From: Microcaldota archaeon
Lineage (GTDB): Archaea; Micrarchaeota; Micrarchaeia; Anstonellales; Bilamarchaeaceae
Reading direction: 5' to 3'
Assembly: GCA_023129075.1 (NCBI GenBank)
Contig: JAGMCT010000017.1
Span: forward strand, 1 to 51,475
DNA length: 51,475 nt
Part shown: positions 1 through 51,475 of the stretch, one piece after another
Layout: the number at the start of each line of letters is the position of its first letter
Position numbering within the stretch: the stretch's first letter is position 1
The notes under the pieces: model-generated
Database searches by the model: none
What the model was told of the DNA's origin: nothing
Seen by the model: the letters and a program-made list of their open reading frames with translations, nothing else
Program-made: the position numbers and the translations under genes

Positions 1-30
1 TTTAAACATTTTGGCACTAAATGTAATATC
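1..30 (+). promoter_or_regulatory. Leaderless promoter of repeat paralog 1
   Basis: TTTAAACA at the very first bases of the window, then TTTTGGCACTAAATGTAATA directly before the ATG. It is the same block that precedes all five paralogs. The upstream part is cut off by the window edge, so the array may continue to the left. Confidence 0.6.
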
Positions 31-870
31 ATGGTTCAAAAACAGTTTAGAGTAACTCCTGAAAGACTTAAATGCCTAAGAAATAAATTCAGGAAGACTG
101 ATGTTTTTATTGACAGAAATACCAAGGAGATTATAGGAAAACGATTAGATTTTCTGATGATTCTAAACGGTCATTACAAAATAAACTTTGAGAAAGCAAA
201 GGAAAACAGAACCATCATGGCAGAAGTAAAGAATAGATTTCTTGCAAGGGAAGATAAAGAAAGTAGTAATGACAGGGCAAGGGATGATGGATATTTCTCC
301 TATGAATACCAGGATAAGGAGAAAATAAAGGTTTTGATTAAGGATGCTATTCTTCAAATGTTAAGGAATTATAGAGTAAAGGAGCTTTTTGATGAAGGAA
401 CAATCTATGTTTCCAGCTATTATTCCTGGAAAAAACCAGAAGTAAGAAGAAAAGCAGTTAAAATCCTTTTAAGGGTTCTAGAAAAGGACCCAAAAAACAT
501 CGTTAAGGACGATTTCTCTGATAATAGATTAGGCGGACTTTTAGCTCATTACAATAACAGCCCATATCTTGCAATAAAGGAAATCCACTCGAGAATAGAA
601 GAATGGGAGATGGCCTTCACCCCAAATGGTTTCTACAATAGGAAAAGAAACAGAATTAAAGCAATAAGATGGCTAATAGAAAAACTAAACAAAAACCCAA
701 GAGATATCATTAAGGATGATTTTTTTGACAATAGATTGGGGGGACTTTTAACTCATTACAAAGACAGCCCATATCTTGCAATAAGAGAAGCCTACCCAAA
801 AATAAAACCAGAAGAAATGAGAACATGGGTGAGGAAAACAACAATAGAAAAATCACAACCCACCATTTGA
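31..870 (+). CDS. Modular 70-aa-repeat protein, paralog 1 (2 repeats)
   Basis: 279 aa. The N-terminal domain (about residues 1-135) is basic and shared almost identically with four downstream paralogs. Two repeats of about 70 aa follow, each with the skeleton W/ILLIEKL..DPRDI-x-x-DF-x-DNRLGGLL..HY..SPYLAI.E.YP.I.EWEM..TP..FY. The last repeat ends in a cap (IKPEEM...TTIEKSQ) found at the end of every paralog. No signal peptide or membrane segment is visible, so the protein is probably cytosolic. This copy has the fewest repeats and may be a deletion product of a five-repeat ancestor. The start follows a TATA box by about 29 nt with no ribosome binding site, consistent with a leaderless mRNA. 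I cannot name a family with confidence. The GLL..SPY.A...YP..WE pattern resembles repeats I associate with hypothetical bacterial and phage proteins. Function unknown. Confidence 0.85.
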   Translation: MVQKQFRVTPERLKCLRNKFRKTDVFIDRNTKEIIGKRLDFLMILNGHYKINFEKAKENRTIMAEVKNRFLAREDKESSNDRARDDGYFSYEYQDKEKIKVLIKDAILQMLRNYRVKELFDEGTIYVSSYYSWKKPEVRRKAVKILLRVLEKDPKNIVKDDFSDNRLGGLLAHYNNSPYLAIKEIHSRIEEWEMAFTPNGFYNRKRNRIKAIRWLIEKLNKNPRDIIKDDFFDNRLGGLLTHYKDSPYLAIREAYPKIKPEEMRTWVRKTTIEKSQPTI

Positions 871-895
871 ATGCTTATACGAGATTCCGGGCTTC

Positions 896-937
896 CAAAC
901 ACTCCTTTTTAAACATTTTGGCACTAAATGTAATATC
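896..937 (+). promoter_or_regulatory. Leaderless promoter of repeat paralog 2
   Basis: Copy of the conserved block: CAAACACTCCTTT, TATA box TTTAAACA at 908-915, TTTTGGCACTAAATG and the ATG at 938. The TATA-to-ATG distance leaves no room for an untranslated leader. Upstream of it the GAG..CTC palindrome seen in copies 3-5 has decayed. Confidence 0.6.
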
Positions 938-2410
938 ATGGTTCAAAAGCAGTTTAGAATCAACCCTGAAAGACTTAAATACCTCAGAAATAAGTTCAGG
1001 AAAACCGACGTTCTTATTGACAGGAATACTAGAGAAATTATAGGAAAACGATTAGATTTTCTGATGATTCTAAACGGTCATTACAAAATAAACTTTGAGA
1101 AAGCAAAGGAAAACAGAACCATCATGGCAGAAGTAAAGAATAGATTTCTTGCAAGGGAAGATGGAGAACCTGTTTCCGATAGGGCAAGGGACGACAGTTA
1201 TCTTTCTTACGAATACGAAGACAATGCAAAGTTAGGGATTTTGATTAAGGATGCCATTCTTCAAATGTTAAGGAATTATAGAGTAAAGGAACTTTTTGAT
1301 GAAGGAACAATCTACGTTCCGAGATATTCCTGGAAAAAACCAGAGGTAAAGAGAAAAGCAGTTAAAATTCTTTTAAGGGTTCTGGAAAAGGACCCAAGAG
1401 ATATCACTACGAATGATTTCAAAGACAATCGACTAAGAGGACTTTCGGCTCACCATTGCAATGACAGTCCTTATCTTGCAGTAAAGGAAATCTATCCCGA
1501 GATAAAGGAATGGGAGATGAAAACCACCCCAAAATCCTTCTTCGACACGAAAGAAAACAGGATTACAGCAACAGGATGGTTAATAGAAAAACTAAACAAA
1601 AACCCAAGAGACATAACCCAGAAGGATTTCATTGACAACAGATTGAGCGGACTTTTATATCATCATTACAAAGGCAGCCCATATCTTGCAATAAGAGACG
1701 CATACCCAGATATAAAGGAGTGGGAGATGGTCTTCAGCCCAAATTTTTTCTACAAGAAGAAAGAAAACAGGATTACAGCAATAAGATGGTTAATAGAAAA
1801 ACTAAATAAAGACCCAAGAGACATCATTCTGAAAGATTTCATTGACAACAGATTAAGCGGACTTTTAACTGAGTATTACGGTAACAGCCAATATCTTGCA
1901 ATAAGGGAAGCCCATCCAGAGATAAAAGAATGGGAAATGAAGATCACCCCAAGGTCCTTCTTTGATAGAAAAAAAAACAGGATTACAGCAACAAAATGGT
2001 TAATAGAAAAACTAAACAAGGACCCAAGAGACATTACTGCCAATGATTTCCGTGACAACAGGTTAAGCGGACTTTTGTTTCATCATTACAAAGGCAGCCC
2101 CTATCTTGTAATAAGGGAAGTCCATCCAGAGATAAAAGAATGGGAGATGCAAATCACCTCAAATTCTTTTTATGATAAAAAGGAAAACAGAATTAATGCA
2201 ATAAAATGGTTAATAAAAAAACTAAACAAGAATCCAAGAGACATCACTCTAAAGGATTTCAAAGACAACCGATTAGGTGGCCTTTTATCTAAGCATTACA
2301 AAGACAGCCCATACCTTGCAATAAGAGAAGCCTACCCAAAAATAAAACCAGAAGAAATGAGAACATGGGTGAAGAAAACAACAATAGAAAAATTACAAAC
2401 AACTGTTTAA
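938..2410 (+). CDS. Modular 70-aa-repeat protein, paralog 2 (5 repeats)
   Basis: 490 aa: N-domain (1-134) followed by five tandem repeats of about 70 aa. The core between the I-T and D-N-R-L anchors varies as TN-DF-K, QK-DF-I, LK-DF-I, AN-DF-R and LK-DF-K, while most other positions are constant. Two further variable patches lie after GLL and around WEM-x-x-TP-x-x-F. Such conservation with a few variable positions is what modular recognition arrays look like, but no ligand is known. N-domain residues 75-100 read DGEPVSDRARDD..EYEDNAKLG, the version shared with paralogs 3 and 4. The last repeat carries the shared terminal cap. Adjacent paralogs are separated by only about 65 bp and each has its own promoter. 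Confidence 0.88.
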   Translation: MVQKQFRINPERLKYLRNKFRKTDVLIDRNTREIIGKRLDFLMILNGHYKINFEKAKENRTIMAEVKNRFLAREDGEPVSDRARDDSYLSYEYEDNAKLGILIKDAILQMLRNYRVKELFDEGTIYVPRYSWKKPEVKRKAVKILLRVLEKDPRDITTNDFKDNRLRGLSAHHCNDSPYLAVKEIYPEIKEWEMKTTPKSFFDTKENRITATGWLIEKLNKNPRDITQKDFIDNRLSGLLYHHYKGSPYLAIRDAYPDIKEWEMVFSPNFFYKKKENRITAIRWLIEKLNKDPRDIILKDFIDNRLSGLLTEYYGNSQYLAIREAHPEIKEWEMKITPRSFFDRKKNRITATKWLIEKLNKDPRDITANDFRDNRLSGLLFHHYKGSPYLVIREVHPEIKEWEMQITSNSFYDKKENRINAIKWLIKKLNKNPRDITLKDFKDNRLGGLLSKHYKDSPYLAIREAYPKIKPEEMRTWVKKTTIEKLQTTV

Positions 2411-2419
2411 TACCTATCC

Positions 2420-2474
2420 GAGTACTCAGGACTAAACACTCCTTTTTAAACATTTTGGCACTAAATGTAATATC
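2420..2474 (+). promoter_or_regulatory. Promoter of repeat paralog 3 with GAGTACTC palindrome
   Basis: The palindrome GAGTACTC at 2420-2427 lies about 18 bp upstream of the TATA box TTTAAACA (2445-2452). The ATG at 2475 follows at the distance expected for a leaderless transcript. The position and core match copies before paralogs 4 and 5, so the palindrome may be an operator or BRE-adjacent site. Confidence 0.5.
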
Positions 2475-3944
2475 ATGGTTCAAAAACAGTTTAGAATCAA
2501 CCCTGAAAGACTTAAATACCTCAGAAATAAGTTCAGGAAAACCGACGTTCTTATTGACAGGAATACTAAGGAGATTATAGGAAAAAGACTGGATTTTCTG
2601 ATGATTCTTAACGGCCACTATAAAATAGACTTTGAAAGGGTAAAGAAAAATAGGACAGTGATGGCCGAAATAAAGAATAGATTTCTTGCAAAAGAGGACG
2701 GAGAACCTGTTTCAGACAGGGCAAGGGATGATGGATATTTTTCTTACGAATACGAAGACAATGCAAAGTTAGGGATTTTGATTAAGAATGCCATTCTTCA
2801 AATGCTTAGAGATTACAGAGTAAAGGAGCTTTTTGACGAGGGAACAATCTACATTCCAAAATATTATTCCTGGAAAAAACCAGAAGTAAGAAAGGAAGCA
2901 GTTAAAATCCTCTTAAGAGTTCTAAAAAAAGACCCCAGAGATGTCACTTACTATGATTTTCTTGACAACAGATTAGGAGGACTTTTGGTCAACCATTACA
3001 ACAATAGTCCACATTTTGTAGTAAAAGAACTCTATCCAGAAATAAAAGAATGGGAGATGTCCTGCACCCCACATGGTTTCTACGATAAGAAGGAAAATAG
3101 AATTAAAGCAATAAAATGGCTAATAGAAAAACTAAACAAAAACCCAAGAGATATCACTTACCATGATTTCCCTGACAACAGATTAGGAGGACTTTTGATC
3201 AAGCATTACAACAATAGTCCACATCTTGCAGTAAAAGAACTCTATCCAGAAATAAAAGAATGGGAGATGTCCTGCACCCCACATGGTTTCTTTGATAAGA
3301 AAGAAAACAGGATTAAAGCAGTAAAATGGTTAATAAAAAAACTAAATAAAGATCCAATAGAAATCACTAGTAATGATTTTCGAGACAATCGTTTAAGCGG
3401 ACTTTTAGACTATTACGATGGTCCTTACCTTGCGATAAAGGAAATTTATCCAGAAATAAAAGAATGGGAAATGAAAACTACCCCCATGTCGTTTTATAAT
3501 AAGAGAGAAAACAGAATTAAAGCAATAAAATGGCTAATAGAAAAACTAAAAAAAGACCCAAGAGATATCACTGCCAATGATTTCCGAGACAATAGATTGG
3601 GGGGGCTTTTAGTAAGTCATTACAAATCCAGCCCATATCTTGCAATAAAGGAAGTTTATCCAGAGATAAAAGAATGGGAGATGTCCTGCACCCCACATGG
3701 TTTCTACAATAAGAGAGAAAACAGAATTAAAGCAATAAAATGGCTAATAGAAAAACTAAACAAAAATCCAAGAGACATAACAACAAATGATTTCTTTGAC
3801 AACCGATTAAGCGGACTTTTCGTTACATATTACAAAGGTAGCCCGTACCTTGCCATAAAGGAAGCCTACCCAAAAATAAAGCCAGAAGAAATGAGAAACC
3901 TAGTTGGAAAAACAACAATAGAAAAATCACAAACAACTGCTTAA
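2475..3944 (+). CDS. Modular 70-aa-repeat protein, paralog 3 (5 repeats)
   Basis: 489 aa: N-domain plus five repeats. Variable cores are YY-DF-L, YH-DF-P, SN-DF-R, AN-DF-R and TN-DF-F. Repeats 1, 2 and 4 share the patch SCTPHGF and repeats 1-2 also share HYNNSPH, which points to recent duplication inside this gene. Repeat 3 is slightly shortened (LLDYYDGPYL). The C-terminal cap is conserved (IKPEEM then TTIEKSQ). The gene ends 16 bp from the convergent Fic gene. Leaderless start. Cytosolic by appearance; function unknown. Confidence 0.88.
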   Translation: MVQKQFRINPERLKYLRNKFRKTDVLIDRNTKEIIGKRLDFLMILNGHYKIDFERVKKNRTVMAEIKNRFLAKEDGEPVSDRARDDGYFSYEYEDNAKLGILIKNAILQMLRDYRVKELFDEGTIYIPKYYSWKKPEVRKEAVKILLRVLKKDPRDVTYYDFLDNRLGGLLVNHYNNSPHFVVKELYPEIKEWEMSCTPHGFYDKKENRIKAIKWLIEKLNKNPRDITYHDFPDNRLGGLLIKHYNNSPHLAVKELYPEIKEWEMSCTPHGFFDKKENRIKAVKWLIKKLNKDPIEITSNDFRDNRLSGLLDYYDGPYLAIKEIYPEIKEWEMKTTPMSFYNKRENRIKAIKWLIEKLKKDPRDITANDFRDNRLGGLLVSHYKSSPYLAIKEVYPEIKEWEMSCTPHGFYNKRENRIKAIKWLIEKLNKNPRDITTNDFFDNRLSGLFVTYYKGSPYLAIKEAYPKIKPEEMRNLVGKTTIEKSQTTA

Positions 3945-3959
3945 TTAATCCTGTTGATT

Positions 3960-4595
3960 TCACTTGATTTTAATTCGTTGTTCTAAAAATTCTTCAGCCA
4001 GAAACTTTTTTATATACTGTCTGATATGGTCTTCGGTTATTCTTTTTCTAAATTTTATTCCATTTTCTTTTAGTAATGTTTTTAAGTCATCCGAAGTTTT
4101 ATCCTCATTCCAGTCCGCAATTAATTCTATCTTTTTTCCCCTCTCAAGTATATATTTTTTATCATGGTTAAGAACGTACGAGCTGTATCTTTTATCGTTG
4201 TTTATGTAAGATAACATATTCAATCCAAGAAAAACAGAAGAGCAGACTAAAGCAGTCCTTTTATTACCGTCTATAAAAGGGTGCCTGCATGCTATTTCAA
4301 ACAATATATCTTCTGAAAGTTTCAAAATGGTTTTATATTTCTTTTTCTTTCCAAAACGCTCAAATTTCCCCCTAATTTTATCTTCAAAAAAATCAAGTTG
4401 CCCTTCACTTTTAAGTCCTTTGGAGGGAACGTCGTAGTTGTGTTTCCTGCAATATTCCTCTACCCCATCATGAAGAGAAATTATTGCTTCAGCCGTAGGA
4501 AGACAAAGAAAAGATTTTTCCTTGGTGAGAAAATTTTCACTAAGCAGAAGAGGAAATTCCCCCAAATCTTTTAATTTAACCTTAATAAATTTCAT
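3960..4595 (-). CDS. Fic/Doc family protein
   Basis: 211 aa. The Fic core motif HPFIDGNKRT spans residues 105-114 (catalytic-type His105, Asp109, Gly110, Asn111, Arg113). The N-terminal part has a Doc-like helix around PTAEAIISLHDG. Fic proteins transfer AMP or another phosphate-containing group to proteins; Doc-type members are phosphotransferase toxins. The intact HPFx(D/E)GNxR motif favours nucleotide transfer over the Doc variant, but the substrate cannot be read from sequence. The gene sits on the opposite strand inside the repeat-protein array, between paralogs 3 and 4. A 36-codon ORF ends 11 bp upstream and may be its antitoxin or a remnant of one. No inhibitory (S/T)xxxE(G/N) helix was recognised with certainty. 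Confidence 0.85.
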   Translation of the reverse strand: MKFIKVKLKDLGEFPLLLSENFLTKEKSFLCLPTAEAIISLHDGVEEYCRKHNYDVPSKGLKSEGQLDFFEDKIRGKFERFGKKKKYKTILKLSEDILFEIACRHPFIDGNKRTALVCSSVFLGLNMLSYINNDKRYSSYVLNHDKKYILERGKKIELIADWNEDKTSDDLKTLLKENGIKFRKRITEDHIRQYIKKFLAEEFLEQRIKIK

Positions 4596-4605
4596 AGTGG
4601 TGGCT

Positions 4606-4716
4606 CTAACGCGACGCCAGATACTTTATGGCTTTTTTATTTGACTTGAAACTTTTTTCAATTATTTCAACAATGGAATTTTTCAACTTTTTATTTCGTA
4701 TTTCCTTCTCTACCAT
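4606..4716 (-). CDS. Possible 36-aa partner/antitoxin of the Fic protein
   Basis: Short ORF starting MVEKEIRNKKLKNS and ending YLASR, lysine-rich and predicted helical. It is preceded by a clear GGAGGG ribosome binding site 6 nt before the ATG, and by TTTAAA boxes further upstream near 4740-4760. It ends 10 bp before the Fic start codon on the same strand, the usual order of antitoxin and toxin. It is shorter than Phd-type antitoxins (about 70 aa), so it may be truncated or a new type. The evidence is position and the ribosome binding site only. Confidence 0.45.
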   Translation of the reverse strand: MVEKEIRNKKLKNSIVEIIEKSFKSNKKAIKYLASR

Positions 4717-4814
4717 TGGAATCCCTCCAAATATTTATTTGTTTAAACCTTTAAATAGGTTTCTGGTCTTCTTCGGTTAAATCCGTCATTTGTTGCTGAG
4801 TTATAAGTCAATTC

Positions 4815-4872
4815 GAGAGCTCAGGGCTTTCAAACACTCCTTTTTAAACATTTTGGCACTAAATGTATTATC
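4815..4872 (+). promoter_or_regulatory. Promoter of repeat paralog 4 with GAGAGCTC palindrome
   Basis: GAGAGCTC at 4815-4822, TATA box TTTAAACA at 4843-4850, then TTTTGGCACTAAATGTATTA next to the ATG at 4873. This copy has ATGTATTA where the others have ATGTAATA, which makes it identical there to the ankyrin-family promoters. Confidence 0.5.
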
Positions 4873-6129
4873 ATGGTTCAAAAACAGTTTAGAGTAACCC
4901 CTGAAAGACTTAAATACCTCAGAAACAAATTCAGGAAAACAGACGTTCTTATTGATAGGAATACCAAGGAGATTATAGGAAAACGATTAGATTTTCTGAT
5001 GATTCTTAACGGTCATTATAAAATAAACTTTGAAAGTGCAAAGGAAAACAGAACCATTATGGCAGAAGTAAAAGACAGATTTTTGGCAAGGGAAGATGGA
5101 GAGCCTGTTTCAGACAGGGCAAGGGACGACAGTTATCTTTCTTACGAATACGAAGACAATGCAAAGTTAGGGATTTTGATTAAGGATGCCATTCTTCAAA
5201 TGTTAAGGAATTATAGAGTAAAGGAACTTTTTGATGAGGGAACAATCTACGTTCCGAGATATTCCTGGAAAAAACCAGAAGTAAAGAGAAAAGCAGTTAA
5301 AATCCTTTTAAGGATTCTTGGAAAGGACCCAAGAGATCTTACTAAAGATGATTTCAATGATAATAGATTAGGTGGCCTTTTAGCTCACCACAAAGGTAGC
5401 CCCTACATCGCAATAAGGGAAAGCTACCCAGAAGTAAAAGAATGGGAGATGAAAAATACTCCAATATACTTTTTTAAGAAGAAGGAAAACAGAATTAAAG
5501 CAACAAGTTGGTTAATAAAAAAACTAAAAAAAGATCCAAAAGACATCACTCGGAAGGATTTCATTGACAACAGATTGACCGGACTTTTAAATCATTACAA
5601 CGGCAGTCCTTATCTTGCTATAAAGGAAGTCCATCCAGAAATAAAAGAATGGGAGATGAAAACTACCCCGATTTCTTTCTACGATAAGAAAGAAAACAGA
5701 GTTAAAGCAATAAAATGGTTAATAGAAAAACTAAATAAAGACCCAAGAGATGTAACTTGGAATGATTTTCGTGACAATAGATTAGGCGGACTTTTAGTAG
5801 GCCATTACAAATCCAGTCCATATCTTGCAATAAGAGACGCATACCCAAAAATAAAAGAATGGGAGATGATAAGTACACCGAGATCTTTCTTTGACAAGAA
5901 AGAAAACAGAATTAAAGCAATAAAATGGATGATAGAAAAACTAAACAAAAACCCAAGAGATGTAACTGGGGATGATTTCCGTGACAATAAATTAGGTAGA
6001 CCTTTACGCTATCATTACTACAACATCCTGTATCTTGCAATAAAGGAAGCTTATCCAGAAATAAAACCAGAAGAAATGAGAACATGGGTAAAGAAAACAA
6101 CAATAGAAAAATTACAAACAACTGCTTAA
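4873..6129 (+). CDS. Modular 70-aa-repeat protein, paralog 4 (4 repeats)
   Basis: 418 aa: N-domain plus four repeats. Variable cores are KD-DF-N, RK-DF-I, WN-DF-R and GD-DF-R. The last repeat is the most degenerate of the family: DNRLGGLL has become DNKLGRPL and the SPYLAI segment reads ILYLAI, although the terminal cap IKPEEM is intact. It lies just after the Fic locus and has a complete leaderless promoter, so it is likely expressed. No signal peptide. Function unknown. Confidence 0.87.
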   Translation: MVQKQFRVTPERLKYLRNKFRKTDVLIDRNTKEIIGKRLDFLMILNGHYKINFESAKENRTIMAEVKDRFLAREDGEPVSDRARDDSYLSYEYEDNAKLGILIKDAILQMLRNYRVKELFDEGTIYVPRYSWKKPEVKRKAVKILLRILGKDPRDLTKDDFNDNRLGGLLAHHKGSPYIAIRESYPEVKEWEMKNTPIYFFKKKENRIKATSWLIKKLKKDPKDITRKDFIDNRLTGLLNHYNGSPYLAIKEVHPEIKEWEMKTTPISFYDKKENRVKAIKWLIEKLNKDPRDVTWNDFRDNRLGGLLVGHYKSSPYLAIRDAYPKIKEWEMISTPRSFFDKKENRIKAIKWMIEKLNKNPRDVTGDDFRDNKLGRPLRYHYYNILYLAIKEAYPEIKPEEMRTWVKKTTIEKLQTTA

Positions 6130-6138
6130 TACCTATCC

Positions 6139-6193
6139 GAGCACTCAGGACTAAACACTCCTTTTTAAACATTTTGGCACTAAATGTAATATC
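6139..6193 (+). promoter_or_regulatory. Promoter of repeat paralog 5 with GAGCACTC palindrome
   Basis: GAGCACTC at 6139-6146 and TATA box TTTAAACA at 6164-6171, with the ATG at 6194. The 60 bp upstream of this gene are almost identical to those upstream of paralog 3, including the stop-codon context of the preceding copy. This suggests duplication of a gene-plus-promoter unit. Confidence 0.5.
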
Positions 6194-7660
6194 ATGGTTC
6201 AAAAACAGTTTAGAATCAACCCTGAAAGACTTAAATACCTAAGAAATAAGTTCAGGAAAACAGACGTTCTTATTGACAGGAATACCAAAGAAATTATAGG
6301 AAAAAGACTGGATTTTCTGATGATTCTTAACGGCCATTATAAGATGGACTTTGAAAGGGCAAAGAAAAACAGAACCATCATGGCAGAAGTAAAGAATAGA
6401 TTTTTGGCAAGGGAAGACGGGGAACCTGTTTCCGACAGGGCAGGGGATGAAGGATATCTTTCTTATGAATACCAGGATAAGGAGAAAATAAAGGTTTTGA
6501 TTACTACTGCCATATCTCAAATGCTCAGGGCTTACAGAATAAAAGAACTTTATGATGAAGGAACAATCTACGTTTCCCCCTATTCCTGGAAAAAACAAGA
6601 AATAAGAACTAAAGCAGTCAAGATTCTTTTAAGGGTTCTGGGGAAGAACCCAAGAGATATCATCATTAAGGATTTCTATGACAATAAATTAGGCGGACTT
6701 TTACGCAGTCATCACAAAAATAGTCCCTATCTTGCAATAAGGGAAGTCCATCCAGAGATAAAAGAATGGGAGATGTCGAGTACACCAAATTTCTTCTACG
6801 GTAAGAGAAAAAATAGAATTAAAGCAATAAAATGGTTAATAGAAAAACTAAACAAAAACCCAAGAGATATCACTAGGGATGATTTCCGTGACAACAGATT
6901 AAGAGGACTTTTGACTCATTATAATAATAGTCCATACCTTGCAATAAAGGAAAGTTATCAAAAAATAAAAGAGTGGGAGATGAAAACCACCCCAAGGTCC
7001 TTCTTTGACAAGAAAGAAAACAGGGTTAAAGCAGTAAAATGGTTGATAGAGAAACTGGGAAAGAACCCGAGAGACATCACTATGCTTGATTTCTTTGACA
7101 ATAGATTAAGAGGACTTTTGGCTCATCACAGAGATAGCCCATATCTTGCAATAAGAGAAGCCTATCCGGAAATAAAAGAATGGGAGATGAAAACCACACC
7201 AATGTTTTTCTACAAGAAGAAGGAAAACAGAATTAAAGCAATAAAATGGCTGATAAAAAAACTAAAAAAAGACCCAAAAGACATCATTCAAAAGGATTTT
7301 CTTGACAACAGATTAAGCGGACTTTTAAAATATTACAAAGGCAGTCCATATCTCTCAATAAGGGAAGTCCATCCAAGAATAAAAGAATGGGAGATGCAAG
7401 TCACTCCAAGATCCTTCTTTGATAAGAAAGAAAACAGAATTAAAGCAATAAGATGGCTAGTAAAAAAACTAAAAAAAGACCCAAGAGACATTACTTATGA
7501 TGATTTCCATGATAATAGGTTAGGCGGGCTTTTACAAAGTCATCATTACAACGGTAGCCCCTATCTTGCAATAAAGGAAGCTTATCCAGAAATAAAACCA
7601 GAAGAAATGAGAAATAAAGTGGGAAAAACAACAATAGAAAAATCACAAACAACTGTTTAA
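6194..7660 (+). CDS. Modular 70-aa-repeat protein, paralog 5 (5 repeats)
   Basis: 488 aa: N-domain plus five repeats with variable cores IK-DF-Y, RD-DF-R, ML-DF-F, QK-DF-L and YD-DF-H. N-domain residues 88-106 carry the EYQDKEKIKVLI version found otherwise only in paralog 1, while residues 74-79 (DGEPVS) match paralogs 2-4, so the N-domain is a mosaic. The gene ends the array; the next gene has an unrelated promoter. Cytosolic by appearance, function unknown. Confidence 0.88.
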   Translation: MVQKQFRINPERLKYLRNKFRKTDVLIDRNTKEIIGKRLDFLMILNGHYKMDFERAKKNRTIMAEVKNRFLAREDGEPVSDRAGDEGYLSYEYQDKEKIKVLITTAISQMLRAYRIKELYDEGTIYVSPYSWKKQEIRTKAVKILLRVLGKNPRDIIIKDFYDNKLGGLLRSHHKNSPYLAIREVHPEIKEWEMSSTPNFFYGKRKNRIKAIKWLIEKLNKNPRDITRDDFRDNRLRGLLTHYNNSPYLAIKESYQKIKEWEMKTTPRSFFDKKENRVKAVKWLIEKLGKNPRDITMLDFFDNRLRGLLAHHRDSPYLAIREAYPEIKEWEMKTTPMFFYKKKENRIKAIKWLIKKLKKDPKDIIQKDFLDNRLSGLLKYYKGSPYLSIREVHPRIKEWEMQVTPRSFFDKKENRIKAIRWLVKKLKKDPRDITYDDFHDNRLGGLLQSHHYNGSPYLAIKEAYPEIKPEEMRNKVGKTTIEKSQTTV

Positions 7661-7692
7661 TACTTATGTCTTTATACGCGCGTTCACCAATC

Positions 7693-7723
7693 CATTTAAA
7701 TATTTATCCTGAGTAACTTATAT
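7693..7723 (+). promoter_or_regulatory. Leaderless promoter of the 1522-aa membrane protein gene
   Basis: TTTAAATA (from about 7695) lies 29 nt before the ATG at 7724, with no ribosome binding site. This spacing matches other leaderless genes here and supports the first ATG over the second at 7733. Confidence 0.5.
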
Positions 7724-10700
7724 ATGGGGTCCATGGGAAAAAATATACTATTATGTTCACTTCTTTTCTTATCCTTATTCGCTTCCCTCTCCTATTCTAC
7801 CGCCCCAAAGGATTCAGGTGTAATCTTCTCATTCTCCCACGGAGAAATTAATGTTTCTGTACTCACTACAGATAGAGGAGAAATAAAACTAAGGGATTAT
7901 GAAGCAAACAAGGAATTCTTCAATACCTTCTTTACCACGGGGTTTGATGAAGGAGGAGCCGTAACCCCCATCCCGGATACTGCATCCCTGGAAGATAAGG
8001 GCTATTTAGAAGAAGCAAAGGTAAAAATCTTCTACGAGAAATCCGGCCAATGGACCCAGAAAAATCTCAACCAAAAATGCAAGGAAATACAAATAAGCAA
8101 TTTTTTCGGAACCTGCGAACTAAAAGAAGAGATATATGAACAAAAATGCATAAACCTGAAGATTGAGTACGCAGGTGAAAAGGATAAGATTGCCTCTTCT
8201 GTAACTTATGCTACCGTCTGCGATACAACACATGGAATATTTCCTGTCCTTGGAAGCGCAATAAACAAAAACCTTGACCAGAACGACCCGATGTGTGTCC
8301 TCACAACCCTTCTGCTCGGCCTTCTTCTTGCAAGTATGTTCTTCACAGGAAGAAGTCCTCTCTCTCTTCTTGATATTACAACCCCTATGCTTCCAAGGCC
8401 TAAAGGATTCGCTTTCCGCAGTTTTAGTTTCGGAGGCGGTTTCTGGAAGATGAAACAAGAGCTTCTCGCTCAACAGAAGATGTTCAAAAAATCATTCAAG
8501 GAAAGTGTGAAGGTGCTTGGAGAGAGACTGAAGAAATTAAATCCTGCAAATACCGCATTCATAAATTCCATTCTGCGTTCAACTGCTTCTATAAGAACAA
8601 AGGCTCTTGCTCTTGCCCTTATGGAGAAGGGCGCTAATAAAAAAAGCGTCATGAAAATAATTGCTACTGATGATGAAAAGATTGCAAAGAAATGGGGGCT
8701 TTCCAAGGATGAGAGGGAAAAAACTCTCAGAGATGCAGTTTTCAGATTGAAAGAGATAGAAGGAAAGAAAAGAGGTTTGGGCGAATTCATAGACCTGAGC
8801 CTAAGAAATGAGATGCTTGTGGCTGAGATGCCAAGCGGTCCGAAGTGGTTCAATAAAAGCATAGGAAAGGTTGTTGGTTTTATTCCTGGAGTAAACAGGA
8901 TAGCCATGGTTGGTGCTGCTTCCATAACCGGAACTCTTAGGAACATGAGGAGCATAGCAAGAGCTACAGCAGGACTCCCTGTCGCAGTTGGTGATTCACT
9001 CACAGAAGGGGCGGTTCAGAGAAGGATTGGCCTTGCAAGGGAAAAGAAAGGAGCAAAAGGAAAACTTGCCAAAGGAGCATACGGTTTCTTCTACCCCGAA
9101 CACATTGAAAAGGCAGAAAAGCTCTGGGATACCCTTCCGAGGGAAGCAAGGATGTATAAAGAACTTATGAAGAGCGCAAAGAACGACCTTAAAGCATATT
9201 ATATTACCCAAATACTTAAGAAAAAAGGAATTAATCTTTCAATTTCCTACGATGAGCTTATGACCCTTCTTTTTGATGAGGACATAGACACAAAGAGTAC
9301 GAAGAAGCTTAATGATACAGAAAAGCAGCAATTAATAGATAAATTGAATGTGCTCAAGGCGCTTGGAATAGAAGGGGTTAACCCTGCAGAGCTTCTTGAG
9401 ATAGACCGAAAAATCCGGAATATTCTTACTGATAAAAAACTGGGGGATTGGGATAGGATTACTGAACTTGCAAAACTAGCAAATCAATACGGTGCTTATG
9501 GAGATATCAGGGCACTCGGAGCAATGAAAACCCTCAAAGCTTTTGAGGCTGATAAAAGGGCGGATTCGGAAAAACTTCAGGACTTTATGACCTATCTAAA
9601 AAATACATACCGCGTAGACAAGCCTGTTAATTCTATAACCGATCTGGCAGGTGCAACAGGAAGAAAATTTTATTTCATGACCGGAAGGGACAGTTTGGTA
9701 TATGGGAATGGCACTTCAGATATATTTAGATATTATGTTCTTCACTCTTATATCCAGGAGGTTGAGAAAGGAAAGGCAAGCAACAAACATTATGCTTTAG
9801 AGCGCCCAAGCAATGGCAACTTCCTTGTTGATGTTGTAAAATTGAATACAGTAAAACTCTTTAACCAGAAATGGGGTTTTCCAGACCCTACAGACCCGCG
9901 CCTTAAAAATGACAGATTCAAGACCGCCATGTTCCAGATGAAGTTGATGCTCAATGATTTTATAGATGTAGATAAACTTGAGAGGTTCCTTGGAAAGAAA
10001 ACAGATGTGGCTGTTTTGAACCCAACTGATTATCTCTACAGCCAGAAGATTGGAAAAAGAATAACATCCTACCAAGAAATAAAGGAGGAATACGGCCCTG
10101 ATGATGTATGGAAGCTGGATGTAAAGCACTTCTGGAATGTAGGCACCAAAGGTTCAAGAAAAACAGCAGAGCATGAGGCTTATGGAAGGGTTCATCTTGC
10201 TCATATCCATTCTCCAGAACCTGTAAGGGTGGTTGCACACAAATATATGCACACCCGAATGAAAAGTATGATAGGAGAAAGGTCCCCTAATGCGATTTTC
10301 TTTTCCAATTCTGAATATAGATCCCTTAAGGAAATACGTATGGCTTATATGGATAGGATTCTTGAATATAGGGGAGAGGACCCCACCAAATTTAGTATGG
10401 ACCAGAAACTCCAGATGGTTTCATACAAAAATATAAAGGATTTCACCCAGAAGACCATATCTCTGGCAGAGATGAAGAAGTATACTTGGGTAAGAACAAA
10501 AGAAGGCCAGCTTATTCCATTCAGGGACAACATGTCTTTCTCAGATGCGGAAAGGATAGTAAACGGACGCCTTACTTATAGAACAAGAAACAATAGGTGG
10601 GCGCCCATGGAGCTTGAGAAAGTAAATCTCATAAGCCTTCCAAAAAAATATTTTGATCAGATGGGTAAGGTATCTACTATTCAGGATTACAGCACTTTAT

Positions 10701-12292
10701 ACGGAGATCTGAAAGGTTGGGCAGATAAGCATGGAAATAAAGAAAAACTCCTTATGCTTGCAGCACTCAAACAGACTGCCACTACTAAGCTGGGCCAGCC
10801 TGATCTTTTCTGGCAGTCCACAGTACAGAACAAAGACGTCAAGGTAAACCCATACAACGAAAGAGCCCCTGGTATGAAAGGTTTATGGGATAGGGTAATA
10901 CAAGGTGTTTCTCAGGGTATAGAAACCACACTAATCTCTGCTGCTCTGCCCCAGCTGAAAAAGATGTATGAAACAACAGCCCTTTCAGAGGATTACAGGC
11001 AAAGGGTTTCAAGAATGTCACAGGAGATTATCTCAGGAAAGGCAAAGGCCAGAAATCCAGAGGCAATGAAATTTTATGAACAATTTATTGATTCTACGAT
11101 AAGATATCATACAGCATGGGATAATGCAATTACGCGAGACCCCAGAGGAAACAGCTCGGATATAGGTCACCAGTTCATTTTTGCCTCATTCTTCCACCAC
11201 GGTCCTGCTGTTCCATTTGAATCAAGTTTTGATACCAATTTTTATTATGGAAAAAGAAGGAAAGCAGTAATGGACCTTCTTATGAATCCAATAAGGATAA
11301 ATTGGGCAATAGGAGGGGCGTTTGCTTCTGCCTACAGAACTCATCTTACTTCTAGGTGGGGCTATCCTCATAAATATGATAGAACAGAAGACCCGCTTGA
11401 GCCTTATGCAATGACACCTCCAAGAACAAGGGATGCAGTAACTTCCCTTCTCAATCCCCTATTTGCAGGGGTTGACCTTTTTTCAGCATCAGCAAAAGGG
11501 TTTGCCTACCGCTTAGGAAATGTCATTGGGGCGGGAAGTGGTCCTTTGACACGGAAGCTTGGTCTTGCGGAAGGTGTTATGCCCAAAAAAACAGCTAGAA
11601 CTCCAGGATTCATGAAGGAATCCCTTTTGAGGGAACTCTTCGGAGGAGACGCCACAAGAACTGGTTATGCTGGTGATGAGTCAAGAATGGGTATCCACCG
11701 TTCTCACGAAGATACCTCTTGGATACACAAAAACATAAACATAATACATGGAAATACCAATCCCGGTGCTTCTTATGAAAGCTGGAGAAGAACAGCTCAT
11801 ATGGACCCAAGACTTGCAGTTCACCTTACAAAGGGCTCAAAATATGCTTCCTATTATTCCAAAGACACTTATCTTCAGAAGCAGGCAAGCCTGGGTATAG
11901 TAAAAAGAGAGATAACAGCAGAGAGATTATGGGAAAAGAGAGAGGCCCAGCTCAGGAGCTACGGGGCAAGGCAGAACACCCTTTTCGGTTTCCTTAATCC
12001 TTTTATGTTTGCTGTCCACACCCCTCTCATACCTCTTATAAGTACAACAGGAATTTTGAAGGGTGGAGAAAGGGCTGCTAAATTTATTGCTACGGACCAA
12101 TTGAGCAGAAGAGAGAAGTGGAAATATGTAAAGGGCTTACGGATGGTTCCTGCTGCATGGTTAGCAAGGAAAACATATGAGACAGGAAAGAGAGAGCTCA
12201 GACAGACATTTGCATTTACTTCAGTCCAGAGAAGACTGGTTTTTGACCCAGTAACCGGAAAACTTATAAAACCGGATAACTATTCTGCTTAG
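7724..12292 (+). CDS. Large membrane-anchored protein of unknown function
   Basis: 1522 aa. An N-terminal signal peptide (about residues 5-26, ILLCSLLFLSLFASLSYS) is followed by an exported domain to about residue 185 with several cysteines. A strong membrane segment follows around 190-208 (VLTTLLLGLLLASMFF). The remaining 1300 residues are mostly soluble and basic, with weaker hydrophobic stretches near 380-405 (VVGFIPGVNRIAMVGAAS) and near 1440-1460 (LNPFMFAVHTPLIPLIS). If the signal peptide is cleaved, the large C-terminal part would lie on the cytoplasmic side. I recognise no family. Eight bases downstream is a lipoprotein with a lytic transglycosylase domain, translated from a GGTGA site, so the two very probably form an operon. 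By analogy with VirB6/VirB1 pairs, a surface or secretion role is possible, but this is inference. Confidence 0.8.
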   Translation: MGSMGKNILLCSLLFLSLFASLSYSTAPKDSGVIFSFSHGEINVSVLTTDRGEIKLRDYEANKEFFNTFFTTGFDEGGAVTPIPDTASLEDKGYLEEAKVKIFYEKSGQWTQKNLNQKCKEIQISNFFGTCELKEEIYEQKCINLKIEYAGEKDKIASSVTYATVCDTTHGIFPVLGSAINKNLDQNDPMCVLTTLLLGLLLASMFFTGRSPLSLLDITTPMLPRPKGFAFRSFSFGGGFWKMKQELLAQQKMFKKSFKESVKVLGERLKKLNPANTAFINSILRSTASIRTKALALALMEKGANKKSVMKIIATDDEKIAKKWGLSKDEREKTLRDAVFRLKEIEGKKRGLGEFIDLSLRNEMLVAEMPSGPKWFNKSIGKVVGFIPGVNRIAMVGAASITGTLRNMRSIARATAGLPVAVGDSLTEGAVQRRIGLAREKKGAKGKLAKGAYGFFYPEHIEKAEKLWDTLPREARMYKELMKSAKNDLKAYYITQILKKKGINLSISYDELMTLLFDEDIDTKSTKKLNDTEKQQLIDKLNVLKALGIEGVNPAELLEIDRKIRNILTDKKLGDWDRITELAKLANQYGAYGDIRALGAMKTLKAFEADKRADSEKLQDFMTYLKNTYRVDKPVNSITDLAGATGRKFYFMTGRDSLVYGNGTSDIFRYYVLHSYIQEVEKGKASNKHYALERPSNGNFLVDVVKLNTVKLFNQKWGFPDPTDPRLKNDRFKTAMFQMKLMLNDFIDVDKLERFLGKKTDVAVLNPTDYLYSQKIGKRITSYQEIKEEYGPDDVWKLDVKHFWNVGTKGSRKTAEHEAYGRVHLAHIHSPEPVRVVAHKYMHTRMKSMIGERSPNAIFFSNSEYRSLKEIRMAYMDRILEYRGEDPTKFSMDQKLQMVSYKNIKDFTQKTISLAEMKKYTWVRTKEGQLIPFRDNMSFSDAERIVNGRLTYRTRNNRWAPMELEKVNLISLPKKYFDQMGKVSTIQDYSTLYGDLKGWADKHGNKEKLLMLAALKQTATTKLGQPDLFWQSTVQNKDVKVNPYNERAPGMKGLWDRVIQGVSQGIETTLISAALPQLKKMYETTALSEDYRQRVSRMSQEIISGKAKARNPEAMKFYEQFIDSTIRYHTAWDNAITRDPRGNSSDIGHQFIFASFFHHGPAVPFESSFDTNFYYGKRRKAVMDLLMNPIRINWAIGGAFASAYRTHLTSRWGYPHKYDRTEDPLEPYAMTPPRTRDAVTSLLNPLFAGVDLFSASAKGFAYRLGNVIGAGSGPLTRKLGLAEGVMPKKTARTPGFMKESLLRELFGGDATRTGYAGDESRMGIHRSHEDTSWIHKNINIIHGNTNPGASYESWRRTAHMDPRLAVHLTKGSKYASYYSKDTYLQKQASLGIVKREITAERLWEKREAQLRSYGARQNTLFGFLNPFMFAVHTPLIPLISTTGILKGGERAAKFIATDQLSRREKWKYVKGLRMVPAAWLARKTYETGKRELRQTFAFTSVQRRLVFDPVTGKLIKPDNYSA

Positions 12293-12300
12293 GTGAATTT

Positions 12301-14583
12301 ATGAAAATTCCTTTTTATATTTCTCTCCTTGTTTTTTCTTTATTACTCCTTGGAGGGTGCACCTCTTTTCTTGACGGCACTGCCGACTATTTTACAGCAA
12401 CAGATAAAGGAGATGCAATAAAGGAAGTGGTTTTTCTTGAGCTCAGCCCTTCAAAATGCTACCTTGGAGAATGTTATTGTTTTCTTTGCGAGGATATGAG
12501 CGATGTCAGCTGGCCCCTTGACTTATTCATAGATTCTGCTCTTCTTTACGGAGACTGCTCTTTTTCTCCGTGCACAGAAGATACCTTCACCCAAATGTAT
12601 TTCTTTGAGAGCGGTCAGTATGTGCTTCCCTTTCTCTTCGGCCAGGGTCCTAGCTTTCTTTCCTATTCTGATGGCAATTCCTATTCAAATAATTCCATGC
12701 AGCTTGCCGTGAAATGGCTCTATGCAAACGGAAATGATTATCCAATACCTGTTGCAGAAAAAGCCAAATGCTTCCTAAGACACAGGGTGATTCCGCTTTA
12801 TATTCTTTACAGCGAAGGAAAAAGCGTAAGCGCCTCACGCGCCGGGCAGGTAGCACAAAGCTTCAAGGACCTTGGTCCTGTAATGATAACAACCGAAATG
12901 AATCCGGACCTTTCGGACCCCCAGATTCTTTCAGAAGTAAAACAACAGATAATAGAGATGGATTCTGCATGTCCGAAGTGCCTCATAGCCCTTGCCCTTA
13001 AGGCGGGAGATTTTGAAGGGGCAAAGGCAGTTCTTTCTGATAAATCTGTTTCAGCAAAGGTGGACCTTATTGCATACGGCTTGAATTCATCTTTCTCAAA
13101 GAAATGCACAGGAAGAGACCTTTATATAAACGCTTTGAATTTTTCTAATTTCCTTCTCCAAGGATACAACAAACCTTCTATATGGGCTTATGTTCTTCTT
13201 GAGGAAGGAGAGTATGGAGAATGTGAATGGACAGCAGGAGAGATACAGGAAACTTACTCACTTGCTCTAAAATACATCCCTGCGTTTGTTTACAGAGGAG
13301 TTATAGGCATGGCACCTTATTCATTCTACCATTATGAAAACGGCCCTCTGGAATGCAAGGACTGTGCATTCTTTGATAAGGAATTTTATCCTTATACTGA
13401 AAAAATATATTCCTGGTTCGGGAATGTTCAGCGCTACTACACCTCTTACGGTGCTTATCCTGTAACCTACACAAACAATTCGGCAACCGACTGCTCCTTT
13501 GGTGGAAATCCATTGGTTTACTACGGCTTGGCTATGAGTGCTGGAACCCAAGATGACAGCGGAAACAATATTCTTGAACCTCTTGATTACACATTCTTCA
13601 GGTGTGATGCCTGCCTTGCTTCTTTCAGCGGAGAGGAGTTTCCGTTTACTCTTACAAAATCAGCAGGTTCTCCTCCGGAAAACATCTGCGGAAATGAGGA
13701 AGGAATTACTCCAGAACGGCAGTTTCTTATGAAATCCATAGAGGTTTATGCAGATATGCACGATTTGGATTTTGCATGGGCAAAGGCAATAGTATGGCAG
13801 GAAAGCAATTTCAATCCGTGTGCGGTTTCTGCTGCAAAATCCACTGCTCCCTGCAACCCCTACAACCTTAAGATAGGAGCTATAAAGGATGTTGAGGATG
13901 CCTGTACATTCCAGGACCTTTCCTCCAGTTTTCAAGCATCTGAAAACCTTTATTCCAAAGACCCGGAAACAGAGATTGAATACAAACCCTGCGCCTTCGG
14001 CCTTATGCAGGTAATAGATTACGGCCATGGCTGGACAAAGGCACACGACCCCTACTTCAGCCATCCTAAGGAGGTTCTCTCATGCACGGATGAATACAAC
14101 CCCTTTAATCTTCAACACTCCCTTTGCGTGGGAACTGCAATTCTTCAGACATATTTTATAGAAGCCATTGAGATTGTTGATGATAATAGAGCTGCCCTTG
14201 AGATAAACAGCAAAGAACTTGAAAACTCAGAACTGGAAGATGAAAAAAAGCAGGAACTTGAATCGTTGGAAGAGGAAAAGAGAATAATTATTGCTATGTT
14301 TATTGCATCTCATAAATATTACGGAGATTGGAATTCTAATTGGATACATTCCTTTTCAAGCCAGAAAGACAAGAAAAGTACAAAAGAGAAAACCTGCGGT
14401 GAGGGAAAGTGCTGTGGAAATAAGGATTTCTTAAATTATGTCGGCAACTGCCTTGAAAACAGCAATGGAGAAGAGTATTTCTATGGAAACCAGGTAATGG
14501 CAAAATACAAAAAAATAAGAGAAGAATGTAAATACTGCGATGAAGAAAGCTGGGTTGAGGCATTAAGAAATTATTTTGAGTGA
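12301..14583 (+). CDS. Lipoprotein with C-terminal SLT (lytic transglycosylase-like) domain
   Basis: 760 aa. The lipoprotein signal ends in LLGGC with the lipidated Cys at residue 20. Residues about 160-345 (PLYILYSEGKS.. VDLIAYGLNSS.. KPSIWAYVLLEEG) look like a separate alpha/beta domain, perhaps barrel-like, which I cannot assign. Residues about 490-680 have the order of an SLT domain: WQESNFNP with the presumed catalytic Glu501, AFGLMQV (565-571), NPFNLQHSLCVGTAIL (600-615) and IAMFIASHKYYGDW (664-677) in place of the usual AxAAYNAG. Such domains cut murein glycan strands, which is surprising in an archaeal context. A coiled, charged insertion (about 637-660) lies within it. The protein is rich in Cys, so disulfides outside the cell are likely. 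Co-operonic with the 1522-aa membrane protein. Confidence 0.75.
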   Translation: MKIPFYISLLVFSLLLLGGCTSFLDGTADYFTATDKGDAIKEVVFLELSPSKCYLGECYCFLCEDMSDVSWPLDLFIDSALLYGDCSFSPCTEDTFTQMYFFESGQYVLPFLFGQGPSFLSYSDGNSYSNNSMQLAVKWLYANGNDYPIPVAEKAKCFLRHRVIPLYILYSEGKSVSASRAGQVAQSFKDLGPVMITTEMNPDLSDPQILSEVKQQIIEMDSACPKCLIALALKAGDFEGAKAVLSDKSVSAKVDLIAYGLNSSFSKKCTGRDLYINALNFSNFLLQGYNKPSIWAYVLLEEGEYGECEWTAGEIQETYSLALKYIPAFVYRGVIGMAPYSFYHYENGPLECKDCAFFDKEFYPYTEKIYSWFGNVQRYYTSYGAYPVTYTNNSATDCSFGGNPLVYYGLAMSAGTQDDSGNNILEPLDYTFFRCDACLASFSGEEFPFTLTKSAGSPPENICGNEEGITPERQFLMKSIEVYADMHDLDFAWAKAIVWQESNFNPCAVSAAKSTAPCNPYNLKIGAIKDVEDACTFQDLSSSFQASENLYSKDPETEIEYKPCAFGLMQVIDYGHGWTKAHDPYFSHPKEVLSCTDEYNPFNLQHSLCVGTAILQTYFIEAIEIVDDNRAALEINSKELENSELEDEKKQELESLEEEKRIIIAMFIASHKYYGDWNSNWIHSFSSQKDKKSTKEKTCGEGKCCGNKDFLNYVGNCLENSNGEEYFYGNQVMAKYKKIREECKYCDEESWVEALRNYFE

Positions 14584-14981
14584 CCAGTTATATTCTTTTT
14601 CCAATAATAATAGGTTCTCCTGCTTATCCCCATCTCTTTTAGAATTCTTTTGAGTTCCCCTGGTTTTTTCCTTCTTTTTCTCTTTAATATTTTTTCCTTT
14701 TCTTTTGTAAGAAGGTTTTTTCTCCCTTTTTTGCTCTTTACAATCTCCAATTCTACAACATTCTTCAGACCGTCCAGAACATTCTGGTTAACTGTTGAGG
14801 CAATTCCTCTGCTCATAATTATCTTTCTCACCTTTGTAGTATTAAGAAGATATACAATCAGCCTTACTCCCGGCTTTACCTTTATCCAGAAGACTTTCTT
14901 CTTCTTATTTCTCCTTATCTTTGAATAAATTTCTCCCCTACTTCCTTTCAATTCAACGGCTGATTGTTCTGAGGAACTCAT
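14571..14981 (-). CDS. Small basic HTH-like protein at the end of the Top6 operon
   Basis: 136 aa when started at the ATG at 14981, which has a strong GGAGGAAAAGGAG site directly upstream. An earlier in-frame start at 15032 lacks one. The C-terminus (LKRILKEMGISRRTYYYWKK) reads as a helix-turn-helix of the transposase/repressor kind. The middle is very basic (KSKKGRKN, KILKRKRRKK). It overlaps the end of the upstream 430-aa ORF by 29 nt and converges with the SLT lipoprotein gene, whose stop it overlaps by 13 nt. Possibly a DNA-binding accessory or regulator; no family assigned. Confidence 0.65.
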   Translation of the reverse strand: MSSSEQSAVELKGSRGEIYSKIRRNKKKKVFWIKVKPGVRLIVYLLNTTKVRKIIMSRGIASTVNQNVLDGLKNVVELEIVKSKKGRKNLLTKEKEKILKRKRRKKPGELKRILKEMGISRRTYYYWKKNITGHSK

Positions 14982-16245
14982 CTCCTTTTCCTCCTTTTTC
15001 CAGTGAAGAGAGGTAAGCTGCTGCACTCTCAACTTTCTTTTTATCTATTTTCAGGTAGTTGGAAATCCAGGCTGTGCTTTTTTTACTTCTTAATTTAAGC
15101 AGTCCTGCCCCTAATTCTTTTCCTGCTATCCCTAGATTCTTCTCCTCCAGCCGGAGTTTTTCAATAAGAATAGTATATACATCTATCTCTGTATCTACTT
15201 CATCGAAGAAATTGAAGATGCGCAAATGTTTGGAAGAGGGTTTTATTGCAAGCGTAGGATAAAGATTTTTCTTTTTCCTTTCCTCCTTATTTTTAATAAG
15301 ATAATGCTTGAATAAAGGTCCAAGAAGCAGTGCGTTGGCCCTTTTGAGCACTTCTCTTTCCCTTACTCTTTTTCTTTTTTCTATCTCTTTTCTTACCTCC
15401 TCCTTAAGTTTATATCCCTCATTTGTTTTTTTCAGGAACCCTTTTTTCTCAAGCTTTTTTTTCATATCTGCAAATCCTTCAGCAAGGTCCATCCGCGCAT
15501 CACCAATGAATCCTTTTTCCCTTAGAAATTCATTATATTTTTTTAATTCACCCCTTTCTTCCCCTGTTAATTCCTCGTTTAACCCTTCCCATGTATATTT
15601 TACTATTCCATTTATGAGTGCAAGCCTTACTTTCTTTGAAGAGATTATTGATTTTCTTTTCATAACGGTTCTTATATCCTCAATATACGTTTCCTTCCCA
15701 AATATTCTTTCAACCGTTTTCTCTATGTTTTCCTTTTCCTTGACCTTTATAGTGTAAGTAACATCGTCTTTTTCAACTTTTACGCTGAATTCAGGCACGT
15801 TCTCTCCGAGCAGTTCAAATCTGTCCATTAATGTTCTGTATGCAATAATTCCGGTATTTCCTGTTTTTATCAAAGGAGTTATATGATTCCCATCAAGAGG
15901 AAGGTGAAAAAGAATGTCATCATAGCCTTTTTTGGAGAAACCTTCTGCAAGCTTGTTTGCATAGAACGCTATACCCACTCTTGCAAACGTATATTTCTTC
16001 ATCTGCGCTAGATACCTAAAATAGCTCATCTGCTTTTTGAGGTCTTCCCATTCTCCCTCGTCCATCCCTTCAAGCTCATTCTGCGTCCTTGCAAGAACCG
16101 CTTTGAATGGTGCATCAAATCCCGCACCCTCCATTTTTTCCTTTAATTCCCTGAGTTTTTCTACGTTTTCCTTCTCAAACGTTTTAACAGAACCCAAAAA
16201 CCCATTTGCTTTATTTACCAATTCTATCGTGTTCAAGGTAACCAC
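14953..16245 (-). CDS. Hypothetical helical protein in the Top6 operon
   Basis: 430 aa, rich in Lys and Glu, predicted mainly helical with a more globular centre (LFHLPLDGNHITPLIKTGNT). The C-terminal segment KKSTAWISNYLKIDKKKVESAAAYLSSLEK suggests a winged-helix or HTH-type end. The start is GTG at 16245 or possibly the TTG at 16236, whose TTGA would overlap the Top6A stop codon. Overlap with Top6A indicates translational coupling. I recognise no family. Association with topoisomerase VI is suggested only by the operon. Confidence 0.65.
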   Translation of the reverse strand: MVTLNTIELVNKANGFLGSVKTFEKENVEKLRELKEKMEGAGFDAPFKAVLARTQNELEGMDEGEWEDLKKQMSYFRYLAQMKKYTFARVGIAFYANKLAEGFSKKGYDDILFHLPLDGNHITPLIKTGNTGIIAYRTLMDRFELLGENVPEFSVKVEKDDVTYTIKVKEKENIEKTVERIFGKETYIEDIRTVMKRKSIISSKKVRLALINGIVKYTWEGLNEELTGEERGELKKYNEFLREKGFIGDARMDLAEGFADMKKKLEKKGFLKKTNEGYKLKEEVRKEIEKRKRVREREVLKRANALLLGPLFKHYLIKNKEERKKKNLYPTLAIKPSSKHLRIFNFFDEVDTEIDVYTILIEKLRLEEKNLGIAGKELGAGLLKLRSKKSTAWISNYLKIDKKKVESAAAYLSSLEKGGKGDEFLRTISR

Positions 16246-17339
16246 TCTCTTTCTTCTATTTTTCTTTTCAGATACTCACCTACAAAGGTGAGCTTCTGCC
16301 CTTGAAGGGCATCCTGTTCTATCTTCTTTTTTGTTTCAAGCACCTTTTCAAGTTCCTCAACCCATTCCTTGTGCTTATTTATCCAGGGGTACTTAAGCAT
16401 TTCCGATGCCCTTTTCAGGTCAACCTCCTTTGCTTTGAGTGTTAACTTTTTCAAAAAGTCAAACTCTTCTATATCTTTCATCGTAACCCCTAAAAACCTT
16501 GCCTCTGGGATTGCAAAATCCCTTCCGAGATATGCAAGATTTATACTCCCTGTCTTTATTGTCCAGTAGATATACCATCCCCATGCATCACAGTCGGTAA
16601 AAACATATACGGGCAGGCCCTTATCCGCCAGTTTTCTTAGAAGTCTTCGTGTTCCTCTTGATGCCTGTCCTTTTGGGGTTACCAAGATGCAGTTCTCCTT
16701 CTTCCAAAATCTGTCTTCATTTAATCTCTGCCACATGGCGTCTTTTTCCACCACTAGCACATAATCTGCTTTAACATCCACAAACTCCATTCCATTATCT
16801 ACATCGCTTGGTATCATCCATCCGCTCCTTCCCTGTTTGGTTCCATCTATAACCGTCTCTTCACCAGCAAATTTATCTACTATTTTAAGCGCACCTGCAA
16901 CAACCCCCTTTCTGTCTGTAGTAAGATTCAGGTCCTCCCTCTTAATATGAAGCGCAACCTCTAGGTCTTCTATGAGCGCATTTGATTCTGTCTGCTCTGC
17001 AAACAAACTTTCATCCAGTTCTTCCCCTAAACTGAATTTCAATTGGTAATAAAGCCCCCTTATACTTGTATGCAGGTCTTCTTCTATGAATTTCTTTGTT
17101 TTATTTGCAACTGCAACGGTTTGCATAAAGGTTTTTGCCTGTCCTGCATTAAGGAAACTCCTTTCTTCTATCCTTTCTCCCAGTCTTAAAATCTCAAAAT
17201 CCTCATCAAATACTATGTTGTTTTTTGTTCTCAGCTGGCTTTCAAATGTTGGGCCCTTTCCTTCCCTTAACTGTTCTACCATTCTCTTTCCAAGCCCCTC
17301 AAGCTTTTTCTTTGGGTTTTTCTTTGTCTCTTTTTCCAT
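16233..17339 (-). CDS. top6A: DNA topoisomerase VI subunit A
   Basis: 368 aa, normal length for the family. The subunit cleaves DNA: the catalytic tyrosine lies in TSIRGLYYQL (Tyr97/Tyr98) within the winged-helix 5Y-CAP domain. The Toprim metal site is visible as VVEKDAM (Glu198) and TDCDAWG (Asp249, Asp251). The usual Pro after the DxD is Ala here. The complex with Top6B relaxes and decatenates DNA with ATP. The start codon lies one base after the Top6B stop, so expression is coupled. A C-terminal coiled region precedes the overlap with the next gene. Confidence 0.95.
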   Translation of the reverse strand: MEKETKKNPKKKLEGLGKRMVEQLREGKGPTFESQLRTKNNIVFDEDFEILRLGERIEERSFLNAGQAKTFMQTVAVANKTKKFIEEDLHTSIRGLYYQLKFSLGEELDESLFAEQTESNALIEDLEVALHIKREDLNLTTDRKGVVAGALKIVDKFAGEETVIDGTKQGRSGWMIPSDVDNGMEFVDVKADYVLVVEKDAMWQRLNEDRFWKKENCILVTPKGQASRGTRRLLRKLADKGLPVYVFTDCDAWGWYIYWTIKTGSINLAYLGRDFAIPEARFLGVTMKDIEEFDFLKKLTLKAKEVDLKRASEMLKYPWINKHKEWVEELEKVLETKKKIEQDALQGQKLTFVGEYLKRKIEEREWLP

Positions 17340-17340
17340 G

Positions 17341-18831
17341 TTAATACCTCTCTTCTACGAGGTTCTTTAATCTTACTTCCAGTTCCTCTGGGCTTTCCCC
17401 TGCCAGTTTTCCAATATCTCCGGAGAGCTGTTTTACATATCTCAGCAGAAGTTTTCTTTTTGCATCTTTTTCCTTTTCTCTTATCCTTCCGGAAAGATAC
17501 CTTCCCATACTTCTTCCTGCTTCCATCACAGCATTTTTTATTTCATCAGTTATCTCCTTTTCAGGTGCAATGGATTGTTTTCCTGCAGTAGTATATGGAA
17601 TATGCACGCTTGCAATATTCACAAGCACAGTAACCGGCTCCGCATCAAAATTCTTTATTCCATATCTTCTCCAGTCAATAGTTTTCAATGTCTGTGTTAT
17701 TCCATCTCCCCCGCTGTCAAATAAGAGAGGGGTTCTGTTTGCAAACCTCATTATTTTTCCTGATGATTTTATACTGCCCCCGTATCCAATTCCGACCTCT
17801 ACTATAAAAGGTACTCCTCCCCTGTAGATTTTTGGGCTTCTTTCAGTAACATGAATATATTCAGGGTCAAGCACATTTCTTAAGGACCTTTCTATCTGCT
17901 CCTTTCCTATAGGTACAACAGAATCGGTTGCAGGCGCTATCCATTTTATTTTTTTGAATCCTTTTATAAGTTCTACTGCTTCTTTCCATTCCATCTTTTT
18001 TGGGTTTTTATCCAAATCAACCGAAACAAACCCTGCAAGTTCTTTTATCCTATTTAAGCTAACCCTTGAAAACTCATTTTGAAGAAATGACGATAATTTT
18101 GTATATTCTGTTGCCTTTGCCCTTTCCAGCAGGTCATGTGCACTAAGCCCCAAAGGATGCGGTTTTACTTCAGGTGCTTTTCTTGGCAGGTTCTCCGTTG
18201 CTCTACTAATTATTATTTCTCCTCCTGCAGGGTCTTTGAAAAACATACTTATGTGCGGATTTGCAAGAGCTGTTCTCTTTAGATATTCATCAACACTGTA
18301 TTCTCCCTTTCCGTATTTTACCTCTCCAAACTCACCTTCTACAATTATGCCTCTAAATCCACTCGCTTCCTCCTTGAGGTTTGTTATTACTGGTTTATTT
18401 TCCTTAAAATCAATTCCTATGTTGCATTCTATTCTCTTTTTTCCATTCCCTGAGATTACATGGACCGGCTGTCCTGTTGTTATCACCGCATACATTGTAC
18501 AGCCTGCAGCCCCTATTCCCTGCTGGCCCCTCTGCTGTACATATCTGTGAAATTTAGTTCCTGCAAGCATCATTCCAAATGCCTTCCCAAGATTCTCTTT
18601 GGTTATCCCAGGACCGTTATCCCGCACCCTTACCTTATACCTCTCTTCTCCTGCCTCTGTGATATTAACCTCTATTTCAGGCAGTATTCCATTTTCTTCG
18701 CATGCATCCACACTGTTTGTTATATACTCATGCACAATAGTTGTAAGAGACCTTATTTTTCCTGAAAATCCCAGCATCTGCTTATTCTTCTTGAAAAATT
18801 CAGCAACAGAATACTCCTCGAATTTTTCCAT
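17341..18831 (-). CDS. top6B: DNA topoisomerase VI subunit B
   Basis: 496 aa when started at the ATG at 18831, which begins one base past the KH-protein stop. The GHKL ATP-binding fold shows HEYITNSVDA (Asn39), RDNGPGI (71-76) and RGQQGIGAAG (101-110). The transducer-domain lysine motif AGKQSI is present near the C-terminal third. It supplies the ATP-driven clamp that opens and closes the Top6A DNA gate. Order KH protein-top6B-top6A is, to my knowledge, a common archaeal arrangement. An in-frame codon upstream at 18855 would overlap the KH gene and is less likely. Confidence 0.95.
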   Translation of the reverse strand: MEKFEEYSVAEFFKKNKQMLGFSGKIRSLTTIVHEYITNSVDACEENGILPEIEVNITEAGEERYKVRVRDNGPGITKENLGKAFGMMLAGTKFHRYVQQRGQQGIGAAGCTMYAVITTGQPVHVISGNGKKRIECNIGIDFKENKPVITNLKEEASGFRGIIVEGEFGEVKYGKGEYSVDEYLKRTALANPHISMFFKDPAGGEIIISRATENLPRKAPEVKPHPLGLSAHDLLERAKATEYTKLSSFLQNEFSRVSLNRIKELAGFVSVDLDKNPKKMEWKEAVELIKGFKKIKWIAPATDSVVPIGKEQIERSLRNVLDPEYIHVTERSPKIYRGGVPFIVEVGIGYGGSIKSSGKIMRFANRTPLLFDSGGDGITQTLKTIDWRRYGIKNFDAEPVTVLVNIASVHIPYTTAGKQSIAPEKEITDEIKNAVMEAGRSMGRYLSGRIREKEKDAKRKLLLRYVKQLSGDIGKLAGESPEELEVRLKNLVEERY

Positions 18832-18832
18832 A

Positions 18833-19357
18833 CTAACCACGCAACCTCTCTGCAAATATTTTTTCCTTTATGTCATACAGGTAATTCTTTACGGTGTTGT
18901 GCTTTGCACCTTCTATAATCTTATAGATGGCTTCTTTTGTATATTCTATAGTATCATTCGGTGCTATAATCGCCACAGTATGCCTATATATTTTAATCCT
19001 CGCCTCTGTCGATTCCTCTATCTCTATTTTTATTTTTCCTTTTTCTCCTATAATCCTCCCCTTAACCCTTCTCAGCGCATTTTCAGTATTAAATGCTTCT
19101 TTCAAATTTATCAAATGAAATGAGAAATTATCGCTAAGCAGTCTAATTGCTTCTCCTGCCTCAAAACCGCACCCTATGGCTTTTATAACGTCCTTACAGA
19201 AATACACATCTGATCCCTCACCCTCTATTTCAACTACACCATCTTCATCAACATTTATTTTCACATTTCCCTTTTCTTCAATAATTTTCTTTGTTTTTCC
19301 TTCTTTTCCTACAAGTGCAGAAACCCTCATCTTTGGAATCTTTAGAATCTCCATCAT
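18833..19357 (-). CDS. KH-domain RNA-binding protein, Dim2/Pno1-like
   Basis: 174 aa with two KH-type modules. The first has the loop ALVGKEGKTKKIIEEKG (about 14-30), the second GRIIGEKGKIKIEIEEST (about 100-117). Two KH domains in this size are typical of archaeal Dim2/Pno1 homologs, which bind the 3' region of pre-16S rRNA during small-subunit maturation. Its position directly before top6B fits archaeal synteny. There are two consecutive ATG codons at 19357 and 19354, next to the stop of the preceding gene, so it is read within the operon. Confidence 0.82.
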   Translation of the reverse strand: MMEILKIPKMRVSALVGKEGKTKKIIEEKGNVKINVDEDGVVEIEGEGSDVYFCKDVIKAIGCGFEAGEAIRLLSDNFSFHLINLKEAFNTENALRRVKGRIIGEKGKIKIEIEESTEARIKIYRHTVAIIAPNDTIEYTKEAIYKIIEGAKHNTVKNYLYDIKEKIFAERLRG

Positions 19358-19358
19358 C

Positions 19359-20108
19359 TTATTCCCCCTGGATAATTTTATTCAAAAGTTCCTTAAGATA
19401 AGGAATGTTTTCGTATTCCATTATTTCCCTCGCCTTCTCAACCGCTTTCTCATCTCCTTTTTTCATCTCTGCTATTAGTTCTATTGCTTTTTTCCTTGTT
19501 GCGGGGTCCCAGTCATCCATAAGGTCTACAAAAACCTTTTTTACTTCTTCGTCCTTCTCAAGCAAAACAGATAGAGTTTCAAGAGTAAATATCTGAATTC
19601 TCCCTATCTCTGTTTTTGCTGTTTCCATTAACTCTTCTTTTAATTTCTCTGCGATTTCCTCATCTTTCATATGCGAAAGATATGCAAGAACCCCTTCAGC
19701 ATATTTCTCATCTCCTATATTTTCCTTTATCCAATTATATATTCTTTCCCTTTCTAGGAACTTTGGAAGATTTGCAAGCAGGTGTGGCTCAACCTTATTC
19801 GGAGGGTCGTAACTCTCAGAGAGAAGCCTGAAGAACTGTTCCTCCCAGTCCATCCTTTCTATTACTTCAAGAACCCTTTTCATAAGCCTTGTTTTTGTTA
19901 TTTTTACTGGATAGTTTTCCTGCCTTTCATTTATGATTGTAATTGTGAGGTTTGCTATCAGGTGCTCCAGCTGTTCAACTCCTTTTTCTTCCCCTTCCAT
20001 AGCTTTCCAAAACAAGTCTCTTGGATTCAAATCAAAGGATTTCTTATATTTCTCCATCCTTGGCTTTCCGCCATCTTCTGAAGGTTTCTCTTCTTCTTGG
20101 TCCTGCAT
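19359..20108 (-). CDS. HEAT-like helical protein heading the Top6 operon
   Basis: 249 aa, all-helical and charged. The C-terminal half looks like degenerate HEAT repeats (VFVDLMDDWDPATRKKAIELIAEM, then EKAREIMEYENIPYLKELL). No enzymatic motif is visible. It is the first gene of a six-gene minus-strand operon. TTTTTAAAGG ends about 23 nt upstream of its ATG, giving a leaderless start. Probably a protein-interaction scaffold; no family assigned. Confidence 0.7.
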   Translation of the reverse strand: MQDQEEEKPSEDGGKPRMEKYKKSFDLNPRDLFWKAMEGEEKGVEQLEHLIANLTITIINERQENYPVKITKTRLMKRVLEVIERMDWEEQFFRLLSESYDPPNKVEPHLLANLPKFLERERIYNWIKENIGDEKYAEGVLAYLSHMKDEEIAEKLKEELMETAKTEIGRIQIFTLETLSVLLEKDEEVKKVFVDLMDDWDPATRKKAIELIAEMKKGDEKAVEKAREIMEYENIPYLKELLNKIIQGE

Positions 20109-20150
20109 ACTCCCATCCTTATTCAGAACCCTTTAAAAATATAATCCGAA
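20109..20150 (-). promoter_or_regulatory. Promoter of the KH-Top6 operon
   Basis: Minus-strand TATA-like TTTTTAAAGG centred near 20135, about 27 nt before the ATG at 20108, with no separate ribosome binding site. It is the only convincing promoter seen for the operon down to 14571. Confidence 0.45.
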
Positions 20151-20187
20151 CCTCTATCTTCCCTGAGCCTTTTGCAATCCTTAAGAA

Positions 20188-21270
20188 TTATTGAATTACT
20201 TTCTTTACCTTATTCTTATCAAGTTTCTCTCTTGGTTTTCTCATTTCATTACTCTTAATATCTATATTCTTATTCCGTGCTCTCTGAAGATTTCTGAATA
20301 ATTCTAATGCTTCTGTTTTTGATATTGAACCTTTCTTCTGAGATTCTCTCAGTACTTCAATTACTTCTCCTCTTCTATCTTTAGAAATATTCCCTGGATT
20401 AGAATACAGGTCAAGTATAAGTTTCTGTTCTTTGCTAAATAGTTCTGGTTTTTCTCTTTTCATTTTATTTATTGTTTCTCTTGCTTTCTCATTTCCATAG
20501 GCACAAATAATACCTGCGCCTGTCTTTATCAATAGCTCAACTGTTTCTGTATGTCCATCCCTAACAGCCTCCATTAGTGCTGTTCCACCAAAGTAATCTC
20601 TTGCATTAACGTTCGCACCTTTCTTAATCAATAACTTTGCTATTTTTATATTTCCGTTCGAAGAAGCAATCATAAGTGCAGTATCGCCAAACTTATTTTT
20701 TGCATTAACGTTCGCACCTTTCCGTATTAACAGTTCAACTATTTCCATAGGTCCTTTTCTAGTAGCTTTCATCAGTATTGTCATACCATTATATTTCTTT
20801 GCATGCACATCTGCCCCTTTTTTTATCAGTAGTTTGACTATATTTGTATGCCCGTTCCGGGTAGCCCACAGTAGTGCTGTCTCACCAAGTTTGTTCTTTG
20901 CATCTACCTCAGCCCCTTTCTTAATTAATAGTTCAACCAGTTTTGTACATCCATTTATGGCAACATTCATTAATGCTGTCTGACCATTTTCACCCGTTGC
21001 ATTAATATCTGCTCCATTTTCTATAAGGAGTTTGGCTGTTTCTGTATGTCCATATCGAGAAGCTTTCATCAGTGGTGTCCAACCCTTTTCATGCTTTACA
21101 TTTTTATCCCTTACATTTACGTCTGCTCCATGTTGTATTAATAATTCAACTGTTTCTGTACGTCCATTCTTAGCAGCTTCCAGCAGTTCCTCGTTCTTTC
21201 GGCCAAATCTTTTCTTTGGTTTTTTCATTTCACTGTTTATCTTAAGTTTTATTTTCTCATTCCAATCCAT
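20188..21270 (-). CDS. Ankyrin-repeat protein with shared C-terminal domain (copy B)
   Basis: 360 aa. About seven ankyrin repeats (roughly residues 27-260) follow the G-x-TALM-A...GH-TE-VELLI-KGADVNA consensus. The last 100 residues (EKPELFSKEQKLILDLYSNP.. KGSISKTEALELFRNLQ.. MRKP) form a domain found in all five ankyrin proteins of this window. The N-terminus has an insertion (WNEKIKLKINSEMKKPKK) that resembles the extreme C-terminal tail of its paralogs. Its ATG directly follows the stop of copy A with no gap, so it is translationally coupled. No signal peptide. The ligand is unknown. Confidence 0.9.
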   Translation of the reverse strand: MDWNEKIKLKINSEMKKPKKRFGRKNEELLEAAKNGRTETVELLIQHGADVNVRDKNVKHEKGWTPLMKASRYGHTETAKLLIENGADINATGENGQTALMNVAINGCTKLVELLIKKGAEVDAKNKLGETALLWATRNGHTNIVKLLIKKGADVHAKKYNGMTILMKATRKGPMEIVELLIRKGANVNAKNKFGDTALMIASSNGNIKIAKLLIKKGANVNARDYFGGTALMEAVRDGHTETVELLIKTGAGIICAYGNEKARETINKMKREKPELFSKEQKLILDLYSNPGNISKDRRGEVIEVLRESQKKGSISKTEALELFRNLQRARNKNIDIKSNEMRKPREKLDKNKVKKVIQ

Positions 21271-22080
21271 TCACATCACCCTGTTAATTTTTTTCAGATT
21301 ATTTCCGTTAGGTTTCTCTCTTGGTTTTCTCATTTCCTTACTCTTAATATCTATTTTCTTATTCCATATTTTCTGAAGATTAGTGAATAATTTTAATGAT
21401 TTTTCTTTTGTTATTGAACCTTTTTTCTGGAATTCTCTTAGCAGTTTGATTACTTCTTTCCTTTTATCATGAGGAATCTTCTCTGGATTGGAATACAAAT
21501 CAATCATAACTCTTTGTTTTTCTGTAAATATTTCCGGCTTCTCTTCCCTAAGTTTGATTATTATTGTTTTTGCAATAGGATGTCCATATGCATAAACAAC
21601 GTTTGCTCCATTTTTTATTAATAGTTTTATTGTTTTTGTTTGTCTAAATATAACAGCATACGTAAGTGCGGTTCCACCATCATTATTTCTTGCATTCACA
21701 TCTGCTTCTTCCCGTATCAATAGTTCAACTGTTTCTGTATGTCCCTTCCCAGTAGCATGCATCAGTGCTGTCAAACCAGAGTTATTCTTTGCATCTATAT
21801 CTGCTCCTTTTTGTATCAATAGTTCTGCTGTTTCTGTATGTCCATTGTGAGCAGCCCCTATTAATGCTGTTTCACCATAATTATTTTTTGCAGTTACCTC
21901 TGCTCCTTTCTGTATTAATAGTTTTACTGTTTCTGTATGTCCTTCCCCAGCAGCACCTATTAGTGGTGTCCGACCAAAGTTAATCTTTGTATTAACATTT
22001 GCTCCTTTTTTTATTAGTAATTCAACTGCTTCCATATCTCCTTTCTCAGCAGCTTTCAGCAGTTCTACATTCAAATCCAT
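21271..22080 (-). CDS. Ankyrin-repeat protein with shared C-terminal domain (copy A)
   Basis: 269 aa: MDLNVELLKAAEKGD then about five ankyrin repeats (to about residue 170) and the family C-terminal domain (EKPEIFTEKQRVMIDLYSNP.. MRKPREKPNG). Several repeat segments are nearly identical (GHTETVELLI, GHTETAELLI), indicating recent repeat duplication. It has a leaderless promoter shared with other ankyrin copies. It is the first gene of a two-gene unit with copy B. Ankyrin repeats mediate protein binding; the partner is not known. Confidence 0.9.
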   Translation of the reverse strand: MDLNVELLKAAEKGDMEAVELLIKKGANVNTKINFGRTPLIGAAGEGHTETVKLLIQKGAEVTAKNNYGETALIGAAHNGHTETAELLIQKGADIDAKNNSGLTALMHATGKGHTETVELLIREEADVNARNNDGGTALTYAVIFRQTKTIKLLIKNGANVVYAYGHPIAKTIIIKLREEKPEIFTEKQRVMIDLYSNPEKIPHDKRKEVIKLLREFQKKGSITKEKSLKLFTNLQKIWNKKIDIKSKEMRKPREKPNGNNLKKINRVM

Positions 22081-22125
22081 ACTAATACATTCCCATAAAC
22101 AGTTTAAAAGAGTTTCTCTTCAGAC
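22081..22125 (-). promoter_or_regulatory. Ankyrin-family promoter A
   Basis: On the minus strand: AGAGAAACTCTTTTAAACTG, then TTTATGGGAATGTATTAGT and the ATG at 22080. The TTTAAA box is at 22103-22109. The same 45-bp block precedes the ankyrin gene starting at 37006, and its 3' half precedes the one at 43618. Confidence 0.6.
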
Positions 22126-22764
22126 ATCCATTATTTCAGGTGTATAAACTATAATACCTGCATCTTCTATCTGGTCCATATGTTTCCATCTAAGTTCTTC
22201 CAGGTCCTTTAAATGGCCCCTGCCCGTAACCCATACAATATTCCTCTCTCCTCTCTTGATTATTTCCTTAAAAAGTTCCCCTGACCGATATTCCACAGCA
22301 TCAATAAAGTGCATGCCCCCCATAAACCCGTCTTCTGCCTGCATTCCAAATTCCAGATGCTCAAGAACATCGGTATTCTCTGTTTCTATTCCCCCAAGCA
22401 GTATTCCATTAACCAGTGCAAATGTCCTTGCCCCGTCCTGTATTCTTTCCAGTAGGGTTCTTGGATTCTCCTCCAAAATCTTCTGCTCCGCGCACCCGTT
22501 CCAGAACCCCTCAGGTATGATTACATCAATCCCTTTTTCTCCCAGCTCCTTCAACTTCGTATGAATCCTGTTCACTAGCCCATAGATTGCATACTGATAG
22601 GGCATATACTGCTCTACATATGGATTGTTGGTTCCCATCCCTGGAGGTCTGTGCACCTGCCCTATTATATGAATAATTCTTTCAGGATTCAGCTTATTCT
22701 TTAGAAGTATTCTGTGGAATGCTATTTCTTTTCGAGGAATCTCTCTCCGGGCTATTTCCTGCAT
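22120..22764 (-). CDS. TIKI/TraB/ChaN-superfamily-like protein
   Basis: 214 aa from the ATG at 22764; earlier in-frame ATGs are at 22770 and 22779. I prefer 22764 because the TATA box TATTTAAATA (22785-22794) would place the RNA start there. The sequence has IIHIIGQVHRPPG near the N-terminus (a GxxH-type motif), VIIPEGFWNG and a C-terminal IVWVTGRGHLKDLEEL. This spacing resembles TIKI/TraB/ChaN/EreA-type hydrolases, which use conserved Glu and His. The assignment is tentative. No membrane segment. Confidence 0.5.
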   Translation of the reverse strand: MQEIARREIPRKEIAFHRILLKNKLNPERIIHIIGQVHRPPGMGTNNPYVEQYMPYQYAIYGLVNRIHTKLKELGEKGIDVIIPEGFWNGCAEQKILEENPRTLLERIQDGARTFALVNGILLGGIETENTDVLEHLEFGMQAEDGFMGGMHFIDAVEYRSGELFKEIIKRGERNIVWVTGRGHLKDLEELRWKHMDQIEDAGIIVYTPEIMDV

Positions 22765-22867
22765 ATCCATATTATGCATCCAAGTATTTAAATACTTTCA
22801 GTTATAGTTTTATAAATATTGTGTTATTTGTGGAAAACTTAATAAATTCACTCAAAGATACTCCCTT

Positions 22868-23518
22868 ATGAGGCCAGCTAATTTCATAATAATGGCAATA
22901 ATCCTTATCTCCGTTGCCATTTCAATTTATCTTTATCCACAGATGCCAGAGCAAATGGTTTCCCACTGGAATTCAGAAGGACAGCCGGATTCTTCCCTCC
23001 CAAAGAATATTGCATTATTCATCATGCCTGTCCTCTCAATCTTCCTCTTTGCCCTGTTTCTTGTAATCCCCAGCCTTGACCCCCTAAAAGAAAACATTGA
23101 ACAATTCAGAAAGTATTTTGATTCTTTTATTGTTCTGTTTATGCTTTTTTTCTTCTATGTCCATATCATAACAAACCTCTGGAACCTTGGAATTTTCTTT
23201 GATATGGGCCAGTTTCTCTCCCCTGCCTTAGGAGTTCTTTTCTTTTACAGCGGCATCCTCATAGAAAATTCAAAGAGAAACTGGTTTATAGGAATAAAAA
23301 CACCATGGACTCTTTCCAATGAAAAGGTCTGGAATAAAACACATAGATTAGGAGGAAAACTCTTCAAGATTTCTGGGATTTTTGCTTTTTTTGGACTTTT
23401 GTTCCCAAAAGATGCAATGCTTCTTATTCTAGTTCCAATTCTTTTTGCAGTTCTTTTCTCAATAATCTATTCCTATCTCGCATACCAAAAAGAAATGAAA
23501 AAAAGCAAGAAAAAATAA
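22868..23518 (+). CDS. SdpI/DUF1648-type membrane protein
   Basis: 216 aa with about six membrane segments. The N-terminal part carries the DUF1648-type signature PEQMVSHWNSEGQPD after the first helix. The C-terminal part has the SdpI-type motif GIKTPWTLSNEKVWNKTHRLGG. In Bacillus, SdpI gives immunity to the SdpC toxin and signals to a repressor; in archaea the role is unknown. It stands alone, convergent with thioredoxin, whose stop codon abuts its own. Confidence 0.85.
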   Translation: MRPANFIIMAIILISVAISIYLYPQMPEQMVSHWNSEGQPDSSLPKNIALFIMPVLSIFLFALFLVIPSLDPLKENIEQFRKYFDSFIVLFMLFFFYVHIITNLWNLGIFFDMGQFLSPALGVLFFYSGILIENSKRNWFIGIKTPWTLSNEKVWNKTHRLGGKLFKISGIFAFFGLLFPKDAMLLILVPILFAVLFSIIYSYLAYQKEMKKSKKK

Positions 23519-23824
23519 TTATTTGTTTTCTTCAATGAATTTCTCTATTGCTTCTTTAGGATAAGCCCCTACAATCCTTCCCTTCTCCTTTTCATTCTCA
23601 AAAATAATCATCGTTGGTATGCCCCTTACTCCATACTTTCCAGCAATCTCTTGATTCTGAGAGACATCCATCTTCCCTATCCTTGTTCCTTTCTCTTTGC
23701 TTATCTGTTCAAGTACAGGTCCAACCCTAAGACAAGGTCCGCACCATGGGGCCCAGAAATCCACAAGAATCCATCCCGTTATTTCCTTTTCAAAATTCTC
23801 CTTATCGAGTTCTAGAATTGACAT
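23519..23824 (-). CDS. trx: Thioredoxin
   Basis: 101 aa, the normal size of a single-domain thioredoxin. The active site WAPWCGPC has Cys28 and Cys31. The cis-Pro segment RGIPTMIIF is present. It reduces protein disulfides in the cytosol and could serve the ribonucleotide reductase encoded at 38715-41825. It is divergent from thpR with a 59-bp shared promoter region. Confidence 0.93.
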   Translation of the reverse strand: MSILELDKENFEKEITGWILVDFWAPWCGPCLRVGPVLEQISKEKGTRIGKMDVSQNQEIAGKYGVRGIPTMIIFENEKEKGRIVGAYPKEAIEKFIEENK

Positions 23825-23883
23825 TTTAACACCCGAATCCTTTTATCGTGTACATTTAAAAACTTAATCCAAAAAGTACTTGT
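23825..23883. promoter_or_regulatory. Shared divergent promoter region trx/thpR
   Basis: A single AT-rich box (TTTAAAAA, 23855-23862) lies 29 nt before the thpR ATG on the plus strand. Read on the minus strand (TTTTTAAATG), it lies about 36 nt before the thioredoxin ATG. No second TATA candidate is evident, so one box may serve both directions. Confidence 0.4.
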
Positions 23884-24405
23884 ATGAGATTATTTCTTGC
23901 AATAAACCTGCCCAATGAAATAAAGAAAAAACTTTCAGAACTTCAGAAAGAGCTTCCTGAGGACGGGCTAAAAAAGGTGCTTCCAGAAAATATACACCTC
24001 ACCCTCCGCTTCTTTGGGGGGGTAAGCGATAAGGAATTACCCAAAATCATCAGACCCCTGAATACCCTTTCCTTTGAACCATTTACTATGAAGATAAAAG
24101 GAGTCGGAGTGTTTCCAAACCAAGATTATATAAGAGTGGTCTGGACAGGCTGTGAAAGTGCAGAGCTTTTTTCTCTGGGGGAGCAGATTTCAACCCTCCT
24201 AAAAGGAAAGGAAGACCAGGAGTTCAGTCCGCATATTACTCTTTCCAGAGTAAGAAAAAGAATCAATATTCCTTCTTTTCTTGAGAAATACAAAGATGTT
24301 GAGATTGGTGAATTTACTGTTTCTAAGATTGATTTGATGCAGTCATTTCTTAAAAAAGGATTCCCTCCAAAATACGAGATTATTTCCTCTTTCCCAGAGA
24401 GATAA
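23884..24405 (+). CDS. thpR: RNA 2',3'-cyclic phosphodiesterase (LigT family)
   Basis: 173 aa. The two HxTx motifs of the 2H superfamily are HLTL (38-41) and HITL (117-120). The start MRLFLAINLP is typical for ThpR. The family opens 2',3'-cyclic phosphates and can ligate tRNA halves in vitro; its cellular role in archaea is not settled. The 3' end overlaps the convergent orc1/cdc6 gene by 26 bp. Leaderless start. Confidence 0.92.
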   Translation: MRLFLAINLPNEIKKKLSELQKELPEDGLKKVLPENIHLTLRFFGGVSDKELPKIIRPLNTLSFEPFTMKIKGVGVFPNQDYIRVVWTGCESAELFSLGEQISTLLKGKEDQEFSPHITLSRVRKRINIPSFLEKYKDVEIGEFTVSKIDLMQSFLKKGFPPKYEIISSFPER

Positions 24406-25402
24406 AAATAGTTTTGCCTTCCTTTCTTTTTTTCAGGATTCCTTTTTTCTCAAGTGAGTTTACATAATTTCTGACCATTCTCTCGGTCTTCCCAATTTTC
24501 TTAATAATCTCTTTAAAAGAAAGCTCACCTTTCTTAAGAAGTTCAACTACTTTTTTTTCCTCTTTATTAATTTTAGATTCAGGTTCGTTATTCTCTTTTA
24601 TACTTTCTACATCATTTAATTCTATCCTGTTCTTTCCTTCTCTTTCGGCATGTCTTCCTGCCCTCCACAAAAGGTTTATAGCAATCCTTGCATCCCCCTC
24701 CCGTTTTGCTCCAAATCCCGCACAGACTCCCATTACATCCCCACCATAACTTCCAGGTATTAATCCTACCTTTGCTCTTTCCAAGAGAATGCTTTTCAAT
24801 TCAGAAGGTTTATATGCCCTGAATTCTATAAGAGACTGCAAAAGAGAACTCCTTATCCTCCGGTCCACTTTGTTCAGGAATTCCAGTTTATTTAATATTC
24901 CTATAAACCCGTAATTTAGGGAATGGTTTTCTCTTAATCTCCCAATATCGTAAAGTATGCGGTCGCTCTTCAGCGTATCCATTTCATCCAGAATAAAAAC
25001 AGGAATCTTTTTGCTTTTTTCTATAAGAAAAATCATTTCCTTAAGCATTTCATCCGCTCCAACTCCCCTTCTTGGAGAGAAACCCCCCAGTTTTTCTATA
25101 ATGGTGGTTAGGACTGCCGGTCTTGTCCTGCATTCCCAGCAATTTATATATATAGGAAGAACAAATTGTGCTTCTTCTGAAAGTTCTTTTGTAATATAGC
25201 GGGCAGAACTTGTTTTTCCGGTTCCAGGAGTTCCCCAGAGGAGCGTCCCGACTCCCGTCCGTCTTTTTAGCAGGGCAGAAAGATTATAAGCCATCTGCTT
25301 AAGTTCATTTTCCCTGTAAACGATATTTTCCGGTAGATAATCCGGGTAAAATGCTTCCTCTTTTTTGAAAATACTTCCTCCAAATTCTGAAAAATAATTC
25401 AT
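24380..25402 (-). CDS. Orc1/Cdc6-type AAA+ ATPase
   Basis: 340 aa from the ATG at 25402, whose TAATG overlaps the stop of the upstream gene and which has a GGGTGGGG site before it; a GTG at 25411 is the alternative. Walker A is GTPGTGKTS (about 57-65), Walker B VFILDEMD (about 135-141). The C-terminal 80 residues form a winged helix (LSFKEIIKKIGKTERMVRNYVNSLEKKGIL). The layout is that of archaeal origin-binding Orc1/Cdc6. A related AAA ATPase with wHTH is possible because the winged helix looks MarR/TrmB-like. No origin repeats were recognised next to it. Confidence 0.8.
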   Translation of the reverse strand: MNYFSEFGGSIFKKEEAFYPDYLPENIVYRENELKQMAYNLSALLKRRTGVGTLLWGTPGTGKTSSARYITKELSEEAQFVLPIYINCWECRTRPAVLTTIIEKLGGFSPRRGVGADEMLKEMIFLIEKSKKIPVFILDEMDTLKSDRILYDIGRLRENHSLNYGFIGILNKLEFLNKVDRRIRSSLLQSLIEFRAYKPSELKSILLERAKVGLIPGSYGGDVMGVCAGFGAKREGDARIAINLLWRAGRHAEREGKNRIELNDVESIKENNEPESKINKEEKKVVELLKKGELSFKEIIKKIGKTERMVRNYVNSLEKKGILKKRKEGKTIFISLGKRK

Positions 25403-26061
25403 TATCCCCACCCCTCAAAAGAGACTCTTTTAACTCCAAGTTCTTCAAGCAGTCCTTTTAAATTCTGCACCATGACCATGGGCCCGCAAAGGAAGACATT
25501 TTTTATTCCACCAAGATGCCTCTTAAGCATCTCCTTATTCACCCTTCCCTTTTCATATCTCTTATTTTCATAGGCCTCTTTTGTAAACGTAAATACAATT
25601 TTTATTGATTTATTTTCTTTCTCGAGTTTTTCCAGTTCTTTCATATAAATTGTGCTCTCAATGTTTTTATTAGAGTATATCAGTACAAAGTTTCCTTTTA
25701 TTTTTTTCTTATGGATATGCCTTAATATGGATATTATGGGAGCGATGCCCGTTCCTCCGGCAACAAAGAAATAATTATCCTCATTTTTATATGAATATTC
25801 TCCATAAGGCCCTTCAACAATTATTCGGTCTCCCTTCTTAAGTTTGTTCAGCAGACTCGTCAATTTTCCTCCAACCATTTTTATGCAGAATTCAAATTCC
25901 CCCCTAGGAGAAGATGCAATAGAATAAGCCCTTTTTGTTTCATTTCCAGGGACCGAAAGCATCGCAAATTGTCCTGCTCTGAATTCAAAAGGTTCTTCTA
26001 TAAACCTCAATACAGTTGCCTCTCCATTCTCCCCAATGTTTTTTATGGTGTATTCTCTCAT
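25402..26061 (-). CDS. FAD/NAD(P)-binding oxidoreductase (ferredoxin-reductase fold)
   Basis: 219 aa from the ATG at 26061, four bases after the upstream stop; an ATG at 26082 would overlap the preceding gene. The FAD motif is RAYSIASSP and the NAD(P) motif GGTGIAPIISILRHI. FLCGPMVMVQNLKGLL is the C-terminal nucleotide-binding strand. The size and absence of an iron-sulfur tail fit a stand-alone flavodoxin/ferredoxin reductase, or a PyrK/HdrF-like subunit without its cluster. It is co-transcribed with a degenerate paralog upstream and orc1/cdc6 downstream. Confidence 0.82.
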   Translation of the reverse strand: MREYTIKNIGENGEATVLRFIEEPFEFRAGQFAMLSVPGNETKRAYSIASSPRGEFEFCIKMVGGKLTSLLNKLKKGDRIIVEGPYGEYSYKNEDNYFFVAGGTGIAPIISILRHIHKKKIKGNFVLIYSNKNIESTIYMKELEKLEKENKSIKIVFTFTKEAYENKRYEKGRVNKEMLKRHLGGIKNVFLCGPMVMVQNLKGLLEELGVKRVSFEGWG

Positions 26062-26065
26062 GGAT

Positions 26066-26854
26066 TCAGTCCCATTTTTCATCTTTTATTTTTTCATCAG
26101 GAATCCCCATGGAAAGTAAAAGTTCTTTTATTCTGTTCACAAAACTTGATGGTCCGCAAAGATAATACTCTTTCTTTTTTGGAGAGGAAATATGTTGTTT
26201 GAGCATCACTTCATCTATTCTTCTCAATTCTCCTTCCCACCCCATAGGCTGTTCATTCATAAGCACAAAAATCGTTTTCATGTTTTTCTTTTTTTTCAGC
26301 TCTTCTTCCATGGATATTTCTTTTCTTTTCATATTTTCATAAAACAGCATTCCTTTTTCCAGATTTTTTGAAATAGAAAGAATTGGAGCAATGCTTGCTT
26401 TTTTTGCAAAGAAAACACCTCTTTTTACTCCTTTTAGAAATTCTCCATAAGGCCCTTCTATATGTACTCTATCGCCTATTACCAGGTCGCTTATTCCAGA
26501 CACAAGCTTCCCTCTCCTGTCTATTATAAATCTGAGAATTTTTTCTTCAGTTCCAGATGCAATGGAAACAGCAATGAATTTTTCAGGGTCTTCGGGGTTT
26601 GGATAAAATTTTACAAACTGCCCTGGATTAAATTTCAGTTTGTTCCTGTTCACATCCAGGTAAAAATAATTCTCATCTTCATCTTTGTTTATTATTACAA
26701 ATCCTTTAATTCCCGTTAGTAATGGTTTTTTTTCAATAACCCTAACAGGTTTTTTCACATCTGTTTTTGCTTTTTTCTTTGGGGTTTTTTCAACTGCGAA
26801 TTTTTTAGGGCTCTTTTTCACAACCTTTTTTCTGAAGACCTTTTTTCCTGACAT
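26066..26854 (-). CDS. Degenerate paralog of the flavin reductase with Lys-rich N-terminus
   Basis: 262 aa. The first 45 residues are highly basic (FRKKVVKKSPKKF, KTPKKKAKTDVKK). The rest aligns with the downstream 219-aa reductase: GQFVKFYP, VSIASG, EGPYGEF, SIAPILSI, YYLCGPSSFVNRIKELL. However, the FAD-binding RxYS has become FIAVS, and the GGTGIAP loop reads AKKASIAP, so both cofactor sites look damaged. It probably no longer binds FAD or NAD(P) normally and may act as a structural partner of the active copy. The basic tail could contact nucleic acid or membranes. Confidence 0.75.
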   Translation of the reverse strand: MSGKKVFRKKVVKKSPKKFAVEKTPKKKAKTDVKKPVRVIEKKPLLTGIKGFVIINKDEDENYFYLDVNRNKLKFNPGQFVKFYPNPEDPEKFIAVSIASGTEEKILRFIIDRRGKLVSGISDLVIGDRVHIEGPYGEFLKGVKRGVFFAKKASIAPILSISKNLEKGMLFYENMKRKEISMEEELKKKKNMKTIFVLMNEQPMGWEGELRRIDEVMLKQHISSPKKKEYYLCGPSSFVNRIKELLLSMGIPDEKIKDEKWD

Positions 26855-26946
26855 GGGTATATCTTTTCAGGGATGTTTATAAGAATTACCATTCTGATTA
26901 TAAAAGATGGTCTATTAAAAACACAGAAATTAGATAATAAAAACAA

Positions 26947-27432
26947 TTATTTATTCTCCCCTTTGTAATCTCCTGAATATTCTTCGGTCTCTTCCACAAG
27001 TTTCAAAAACACCATCTGGGCTATCCTTGCATTTTTTTTCAATACTGCTCCATGCTGGTTCTTAACCAGAAGCAGGGCTTCGCTCCTTCCATGGTATCCT
27101 GGGTCCCACACAGCGCACTCAAGCGTCATCCCGCATCTCAGCAGGGAAGAGCGCGGGAAGCAGAATGCAGCAGCATCTGTAGGAATCCTGACATATTCAT
27201 TAAAAAGAACTTTATAAGCTCCGTGCTCCAATTCAGTCCATTCCTCTTTGAATTCTATTTCTTCAACCTCGCTTATTCTTCTCTCCTTGTTGTCAAAATC
27301 TATTTTTCCAGGGCTCCTGAACCTAAATATTTTCTTTAAAGTAAGGTCAACTCCTGCAGGCTGAAACTGATTTTCACCTATGTGGTCTGAGATAAGAGAG
27401 CAAGAAAGGATGTGTTTTTTTGGTAATATCAT
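26947..27432 (-). CDS. dut: dUTP diphosphatase, archaeal dCTP-deaminase-like family
   Basis: 161 aa. FPRSSLLR (92-99) and AVWDPGYHGRSEALLLVKN (107-125) are the nucleotide-binding signatures of the archaeal dUTPase group within the dCTP deaminase fold. QPAGVDLTL (24-32) is also typical. It removes dUTP and yields dUMP for thymidylate synthesis. It overlaps the ndk stop codon as ATGA, so the two nucleotide enzymes are translated together. A deaminase activity cannot be excluded. Confidence 0.85.
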   Translation of the reverse strand: MILPKKHILSCSLISDHIGENQFQPAGVDLTLKKIFRFRSPGKIDFDNKERRISEVEEIEFKEEWTELEHGAYKVLFNEYVRIPTDAAAFCFPRSSLLRCGMTLECAVWDPGYHGRSEALLLVKNQHGAVLKKNARIAQMVFLKLVEETEEYSGDYKGENK

Positions 27433-27896
27433 TCTCTTTCATCCTCTGCATAAAGATATTCAAATACCGCGAGTTTATACTCAAAGAGTTCGTCTTCCGA
27501 GAAAAATCTTGCCACCTCTTTTTTTGCTGTTTCAGGAGAATCACTCGCATGTATTGTATTTCTTCCTGTACTTAAGGAATAATCCCCCCTAATGGTTCCT
27601 GATTCTGCTTTCCTTGCATTTGTAACTCCAACCATTTTCCTTACAACTTCTACACATTCCTGCCCTTCTACAACCATTGCTATTATGGGGTGGTTTGTCA
27701 TAAATTCCTCAAGCCCTGGATAAAATGGTTTGTCTAAAAGGTGTGAATAATGCTCCTTTGCATTTTCCTTTGAAAGCTTAAGCATTTTTATTCCAATTAT
27801 ACGGAGTCCTTTTTTCTCAAACCTGGTTATAATCTTTCCAATCAATTTCCTTTGGATTGCATCCGGCTTAAGCAATAGAAGGGTTCTTTCCATCAT
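27429..27896 (-). CDS. ndk: Nucleoside diphosphate kinase
   Basis: 155 aa from ATG 27896, or ATG 27893; the tandem ATGATG overlaps the rpl24e stop. The open frame extends upstream to 27959 inside rpl24e, but that part is not NDK-like. The signature GRNTIHASDS contains the phosphorylated His116. ERTLLLLKPDAIQR is the typical beginning. It converts NDPs and dNDPs to triphosphates. It lies between ribosomal genes and dut in one operon, the usual archaeal neighbourhood. Confidence 0.95.
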   Translation of the reverse strand: MMERTLLLLKPDAIQRKLIGKIITRFEKKGLRIIGIKMLKLSKENAKEHYSHLLDKPFYPGLEEFMTNHPIIAMVVEGQECVEVVRKMVGVTNARKAESGTIRGDYSLSTGRNTIHASDSPETAKKEVARFFSEDELFEYKLAVFEYLYAEDERE

Positions 27897-28102
27897 GCCT
27901 TGGCACCTTTTTTCTTCTTTGAAACCATTTTTTTCTTGGCATGACAGTAAATAGTCCAATTTATATTTTTTCCAACCCTCTTTAGTTTAAGCACATTCTT
28001 CCTGCATTTCCCTGAACAGAAAAGATAGGTTGTTCCGTCTTTTTTTGAATAAATAGTTCCCTTTCCTTTTGGTACCTCTTTTCCGCAGAAATAACATTCC
28101 AT
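27893..28102 (-). CDS. rpl24e: Ribosomal protein L24e
   Basis: 69 aa. The zinc ribbon uses Cys3, Cys6, Cys29 and Cys33 (MECYFCG ... FCSGKC). A basic C-terminus follows. It is a large-subunit protein of archaea and eukaryotes. The gene lies 6 bp after rps28e and ends in the tandem start codons of ndk. Confidence 0.95.
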   Translation of the reverse strand: MECYFCGKEVPKGKGTIYSKKDGTTYLFCSGKCRKNVLKLKRVGKNINWTIYCHAKKKMVSKKKKGAKA

Positions 28103-28108
28103 AAGAAT

Positions 28109-28315
28109 TCACCTTGCTCTTATTTCCTTTGCTTCCCTTTCGGCTTCAAGTAGTACCAGAACCATTCCTTTTCTTACCGGTCCTTTCACATTTCTGAGTA
28201 TTACCCTGCCTGTTTCAGGTCCTTCAAGTATCTTGCAAAGAACCTGATAAATCTCCCCGTAAATTCCTGTTTTCGCCCGTATTTCAACAATCTCAGCAGC
28301 TACTCCTTCGCCCAT
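28109..28315 (-). CDS. rps28e: Ribosomal protein S28e
   Basis: 68 aa, full length. EIVEIRAKTGIYGE and RVILRNVKGPVRKGMVLVLLE are diagnostic of S28e, and the family's C-terminal REAKEIR is present. Small-subunit protein. It sits between rpl7ae and rpl24e, the conserved archaeal order. Confidence 0.95.
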   Translation of the reverse strand: MGEGVAAEIVEIRAKTGIYGEIYQVLCKILEGPETGRVILRNVKGPVRKGMVLVLLEAEREAKEIRAR

Positions 28316-28324
28316 GTTTTACAC

Positions 28325-29092
28325 CTATTCCTTTTTCTCCTCTTTCACTGGTTCTTCCCCTTTTTCTTCTTCGGGTTTCTCCTCCTTCTCTTTTTTTTCT
28401 TCCTTCTCTTTTTTTGGTTCCTCAGGTTTTTCTTCCGCCTTTTTCTCCTCTTTCACTGGTTCTGGTTCTTTAGTTTCTTCCTTAGACTCTTCTTTTTCTT
28501 CCTTCTTCTCTTCCTTTACTTCTTCCTTAGATTCTTCCTTCACCTGTTCAGGTTCCGCCTCCTTTTTCTCCTCCTTTTTAGGCTCTTCCTTAGGTTTTTC
28601 CTCTTTCGGCTCTTCTTTCTTCTCTTTCTCAGGTTTTTCTTTTTTCTCCTCTACTTTCTCTTGCTTTGATTCTTCTTCCTTTTTCTCTTCTTTTTTAGGT
28701 TCTTCCTCTTCTTTCTTTACTTCTACTTTCTCTTCTAATGAAGGAAGCCTTTTTACGATATCCATAATAATCTCGTTTGCATTCCCCCCATCTTCTACTG
28801 CAACAGAAGAGGTCGGAACCCCGAGTCCTACTGCAGAACCAAGCTCAGTTTTGGTAGGCACATAAGCAATAGGGACGCCTTTTTCTTTGCACAATTCAGG
28901 AATATGGAGAGCTATCTCCTCAGGTTGAATGTCTTCTGCCATAACCACGAGTTTTGCAGTTTTTCTTTCCACTGACTTCGTCGTTTCATTTATCCCTTTT
29001 TTTATTTTTCCTGTGCTTTTTGCTCCCGAAAGGGCCTCTTTTATTCTTTCCACTACTTCTTTGGGTGTTTCAAATTTTACATAAGTTGCCAT
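28325..29092 (-). CDS. rpl7ae: Ribosomal protein L7Ae with long charged C-terminal extension
   Basis: 255 aa, about twice the usual 117-125. Residues 1-120 are a complete L7Ae: KGINETTKSVER is the kink-turn binding motif, followed by LVVMAEDIQPEE and GVPTSSVAV. The remaining 130 residues consist almost entirely of Glu, Lys, Pro and a few Ser/Val, in EEKKEE- and KPEE-like runs, and should be disordered or a charged single helix. L7Ae binds kink-turns in 23S rRNA, box C/D and H/ACA RNAs and RNase P. A GAGGTG site precedes the ATG. The extension is in frame with no stop codon to suggest an error. Confidence 0.93.
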   Translation of the reverse strand: MATYVKFETPKEVVERIKEALSGAKSTGKIKKGINETTKSVERKTAKLVVMAEDIQPEEIALHIPELCKEKGVPIAYVPTKTELGSAVGLGVPTSSVAVEDGGNANEIIMDIVKRLPSLEEKVEVKKEEEEPKKEEKKEEESKQEKVEEKKEKPEKEKKEEPKEEKPKEEPKKEEKKEAEPEQVKEESKEEVKEEKKEEKEESKEETKEPEPVKEEKKAEEKPEEPKKEKEEKKEKEEKPEEEKGEEPVKEEKKE

Positions 29093-29181
29093 ATATTCAC
29101 CTCATTTCATCGGTTGGTTTTCATTTATTTATGCGTAGGGTTTTAATAGTTTTTGTTTCTATCCTCTTTTGGTGATATACA

Positions 29182-29376
29182 ATGAAGTTATTGATATTTG
29201 GAGTGTTGCTTTTGGTATTATTGACGACTGTTGTTTCAGCACAATATTATGATGATTACGGTTATGATGATGATTATTACTATGATTACGGTTATGATAC
29301 TGGATGCTGCTGCATACCAATGTTTGGATTTCTTGTTGTTGCAGGCGGTCTTGCAGCCTATAATTCAAAACAATAA
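29182..29376 (+). CDS. Small secreted or membrane protein with CCC motif, copy 1
   Basis: 64 aa. Signal peptide/helix 1-20 (LLIFGVLLLVLLTTVVSA) is followed by a 24-residue segment made almost only of Tyr, Asp and Gly (residues about 21-39), then GCCCIPMFGFLVVAGGLAAYN, a second hydrophobic segment. A GGTGA ribosome binding site is present. A paralog of 61 aa lies 575 bp downstream with the same signal peptide ending LTTVVSA and the same CCC-hydrophobic end. Function unknown. The Tyr/Asp stretch could bind metal. Confidence 0.75.
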   Translation: MKLLIFGVLLLVLLTTVVSAQYYDDYGYDDDYYYDYGYDTGCCCIPMFGFLVVAGGLAAYNSKQ

Positions 29377-29396
29377 TTCTTTTTCTTTTTTTTGAT
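29377..29396 (+). terminator. T-rich stretch, possible transcription terminator
   Basis: Directly after the first CCC-protein stop codon, a run of mostly T with an uninterrupted T8 precedes the PLD gene. Archaeal RNA polymerase stops at such T tracts. It may give partial read-through into the next gene. Confidence 0.35.
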
Positions 29397-29399
29397 TTT

Positions 29400-29909
29400 A
29401 TGAAGCGTTTTGCTGCTGGTTTTTCTATCGGTATTCTCCTTTCTTTTATTATTTATCTTATCTTCTCTCCCGTTTCCTCTGCAGGAATAATAAGCACCCC
29501 TGAAAATGGTGAGGATATAATTTCTCTTCTAAATTCAGCAGGTGAAAGCATCTACATAGAGATGTATGTACTGAGTTCGGATGATGTTGTTGATTCTCTT
29601 ATTTCTGCTTCTGAAAGAGGAGTAGATGTAAGGGTTATGCTCGAGCGCAACCTGAATTCAAATTCCAATAAGGAATCTTTTAATAAACTTGAAATGGCCG
29701 GTGTTGATGTCTGCTGGGCCCCTCTGGAATACAAACTCCTTCATTCTAAGCTTATAATTATAGATGGAAAAAAGGTGCTTATAGGTTCCCACAACCTGAG
29801 CAATTCGGCACTTAAGAAGAACCGTGAGATTTCTGTAATTTTAGAAGGAAATATCGTTAAGGATTTCCTCTCCATCTTCCTTTCTGACTGGAATCTCGGA
29901 ATGTGTTAA
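29400..29909 (+). CDS. Exported phospholipase D-like nuclease, single HKD motif
   Basis: 169 aa. An N-terminal signal or anchor helix spans residues 5-28 (AAGFSIGILLSFIIYLIF). The HKD motif LHSKLIIIDGKKVLIGSHNLS uses His115, Lys117 and Asp122. One motif and this size match the Nuc-type endonucleases that dimerise to form the active site. With its signal, it would act outside the cell, for example on DNA for nucleotide scavenging, or on lipids. It is flanked by the two CCC proteins on the same strand. Confidence 0.88.
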   Translation: MKRFAAGFSIGILLSFIIYLIFSPVSSAGIISTPENGEDIISLLNSAGESIYIEMYVLSSDDVVDSLISASERGVDVRVMLERNLNSNSNKESFNKLEMAGVDVCWAPLEYKLLHSKLIIIDGKKVLIGSHNLSNSALKKNREISVILEGNIVKDFLSIFLSDWNLGMC

Positions 29910-29950
29910 GTATTTAATACCTTTTCATTCTAATCCTGATTGGTGACTAA

Positions 29951-30136
29951 ATGAGACATTTATTTCTTGGTTTAATCCTGTTGGTTTTCTTGACGACGGT
30001 AGTTTCCGCAGTCTATGATTTTGAGTACTTTCTTGAGGATTTGATTTACGCTCCTCTTGATTTACTCCTGTGCTGTTGCTTTCCTCTCCTTGGCTTTGTA
30101 GTTATTGGAGGGACAATAGCATTACAGAATAAATAG
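29951..30136 (+). CDS. Small secreted or membrane protein with CCC motif, copy 2
   Basis: 61 aa: signal helix LFLGLILLVFLTTVVSA, a short acidic segment YDFEYFLEDLIYAP, then LLLCCCFPLLGFVVIGGTIAL as a second membrane-like segment. It shares the signal-peptide end, the CCC triplet and the final GGxxAxxN with copy 1, but lacks the Tyr/Asp run. A GGTGA site lies upstream and a TATTTAATA box near 29908. Confidence 0.7.
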   Translation: MRHLFLGLILLVFLTTVVSAVYDFEYFLEDLIYAPLDLLLCCCFPLLGFVVIGGTIALQNK

Positions 30137-30137
30137 C

Positions 30138-31271
30138 TTATTTTAGATAGGAAAGATAGATTTCTTCCATCTTTTCTACCATTTTTTTCACATCATGTTC
30201 ATCTGCAATTTTTCTGCATTTCTCATTCATTTTTTCTTTATTTTTGATTGCTTCTGAAATCTTATCCGGAAAATCCAAACGGTCTTTAAAAAGATATCCA
30301 TTTTTCCCTTCTTTTATATACTCGGCTGAAGCGGATTCAAGAGGAGCAACTACAGGAGTTCCCGCTGCCATTGCCTCTAATGCAACAAGCCCCTGCGTAT
30401 CAAAAAAGGATGTAAAGGAAAGAACATCTGCATCAGTATAATAATCCGCCAGCTCTTTCTTTTCAACAAATCCAGTAAATATAAAATACTCTTCTAAATT
30501 GTTCATCTTTACTATTTCTTTGTAATATCTCTCTTCCGGACCTTTTCCCACTATAAGAAAAACAACATCAGGATTCTTATTTATTATCCCATGTGCATTT
30601 TCTATAATAAATTTAATATTCTTTTCTTTTACAAGCCTTCCAACATGCAGAATTATATTTTTATTTTTTAGGTTATGTTTCTTCCTTATCCTCCCCTTTC
30701 TTCCTTTGCTGAAAAACTCATATTCAATTCCGTTTGGCAATACAATAGTATTTTCTATCCCATGCGATTGGAGCATCCTTTCTGCATACCTGCTGGGCAC
30801 TATTATTTTTTTGAAGTGTCCATACTGCCATCTTATGTATTTCCATGCAACATCCTCAAATATCTTTTTCAGGTCCTCTCTTTTTGTAAGGTAATGGGTT
30901 GCTACAGGAACCATTGTGTGGCACGATGCAATCGCAGGGATATGAAGTGTCTTTGAAGATTGGATTGCTGCAAGTGCTGTAGTTGCTATACCATGCGAAT
31001 GTATCAAATCAATTTTCTTTTCTTTTATAAGCCGTATTGTTGAAGGAAACGGAAACAGAGAAATCCTATAATCAGGATATGGTTTGAAAGGCGCCGAAGT
31101 AAAATAGTATATTGAGGGGTCCTTGTTCTCTTTCTTCTGTTTTCTTGTTCCGGGAGCAAAAACAAATATTTCATGCCCTTTTTTTTCCAGTTCTTTTTTC
31201 AGATTAACAAGCACATTGACTACTCCATCAGTATTTGGAAGATAACTATCGGTAAAATATGCGATTCTCAT
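30138..31271 (-). CDS. Glycosyltransferase family 4 protein
   Basis: 377 aa, GT-B fold. The N-terminal domain begins RIAYFTDSYLPNTDGVVNVL and has LIHSHGIATTALA. The C-terminal nucleotide-sugar domain has ILHVGRLVKEKNI, FTGFVEKKELADYYTDAD and LEAMAAGTPVVAP. These are typical of GT4 enzymes that glycosylate lipids such as diacylglycerol or archaeal lipids; the exact acceptor is unknown. The start overlaps the PRPP synthase stop (ATGA). Confidence 0.9.
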   Translation of the reverse strand: MRIAYFTDSYLPNTDGVVNVLVNLKKELEKKGHEIFVFAPGTRKQKKENKDPSIYYFTSAPFKPYPDYRISLFPFPSTIRLIKEKKIDLIHSHGIATTALAAIQSSKTLHIPAIASCHTMVPVATHYLTKREDLKKIFEDVAWKYIRWQYGHFKKIIVPSRYAERMLQSHGIENTIVLPNGIEYEFFSKGRKGRIRKKHNLKNKNIILHVGRLVKEKNIKFIIENAHGIINKNPDVVFLIVGKGPEERYYKEIVKMNNLEEYFIFTGFVEKKELADYYTDADVLSFTSFFDTQGLVALEAMAAGTPVVAPLESASAEYIKEGKNGYLFKDRLDFPDKISEAIKNKEKMNEKCRKIADEHDVKKMVEKMEEIYLSYLK

Positions 31272-32116
31272 TCTTCTCCCTTTATTATTTTTTCGATTAT
31301 CTTTTTTATACTCACTTCTGAAACCTCAGAGGGTATAGTATCACTCACAAAAACCCCAGTTTCCTTTAATTTCTTTAGAGAATCCTTAAGAAAAAATCCA
31401 TGGGTTGAAGCACACAGAATTTTTTTGGCTCCTGCTTTTTGAAGGTTTTCTATTGCTTTAAACATGGTTGAGCCGGTAGATATCATATCATCCATTATAA
31501 GGATATTCTTTCCCTTGACATCTCCTGAAAACTCCATCTTCTCTATGGTTCTGTAGGCTTCTCCACCTTCGTTGTATTCCCCCCTCACCTTTTTCATGCT
31601 TTCTCCGCCGAATTCCTCTACCAGGTAACTCGCCCCCTGGTCCGGAGAGATTACCTCAAATTCTTCTCCGAGGTATTCTTTTGCATGTTCAGCCATTTCT
31701 TTATTCAGGGAGATGTTTTTTATCTTCAGTCCGCCGTATTCAAATTCCCCTTCTTTCTTAAGAAAATGACAGTCAAATGTTATCAGTTTTTCAATACCTT
31801 TTTCTCTAAGCAGTGAGCATATAATCTCAGCACTTTTCACCTCACCTTGTTTGAATAGTTTATCCTGTCTTGAATAGGGCAGATAAGGAGCTATAAGCAC
31901 TATGCTCTTTGCTTTCTTAAGCGCCTCAAGCAGAAATATCAATTCCATTAACTTGGTATTCTGCTCAGGATAAAGCCTGTGCAGGAGTATTACATCCTCT
32001 CCTTTGCATTCCTCAATCTGGGGTATTCTCGTATATGTATCTCCGTCGGGAAACTGTTTTATTTCTAAATTAGGCTCATACATGTCCTTAAAATTTGGAC
32101 TAATGAGTACTTTCAT
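31268..32116 (-). CDS. prs: Ribose-phosphate pyrophosphokinase
   Basis: 282 aa, archaeal length. PYLPYSRQDKLFK (77-89) and the DCH segment (115-117) form the ATP and metal region. ILIMDDMISTGSTM (205-218) is the PRPP-binding loop. SPDQGASYLVEEFGG is present. It makes PRPP for nucleotide synthesis, which fits purH and ribonucleotide reductase nearby. It is co-transcribed with the glycosyltransferase. Confidence 0.94.
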   Translation of the reverse strand: MKVLISPNFKDMYEPNLEIKQFPDGDTYTRIPQIEECKGEDVILLHRLYPEQNTKLMELIFLLEALKKAKSIVLIAPYLPYSRQDKLFKQGEVKSAEIICSLLREKGIEKLITFDCHFLKKEGEFEYGGLKIKNISLNKEMAEHAKEYLGEEFEVISPDQGASYLVEEFGGESMKKVRGEYNEGGEAYRTIEKMEFSGDVKGKNILIMDDMISTGSTMFKAIENLQKAGAKKILCASTHGFFLKDSLKKLKETGVFVSDTIPSEVSEVSIKKIIEKIIKGEE

Positions 32117-32218
32117 GGTTTTGTATTTTTGTGGAAGGGTTTTTTAATTGATTGTCAGCCCCATTTCCTCCGCAAGAATAGAATCTGAATAAAACATGGA
32201 AATACACATGCAGAAACA

Positions 32219-32249
32219 TTTAAATAACCCATTCCCTATAAATATTATA
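32219..32249 (+). promoter_or_regulatory. Leaderless promoter of the 185-aa hypothetical gene
   Basis: TTTAAATA at 32219 lies 31 nt before the ATG at 32250. This decides the start against an in-frame ATG at 32196, which lies upstream of the TATA box. Confidence 0.5.
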
Positions 32250-32807
32250 ATGAAAAAAGGTTTTTTCTCTAACTTAAGAAAAAAACTGGCTTCCTTAAGA
32301 AAAAGAAATTTCATAAAAAGGCTCCACCCCAACTTCCAGAAGAGGGATCCCTTACTTGAAACAGGCTATAATTTTTTGCCAGGCATGGCACTGGAAAATG
32401 AAAACGGAAAAAAGAATCTTTATGTAAATGACTTGTTAAGGGACTTCAGTTCCCTTCTTTCTGAATGCATACCAGATTTCTCTTTCATGATTGCCACTGG
32501 AGACGATATTCAGGCATATAACAAGGATTTGGAGAGGATAGGAAGAATAAAACAGAAAAAAGGTCTGCTCTTTTTTGTTATAAAGGCAGATGAGATTGGT
32601 TTTACTGAAGATTCTTTTGCAGTCTTCCGCTTCCGTCAAAAGTTACCAAGGGAATTCTCAAAAATAAAAATAAAGAATATTGCATTTGAAATACATGGAG
32701 AAAAGGTCATAATATTTGCAAAAAATTGGATAGGTATGAAGAAATTTGAATGTATCCTTATCTCTAACCCTTCATTCTCCATAAATCCCCAAATCTTGCA
32801 TTCCTGA
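32250..32807 (+). CDS. Hypothetical basic protein
   Basis: 185 aa. The N-terminal 30 residues are very basic (FFSNLRKKLASLRKRNFIKRLH). The remainder looks like a small alpha/beta domain (LYVNDLLRDFSSLL, LLFFVIKADEIGF, IAFEIHGEKVIIFAKNWIG). No family recognised. It overlaps the convergent 536-aa gene by 44 bp. No membrane segment, although the basic helix could bind membrane or nucleic acid. Confidence 0.65.
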   Translation: MKKGFFSNLRKKLASLRKRNFIKRLHPNFQKRDPLLETGYNFLPGMALENENGKKNLYVNDLLRDFSSLLSECIPDFSFMIATGDDIQAYNKDLERIGRIKQKKGLLFFVIKADEIGFTEDSFAVFRFRQKLPREFSKIKIKNIAFEIHGEKVIIFAKNWIGMKKFECILISNPSFSINPQILHS

Positions 32808-34374
32808 TAAAATACCATGCATCCTGTGCAAGAACCTTTACATATGCCGAATAATTCTTTTCCTCAAGCCTTTTTTTCTGCTCATTCTCTACTTCAGTTG
32901 GCCTCCTTCTCGCCCTTGCAATCTTAAGCACCCCATTCTCCATTACTCCATATATTATTCCCTGCATCACTACTTCCTCATTCTGCAACCATCCAACCAA
33001 TTCTGCAGAAGTGGGTTTCCTCTCTTCATTTCTAAGCATATCCATTTTTTTCTTTCCAATGTAAATTATGGTTGCTCCGTGCCCCCACAAATCCCCTGAA
33101 CAATCATAATCCATAGGTCTTACTCTATGGTCATCAGGGTCAAAGAAGGTATGCTTAAGAAGTTTGAACTCTCTTGAAAGAGCGAAATTCCCTACATTTG
33201 CTGTAAGCTTCTTCCCAAGCTTCTGTCTTTTTCTCATTCCATCAAGGTATTCTTTCAGCTTTCCATCCACTTTCAATTCATCATCCTTTAATGTTGCATT
33301 CCAGCACCCTACGCTGCTGCAGTAGTCTCCTATTATTCCTTCCGCATCCTCTATTTCCATAGCGCCCTTTTCCACTGCCGTCATCAACCCAACAGCATGT
33401 ATCTTTAAGGAAGGGTCGTGCTGGTTTACTGCATGAGGAACCCCAAGTGTAATCTTTCCTTCATCTATATATGGTTTCAGAATCTCAAACATCTCTCCCA
33501 TCTGCATTCCCATAAAAAGCGAAATCATCTTCAGGTCCTCTCGTTTATCTAATATTGCTTTTTTTATCTCTTCTCCAACTTCGTAGTCAGCCATCCAGAT
33601 AAGCATATGCGGTCCATTCGGCTCCAGTTCCTTCATAGACATCGTCAGTTCCAGTGCAGGAACCTTTACTATTCCCAATTCTTTTTCTATCCTCTCTACC
33701 GCATTTATTTTGTTTTTCTGAAAGGAATTATGCGGGGTTGTTGCATCTATATCAATATTCCAGAACATCATTTTCCTTATTATATCTCTTACTTCTCCGG
33801 AACCGTCATCCCTTATTCCATCCTTATCATAGAATACCTCCTGGTCCCAGTGGCCGTGCGAAACCTTTCTGTAGGCATTCTCTTTCTTTAAAGAAGACCT
33901 TATCAGTATTCCTTTTCCTACTGCCTTCACAAATTTTTCAGGGTTTCCTTTTTTGAAAACCCTTTTTATGTAAATCTTATTTCTCGGAAGGGTGGCTGCC
34001 TTTTTCCTTGGGTCTGGATTGGTATAATATACAATAATTTTATCTTTCTCTTCCTTTACATACACAAAGAAATTGGATTTTGCTCCTTCTCCCCTGTTGA
34101 AAACCATTTCTCCTTCCTCAATTATCTTTTCCTTAGGTTTATCCTCCCCTTTCTTTGCCAGCTCCTCTGCATTCGAATAGAGCTCATTCACTTTTTTTGC
34201 ATCAATAAGATAAAATTTGTTTTGTATGAGATATTCAGTAAGTTTCATTAATGCAGTTTGCCTCTGTTCTATTGCATCCATTGCCTTTTTTGCATTCCTT
34301 GTATTAAACCATCTTTTTATACGGCCTGCTTTTTTTTCATTCAGCGGTTTATAGGTGCCTGTTTCCTTAACCAT
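32764..34374 (-). CDS. PHP-like domain protein of unknown function
   Basis: 536 aa from the ATG at 34374; a TTG at 34398 lies too close to the TATA box TTTAAATAG (34405-34413). The centre reads like a PHP metal-dependent hydrolase. NIDIDATTPHNSF would supply the first metal ligands, VPALELTMS a Glu, GVPHAVNQHDPSLKIHAVG a His, and DCSGDLWGHGATII the terminal Asp/His pair. PHP domains act as phosphatases or nucleases. About 190 residues precede it without a recognised domain, and a basic C-terminus (KIARARRRPTE) follows. The assignment rests on motif spacing only. Confidence 0.6.
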   Translation of the reverse strand: MVKETGTYKPLNEKKAGRIKRWFNTRNAKKAMDAIEQRQTALMKLTEYLIQNKFYLIDAKKVNELYSNAEELAKKGEDKPKEKIIEEGEMVFNRGEGAKSNFFVYVKEEKDKIIVYYTNPDPRKKAATLPRNKIYIKRVFKKGNPEKFVKAVGKGILIRSSLKKENAYRKVSHGHWDQEVFYDKDGIRDDGSGEVRDIIRKMMFWNIDIDATTPHNSFQKNKINAVERIEKELGIVKVPALELTMSMKELEPNGPHMLIWMADYEVGEEIKKAILDKREDLKMISLFMGMQMGEMFEILKPYIDEGKITLGVPHAVNQHDPSLKIHAVGLMTAVEKGAMEIEDAEGIIGDYCSSVGCWNATLKDDELKVDGKLKEYLDGMRKRQKLGKKLTANVGNFALSREFKLLKHTFFDPDDHRVRPMDYDCSGDLWGHGATIIYIGKKKMDMLRNEERKPTSAELVGWLQNEEVVMQGIIYGVMENGVLKIARARRRPTEVENEQKKRLEEKNYSAYVKVLAQDAWYFIRNARFGDLWRMKG

Positions 34375-34458
34375 AATTACACATTTATTATTACACAATA
34401 CATCTATTTAAACCTTTGCCCCCGCCTTCTTATTGAAAGATTTCAAAAAAAAGAAAAT

Positions 34459-36000
34459 TCAATGCCTGAAATGTCTAATTCCTGTAAATACCATCGCCAT
34501 TCCGTGCTCGTTTGCTGCATCAATCACTTCTTGGTCTCTTATTGACCCTCCAGGCTGTATAACTGAAGTAACTCCTCTTTTTGCAGCTTCGTCAATTCCA
34601 TCTCTGAATGGAAAGAATGCATCGCTTGCCATTGCACAATCCTTTATGGTTTCTCCATATGCCTCAGCAATCAAGGCCCCTATCTTTGCTGCATCCACTC
34701 TTTTCATCTGGCCTGCACCTATTCCAACTGCCCTTTTATCTCTTGCATAAATAATTGAATTGGATTTTGCGTGCTTGCATATGGTCCATGCATACTTCAT
34801 GTTTTCCATTTCCTTTTCACTCGGCTTCCTTTTACTCACTACTTTAATTTCATTCCCGAACAATCTGTCATCAGCGGTCTGCACAAGAAGTCCTCCTTTT
34901 ACTGAACGATAGGTGCAATATTCTTCCTTTTCTTTTTCTATTCCTTTCATTTTTATCAGTCTGAGGTTTTTCTTTCTTTTGAAAACCTCTATTGCTTCTT
35001 TGCTAAACCCAGGGGCAACAACCACTTCATAAAACCTTGTTACTATTTCCTCTGCAATATCTCTGTTCACTTCTTTGTTGAATGTAACGATTCCTCCAAA
35101 TGCCGACATTGAGTCTACCAACAGAGCCTTTTTGTATGCCTCCAGCAAGTCTTCATTTGTTGCAACCCCGCAGGGATTATTGTGTTTTACTATTACACAG
35201 GTAGGCTCTTCAAACTCAGTCACCAGTTTCCACCCCCCATTTATATCAAGTATATTGTTATAGGACAGCTGTTTTCCGTTCAATTGCTCTGCACACCCAA
35301 TACATGGAGCCTTGGTCTGTTCATCCCTGTAAAATGCAGCACTCTGATGAGAGTTTTCCCCATATCTTAAATCCTGTATTTTCTTAAAACTTAAATTGAG
35401 GTATTCTGGATATCCTTCCTTTCCAAACCTCTCTCTGAAGTAGTTTTCTATCACAACATCATAATGAGCAACATGCTCAAACGCCTTAAGCATAAGTCTT
35501 TCTTTTGTTTCAATCGGAAGTTCTCCTTTTTCCATTATTTCATCTGCAATTCCCTCATAATCCTCAGGGTCGCAGACAACCCCAACATCCTTGTAATTCT
35601 TTGCAGCCGCCCTTATCAGGGTTGGTCCGCCTATATCTATTTTTTCAATTGCATCTTCTAAAGAATGTTCCCCCTCTATTGTTTTTTCAAAAGGATAAAG
35701 ATTCACCACAACCAAATCTATTCCATTAATTTCGTACTTCTCCATCTCTTCCTTGTCCCTTTCTCTTCTTCCAAGAATTCCCCCGTGGATTTTTGGATGC
35801 AGTGTCCTGATCCTCCCATCCATCATCTCAGGAAAACCAGTGATTTCCTCAACTTTTTTTACCTTAATTCCGGCCTCAGTTAATTTTTCGTAGGTTCCTC
35901 CCGTTGAGATTATTTCTATTTCCATTTCCCGGAGTTTTCTTGCAAATTCAATTAGCCTCTTTTTATCCGAAACGCTCACTAAAGCAGTTTTAATTTTCAT
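34459..36000 (-). CDS. purH: Bifunctional AICAR formyltransferase / IMP cyclohydrolase
   Basis: 513 aa from the ATG at 36000 (MKIKTALVSVSDK); the open frame extends to 36081 without PurH similarity. IMP cyclohydrolase domain about 1-195: STGGTYEKL, DGRIRTLHPKIHGG. AICAR transformylase domain: LRYGENSHQSAAFYRD, VIVKHNNPCGVATNE, GAGQMKRVDAA. It catalyses the last two steps of purine synthesis using formyl-tetrahydrofolate. Many archaea use PurP and PurO instead, so the bacterial-type fused enzyme suggests transfer or an unusual lineage. Its promoter lies between it and the ankyrin gene upstream. Confidence 0.95.
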   Translation of the reverse strand: MKIKTALVSVSDKKRLIEFARKLREMEIEIISTGGTYEKLTEAGIKVKKVEEITGFPEMMDGRIRTLHPKIHGGILGRRERDKEEMEKYEINGIDLVVVNLYPFEKTIEGEHSLEDAIEKIDIGGPTLIRAAAKNYKDVGVVCDPEDYEGIADEIMEKGELPIETKERLMLKAFEHVAHYDVVIENYFRERFGKEGYPEYLNLSFKKIQDLRYGENSHQSAAFYRDEQTKAPCIGCAEQLNGKQLSYNNILDINGGWKLVTEFEEPTCVIVKHNNPCGVATNEDLLEAYKKALLVDSMSAFGGIVTFNKEVNRDIAEEIVTRFYEVVVAPGFSKEAIEVFKRKKNLRLIKMKGIEKEKEEYCTYRSVKGGLLVQTADDRLFGNEIKVVSKRKPSEKEMENMKYAWTICKHAKSNSIIYARDKRAVGIGAGQMKRVDAAKIGALIAEAYGETIKDCAMASDAFFPFRDGIDEAAKRGVTSVIQPGGSIRDQEVIDAANEHGMAMVFTGIRHFRH

Positions 36001-36091
36001 GCAAAAACCAGTTAATATTATAGAATACAATCTTCTTAAAAACCTTGTGTTTTTTGAAGAAAAATGTATGTTCTCCACCAATTCAAAAGGA

Positions 36092-37006
36092 TTATTGAAC
36101 TAATCTTCTTATTCTATTCTTACCAAGTTCCTTTCCTGGTTTTCTTATTCCTTTATTGGTAGTGATGGGTATATTTTCATTCCACACTCTCTGAAGATTA
36201 GTAAATAACTCTAATGATTGTTCTTTTGTTATTAAACCTTTTTTCGTGAGTTCCCTTAGAACAGTAATAATTTCTCCCTTTTTATCCGGAGATATATTCT
36301 CTGGATTTGAATAAATTTCAAACATAAATCTTTGTTCTTTGGTGAATAATTCTGGTTTTTCTTCTGCTATTTGGTTTATTGTATTTCTTACATGAATGGA
36401 GTTTGTATACTTCTTACATATATAAATGACATCTGCCCTATTTTCTATTAATAATTCTGCTATTTCTGTATTTTCAGTGTAAGCTGCATGTGTTAATACT
36501 GTTCCATCAAGGTTATCCTTTGCGTTTACATCTGCCTCCTTTTTTATTAATAATTCTGCCATTTCTATATGTTTATATCTAGCAGCCAATATTAAAGCTG
36601 TCCAACCATCTTCATTCTTTGCATTCACATCCACCCCCTTTTCTATTAATAATTCAGCTATTTTCAAGTATCCATTGTCAGAAGCCAACATTAGTGTTGT
36701 CGTATTATAACTATCCTTTGCATTCACATCTGCTTCTTTTTCTATCAATAGTTTTACTGTTTCTGCATATCCTTTTTTAGCAGCCCACATTAAGGCTGTC
36801 CAACCATCTTTATCTTCTGCATTTACATCCGCTCCAATAAGAAGGGCATATTTTATTCCTATGTTACTTCCAATCTTAGCAGACTTTAAAAGAATTTCAT
36901 TCGGTTTTTCCAAGGATTTCAATTCATCCGGAAGCTTGAAGTAAAGATATTTCCTATACGGCCATTCAAGAATCTTTCTAAAACTAGTTTTTTTCTCTGC
37001 TCCCAT
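36092..37006 (-). CDS. Ankyrin-repeat protein with shared C-terminal domain (copy C)
   Basis: 304 aa from the ATG at 37006, which lies at the same place relative to the conserved promoter as the start at 22080; an upstream in-frame ATG at 37024 falls inside the promoter block. An N-terminal segment of about 50 residues (WPYRKYLYFKLPDELKSLEKPNEILLKSAKIGS) is shared with copy E. About four to five ankyrin repeats follow, then the family C-terminal domain (EKPELFTKEQRFMFEIYSNP.. GLITKEQSLELFTNLQ.. RKPGKELGKN). Single gene with its own promoter. Confidence 0.9.
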   Translation of the reverse strand: MGAEKKTSFRKILEWPYRKYLYFKLPDELKSLEKPNEILLKSAKIGSNIGIKYALLIGADVNAEDKDGWTALMWAAKKGYAETVKLLIEKEADVNAKDSYNTTTLMLASDNGYLKIAELLIEKGVDVNAKNEDGWTALILAARYKHIEMAELLIKKEADVNAKDNLDGTVLTHAAYTENTEIAELLIENRADVIYICKKYTNSIHVRNTINQIAEEKPELFTKEQRFMFEIYSNPENISPDKKGEIITVLRELTKKGLITKEQSLELFTNLQRVWNENIPITTNKGIRKPGKELGKNRIRRLVQ

Positions 37007-37052
37007 GACAATACATTCCCACAAACAGTTTAAAAGGGTTTCTCTTCGTGAA
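37007..37052 (-). promoter_or_regulatory. Ankyrin-family promoter C
   Basis: Minus strand: AGAGAAACCCTTTTAAACTG, then TTTGTGGGAATGTATTGTC and the ATG at 37006. It differs from promoter A at only a few of about 45 positions, although the genes are 15 kb apart. Confidence 0.6.
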
Positions 37053-37137
37053 ATAACTCTTTCTTAGAATACACACAGTTAAGAATTTCTAATTAGTTGT
37101 TGAGTTATATTAAAATAAATAGAAACAAATACCTACC

Positions 37138-37169
37138 TTTTAAAACCATTTTGGTCCATATAAAACCAT
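37138..37169 (+). promoter_or_regulatory. Leaderless promoter of the 144-aa gene, similar to the repeat-protein promoters
   Basis: CCTTTTAAAACCATTTTGG followed by 15 nt and the ATG at 37170. The same order (CCTTTTTAAA, CATTTTGG, 16 nt, ATG) precedes the 70-aa-repeat genes. Confidence 0.5.
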
Positions 37170-37604
37170 ATGTCTGAATTAAAAATCCAGAAACCCATTG
37201 AAAAAACATGTCCTGCAAAAAAATTTCCGAATTATAAATGTCCCAAAGATGAAATAAAAAAAATAAAAAATATCTCATCAGCAGAAGAAATAAGAAACAT
37301 GCTTTTTGAGTTTTCTAAAAATCTTCCTGATGAACTGGATGAGAAATGCAAATTCCATTGTCTAAAGCAGTTTTACAGGCTAGCCGGAAAAGCAAAAAGA
37401 AACCTGAATCCATGGTCTGCAGGGGGAATAATGGACGATATTGGCGGAATTTTACTTTCTTTGGGCATGCCAAAAGAAGCTCTTGCCATGTATAAAAAAG
37501 CACTCCATGCTGCAGGAAAAACAGGAGATGCAGAAAAAAGAGAATGGGCAACAAAATTCTTATCAGAAAAAATAAAAAAATTAGAAAAAATAATGAAAAA
37601 TTAG
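37170..37604 (+). CDS. Hypothetical helical protein (TPR-like)
   Basis: 144 aa. The N-terminus has paired cysteines (Cys14, Cys24) in TCPAKKFPNYKCP and a second pair in EKCKFHCLKQF (about 61-65), so a metal or disulfide role is possible. The C-terminal half resembles one TPR unit (GGILLSLGMPKEALAMYKKALHAAGKTGD). No family recognised. Its promoter resembles those of the repeat-protein array, so it may belong to the same regulon. It overlaps the convergent fbp gene end by 4 bp. Confidence 0.7.
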   Translation: MSELKIQKPIEKTCPAKKFPNYKCPKDEIKKIKNISSAEEIRNMLFEFSKNLPDELDEKCKFHCLKQFYRLAGKAKRNLNPWSAGGIMDDIGGILLSLGMPKEALAMYKKALHAAGKTGDAEKREWATKFLSEKIKKLEKIMKN

Positions 37605-38710
37605 ATAGATTCAAATCTATCTTTTAGTTTTTCCATTACTTTAGGAAGTGTAGTATATTCCATATCCTCAGGACCAAGCCTGTGCGGTTCAAAAGGACCA
37701 TGCCTTCTCATATAATCCGCAACCTCAAGGGCCTTTGTTCGTGCCCTGTCATATGCAACATCAGCAAATACATCCATGGGCCCTACAAGGGTTCCTTCAT
37801 TCAGCTGGAACCCCAAAGCCACTACTCTTGGAGGCCCGTCAAACCTTGTTGGGATTGCATTTTTCTGAGAGCACGGCATTAATGGACCATTGTGAGAGCC
37901 CCTCATCCATCCGGATACTAAATGCGGGAATGCAAACGGCTCAACAATCTCCCCAACAGCAGGAAGTCCGCTCTGTCCCCTTACGAGTGCAACAGGGTCA
38001 TCTTTTCCTACGTATTCTCCTGCTATCTCATGCAGTTTATCTGTACTTATTACTGCAGCTGCCTCATTTTCAGGAACCTTATTTTCAGGTCCGGGATAAA
38101 CCCTTTTTATTACATATCTGCTTTTTGCCCCAATTAAAGCAAGCAGGTCGTACAATTCTTCAGGGGTTTTCAGCATAACCTTCTTATGATTTTTTATATC
38201 ATAGACCTCAAATCTGAATCCCTTGTGCATATTCGGGTCTATAATTAATCCTGCAGTATTGAACGGGTCCCCGAACATCCTGAAGATTGGCAGGTTAAAT
38301 GCTCCTGGCTCTGTTTTATCCATCAAAAATGCAACAATAGGTTCGCTTCTTCTTTCTTCAAATTCCATCTCTGCACAGCCAGGACCCATTCCTTTTACAT
38401 TTCCTGAAAAGGCATCAGAGAGAATATCCTGTCCTGCCCCGTACAATTTCAGTCCTTTTGCTATCTCAGTGCACTCCATAAACACATTCCATGCCGCCCC
38501 ATGAATATCCTTGCTGTCTATTCCTTTATCATGAGTCAGGATAAGGTCAAGGTCGTCCCCAACACTTGCAACGTAATAATCAAGCAGTGTTCCCTTGCTT
38601 TTTTCATCCTTAAGCAGTTCCCCTGCCTTTTTCTTAAGTTCTTCATGCACCTTCTGGTGGCCGGTATAACTTCCAATATCAGCTTTTATTATGCTCACAG
38701 TCGTTTTCAT
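37601..38710 (-). CDS. fbp: Fructose-1,6-bisphosphate aldolase/phosphatase (archaeal bifunctional)
   Basis: 369 aa from the ATG at 38710, preceded by GGGTGA; an ATG at 38725 would overlap the reductase gene. The start KTTVSIIKADIGSYTGHQKVH and VASVGDDLDLILTHDKG provide the metal-binding Asp residues. CAEMEFEERRSEPIVAFLMDKTEPGAF is typical. The enzyme forms fructose-6-phosphate from triose phosphates and is a marker of gluconeogenesis in archaea. It lies 4 bp after nrdJ on the same strand. Confidence 0.95.
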   Translation of the reverse strand: MKTTVSIIKADIGSYTGHQKVHEELKKKAGELLKDEKSKGTLLDYYVASVGDDLDLILTHDKGIDSKDIHGAAWNVFMECTEIAKGLKLYGAGQDILSDAFSGNVKGMGPGCAEMEFEERRSEPIVAFLMDKTEPGAFNLPIFRMFGDPFNTAGLIIDPNMHKGFRFEVYDIKNHKKVMLKTPEELYDLLALIGAKSRYVIKRVYPGPENKVPENEAAAVISTDKLHEIAGEYVGKDDPVALVRGQSGLPAVGEIVEPFAFPHLVSGWMRGSHNGPLMPCSQKNAIPTRFDGPPRVVALGFQLNEGTLVGPMDVFADVAYDRARTKALEVADYMRRHGPFEPHRLGPEDMEYTTLPKVMEKLKDRFESI

Positions 38711-38714
38711 TTTT

Positions 38715-41700
38715 TCACCCTTCAATATTCTTATCTTCTCCCCCTACTGAGAGGACCTGTTCATCCCTGCTTTTATCTCTATATACAGTTACTCCCTTGC
38801 AGCCTGTTTTCCATGCCAGCAGGTATGCTTTTTCCACATCCTCAACAGTGGCTGTTGAAGGCAGATTGATTGTTTTTGAAACTGCAAGGTCCGTATATTT
38901 CTGAAATGCTGCCTGCATTAGGATATGATTCTCAGGAGTTATGTCATGTGAAACAACAAAGATATCTTTGATATCCTGAGGCATATTTTCCATATTGTGA
39001 ATTGTTCCATACTTTATTACTTCTTTCATTAATTCTATGGAATACAGCCCTCTGACCTTTAGGATATGTTCAAATGCAGGGTCTGTATAATAGAGTTTCG
39101 TTCCATCCATTACCTTTTTTATATAAGCCAAAGCAAATAGGGGTTCAATCCCGCTTGAAGTATTACTAATCATTGAGATGGTTCCTGTTGGGGCCATTGA
39201 AGTTACGGTTGCATTTCTCATTGCATCATATTTCTTTGCCCATTCACTCTTTTTGAATTCAGGGAAAGAACCTCTTTCCCTCCCAAGTTCATGGCTCATC
39301 TTTCTTGATTCCTCTGTAACAAATTTCATTACCTCCTCTGCAACTTCTCTCCCATCCTCACTGTTGTAGCTTATCCCCATCTTGAAAAGCATTCTTGCAA
39401 AGCCCATTATTCCAAGTCCAATTCTTCTGTGTCTTTTTGTTGATTCTTCTATTATGGGAAGGGGATATTTATTCAATTCTATAACATTATCAAGGAATCT
39501 TGTTCCAAGTCTTACAACCTTCTTTAGCCTATTCCAATTAACCTTTTTCTTCCAGTCACCTTTTGTCCAGTTTATTTCTACAAATTTATCAAGGTTTATG
39601 CTTCCAAGGTTGCATGATTCATAATTTGGCATAGGAACTTCTCCACAGTTGTGAACCATAAGGCCGTTTGCAGAAAAGGCATGGGTTGCAGGTTCGGTTA
39701 GGTCATAAACATCTTCAATCCCAACAAATTCTATATGTTCCACAGAGGTATCCAAGTTGTCCGAATAAATCTCTGTTGGTTTGAGCGCATGAAACTTCTC
39801 ATTTTTTGCAGAGACCGCAAATCCTATCTTTTCCATGAACCTGAACATACTTTCCCTGCTGATTACCAACTCATGCTGGGCCCTGCAGAGATATAATTTC
39901 GGGTTTCTGTTTGTATCAGGCATTAATTTGCGGTGTTTCCCCCTCCTTTCTTTATAAACTTTTGAAAGGACCCCAAACTGGAGAAGTAGAATCTGCACCT
40001 GTTTCAGCAATTTTACTGAATTAGAAGCAAGTCTTATGCTTATTCCTTTTTTGGAGTTTCCCTGCACCGAGCCATCTGCTCCAAATAGCGCTGAAAGGAA
40101 GCAGCCTACTGATTCTCCATCCATATAAAATACTGAGGAAGGCACCTCTTTTTCATGAGATTTTACAGGTCTCACTCCCAGCTCATAGAACCTTCTTGCT
40201 ATTTTAGATGAATACTTAAGCCTGGTTTCTGTTTCCCCTTCAATAGGTTTTATTTCTGCACCATTTAATTCATCCAGATATCCCTTAAAGATAGGAAGCA
40301 ATTCCATCTTTTCATTTTTATTGAAATAGAAAATAACATCCTGCACATCCTTTGTCATCGTGCCGTCTCCGATTAACCATCCAAGCATCATTGCCATCTC
40401 TTTATCCGCATGCAGTTCTCCGAACCTCCCGTTTTTCTGAAGAATAAGCCTGTCCTTCTTTGTAAGTTCTCCCAAGGGTTTCCATCCTGATTCAGTAAGG
40501 AATCTGTGGTCTGCAGTAGCCTTCACTTCATACCCTGCTTTCGTCCTCATCACATACACTTCTTTCTCAGCGGTCTTTCCAGCCCAGGTAATCGGATGAT
40601 ATTCTCCATCAGATCCAAGAACGTGGTGGGGGTTGTGCACTTTTGATATCTCCACCAGCCCTTCATTGGTGGTTACGAGCGTATCCTTTGCAACGCAAGG
40701 ATTAGTTGCATGAATTGGATATTCCGGAGTGGGATTGGTTTTGTTTATTGTATCGATGAATATAATTCCAGGTTCAGCAGATTTCCATGCACTATATGCA
40801 ATAAGGTTGAATACACTTTTTGCTTTTATTTTTCTTATTGGCTCCTTCGTTCTTGGATTCAATAAATCATATTCCCCATTCTCTTCAACAGCTTTCATGA
40901 ATTTATCATCAACAGCAACGCTTACATTGAAGTTTTCAAGCATTCCCTTTGTTTGTTTTGCATCAATGAATTCTTCAATATCTGGATGCCATACATTAAG
41001 TACACCCATGTTGGCCCCTCTTCTTTTGCCACCCTGTTTTATTATGCTTGTAGCATGGTCAAACACAGTCATGAAGGAGATTGGGCCTGATGCAACTCCG
41101 GCAGTAGATTTTACAAAATCTCCTTTCGGCCTTAAGTTTGAAAACGAAAATCCAGTTCCACCTCCACTCTGATGAATCACTGCGGCATTCTTTACCGTAT
41201 CAAATATCTCAGATAGGCTGTCTCCAACCCCAAGCACAAAGCACGCTGAAAGCTGGCCAAGAGCAGTACCTGCGTTCATAAGGGTAGGCGAATTAGGCAA
41301 AAACTCAAAATTAGTCATTATGTTGTAAAACTCATTTTCATAATATTCAGTTGTCTTTTCACCTCCCCCTAATTTCTGTTCTGCGGAGCAGATAAATTTT
41401 GCAACCCTTTTAAATAATTCTTTTGGGGTTTCTATTATTTCCCCTTCCTCATTCTTAAGCAGATATCTCCTCTGCAGGACCTGCACAGAATTCATTGATA
41501 ATTTCAGGTCATCCTTTACTCCAAGCAGTTTCTTCATTTTTCTTTCTATATCTTTCTGATTTCTGTAAAGAATGTAGGCTTTTGCTGTTGCTGCATGTCC
41601 CATTTCTATAAGTGATTTCTCTACGGCGTCCTGGACATCATCAACTCCAGGGACCTGGTCTTTATATTTTTCATTAAGGGTTTCCACAACTTTTTCTGCT

Positions 41701-41825
41701 ATTTCTTCTGTTTTTTCCTTGTCTTTCCCTCCCACTGCCTGAGCAGCTTTCCATATTGCATTTGCTATCTTTTCCTTTTCAAAGTCAACGATAGTTCCAT
41801 CTCTCTTTTTTATCTTAGTTATCAA
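38715..41825 (-). CDS. nrdJ: Class II (B12-dependent) ribonucleotide reductase with intein
   Basis: 1036 aa before splicing, 686 aa after. Residues 1-95 form an ATP-cone (ITKIKKRDGTIVDFEKEKI.. GHAATAKAYILYR). The catalytic barrel shows NSPTLMNAGT (178-187), QLSACFVLGV with the substrate-site Cys (about 195), and HATNP joined after splicing to CGEVPMPNYESCNLGSINL, which holds the radical-site Cys region. VTSMAPTGTISMISNTSSGIEP and GCKGVTVYRDKSRDEQVL are typical NrdJ segments. The protein stops soon after, without the C-terminal CxxC tail many NrdJ proteins have. It makes dNTPs without oxygen dependence. Thioredoxin is encoded at 23519. Confidence 0.92.
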   Translation of the reverse strand: MITKIKKRDGTIVDFEKEKIANAIWKAAQAVGGKDKEKTEEIAEKVVETLNEKYKDQVPGVDDVQDAVEKSLIEMGHAATAKAYILYRNQKDIERKMKKLLGVKDDLKLSMNSVQVLQRRYLLKNEEGEIIETPKELFKRVAKFICSAEQKLGGGEKTTEYYENEFYNIMTNFEFLPNSPTLMNAGTALGQLSACFVLGVGDSLSEIFDTVKNAAVIHQSGGGTGFSFSNLRPKGDFVKSTAGVASGPISFMTVFDHATSIIKQGGKRRGANMGVLNVWHPDIEEFIDAKQTKGMLENFNVSVAVDDKFMKAVEENGEYDLLNPRTKEPIRKIKAKSVFNLIAYSAWKSAEPGIIFIDTINKTNPTPEYPIHATNPCVAKDTLVTTNEGLVEISKVHNPHHVLGSDGEYHPITWAGKTAEKEVYVMRTKAGYEVKATADHRFLTESGWKPLGELTKKDRLILQKNGRFGELHADKEMAMMLGWLIGDGTMTKDVQDVIFYFNKNEKMELLPIFKGYLDELNGAEIKPIEGETETRLKYSSKIARRFYELGVRPVKSHEKEVPSSVFYMDGESVGCFLSALFGADGSVQGNSKKGISIRLASNSVKLLKQVQILLLQFGVLSKVYKERRGKHRKLMPDTNRNPKLYLCRAQHELVISRESMFRFMEKIGFAVSAKNEKFHALKPTEIYSDNLDTSVEHIEFVGIEDVYDLTEPATHAFSANGLMVHNCGEVPMPNYESCNLGSINLDKFVEINWTKGDWKKKVNWNRLKKVVRLGTRFLDNVIELNKYPLPIIEESTKRHRRIGLGIMGFARMLFKMGISYNSEDGREVAEEVMKFVTEESRKMSHELGRERGSFPEFKKSEWAKKYDAMRNATVTSMAPTGTISMISNTSSGIEPLFALAYIKKVMDGTKLYYTDPAFEHILKVRGLYSIELMKEVIKYGTIHNMENMPQDIKDIFVVSHDITPENHILMQAAFQKYTDLAVSKTINLPSTATVEDVEKAYLLAWKTGCKGVTVYRDKSRDEQVLSVGGEDKNIEG
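39648..40697 (-). other. Intein with LAGLIDADG homing endonuclease inside NrdJ
   Basis: Residues 377-726 (350 aa) interrupt the ATNP/CGEVP active-site motif. Splicing residues are all present: Cys1 (CVAKDTLV), block B TADHRF with the Thr and His, penultimate His and terminal Asn (GLMVHN), and Cys as the +1 extein residue. Two LAGLIDADG helices, LGWLIGDGT (about 481-489) and FLSALFGADGS (about 576-586), indicate a complete DOD endonuclease. Insertion in the most conserved part of the target gene is typical. It is probably active in splicing, and perhaps still mobile. Confidence 0.93.
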
Positions 41826-41938
41826 CTAGACACCTCCCGTAAAAAACAATATCCTATTGTGCTACACATTAAAAAAAGGACTTTTTTCTCTCGTGAATCT
41901 TTTTACACAATATTTATCTTAATTAAACAATTAGAGCT

Positions 41939-42646
41939 TTAATTGATTATTTTTCTTAGTCTTTCTTTCTTTAGTTCTTTCGTCGGTTTTCTCATTCCTT
42001 TATTAGTAATAATATTTTCATTATTATTCCACATTCTTTGAAGATTTTTGAATAATTCCAGTGCTTCTGTTTTTGATATTGAACCGTTCTTTTGTAGCTC
42101 TCTTAGAACTTCAATTACTTTTTTCTTTTTATTTATAGAAAACTTTCCAGGATTAGAATAAAGATTAAGCATAATTCTCTGTTTTTCTGTAAATAGCTCT
42201 GGTTTTTCTCTTGCAAGTTGGTTTATTGTTTCTCTTGCACTACCATTTTTACACGCGCAAACAACATTTGCTCCTTTCCTTATCAATAGTTTTACTGTTT
42301 TTTTATGTTCATAGCTAGCAGCCAAAATTAATGCTGTTCCACCAAACCCACCCTTTGCATTTATATCTGCTCCATTTTGTATTAAGAATTCAGCTATTCT
42401 TATATATCCATAAGAAGCAGCCCACATTAATGCTGTTTCACCCCATCTGTTTTTTGCATTCACATATGCCCCTTTTTTTATTAACATTTCTGCTGTTTTT
42501 GTATGTCCATTCTCAGCAGTATGCATCAATGCGGTCCATCCACTATTATTCGTTGTATTTATATCCGCACCGAAAAATAGGACAATCCTTGCTCTAATGG
42601 TGCTTCCTTTTTTTGCAGCTTCCAGAAGTTTTTCATCCCAATCCAT
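41939..42646 (-). CDS. Ankyrin-repeat protein with shared C-terminal domain (copy D)
   Basis: 235 aa. MDWDEKLLEAAKKGS is followed by about four ankyrin repeats (to about residue 135), then the family C-terminal domain (EKPELFTEKQRIMLNLYSNP.. NGSISKTEALELFKNLQRMW.. MRKPTKEL). The ATG directly follows the stop codon of copy E without a gap, the same coupling as copies A/B. It has no promoter of its own. Confidence 0.9.
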   Translation of the reverse strand: MDWDEKLLEAAKKGSTIRARIVLFFGADINTTNNSGWTALMHTAENGHTKTAEMLIKKGAYVNAKNRWGETALMWAASYGYIRIAEFLIQNGADINAKGGFGGTALILAASYEHKKTVKLLIRKGANVVCACKNGSARETINQLAREKPELFTEKQRIMLNLYSNPGKFSINKKKKVIEVLRELQKNGSISKTEALELFKNLQRMWNNNENIITNKGMRKPTKELKKERLRKIIN

Positions 42647-43618
42647 CTAAACCATCCTATTCAATTTTCTCAGATTCTTTCCATCAGGTTTCTTTTCTGG
42701 TTTTCTCAGTTCTCCATTTAATCCAAATTCTATTTTCTGATTCCAGGAGCTCATCATTCTTTCAAATGTTTCTTTTGCTCTTACCTTTGTTATCATCTTA
42801 TTTTTTCTCAATTTTCTCAATTTTTCAACTGCCTTTTTCTTCTCAGATAATTCTATGCTTCCGGGATCTGCTATCAAGTTATAGTCCAGTGTTTTCCATT
42901 CCGGATTTTTCTCAACAAATATGTCCATGTTTTTAGCGAGTGTTGCTCTCCCTCCCGCAAGTGAGTTTGAATATAGGCTAGGGTCCTCTTCTGCCTTTAA
43001 CCTGGCATACGCCAAATCAGCACCTTTTTCCAGAAGAATCCTGATAACCCTTTCTTGTTCATATGCCCTAGGAAATTGGAAAAGCCTTGTAAGAATGGTG
43101 TTTCCAGAATTGGTTTTTGCATTCACATCAGCCCCCTTTTCCAGCATCCTTTCTACTATTTTAATAAAAACCTTATTACAGCCCTCGCAAATCTGCATAA
43201 AGGGAGTCACACTTTCTACATCAGGTACATTTGGGTCGGCCCCGTGTTCAATAAGAAGATTAATCACCTCAATGATAGGATAACGTCGTCTTTCCCCTCT
43301 GAGAGCCGCAGCCAGTGCTGAACCTCCATACTTTTCATCCCTGTCCCTTATATTTGGGTTTGCCCCGTTTTTCAACAGAAATTCAACAACCTTAAGATAT
43401 TTACGTTCAGAAGCATAAATAAGAGGGGTTGCCCACTCATCCATCGCATTAACATCAGCCCCAAGTAGGAGTGCCAGTTTAACCCCTTCAAGACTTCCTG
43501 TGATTGCTGAGCGCACTATAAGCTCATCCGGAGTTTTTCCTTCATCCACCATCTTTTTTAATTTCTCAGGAAGCTTGCGGTAAAGAAGTTTTGTGCTTAT
43601 CATCTTCCCTAAGTCCAT
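42647..43618 (-). CDS. Ankyrin-repeat protein, divergent member (copy E)
   Basis: 323 aa. The N-terminal segment (KLLYRKLPEKLKKMVDEGKTPDELIVRSAITGS) matches copy C in layout. About five ankyrin repeats follow; these are less uniform than in the other copies and include GADPNVPDVESVTPFMQI and GADVNAKTNSGNTILTRLF. The C-terminal domain is recognisable but diverged (EKNPEWKTLDYNLIADPGS.. ITKVRAKETFERMMSSWN.. RKPEKKPDGKNLRKL). First gene of the unit with copy D. Confidence 0.88.
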   Translation of the reverse strand: MDLGKMISTKLLYRKLPEKLKKMVDEGKTPDELIVRSAITGSLEGVKLALLLGADVNAMDEWATPLIYASERKYLKVVEFLLKNGANPNIRDRDEKYGGSALAAALRGERRRYPIIEVINLLIEHGADPNVPDVESVTPFMQICEGCNKVFIKIVERMLEKGADVNAKTNSGNTILTRLFQFPRAYEQERVIRILLEKGADLAYARLKAEEDPSLYSNSLAGGRATLAKNMDIFVEKNPEWKTLDYNLIADPGSIELSEKKKAVEKLRKLRKNKMITKVRAKETFERMMSSWNQKIEFGLNGELRKPEKKPDGKNLRKLNRMV

Positions 43619-43662
43619 ACTAATACATCAACACAAACACTTTAAAAACCGTTTGGTGTATT
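43619..43662 (-). promoter_or_regulatory. Ankyrin-family promoter E
   Basis: Minus strand: GGTTTTTAAAGTGTTTGTG, then TTGATGTATTAGT and the ATG at 43618. The GTGTTTGTG and ATGTATTAGT parts match promoters A and C; the AGAGAAAC part further upstream is lost. Confidence 0.5.
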
Positions 43663-43685
43663 AATAGGTATAATGGTGTTTTGAA

Positions 43686-44057
43686 ATGGCGGTAAAACAA
43701 GAAGGAAAGGAAAAAGAAGTTAATCCCGAAAAGAAACCAGACTTCGGAAAGAAGCCTGAACCCGAGCATATAAAGACACAACTAAGAGAAAATACTTTGA
43801 AAGAAGCCACTAAGAAATCAGACATCCCTTCTGTTGTTCCTGCACCTACAAAAGCACTTAATGGCTCAGGGAAGAATGTTGATACTCTCCTTGAATTGCT
43901 TTCTCATGATGACCCCATAGTCAGAGAAGAAGCAGTAAAAGCTCTGAAAAAAATCGCAAAGAAGCACCCTAAAGGTATTGGAGAGAAAGCTCTCAAGGCT
44001 CTGGAAAAAGCACTTAATTCTCCTTTAGTTGATGATAAAAAAACTAATACTAAATAA
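43686..44057 (+). CDS. Small HEAT-repeat-like protein
   Basis: 123 aa. The first 65 residues are polar and probably disordered (KQEGKEKEVNPEKKPDFGKKPEPEH). Residues about 68-110 form one HEAT-type unit: LLELLSHDDPIVREEAVKALKKIAKKHP, then a second helix pair. No catalytic motif. Single gene, divergent from ankyrin copy E. Likely a protein-interaction module; function unknown. Confidence 0.65.
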   Translation: MAVKQEGKEKEVNPEKKPDFGKKPEPEHIKTQLRENTLKEATKKSDIPSVVPAPTKALNGSGKNVDTLLELLSHDDPIVREEAVKALKKIAKKHPKGIGEKALKALEKALNSPLVDDKKTNTK

Positions 44058-44113
44058 AGAAAAGAAATCCTTTTTTATATTTTCAAATCCCCTTCATTAA
44101 ATTAAAAGGCGAG

Positions 44114-44185
44114 TGGACCAGACGGGATTTGAACCCGCAGCCTCCTCCACGCCAGGGAGGTAATCTACCGTTGATCTACTGGCCC
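44114..44185 (-). tRNA. tRNA-Ala (anticodon GGC)
   Basis: 72 nt, foldable as a full cloverleaf. The acceptor GGGCCAG pairs with CTGGTCC and gives the G3-U70 wobble that identifies alanine tRNAs. The D stem is GATC/GATT, the anticodon stem CCTCC/GGAGG with loop CTGGCGT (anticodon GGC), and the T arm GCGGG-TTCAAAT-CCCGT. CCA is not encoded. No intron. It starts 10 bp after the Sm-like gene on the same strand, so it may be processed from that transcript. Confidence 0.95.
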
Positions 44186-44195
44186 GGGTTTCCAT

Positions 44196-44423
44196 TTAAA
44201 TAGAAGGAGAGATATAAACTACGCTATCTCCCCTAAGAAAAATAGTTCCAACCCCTTTCTTTACCTCATCATTAACCATCATTTCTGCTTTCTCAAGAAC
44301 CACATTCATGTGCACATCGTAGGAGACCATAATTCCCCTAAATACTACTCCTCCCTTGAGTCCAATCATCACATTATTGTTTAATGCACTATTTAATGCA
44401 TCAAAAGGTCTTCTATCTGTCAT
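44196..44423 (-). CDS. Sm-like archaeal protein (LSm)
   Basis: 75 aa from the ATG at 44423, well placed behind GGTGA; ATG 44429 and GTG 44432 are alternatives. Sm1 motif: VMIGLKGGVVFRGIMVSYDVHMNVVLEKA. Sm2 motif: TIFLRGDSVVYIS. Such proteins form hexameric or heptameric rings that bind U-rich RNA and small RNAs. In archaea an LSm gene is often next to rpl37e; here it lies between an NYN-domain gene and tRNA-Ala. Confidence 0.93.
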   Translation of the reverse strand: MTDRRPFDALNSALNNNVMIGLKGGVVFRGIMVSYDVHMNVVLEKAEMMVNDEVKKGVGTIFLRGDSVVYISPSI

Positions 44424-44432
44424 ATTCATCAC

Positions 44433-44924
44433 CTAATTTTTTCTTGGGCTTCTTTTCTGACTTGGACGGGGAACATCTCCCCTTCCCTTCAGCATGATTA
44501 TTTTATCCCCGCTATTTTTTAAGGCAACACTCATTCCAGTATCTATTGCAATAATTATTGTTTTCTTTCCGTATTGCTTTGCTTTGGTAAGTACAGGAAT
44601 AAAATCAGTATCCCTTGTCATCAAAGCAATATAATCTATCTCAGGATTGATTATCTGTTCTGTTGCCTCAACAGCCATCGTAACATCTACATCCCCTGTA
44701 GTTATCTTCGGTTCAAATCCGTTGTTCACCATTGCCTCTATTAATTTATCAGAAGCAAACTGGTCCAGATAAATCCTGGCAATCCTTATATTGCCAATTT
44801 CTCCAAGTTTTTTCCTGGCTTCCATAAGGTTAAGATTTATTCTCTTCCTTATAATATTCGGCCCATCAACAAAAAGAGCAATTTGAGGCTCCTTTTTCCC
44901 CTTAAAAATATCAAAAACTCCCAT
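44433..44924 (-). CDS. NYN-domain (PIN-like, LabA/DUF88 type) putative RNase
   Basis: 163 aa from ATG 44924 with GTGAT upstream; a GTG at 44933 is possible. The fold is marked by IALFVDGPNII (first acidic residue), TGDVDVTMAVEA and DYIALMTRDTDFIPVLTKAK (acidic cluster), then GKKTIIIAI. The three Asp patches suggest an active metal-dependent RNase. It is in one operon with LSm, which suggests an RNA processing role. Confidence 0.87.
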   Translation of the reverse strand: MGVFDIFKGKKEPQIALFVDGPNIIRKRINLNLMEARKKLGEIGNIRIARIYLDQFASDKLIEAMVNNGFEPKITTGDVDVTMAVEATEQIINPEIDYIALMTRDTDFIPVLTKAKQYGKKTIIIAIDTGMSVALKNSGDKIIMLKGRGDVPRPSQKRSPRKN

Positions 44925-44938
44925 AAATATCACTTCAC

Positions 44939-45643
44939 TTATTCAAACGAAAGATTAAAAAACTCTACTGCATTTTTCGCGGTTTTTTCTCCAACCTCCT
45001 CAAATTCCATTCCCTTTACTTCTGCAATATATTCCACCGCTTTTATAACATCCTTAAATGAAGGCACCACATAAGGGGCGTCGGTTTCCACCACAAGCCT
45101 TTCTATTTCGGTTTCCCGTATAACTATTTTTCTTTTTTTGGAGTGCAGAGGAGCTATGGAGATTATTCCTCCAGCCTCAACCGCTCTTCCTGCTTCTTTA
45201 ATATCCCCTGAAAAGAAGTGCATCATGAATCTTTTTACTCCAAATGTTTCCAATTCATCAAGCACTTCCTTTATTGCATCTCTTGCATGTATCACAATAG
45301 GAAGCCCCAGCTCCTCTGCAAGCCCAAGCATCCTTCTGAATACGAGGTATTGTTTTTTCCTGTCCTCAGGAGTTTTTCCCCAATGAAAATCCAGTCCGGT
45401 TTCCCCGACTCCAACCCTCTCCGAGTCCCTTATAAAAGAGCACCATTCCTCCAATTTGTTCAAGTCTTCCCGGATAGCGGTCTGAGGAGCAATTCCAAGC
45501 ACATAAGGAACCTTATACTCCTCTCCAATCTCTTTATTCTTTATATTTGAAGAATGAGAATAACCGCAGGTTATAGGTAAAACAGAGCCGTCCAGTTCTA
45601 TCTTTTTAAAAGAGTCCAGATGGCAGTGCGCATCAATCAGCAT
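44939..45643 (-). CDS. TatD-family metal-dependent hydrolase
   Basis: 234 aa TIM-barrel. LIDAHCHLDS (His, His), GVGETGLDFHWG (Glu), PIVIHARDA (His), RFMMHFFSG (His) and VVETDAPYV (Asp) are the metal ligands in order. The family includes 3'-5' DNases and D-aminoacyl-tRNA deacylase-like enzymes. It overlaps the upstream CNNM gene by 11 nt. Confidence 0.92.
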   Translation of the reverse strand: MLIDAHCHLDSFKKIELDGSVLPITCGYSHSSNIKNKEIGEEYKVPYVLGIAPQTAIREDLNKLEEWCSFIRDSERVGVGETGLDFHWGKTPEDRKKQYLVFRRMLGLAEELGLPIVIHARDAIKEVLDELETFGVKRFMMHFFSGDIKEAGRAVEAGGIISIAPLHSKKRKIVIRETEIERLVVETDAPYVVPSFKDVIKAVEYIAEVKGMEFEEVGEKTAKNAVEFFNLSFE

Positions 45644-46892
45644 TCTTCTTCACCTTAAGCCTTGCAATTTTTACTCTTTTGTCCTCTCCTTTCTCCACAA
45701 TTATTATGTAATCTCCGCTTTCTATCCTATCTCCTTTTCTGGGTATTCTTCCTATCTTTTCAACAATGAAACCTCCGAATGTATCGCTTTCTTCGCTCTC
45801 TATTTTAACCCCTGTTTCTTCTGCAACAGCCTCAAGATTTGCGTTTCCGCTTATAATATAAGTATTCTTTCCCTTTCTTATAATCTCCATTTCCTCTATC
45901 TCATGTTCATCGTAAATTTCTCCTACAAGCTCCTCAAGAATATCCTCAAGCGTAACAAGTCCCGAAATCCCCCCGTGTTCTCCAAGCACGATGCACTGTT
46001 GTATTTTTTCTCTTTGCATCTCTTTCAGAAGGAGGTCTATTCTTTTCGTATCAGGTGCAAACAGAATTTTTCTTGCAACATCCTTGAGCTTTAGCTCTAA
46101 TTTATTATCAATAACATGGTCCATTATATCTTTTATGTAAATCATTCCTGTAATATGGTCTATATCCTCGTTGTAAATAGGAATTCTGCTGTGCTTTACT
46201 TCCTTTTTTTCCATCCTTTCCAGAAGCTCTTTTATCGTTCTGTTTTCTTCCAGTGCAAATATATCCACACGCGGAGTCATTATCTCTCTTGTAGTTGTAT
46301 CTCCGAATTCAAAGGTTTTTACGATGATTTCCTTTTCAATCTTTCTTACCTCCCCTTCCCTTGCGCCTATCTCAACCAGCGCCTCAAGTTCTTCTTCGGT
46401 TATGGAAGGAAATTCCTTGCTTCTTGTGAAGTATTTTCTTAGGCAGTTGTTAAGGAGTTTAAATAAATATACTGCGGGCCAGAAAACCTTCTTAAGATAA
46501 TACAAAGGCACAGACATCAATAATGAATATTGCTCCAACATTGAAACTGCAATTGTTTTGGGTACTATTTCCCCGAATGTAAGGATAAGAAGTGTCATGG
46601 CGCCTGTTGCTATTGCAGTGCCCCAGTTTCCAAAGTAAGTTATTGCAAGGGAGGTTGCATAAGCAGCAGCCCCTATATTCACAAGATTATTCCCTATAAG
46701 AATAGTAATAAGCGCGTTCTCCTGGTCATTTTTAAGGGCATTAAGTTTTCTTGACCCTATCCCTTTTTTGTGTTCCGCTAGGAATTCCACTCTTGTTTTG
46801 GGGATTGAGAGCAGTGCAACCTCAGCAGAAGAAAAGAATGCAGAAAGCACAACCAATAAAATCATTATCACTGAGTCGTTTATGACGTCCAT
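45633..46892 (-). CDS. CNNM/CorC (HlyC) family transporter-like protein
   Basis: 419 aa. The N-terminal DUF21/CNNM membrane domain (about 1-165) begins VIMILLVVLSAFFSSAEVALLS and contains GNNLVNIGAAAYATSLA. A CBS pair follows (about 200-320; TPRVDIFALEENRTI, HSRIPIYNEDIDHITGMIYIKD, LGEHGGISGLVTLEDILEELVGEI). The C-terminal CorC domain (about 335-410) includes SDTFGGFIVEKIGRIP. Such proteins are linked to Mg2+/Co2+ efflux. It heads the operon with tatD, the NYN gene, LSm and perhaps tRNA-Ala. TTTAAATA near 46930 is its likely TATA box. Confidence 0.92.
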   Translation of the reverse strand: MDVINDSVIMILLVVLSAFFSSAEVALLSIPKTRVEFLAEHKKGIGSRKLNALKNDQENALITILIGNNLVNIGAAAYATSLAITYFGNWGTAIATGAMTLLILTFGEIVPKTIAVSMLEQYSLLMSVPLYYLKKVFWPAVYLFKLLNNCLRKYFTRSKEFPSITEEELEALVEIGAREGEVRKIEKEIIVKTFEFGDTTTREIMTPRVDIFALEENRTIKELLERMEKKEVKHSRIPIYNEDIDHITGMIYIKDIMDHVIDNKLELKLKDVARKILFAPDTKRIDLLLKEMQREKIQQCIVLGEHGGISGLVTLEDILEELVGEIYDEHEIEEMEIIRKGKNTYIISGNANLEAVAEETGVKIESEESDTFGGFIVEKIGRIPRKGDRIESGDYIIIVEKGEDKRVKIARLKVKKNAD

Positions 46893-47140
46893 TTATGTTG
46901 ACCTCTTAACTATCTTCTTATAAGAATATTTAAATCTTTTCTTTTCTCAGGTTACAAACATTTAAATAGCTGTATTCCGTATATTTTCTACATTATATAC
47001 AAAAATGAATCCTTTGGGAGGGGGATTCCGTCTCTGATGGATATATTAAGAAAAGTTTTGGTGATTTTATGCATATGGGAGCATATTCGTCCAGTTTCAA
47101 GAACATACATTTAAATACTTTTCTCCACACAATTATATCC
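46893..47140. other. Divergent intergenic region with an unassigned plus-strand promoter
   Basis: 248 bp between the CNNM and beta-helix genes. Minus-strand TTTAAATA near 46930 serves CNNM. A plus-strand CATTTAAATAG at about 46962 would start RNA near 46990, where only a 10-codon ORF (ATG 47005) exists. TTTAAATAC at about 47110 is 31 nt before the beta-helix ATG at 47141. No stable structure or known RNA was recognised between them. Confidence 0.4.
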
Positions 47141-50100
47141 ATGAATAAGTTAATCTTCGTTTTACTCGGCTTGCTTGTATTAACAGTATCCGTTAGCGCA
47201 TGCGTTGACCTCTCTGATGATATAACCTATGGAACTATGGTTCAGGAAGACGGAGATGATTTTATTATTCTGAATGATACTGTGCTTTGTACGGACACTT
47301 ATAATCTGCAGGGAACTATAAGATTCAATGAAGATAATCTTGAGCTTGACTGCAATGGAAGTGTTCTGGACGGCCCTTCCTCAGGAAACGGCATCTATAT
47401 TCTGAATGTTGAGAACATAACAATAAAAAATTGCACCATAACTGATTATTATATGGGAATATCTATTTCCCATGGAAATGCAACAATAACAGATTCCGTA
47501 ATTCATTCAAATTCAGCAAGAGGAATAAGCATATACAATTCTGATTATAATTACATTTATAATAATACCATACATTCCAATATAGATGGTATCTATCTTT
47601 TGGATGCACACTACAGCCTGTTGGAAAACAATGCCATTTCTTCTAATACTGATTATGGAATAAGAATGAGTTCTAATACAAAAGGAAACAGGATTATAAA
47701 TAATTTAATCTCTGAAAATGGAATGTGGGATATTGAACCAACTTCTAATTGTTTTAATATTATTACTAATAACATTGGTTCAGGCGGAAGTCCTATTCTT
47801 TATGTAAATGAAACAATGAATATTGAGAATGGAGAATATTCAGAGCTTATCCTATGCGGGGCTGACAATTCAATTATAAATAATGTGAATGTTACCGGTT
47901 CGGATACCTTAAAAAACAACGGTATTTCAATCCGCGATTCAGATAATGTTTATATTAATAATACGAATTCATCAAATAATTATGTAGGATTAAAAACATC
48001 AGGTCCCTTAAATGGACTGGTTGTAGAAAATACGGTTCTTAACAATAACGCTGATGATGGGCTCGGGGCTCACTATGATACAAGGGATATGCAAACCACT
48101 AATATAAGGGCATGCGGAAACGGAGGTTATGATATTAATGATAGGCTTCCTCTGACTAATATTTATACAGATGCAACCTGTGATAATTCAAATCCTGAAG
48201 GAATTTGTTCTTTTACCTGTGATACAGCTCCTGTGCTCCAGCCGGCATGTCTTGACCTTGATGACCCAACTACATACGGAACTGTTCTCAGCGGTTCTTA
48301 TATATACGGGGATGTAATACTCTGTAATAAAACATACTCTATTACAAACAGCCTTGGCGTTGCTGTAAATAATGCAGTAATTGATTGTAATGGTTCCACG
48401 CTCACAAGCAATGGTGCAGATACCTTTCTAAAGATAGATAATCATGAAAATACAGAACTGAAGAATTGTGTTTTTGAAGGTTTTGAAAAAGCAGTTGAGG
48501 TGAATGCAAGGAATACAGTTATTGAAAACAACACATTCAACAATGTAAATTATGCTGTTTTCAGCAGCCAGGTTTCACCTATGCAGATGGACCTTACAAT
48601 AAGAGATAATACCTTTACTAATTCAGAAAAAACACTATATCTCTTTAGATTAAAGGGATTAACAATTGAAAATAATGCATTCACCAACCTGAACGGAGAT
48701 ATCCCTCCGCAGATTTTGCAATGCGAAGATGTTGTTATTTCAGACAACCTTTTTGAAGATGGTGAGAGTACAGCCCTTTTAATTCAGGGAGTTATAAGAG
48801 GAGCAATAGAAAATAATATTTTTGAAGAATATATTTCTTTCCTGAGCATGAGCTCTTCCCAGGATATAAAGATAAACAACAATACATTCAATAACAGCAG
48901 AAATGGATATGCGCTTTCATTTAGCGGAGTAGAGAATACCTTAATTGTTAACAACACACTTTCAAATGTATACTCCGGATTTTATACCTTCGGTTCTTCG
49001 GATGTTTCCTTTATGGATAATGAGCTTTCAGTAAAAGGAGACCTTATGGAATTGGACGGCATTTCAAAACTAAATATTTTTGGAAATACAATGGCCAAAG
49101 AAGATGGATACAAAAGCTATACTGCAGATAATCCAATACTTATTACAGATTCTTCTGATGTTTGTGTAGAAAACAATAACATAATGGATTTTCGTTCATA
49201 TAATCTAATGAAAATTTCTTCTGTTGATAGACTGCACTTCATAGACAATGTTATTGGAAACATATTCTACGAATCTTATACTCATTACCCTACAGTCCTT
49301 TTCTCAGGACAAGACTTTGTAATCTCAGGAAATGAATTTTTCAACATGGAAGGAGGAGTGCACATAGGTGCTTCTGCCGTAGTAATGACAGACAACCTAA
49401 TCCATGATGTTAACAGGGATGCATTAAATATTTATCCCAATAAAGAAAACATACAGATTTCTGATTTGGAGATATACAACGCAAATAGCACAGCACTTTC
49501 CGCAGGTTATCTAATAGATTCAAACATAGACAATGTTTTAATTTATGATTCTTGGAAAGGAGCTGAATTCACAGGTATACAGCCTTATACAAATACAAAA
49601 CTAAATAATCTTACAATGTACAACAACAGCAATTATCTTTCTTTCCCTGCAGGCATCTCAGGATTAGAACTAACAAATCTCACGATTGCTTCAGAAGCAA
49701 CAGGGCAGACAACTGTTCTCTGGGAAGAGATAATACCTGCTGAAGGTTACATTAGTTCGGATGATATAACTGTCGGCATCGGTTTTGCATCTGTTGATTC
49801 TCCGGATGTACCTATGCTTAATGTTCAGGCAAACATCTCAATACAGATGGCATGTGTTTCTCCTGACAGCATTCTTGTTTATAAAAAAGATGGTTTTCCG
49901 CAGACTTTGGCGGATATTATTGAGAACGGAACCCTTTATACCCCGGTTTCAAAAGCGTGCACAAGTCTGAATACCTTTACATTTACTGTTGCAGGATTCT
50001 CAGGATACGGAGCCGAGCAGGAGGTCATGAACATCAATGCGATTCCTTCTATAGTTCGTTTAGGGGATGATGTACTCCTAAATGTCACTAATAATAATGG

Positions 50101-51031
50101 AGACCCTATAAATGCCTCCAATGTTACGGTTGACCTGCCGGGGGGAAGTACAATTGAGGACCTCACAGGAATTGATGGAATCTTGATTCTCACAACAAAT
50201 GAGACAGGAATTCATACCGCAACAGCAAGAAAACAGGGTTATTTTAATGCTCAAACTACTTATGAGGTTCTTGCACCTCTTTCTATTGCTTATAGTCCTG
50301 CAAATCCAGAAGAAGACAATAGTATAACCATTACAATAACCTCACTCGGAAATCCGATTAATGATTCAAATGTTACAATAGAATACGGTGGAATGGAGGT
50401 TTACTCCGCTCTTACTGATGTTGCAGGACAGGTTGTTTATACTCCTTCTACTCATGGAACCTATACGATAAATGCAGTCCATGATGGTTATTGGAATGCT
50501 TCAGTGACTGTGAGCGTTTCGGAAGATGATGATGGTGGAAAAAAGAAGAAGGATAAGGGAAATGGAAACTCAGGAACACCAATACCTCCTCCATATATTC
50601 CTCCAGCTCCAGATGTCCCTGTAGAGAATGATACAATAGATGAAGATGAAACTCAAGGGGGTGCTGAGGAACCGGTTATTGACCCCAAAGAGGAGGCAAG
50701 AGAAGCAATCCAGGATGCAGTGGATGCAATAAATAAGGCAAGAGGGGAAGGAAAGGATACTTCTAAGGCAGAAACCCTTCTTTTGGATGCACAGCAGGCT
50801 TATGTAGATGGAGATTATCCTACAGCAATACTTCTTGCAGAGCAGGCAAAAGATGAAGCAGAAGGGGCGGAGGTTACTCTTGAAGAAGAAGAAGAATTCA
50901 ACCAGCCAGGACCAACAGTAGTGGAAGATGTTATTGAAACTATTGAAGAAGAAGCCCCATTTGGAGGACTTGAGATCTGCTTTGGTGCTGTCCTTATGCT
51001 TGCGGTTGTTCTTTCAAAACTGCTTGCCTAA
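47141..51031 (+). CDS. Large secreted parallel beta-helix surface protein
   Basis: 1296 aa from the ATG at 47141, 31 nt after a TATA box; the open frame begins at 47069 behind GGTGA, but the signal peptide NKLIFVLLGLLVLTVSVSA starts here. Two modules each begin ACxDLxDxxTYGT and continue with right-handed beta-helix coils (NosD/pectate-lyase type; repeated NNTxxNN, IENNxF). Residues about 970-1150 hold two Ig-like domains (PxNAxxVTxD, IxDSNVTIEY). Next come a Lys/Gly/Pro linker (IPPPYIPPAPDVP), a helical segment with EAREAIQDAVDAINKA, and a C-terminal membrane helix (FGAVLMLAVVLSKLLA). It is probably anchored on the cell surface and binds or degrades polysaccharide, or mediates adhesion. Many NxT/NxS sites suggest N-glycosylation. 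Confidence 0.9.
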   Translation: MNKLIFVLLGLLVLTVSVSACVDLSDDITYGTMVQEDGDDFIILNDTVLCTDTYNLQGTIRFNEDNLELDCNGSVLDGPSSGNGIYILNVENITIKNCTITDYYMGISISHGNATITDSVIHSNSARGISIYNSDYNYIYNNTIHSNIDGIYLLDAHYSLLENNAISSNTDYGIRMSSNTKGNRIINNLISENGMWDIEPTSNCFNIITNNIGSGGSPILYVNETMNIENGEYSELILCGADNSIINNVNVTGSDTLKNNGISIRDSDNVYINNTNSSNNYVGLKTSGPLNGLVVENTVLNNNADDGLGAHYDTRDMQTTNIRACGNGGYDINDRLPLTNIYTDATCDNSNPEGICSFTCDTAPVLQPACLDLDDPTTYGTVLSGSYIYGDVILCNKTYSITNSLGVAVNNAVIDCNGSTLTSNGADTFLKIDNHENTELKNCVFEGFEKAVEVNARNTVIENNTFNNVNYAVFSSQVSPMQMDLTIRDNTFTNSEKTLYLFRLKGLTIENNAFTNLNGDIPPQILQCEDVVISDNLFEDGESTALLIQGVIRGAIENNIFEEYISFLSMSSSQDIKINNNTFNNSRNGYALSFSGVENTLIVNNTLSNVYSGFYTFGSSDVSFMDNELSVKGDLMELDGISKLNIFGNTMAKEDGYKSYTADNPILITDSSDVCVENNNIMDFRSYNLMKISSVDRLHFIDNVIGNIFYESYTHYPTVLFSGQDFVISGNEFFNMEGGVHIGASAVVMTDNLIHDVNRDALNIYPNKENIQISDLEIYNANSTALSAGYLIDSNIDNVLIYDSWKGAEFTGIQPYTNTKLNNLTMYNNSNYLSFPAGISGLELTNLTIASEATGQTTVLWEEIIPAEGYISSDDITVGIGFASVDSPDVPMLNVQANISIQMACVSPDSILVYKKDGFPQTLADIIENGTLYTPVSKACTSLNTFTFTVAGFSGYGAEQEVMNINAIPSIVRLGDDVLLNVTNNNGDPINASNVTVDLPGGSTIEDLTGIDGILILTTNETGIHTATARKQGYFNAQTTYEVLAPLSIAYSPANPEEDNSITITITSLGNPINDSNVTIEYGGMEVYSALTDVAGQVVYTPSTHGTYTINAVHDGYWNASVTVSVSEDDDGGKKKKDKGNGNSGTPIPPPYIPPAPDVPVENDTIDEDETQGGAEEPVIDPKEEAREAIQDAVDAINKARGEGKDTSKAETLLLDAQQAYVDGDYPTAILLAEQAKDEAEGAEVTLEEEEEFNQPGPTVVEDVIETIEEEAPFGGLEICFGAVLMLAVVLSKLLA

Positions 51032-51049
51032 AGATGAAAGGTGATTTTT

Positions 51050-51475
51050 ATGAAACAAAAAAATAAACCTGGCGGAATGCCCCAGTCAGCAAATGTGATA
51101 TACGTCCCTACTGTGGAACCAGTCCATAAGAAATCCTTTTCTAAATATCTCACAAGATTGTTGGTTGAAAGGAATTGTATAGTAAACATTTGTAAAGGCG
51201 ACCAAAAAGGCCCTAATATTGCCCTTCTTGGAAATGTTGTTGGTGGCCATCAGAAAGGCCTTAATGTAACAGGAGGAATTAACATCACCGATAACCAGAT
51301 AGGTTTGACCTGTGCTCAGTATAATAAAGTTGCAGGGGATCAAACCGGTCTTACTTTTACTATGGGAGGAAACGTTGTTGAGAATACCCAAAAAGGAGTA
51401 ACCATCACCGGATCGACGAATTTAGCCAGAACCCAAAAAGGCCTCTCCCTAGCAGGGTTATACAATGCTGCTGAG
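51050..51475 (+). CDS. QxGL-repeat protein, 5' part (runs off the window)
   Basis: 142 codons open to the window edge, starting MKQKNKPGGMPQS after an AAGGTGA site 18 bp beyond the beta-helix stop. From about residue 52 there are six units of 15-16 aa with the pattern QKGLxxxGxxN (QKGPNIALLGN, QKGLNVTGGIN, QIGLTCAQYN, QTGLTFTMGGN, QKGVTITGSTN, QKGLSLAGLYN). This should form a narrow beta-solenoid, like the surface repeats known from some bacterial lipoproteins. No signal peptide is seen in the present part. Probably co-transcribed with the surface protein. Confidence 0.75.
   Translation, partial: MKQKNKPGGMPQSANVIYVPTVEPVHKKSFSKYLTRLLVERNCIVNICKGDQKGPNIALLGNVVGGHQKGLNVTGGINITDNQIGLTCAQYNKVAGDQTGLTFTMGGNVVENTQKGVTITGSTNLARTQKGLSLAGLYNAAE

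Follow-up and report, generated by a model that had tools for sequence, protein, structure and literature searches.

Tandem genes of 70-residue helical repeats in Micrarchaeota that vary at recurrent positions and may encode modular recognition proteins

STAR, MOON and pTERF are DNA-binding tandem-repeat proteins whose units are constant apart from a few variable residues (PMC11417379). The units of pTERF, a prokaryotic protein, have three helices, and archaea are not mentioned in that paper (PMC11417379). By design, pTERF and MOON can be compared with the proteins described here, since both are tandem repeats with variable residues, although DNA binding has been established experimentally for pTERF and MOON and is here a proposal (PMC11417379). 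The present proteins are encoded in a 51,475-nucleotide stretch of DNA from a Microcaldota archaeon (contig JAGMCT010000017.1), the whole of which is referred to as the window.

Homology leads to a second family, DUF4046 (PF13255), the function of which is unstudied, its name not being found in the open-access literature searched. A tblastn search of plasmids matched DUF4046 proteins of Priestia, Pontibacillus and Alicyclobacillus, and hhalign aligned the archaeal repeat with Bacillota DUF4046 repeats over 67 columns (98.4%, E 9.2e-15), the Bacillota proteins in this comparison carrying PF13255 above the cut-off. The PF13255 model itself has no match in the window proteins at E≤10, nor in 21 relatives, and scans of the window proteins with Pfam, NCBIfam, PADLOC and PHROGs gave only matches of the low-complexity type on the K/E-rich helix. 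On these profile alignments the window repeat is a distant DUF4046 repeat, beyond the reach of the Pfam model. Both have the motif order P..YW, WLI, F..NGL.GLL, S.Y.AI, YP...PWEL and several units per protein (two to four in the Bacillota), whereas the bacterial units are about 78 aa, are far from homogenised and were not seen in tandem gene arrays. In six of the seven plasmid loci examined the Bacillota DUF4046 genes adjoin spore-germination receptor (ger) operons, with one exception, a linkage that comes partly from a single plasmid lineage (Priestia); this would be the place of a regulator.

Organisation of the array

Within positions 31-7660 of the window there are five intact ORFs on the + strand which together carry 21 repeats of 67-70 aa (2+5+5+4+5 in genes A to E). 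Each array protein starts with a leader of about 127 aa, which is followed by the repeats and a short tail.

31..870, + strand, gene A, 279 aa: leader and 2 repeats
31..411, +, leader domain of A, about 127 aa
412..618, +, repeat A1, first-type
619..819, +, repeat A2, last-type
938..2410, + strand, gene B, 490 aa: leader and 5 repeats
938..1315, +, leader domain of B
1316..1525, +, repeat B1, first-type
1526..1735, +, repeat B2
1736..1945, +, repeat B3
1946..2155, +, repeat B4
2156..2359, +, repeat B5, last-type
2475..3944, + strand, gene C, 489 aa: leader and 5 repeats
2475..2855, +, leader domain of C
2856..3065, +, repeat C1, first-type
3066..3275, +, repeat C2
3276..3479, +, repeat C3
3480..3689, +, repeat C4
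3690..3893, +, repeat C5, last-type
4873..6129, + strand, gene D, 418 aa: leader and 4 repeats
4873..5250, +, leader domain of D
5251..5457, +, repeat D1, first-type
5458..5664, +, repeat D2
5665..5874, +, repeat D3
5875..6078, +, repeat D4, last-type
6194..7660, + strand, gene E, 488 aa: leader and 5 repeats; structure predicted
6194..6571, +, leader domain of E
6572..6781, +, repeat E1, first-type
6782..6988, +, repeat E2, part of the 3-repeat model
6989..7195, +, repeat E3, part of the 3-repeat model
7196..7402, +, repeat E4, part of the 3-repeat model
7403..7609, +, repeat E5, last-type

The five genes with 21 repeats reported in the initial annotation are borne out by the ORFs, by the repeat calls and by Tandem Repeats Finder, which recovers the arrays independently (unit of ~210 bp, 76-80% match). 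The modules had also been called near-identical, which they are not, the best nucleotide identity between repeats being 74-84%. Two sub-classes can be distinguished, the first repeats (WKKPEV..KAVKILL) and the last repeats (..IKPEEM). In the numbering of repeat E2 the variable positions x1, x2 and x3 are residues 32, 33 and 36, with further variable residues at 41, 45-46 and 48-49. The sets of residues listed for x1 (12 residues), x2 and x3 (10 residues) were exactly right, the tally for x2 in the window being six D, six N and six K, plus Y, H and L, and the two further variable patches are also present, one in the residues after GLL and the other in the pair after WEM with the residue after TP. 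The leader is conserved across all five genes (pN 0.07, pS 0.41). An assembly artefact is ruled out by the intact frames, the silent-site differences between repeats and the presence of arrays in other MAGs.

The genes had been described as adjacent, and they do lie in tandem on the same strand, but the series is split after the third gene by a Fic/Doc-type gene on the minus strand. The contig starts at base 1 of the window, so the gene cluster may be cut. The five genes are each preceded by a nearly identical block containing a TATA-like TTTTTAAA, which would suggest that the genes are transcribed singly and leaderless, the blocks being probable leaderless archaeal promoters.

1..30, + strand, upstream block of gene A, the same block, cut by the contig end
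897..937, +, upstream block of gene B, near-identical, with TATA-like TTTTTAAA at -32 to -25 from the ATG
2434..2474, +, upstream block of gene C, same block
3960-4595, minus strand, Fic/Doc-type gene, between gene C and gene D
4832..4872, +, upstream block of gene D, same block
6153..6193, +, upstream block of gene E, same block

That each product regulates its own gene was considered as an explanation of the diversity and is ruled out because the upstream blocks are near-identical. A mobile-element location is unsupported, as the gene next to the array (1522 aa) is core to the family. The neighbours topoisomerase VI, a KH protein and DUF530 are archaeal. The genome around the window is 0.99 Mb and includes several ankyrin-repeat genes.

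Recurrence and conservation of the variable positions

The repeats are present in 50 of 301 genomes of the phylum Micrarchaeota, where their distribution is scattered, and in 13 of 43 genomes within the family of the window. A profile of the C-terminal repeat recovered relatives in genome contigs, where a single-protein query gave none, and the records from the profile search are all of Micrarchaeota, Burarchaeum or ainarchaeum. A second array was found in a genome of the same order and another family (G067), with four head-to-tail genes of 573-649 aa, each with 7-8 repeats, and related genes on two other contigs. One of the G067 copies adjoins a type IV coupling-protein gene. The scaffold of this array (VPxGYWDDPKNVKEAVEWLVEEMAKEGKKIEEIT-xx-DF-x-DAGL-xx-L) differs from that of the window, with the variable letters in the same places, and its leader, judged by eye, is unrelated to the window leader. 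As both scaffolds and leaders differ, the expansions of the arrays would appear to have arisen separately in their lineages.

The same columns vary in both. Column entropies of the window and G067 are correlated (r = 0.57; r 0.52 for internal repeats alone), and none of 65 circular shifts matched the correlation between the internal repeats. Six of the top eight variable columns are common to the two arrays (P 8e-6), and four of the five most variable are common to the window, G067 and a set of 89 diverse repeats. In a third genome with a dispersed family (G032), x1, x3 and two post-GLL columns are within the top six. Indeed x1, x3 and the two post-GLL residues are among the most variable in the window, G067, G032 and the 89 diverse repeats alike. 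Diverged expansions have thus varied the same positions on a retained scaffold, as would be expected of modular recognition.

Synonymous sites among the internal repeats of the window have diverged (pS about 0.46), and pN is 0.10 at scaffold codons as against 0.60 at the eight variable columns, so that the constancy of the scaffold reflects purifying selection and not youth of the copies. Maximum-likelihood codon models, in which omega is estimated from repeat trees and gene conversion is ignored, give an omega of about 0.15 for the scaffold and about 1.5-2.5 for the variable columns in the window, and of 0.15 and about 0.6 in the G067 array; summarised over the models, omega at the variable positions is 0.6-1.9. 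The value for the variable sites of the window is not significantly greater than 1 (2 delta lnL 3.1; omega = 1 is compatible), and positive selection at these positions is not proven. By mutual information there is weak coupling of x2 and x3 in both arrays (p 0.02 and 0.003; 15 tests each), to which no weight is given here.

The strongest single result of the analysis is the comparison of orthologues, the sets of which are few and all from species without arrays. In the 1:1 orthologues of G118 and G119 (four repeats, 26 codon comparisons) the variable columns are 77% identical (pN 0.11, pS 0.75) and the scaffold 72%, whereas between the repeats of one protein the variable columns are 6% and the scaffold 40% identical. 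For the orthologues of G176 and G177 (14 comparisons) the variable columns are 100% and the scaffold 91% identical. Among four species of the g103 group, with 121 comparisons that are not independent, orthologous repeats share 66% at variable columns and 76% in the scaffold, as against 17% and 25% between repeats. Since the variable letters are kept between orthologues and yet are unlike between repeats, each repeat holds its own letters over time. This speaks for repeat-specific recognition rather than neutral drift, the residues that would determine specificity being constrained within orthologues in these few sets, none of them array-bearing. Neutral variation at all positions in homologues, by which the initial annotation was to be refuted, was not seen.

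Predicted fold, proposed ligand and alternative explanations

An AlphaFold2 model of three consecutive repeats of gene E (E2-E4), made from an 18-row alignment, is confident (pLDDT 95.2, pTM 0.84) and has in each repeat a long helix A (9-23) and helices B (32-37), C (41-46) and D (51-58), joined by short turns. Positions x1 and x2 open helix B, with x3 one turn later, while 41 and 45-46 are on helix C and 48-49 in the following loop. If F35 of helix B and L43/L44 of helix C are taken as buried, x1, x2, x3, 41 and 45 would face outward from one side of each helix, and an antiparallel B-C pair would bring the start of B beside the end of C. A continuous face formed by x1-x3, as had been envisaged, would fit with this, as by helical-wheel reasoning on the model x1-x3 and the positions of helix C would be exposed and the variable residues would share one face. 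The full-length gene E model has a pLDDT of 80, with a leader that folds poorly. Neither the 3-repeat nor the full model has a PDB match by Foldseek at E≤0.001 or a significant viral structural match, and a sequence search of the PDB with the window proteins found none.

Recognition by these repeats is well supported, and the pattern is real, selected and recurrent. Repeat-specific recognition in general is considered highly probable, and of the earlier reading as modular recognition or a diversifying surface, the confinement of the diversity, its occurrence at the same positions in relatives and its retention in orthologues all stand, while any ligand is putative. That it is nucleic acid is given a probability of a little under one half, because the variable face is basic in both arrays, the proteins are cytosolic, the Bacillota relatives neighbour ger operons, there is a weak match to PF18780, and DNA binders of this general design have been published (PMC11417379). 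The variable positions show an excess of K+R over D+E relative to the scaffold, both in the window (OR 4.4, p 3e-5) and in G067 (OR 3.0, p 3e-8). The window proteins are basic (pI 9.4-9.9), as are some of those of G067 (pI 6.0-9.3, one being at 6.0), and no signal peptide or fused effector domain was seen in the array proteins. The proposal that D/N/K at x2 suits base or phosphate contacts gains circumstantial support from the basic face of the two arrays, but this does not extend to the wider family, as neither G032 nor the diverse set has the bias. Several other observations count against the reading of nucleic acid: no known nucleic-acid fold was recovered, the leader domain is without annotation, the variability is on helices B and C and not on the putative recognition helix of a classical HTH, and five identical promoters offer no variable operators to pair with variable proteins. 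Were the ligand nucleic acid, double-stranded DNA would be somewhat more likely than RNA.

Protein is a possible ligand in place of nucleic acid, and is held as a tentative alternative in which the variable faces bind peptides or proteins (the cell's own effectors, or proteins of a host cell or virus) and the paralogues form an intracellular repertoire for recognition or scaffolding, comparable to ankyrin, LRR and TPR proteins. Proteins are frequent ligands of helical repeat solenoids in general, hydrophobic residues make up 31% of the variable face in the window and 23% in G067, and the acidic members of G067, the ankyrin-repeat genes of the same genome and the want of a matching nucleic-acid fold would all agree with it. 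The strong preference for K/R over D/E on the variable face of the two arrays does not, nor do the lack of a signal peptide or fused effector domain and the regulator-like location of relatives beside germination operons. It is unlikely that x1-x3 and the post-GLL sites are merely the most exposed and least constrained residues, with neutral variation in genes that amplify the copy number of one function. Exposed sites would indeed be expected to be the most variable columns in the diverse family set as well, and an omega not significantly above 1 is in keeping with this, but the conservation of the variable sites between 1:1 orthologues is close to that of the scaffold (pN 0.11 and 0.15 against pS 0.75 and 0.69), which cannot hold for neutral sites. 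Furthermore, other polar and presumably exposed scaffold sites are kept constant (omega 0.15), for instance those of helix A, which is rich in K/E/N/R, and residue charge at the variable sites is non-random.

An arms race with viruses or plasmids might also diversify the arrays, as a repertoire for counter-defence, defence or a mobile element of which the Fic gene is part, and the patchy distribution, the lineage-specific expansion, the Fic/Doc gene within the cluster and the coupling-protein gene next to one G067 copy could be read in this way. This is very improbable, given that the repeat proteins have no defence-family match of note and no relatives in the IMG/VR viral contigs, that the phage search gave one non-significant match (E 0.9), that no Fic gene was seen beside the other arrays examined, and that the core 1522-aa neighbour makes the locus not obviously mobile.

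Under the preferred reading, with nucleic acid as the ligand, the five genes would encode cytosolic solenoid-like proteins with a conserved leader and 2-5 modules of 70 aa, mainly four-helix and of a diverged DUF4046 type. The specificity residues of each module, presented on one exposed face, would be x1, x2 and x3 on helix B and 41, 45-46 and 48-49 on or after helix C, probably with the two residues that follow WEM and the one that follows TP, and the remainder would be fixed scaffold. Recognition of the target may come from the summed contacts of the modules, with new combinations made by gene duplication and repeat turnover. The target would most likely be nucleic acid, and the proteins modular sequence-reading regulators or silencers.

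Comparison with known repeat families

Searches of the open-access literature, outside which most subscription journals lie, turned up no account of archaeal arrays of this kind, in agreement with the initial annotation, although the repeat does have relatives, as a distant DUF4046 repeat. The homing endonuclease-associated repeat (HNH_repeat, PF18780) is weakly matched by hhalign from the archaeal side (92.2%, E 5.7e-7), is not supported from the DUF4046 side (0.2%), has no match in the window's own genome, and matches one of 14 homologues at E 0.003, below the Pfam cut-off. It too is a small helical repeat, in which ..GSW.kAl..AG resembles SPY.Ai.EA, but its unit is shorter, at about 54 aa. 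This repeat is also annotated in the Ltp superinfection-exclusion protein.

In TALE and TALE-like proteins (TALE, BurrH/Bat, MOrTL, STAR) there is likewise a tandem, fixed helical scaffold with few hypervariable residues per repeat, and paralogues differ in their repeat arrays as they do in the window. Their repeat is, however, of 33-35 aa with two helices and one RVD, reading one base, whereas the window unit has 67-70 aa, four main helices and five or more variable sites, and so is not a TALE repeat; no relation was detected by sequence or fold. The PPR proteins also show lineage-specific expansion with diversification at specific positions, and have a modular code, but theirs is a 35-aa two-helix repeat without homology to the window's, the ligand is RNA and the setting plant organelles. 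No sequence or structural match was found to a solved member of the PPR, TPR, ankyrin or other solved solenoids. By size, sequence or fold, the window repeat is not TALE, PPR, TPR or ankyrin.

It can be suggested, tentatively, that these proteins represent an undescribed archaeal class of programmable nucleic-acid-reading proteins, made of DUF4046-type 70-aa modules whose fold is not represented in the PDB. Each module would read a short stretch of DNA or RNA by means of x1-x3 and the residues after GLL, and the class would have expanded separately in several lineages of Micrarchaeota. Even with a protein ligand they would be a clean natural example of a scaffold conserved in concert while its contact sites have diversified, in archaea whose genomes are very small, and the paired arrays and orthologues make the code testable. 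If nucleic acid is read, this would be the first function for the DUF4046 family, including the members beside bacterial germination operons, and the modular codes of TALE, PPR, PUF and zinc fingers would be joined by a new one, in which the unit is larger and differently folded.

Surroundings of the repeat genes

The 41-bp blocks upstream of four repeat genes are almost identical despite differences at the silent sites of the leaders (pS 0.4), which suggests that the promoter may be under selection or gene conversion.

897-937, 2434-2474, 4832-4872, 6153-6193, + strand: upstream blocks of genes B, C, D and E
3960-4595, - strand: Fic/Doc-type gene (Pfam Fic, E 4e-8)
7724-14583, + strand: gene for a 1522-aa protein, then gene for a 760-aa protein
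20188-22080, 36580-36835, 42295-42510, - strand: several ankyrin-repeat genes

The Fic/Doc-type gene, which also weakly matches the candidate defence families PDC-S23, sits as an insertion between repeat genes C and D, the third and fourth of the series. Homologues of the 1522-aa protein are present in 42 of 43 Bilamarchaeaceae genomes and the 760-aa protein has a lytic-transglycosylase (SLT) domain; the pair looks like core envelope or secretion genes.

Relatives and other repeat families in Micrarchaeota

A four-repeat member of about 359 aa is found in every one of the eight g103 and two g100 genomes searched (L095, L096, L092, L093 and other loci of these groups), and is vertically inherited. 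In G067, from another family of the order, one repeat gene is split into two overlapping frames of 393 and 204 aa (L072:4421-6153) by a frameshift or assembly error, and is adjoined by a gene for a type IV coupling-protein-like ATPase.

The ankyrin-repeat genes in the window carry 99-bp tandem repeats; there are repeat-protein expansions in this genome besides genes A-E. Other genomes of the order (G075, G077, G078; L133-L139) encode HNH_repeat (PF18780) proteins that have several units and are 337-665 aa long, perhaps a parallel repeat family.

DUF4046 genes of Bacillota plasmids

In six of the seven plasmid loci read (L038, L039, L140-L143), from Priestia and Alicyclobacillus, the DUF4046 gene adjoins a ger spore-germination receptor operon, in more than one relative orientation. 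The plasmid DUF4046 protein is a candidate germination regulator.

Follow-up and report, generated by a model that had tools for sequence, protein, structure and literature searches.

What would a lytic-transglycosylase-like lipoprotein, encoded directly behind a giant membrane protein, do in an archaeon? The question is raised by a contig of a Micrarchaeota archaeon (JAGMCT010000017.1, assembly GCA_023129075.1), of which a stretch of 51,475 nucleotides, hereafter the window, was analysed. An earlier note, made from the letters of this DNA, had proposed that the two proteins could together form a surface-lysis or transfer apparatus.

The coupled gene pair

Both open reading frames, termed GIANT and the SLT lipoprotein, were recovered as co-directional genes with 8 bp between them (Table 1). 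They are not chance reading frames, because homologs of GIANT and of the lipoprotein are conserved in 53 and 51 of the 59 related genomes, respectively. The contig is archaeal, as the earlier note had assumed: it encodes both subunits (A and B) of topoisomerase VI and the titles of the relatives are mostly Candidatus Micrarchaeota, and since all relatives are archaeal, bacterial contamination could be dismissed. When the pair was sought in other genomes, the two genes were found adjacent and on one strand in 36 of the 37 GIANT loci of the window's order (a lineage labelled Micrarchaeota), often overlapping by a few bases. In the window, a Shine-Dalgarno-like site overlaps the GIANT stop codon, which suggests translational coupling of the two genes.

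By predicted topology, GIANT consists of a signal peptide, a Cys-containing ectodomain of ~160 aa, one transmembrane (TM) helix and a cytosolic part of ~1300 aa, and is therefore predicted not to be mainly a surface protein. The single clear membrane anchor described earlier holds for the TM helix, but an N-terminal signal sequence is present as well in all the complete relatives. Within the juxtamembrane motif, G209, P212, D217 and P221 are invariant among 19 divergent sequences, and further towards the C-terminus R1138, D1139, R1141 and G1142 are invariant in an alignment of 12 sequences. The protein had been said to match nothing known, and this was borne out: searches against Pfam and NCBIfam gave no match and the search against the PDB gave no meaningful one. 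A scan of the genome contigs with the GIANT protein as the query also gave no match. The predicted model of residues 250-1445 is mostly helical, with a pLDDT of 48.8, and is not reliable.

Table 1. Coordinates of the gene pair and its features in the window
Feature	Position	Strand	Remarks
GIANT gene, 1522 aa	7724..12292	+	Homologs in 53/59 relatives; no known domain
GIANT signal sequence, about aa 1-26	7724..7801	+	Hydropathy; in all complete homologs; cleavage site inferred
GIANT single TM helix, aa 187-212	8282..8359	+	Hydropathy peak, same place in 12/12 aligned homologs
GRSPLSLLDITTPxLPxPK juxtamembrane motif, aa 209-227	8348..8404	+	Most conserved GIANT stretch
TRDPRGNSS motif region of GIANT, about aa 1125-1142	11096..11149	+	
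GGTGA, Shine-Dalgarno-like site	12292..12296	+	Read from sequence; overlaps GIANT stop, 4 nt before second ATG
SLT lipoprotein gene, 760 aa	12301..14583	+	Homologs in 51/59 relatives
Lipoprotein signal peptide, lipobox LLGGC (Cys20)	12301..12360	+	Retained by most homologs
(beta/alpha)8 barrel, clan GH-A type, aa 108-385	12622..13455	+	AlphaFold model
Glu199, acid/base position of GH-A	12895..12897	+	Predicted strand beta4 end; Glu in 36/39 homologs
Glu301, nucleophile position of GH-A	13201..13203	+	Predicted strand beta7 end
SLT (GH23-type) domain with ~60-residue Cys-containing insert, aa 472-695	13714..14385	+	
Glu501, catalytic Glu of SLT domain (ESNFNP)	13801..13803	+	
GLMQ motif, aa 567-570	13999..14010	+	G in 35/39, Q in 27/39

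Two enzyme-like domains in the lipoprotein

The earlier recognition of a lipoprotein with an SLT domain, including its catalytic Glu, in an archaeon is upheld by the LLGGC lipobox, by a PF01464 score of 22.2 bits for the whole protein (gathering score 21.3; the domain alone reached 26.3 bits) and by the presence of Glu at the catalytic position in 32 of the 37 homologs having the domain. Over half of the homologous SLT domains (15 of 27) matched PF01464. With the SLT-domain profile, GH23-type enzymes ranked on top in the PDB (EtgA, MltC, MltE and goose lysozyme), of which EtgA alone fell below an E-value of 0.01, with the match limited to the catalytic-Glu helix. The domain is helical in the AlphaFold model, at modest pLDDT with loops below 50, and the matches of the fold search were filled by the barrel described below. 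The SLT alignment used as a query for genome contigs gave 15 loci. The domain is a divergent one, GH23-type by profile, and the surface lysis proposed earlier is a possible role for it. Some lipoproteins of the families f7 and f11 (489 and 475 aa) have no SLT domain and certain others have no Glu at its catalytic position, and murein cutting is therefore not a universal function of these proteins.

The structural model adds to the earlier note a second catalytic-looking module, an N-terminal glycosidase barrel of the clan GH-A type. The modelled barrel aligned with GH2, GH5, GH26 and GH53 enzymes with a Z score of up to 17.9 (rmsd 3.5 over 262 residues), and its Foldseek match had an E-value of 1.6e-6. 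At the nucleophile position, Asp is found in most relatives, with Asp or Glu in 28 of 39 and other residues in the remaining 11. Conservation is higher in the barrel than in the SLT domain, and the barrel persists where the latter is missing.

GH23-type enzymes are known to act on murein or on chitin-type aminosugar chains, and we know of no murein or chitin-type aminosugar polymer in these archaea. A murein pathway was not found in the window's genome, whose assembly is 93% complete; its single Mur_ligase_M gene is folC, and own murein synthesis is out as far as the assembly goes. The best candidate substrate for the SLT domain is partner-cell murein, although this is unproven; pseudomurein, which had also been named as a target, found no support.

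A six-gene array and a VirB4/CedB-like ATPase

In sister families, the pair lies beside an array of six genes for paralogous multi-TM proteins. The array adjoins the pair in 9 of the 12 GIANT-bearing loci outside the window's family, representing four other families, at a distance from GIANT of 49-120 bp in 4 loci and of 1.9-3.2 kb in the other 5. Its genes are colinear and one-to-one orthologous: on a tree built on twelve arrays of six genes, the position label changed 7 times, with a minimum of 6 and a mean of 51 for shuffled labels. The window's genome encodes the six orthologs on another contig (C2), with one ortholog in each clade and the order unchanged. In genome G160, a second array has a member of the same lipoprotein family next to it (E 5e-8), and a further array of the window's genome, C5, adjoins a distantly related lipoprotein of 1855 aa (E 3e-5, probability 73%). 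Profile comparison relates this 1855-aa protein to the lipoprotein only over the Cys region at the N-terminus and the barrel's first strands, and its candidacy as a barrel carrier was not borne out by HMM search.

In the more distant families f12, f13 and f17, the array forms one operon with a VirB4/CedB-like ATPase in four of five loci, in two of which a gene in the pilin position lies just upstream; the orthologous ATPase operon is also present in the window's genome (locus L113). Single-copy relatives of the array proteins occur in a cassette with a membrane protein of ~250 aa and the ATPase in all ten loci, and the pilin-position gene of this cassette encodes a small protein with 2-3 TM helices in nine of them. 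The window's genome has its own cassette (L110). The CedA-position protein of the cassette has 6-8 TM helices. The best NCBIfam matches of the ATPase are CedB and CedD, scoring above HerA and below the equivalog cut-offs. The proposed kinship between VirB6/CedA and the six membrane proteins comes from operon position and TM count, not from sequence: the TrbL profile (PF04610) run on the window's genome gave no match, and neither did a comparison with PDB sequences. The pilin-position gene compared with TrbC scored at chance level (E 0.8), and a tblastn search of plasmids with the single-copy channel protein gave no match.

The earlier suggestion to look for VirB4-like ATPases nearby was partly rewarded: none lies beside the pair in the window, but they are encoded on other contigs of the same genome. 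Because both the array and the ATPase lie on contigs other than the pair's in the window's own family, the functional link is drawn from relatives. Among the loci surveyed, none joins GIANT, array and ATPase together, and the pair is never directly beside VirB4. The transfer-apparatus reading is supported by gene neighbourhood, because the pair adjoins arrays outside the window's family, and elsewhere in the phylum arrays adjoin a VirB4/CedB-like ATPase.

Possible functions and known systems

With some reservation, we favour the reading that the pair is the VirB1-like envelope-opening and scaffold module of a T4SS-derived transfer machine of the Ced/Ted kind, in which six different subunits take the VirB6/CedA position and a VirB4/CedB-like protein is the motor. 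The lipoprotein would be exported and then lipid-anchored outside the membrane, where the GIANT ectodomain would hold it at the channel, and the ~1300-aa cytosolic part of GIANT could serve as a channel scaffold or couple the channel to motor and cargo. The barrel would bind or cut surface glycan, and the SLT domain would make local cuts in the murein of a bacterium touched by the cell, or in an aminosugar glycan of similar chemistry, so that DNA or protein could pass from cell to cell through the machine. In this way it would take VirB1's role, directed outward because the archaeon makes no murein.

That pair and array lie apart in the window's own family would also suit a stand-alone contact weapon or feeding device, in which the lipoprotein degrades the murein of bacteria nearby, be it for predation, antagonism or scavenging, and GIANT is a membrane holder, with no transfer machine. 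The divergent SLT domain with its conserved Glu and the failure to find an own murein pathway agree with this, and the literature offers precedents: murein hydrolases are described from archaea (PMC12352652), and lytic transglycosylases in Woesearchaeota and Pacearchaeota have been interpreted as an attack on bacteria (PMC8204110, PMC9723730). However, a protein predicted to be mostly cytosolic is an odd choice for a mere holder, the six-gene array is associated in four other families, and some f7/f11 members that lost the SLT domain retain barrel and GIANT; a weapon or feeding device appears unlikely.

Alternatively, barrel and SLT domain could act on the cell's own S-layer or exopolysaccharide, making room for a pilus or complex, with no bacterial target. 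The barrel is the most conserved catalytic-looking part, with Glu199 kept by 36 of 39 homologs, and it is retained in lipoproteins that lack the SLT domain; moreover, bacterial VirB1 enzymes act on the cell's own wall. Nevertheless, the substrate range of GH23-type enzymes, for which we know of no polymer in these archaea, makes such self-remodelling quite unlikely. It is very improbable that both domains are degenerate glycan-binding folds and the lipoprotein an adhesin or structural plug: the absence of the SLT Glu from some relatives, the large Cys-containing insert and the varied beta7 position would be consistent with this, but the SLT Glu (32 of 37), the GLMQ Gln (27 of 39) and Glu199 are retained despite an overall identity of about 30% among the relatives.

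The favoured transfer module resembles the VirB1-type lytic transglycosylases dedicated to T4SS, and the T3SS enzyme EtgA, in its SLT domain with predicted export and in its apparent genetic tie to a membrane transfer machine; unlike these, the lipoprotein is lipid-anchored, carries a fused GH-A-type barrel and a Cys-containing insert, is found in an archaeon without murein, and has as its partner a 1522-aa protein not known in T4SS. The cassette of CedB/CedD-like ATPase, 6-8-TM CedA-position protein and small pilin-position protein recalls the Ced/Ted systems of archaeal DNA exchange, in which Ced comprises CedA and its paralog CedE and a glycosidase has not been described (PMC9905601, PMC11868833), whereas here the CedA position is taken by six colinear paralogs, and GIANT and the SLT/GH lipoprotein come in addition. 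Patescibacteria likewise have reduced, episymbiont-type genomes and VirB4/VirB6-like systems, to which the putative machine would correspond, and one of their species needs the peptidase and lysozyme homologs beside virB4 in order to grow epibiotically; these systems differ in being bacterial and in having pilin arrays in place of the six VirB6-like genes (PMC12102498). Several virB6 paralogs, some very large, occur in the T4SS of Rickettsiales (PMC7648143), which are likewise bacterial, while GIANT has one TM helix and is not VirB6-like. The murein-like lytic transglycosylases of fam00969 in Woesearchaeota and Pacearchaeota, reported to be mostly absent elsewhere, are also large extracellular SLT proteins of DPANN archaea, but are described as reaching 3000 aa, with no partner genes or machine noted (PMC8204110). 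In the open-licence literature, no paper was found on Micrarchaeota and VirB6, nor on CedB and DPANN. SLT proteins in DPANN are already known, and their tie to a machine of this kind appears to be new.

More tentatively, and as a possibility that we hold at well below even chances, these genes could represent a new class of conjugation-like machine, with a channel of six different VirB6/CedA-like subunits, encoded by one gene each in an order that became fixed no later than the divergence of the phylum's families, and perhaps assembled as a hetero-hexameric ring. One order would have equipped this machine with a giant cytosolic scaffold and with a two-enzyme lipoprotein that opens the wall of a bacterial partner, giving cross-domain transfer of DNA or protein.

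For the exchange of material between the reduced, wall-less DPANN archaea and other cells, there is now a defined gene set: six putative channel paralogs in fixed order, a motor like CedB/VirB4, the giant membrane protein and the lipoprotein with its SLT and GH domains. With it, the use of a T4SS-derived machine by these archaea, a hetero-oligomeric make-up of its channel and the breaching of bacterial walls by some of them become testable. A possible mechanism is also offered for the lytic transglycosylases reported here and there from DPANN.

The gene pair and its archaeal host

The two open reading frames proposed in the earlier note, encoding a giant protein (GIANT) and a lipoprotein, were both found at exactly the coordinates in the table. 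Read directly from the sequence, a GGTGA motif overlapping the stop codon of GIANT is separated by 4 nt from the ATG of the lipoprotein gene, and in several relatives the frames of the pair share 4 bp, so that the two are probably translated jointly. A bacterial origin of the contig had been considered; it proved archaeal, because topoisomerase VI A and B genes come after the pair on the opposite strand and the 15 loci from named genomes are mostly titled Candidatus Micrarchaeota, the others being labelled 'archaeon' or 'Candidatus ainarchaeum'. The genome to which the window belongs, as contig C9, measures 0.99 Mb and is 93% complete.

Homologs of the lipoprotein and of GIANT occur in 51 and 53 of the 59 relatives, respectively, and GIANT is followed on the same strand by the lipoprotein gene at 36 of its 37 loci, usually at most 200 bp away. 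Hardly any lipoprotein homologs in the phylum sample come from outside the window's order and certain families of its class; well-completed genomes of family f12 have none. The repeat proteins at 31-7660 matched no Pfam family above cut-off and were found only here among the neighbourhoods compared. Ankyrin-repeat proteins, three of which are encoded in the window, are often seen in symbionts.

Features of the window and of other contigs of the same genome
Feature	Location	Strand	Description
Repeat proteins	31-7660	+	five proteins of 279-490 aa composed of copies of a ~70-aa repeat, KENRIKAIKWLIEKL..PRDIT..DF..NRL.GLL..H..SPYLAIRE.YPEIKEWEM
Fic/DOC family protein	3960-4595	opposite to repeat proteins	within the repeat-protein cluster
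GIANT gene	7724-12292	+	1522 aa
Lipoprotein gene	12301-14583	+	760 aa; same strand as GIANT gene, gap 8 bp
Ankyrin-repeat proteins	20188-22080 and 42647-43618		three proteins
Ribonucleotide reductase large subunit	38715-41825		split by an intein with LAGLIDADG homing endonuclease
CNNM/CBS/CorC-HlyC protein	45633-46892		by Pfam resembles an ordinary ion-transport-type membrane protein
Beta-helix protein	47069-51031		1320 aa, right-handed (NosD-like), with carboxypeptidase-regulatory-like domain
Ced-like cassette	L110:9224-12618 (G000:C1)		81-aa pilin-position, 311-aa 6-TM, 259-aa 2-TM, 477-aa CedB-like ATPase
Secreted protein	L111:432-2738 (G000:C2)		768 aa, weak M6-type metalloprotease match, ~5 kb from six-gene array
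Second six-gene channel array	L112:915-13829 (G000:C5)		then 1855-aa Cys-rich lipoprotein and 1030-aa secreted protein; paralogous module
Tandem paralogs	L114:9660-16000 (G000:C16)		251-526 aa, common 'KSTCRxIFGxExGxL' start

Domain architecture of the two proteins

The lipoprotein carries a lipobox (LLGGC, Cys20), retained in most relatives, and the SLT domain claimed for it is real but divergent, C-terminal and with the catalytic-position Glu mostly kept. The full protein scores 22.2 bits against the family cut-off of 21.3 (domain alone, 26.3 bits), and 15 of 27 homologous C-terminal domains match the SLT family and essentially no other. A PDB search with a profile of these domains placed EtgA, MltC, MltE and goose-type lysozymes near the top; the E-values were weak and the matches limited to the catalytic-Glu helix. 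Among the 37 homologs possessing the domain, 32 have Glu at position 501, and the GLMQ motif is mostly retained; the ~60 residues between Glu501 and GLMQ, including conserved Cys, exceed the spacing usual in SLT domains. Conservation is higher in the N-terminal half than in the SLT part, and certain proteins of families f7 and f11 (475-489 aa) lack the SLT domain and retain the N-terminal barrel. This confident (beta/alpha)8 barrel in the AlphaFold model (about aa 108-385) matches clan GH-A glycosidases (GH2, GH5, GH26, GH53; Foldseek E 1.6e-6; Z up to 17.9, rmsd 3.5 over 262 residues). By strands counted in the model, the near-invariant Glu199 (36/39) ends beta4, the GH-A acid/base position, and position 301 at the end of beta7 is Asp in 24/39 and Glu in 4/39, so that the barrel may either act as an unusual glycosidase or bind glycans.

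GIANT, as the earlier note held, has one clear membrane anchor (aa 187-212) and resembles nothing known: neither families nor solved structures gave a match, and its predicted structure was too uncertain for use. Every complete relative shares the N-terminal signal sequence and single TM, and the stretch directly after it, GRSPLSLLDITTPxLP, is the most conserved across the order. A cleaved signal peptide, one TM and the basic residues following it would leave ~160 residues, conserved Cys among them, outside the membrane and ~1300 in the cytosol. Many relatives end in a zinc-ribbon-like C-x2-C...C-x2-C motif, absent from the window copy.

Six-gene arrays and ATPase operons

Upstream of GIANT, members of other families in the order carry a divergent array of multi-TM paralogs ('c1'; 5-8 TM, motif GLxLRxFxxTRxxGGxLIAxAxxxYFxYP). 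Its distance from GIANT is 49-120 bp at four f5 loci and 1.9-3.2 kb at five loci from f6, f7 and f11; of these five, four have an intervening ~925-1000-aa gene, by eye a putative leucyl-tRNA synthetase. Three further GIANT loci had no array within the stretch fetched. In the window's own genome the array lies on contig C2 (L111): in a 65-row tree, each GIANT-adjacent array position formed one clade with a single L111 gene, and the gene order agreed. Seven arrays from other families, each with exactly six members, were added with the own second array (C5, L112) in an enlarged tree. Clade membership follows from array position alone: 7 changes are needed, against a minimum of 6 and a shuffled mean of 51, by a quick tree method with several weak deep forks. 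In genome G160, the second array adjoins a lipoprotein of the window lipoprotein's family (E 5e-8), and the lipoprotein beside the own C5 array is distantly similar to the N-terminal part of the window lipoprotein (E 3e-5, probability 73%); judged from these neighbourhoods, lipoproteins appear to go together with arrays.

At four of five loci in f12, f13 and f17, the operon of the six genes also encodes a VirB4/HerA/CedB-like ATPase and two proteins of ~275 aa with 2-3 TM, together with up to three further proteins; in two of these operons a small pilin-position protein lies directly upstream. The same ATPase gene set occurs on own contig C6 (L113). A simpler relative of the array proteins, present in single copy, was tested at 10 loci: at all of them its cassette includes a membrane protein of ~250 aa and an ATPase, and at nine the small pilin-position protein. 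The own genome has such a cassette too (L110), a compact one whose gene order recurs in other families of the phylum. The ATPases score best in NCBIfam with CedB and CedD, above HerA and VirB4 and below equivalog cut-offs. The Ced and Ted systems for DNA exchange derive from T4SS and have VirB2/CedA1-, VirB6/CedA- and VirB4/CedB-like parts (PMC9905601); CedE and CedD are paralogs of CedA and CedB, respectively (PMC11868833). Combined with these known parts, the neighbours and ATPase scores make the array proteins VirB6/CedA-position proteins; searches with the TrbL profile (PF04610) on the own genome and against PDB sequences gave no match that would show homology to VirB6.

A candidate outward-facing module

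In 2021-2022, lytic transglycosylases of Woesearchaeota and Pacearchaeota were described as possible agents of attack on bacterial walls (PMC8204110, PMC9723730). The CNNM/CBS/CorC-HlyC protein is possibly of the TlyC type, a kind termed pore-forming toxin by PMC9723730 in transglycosylase-bearing Woesearchaeota. Rickettsiales have multiple VirB6 paralogs (PMC7648143). In the open-licence literature, we found neither a paper tying a DPANN transglycosylase to a transfer machine nor a description of six-gene VirB6/CedA-position arrays in Micrarchaeota.

In the best-supported reading, the window pair would be the outward-facing module of the array/ATPase machine, with the lipoprotein as its VirB1-like enzyme and GIANT linking the lipoprotein to the channel and to the cytosol; SLT substrate, cargo and transfer direction we infer. 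Direct parallels to this mechanism come from a Patescibacterium whose epibiotic growth requires the lysozyme and peptidase genes beside virB4 (PMC12102498), and from archaea whose murein hydrolases kill bacteria (PMC12352652). Since no murein pathway was found in the own genome at its 93% completeness, the single Mur-ligase-type gene being folC, the target would be another cell if the SLT domain cuts murein.
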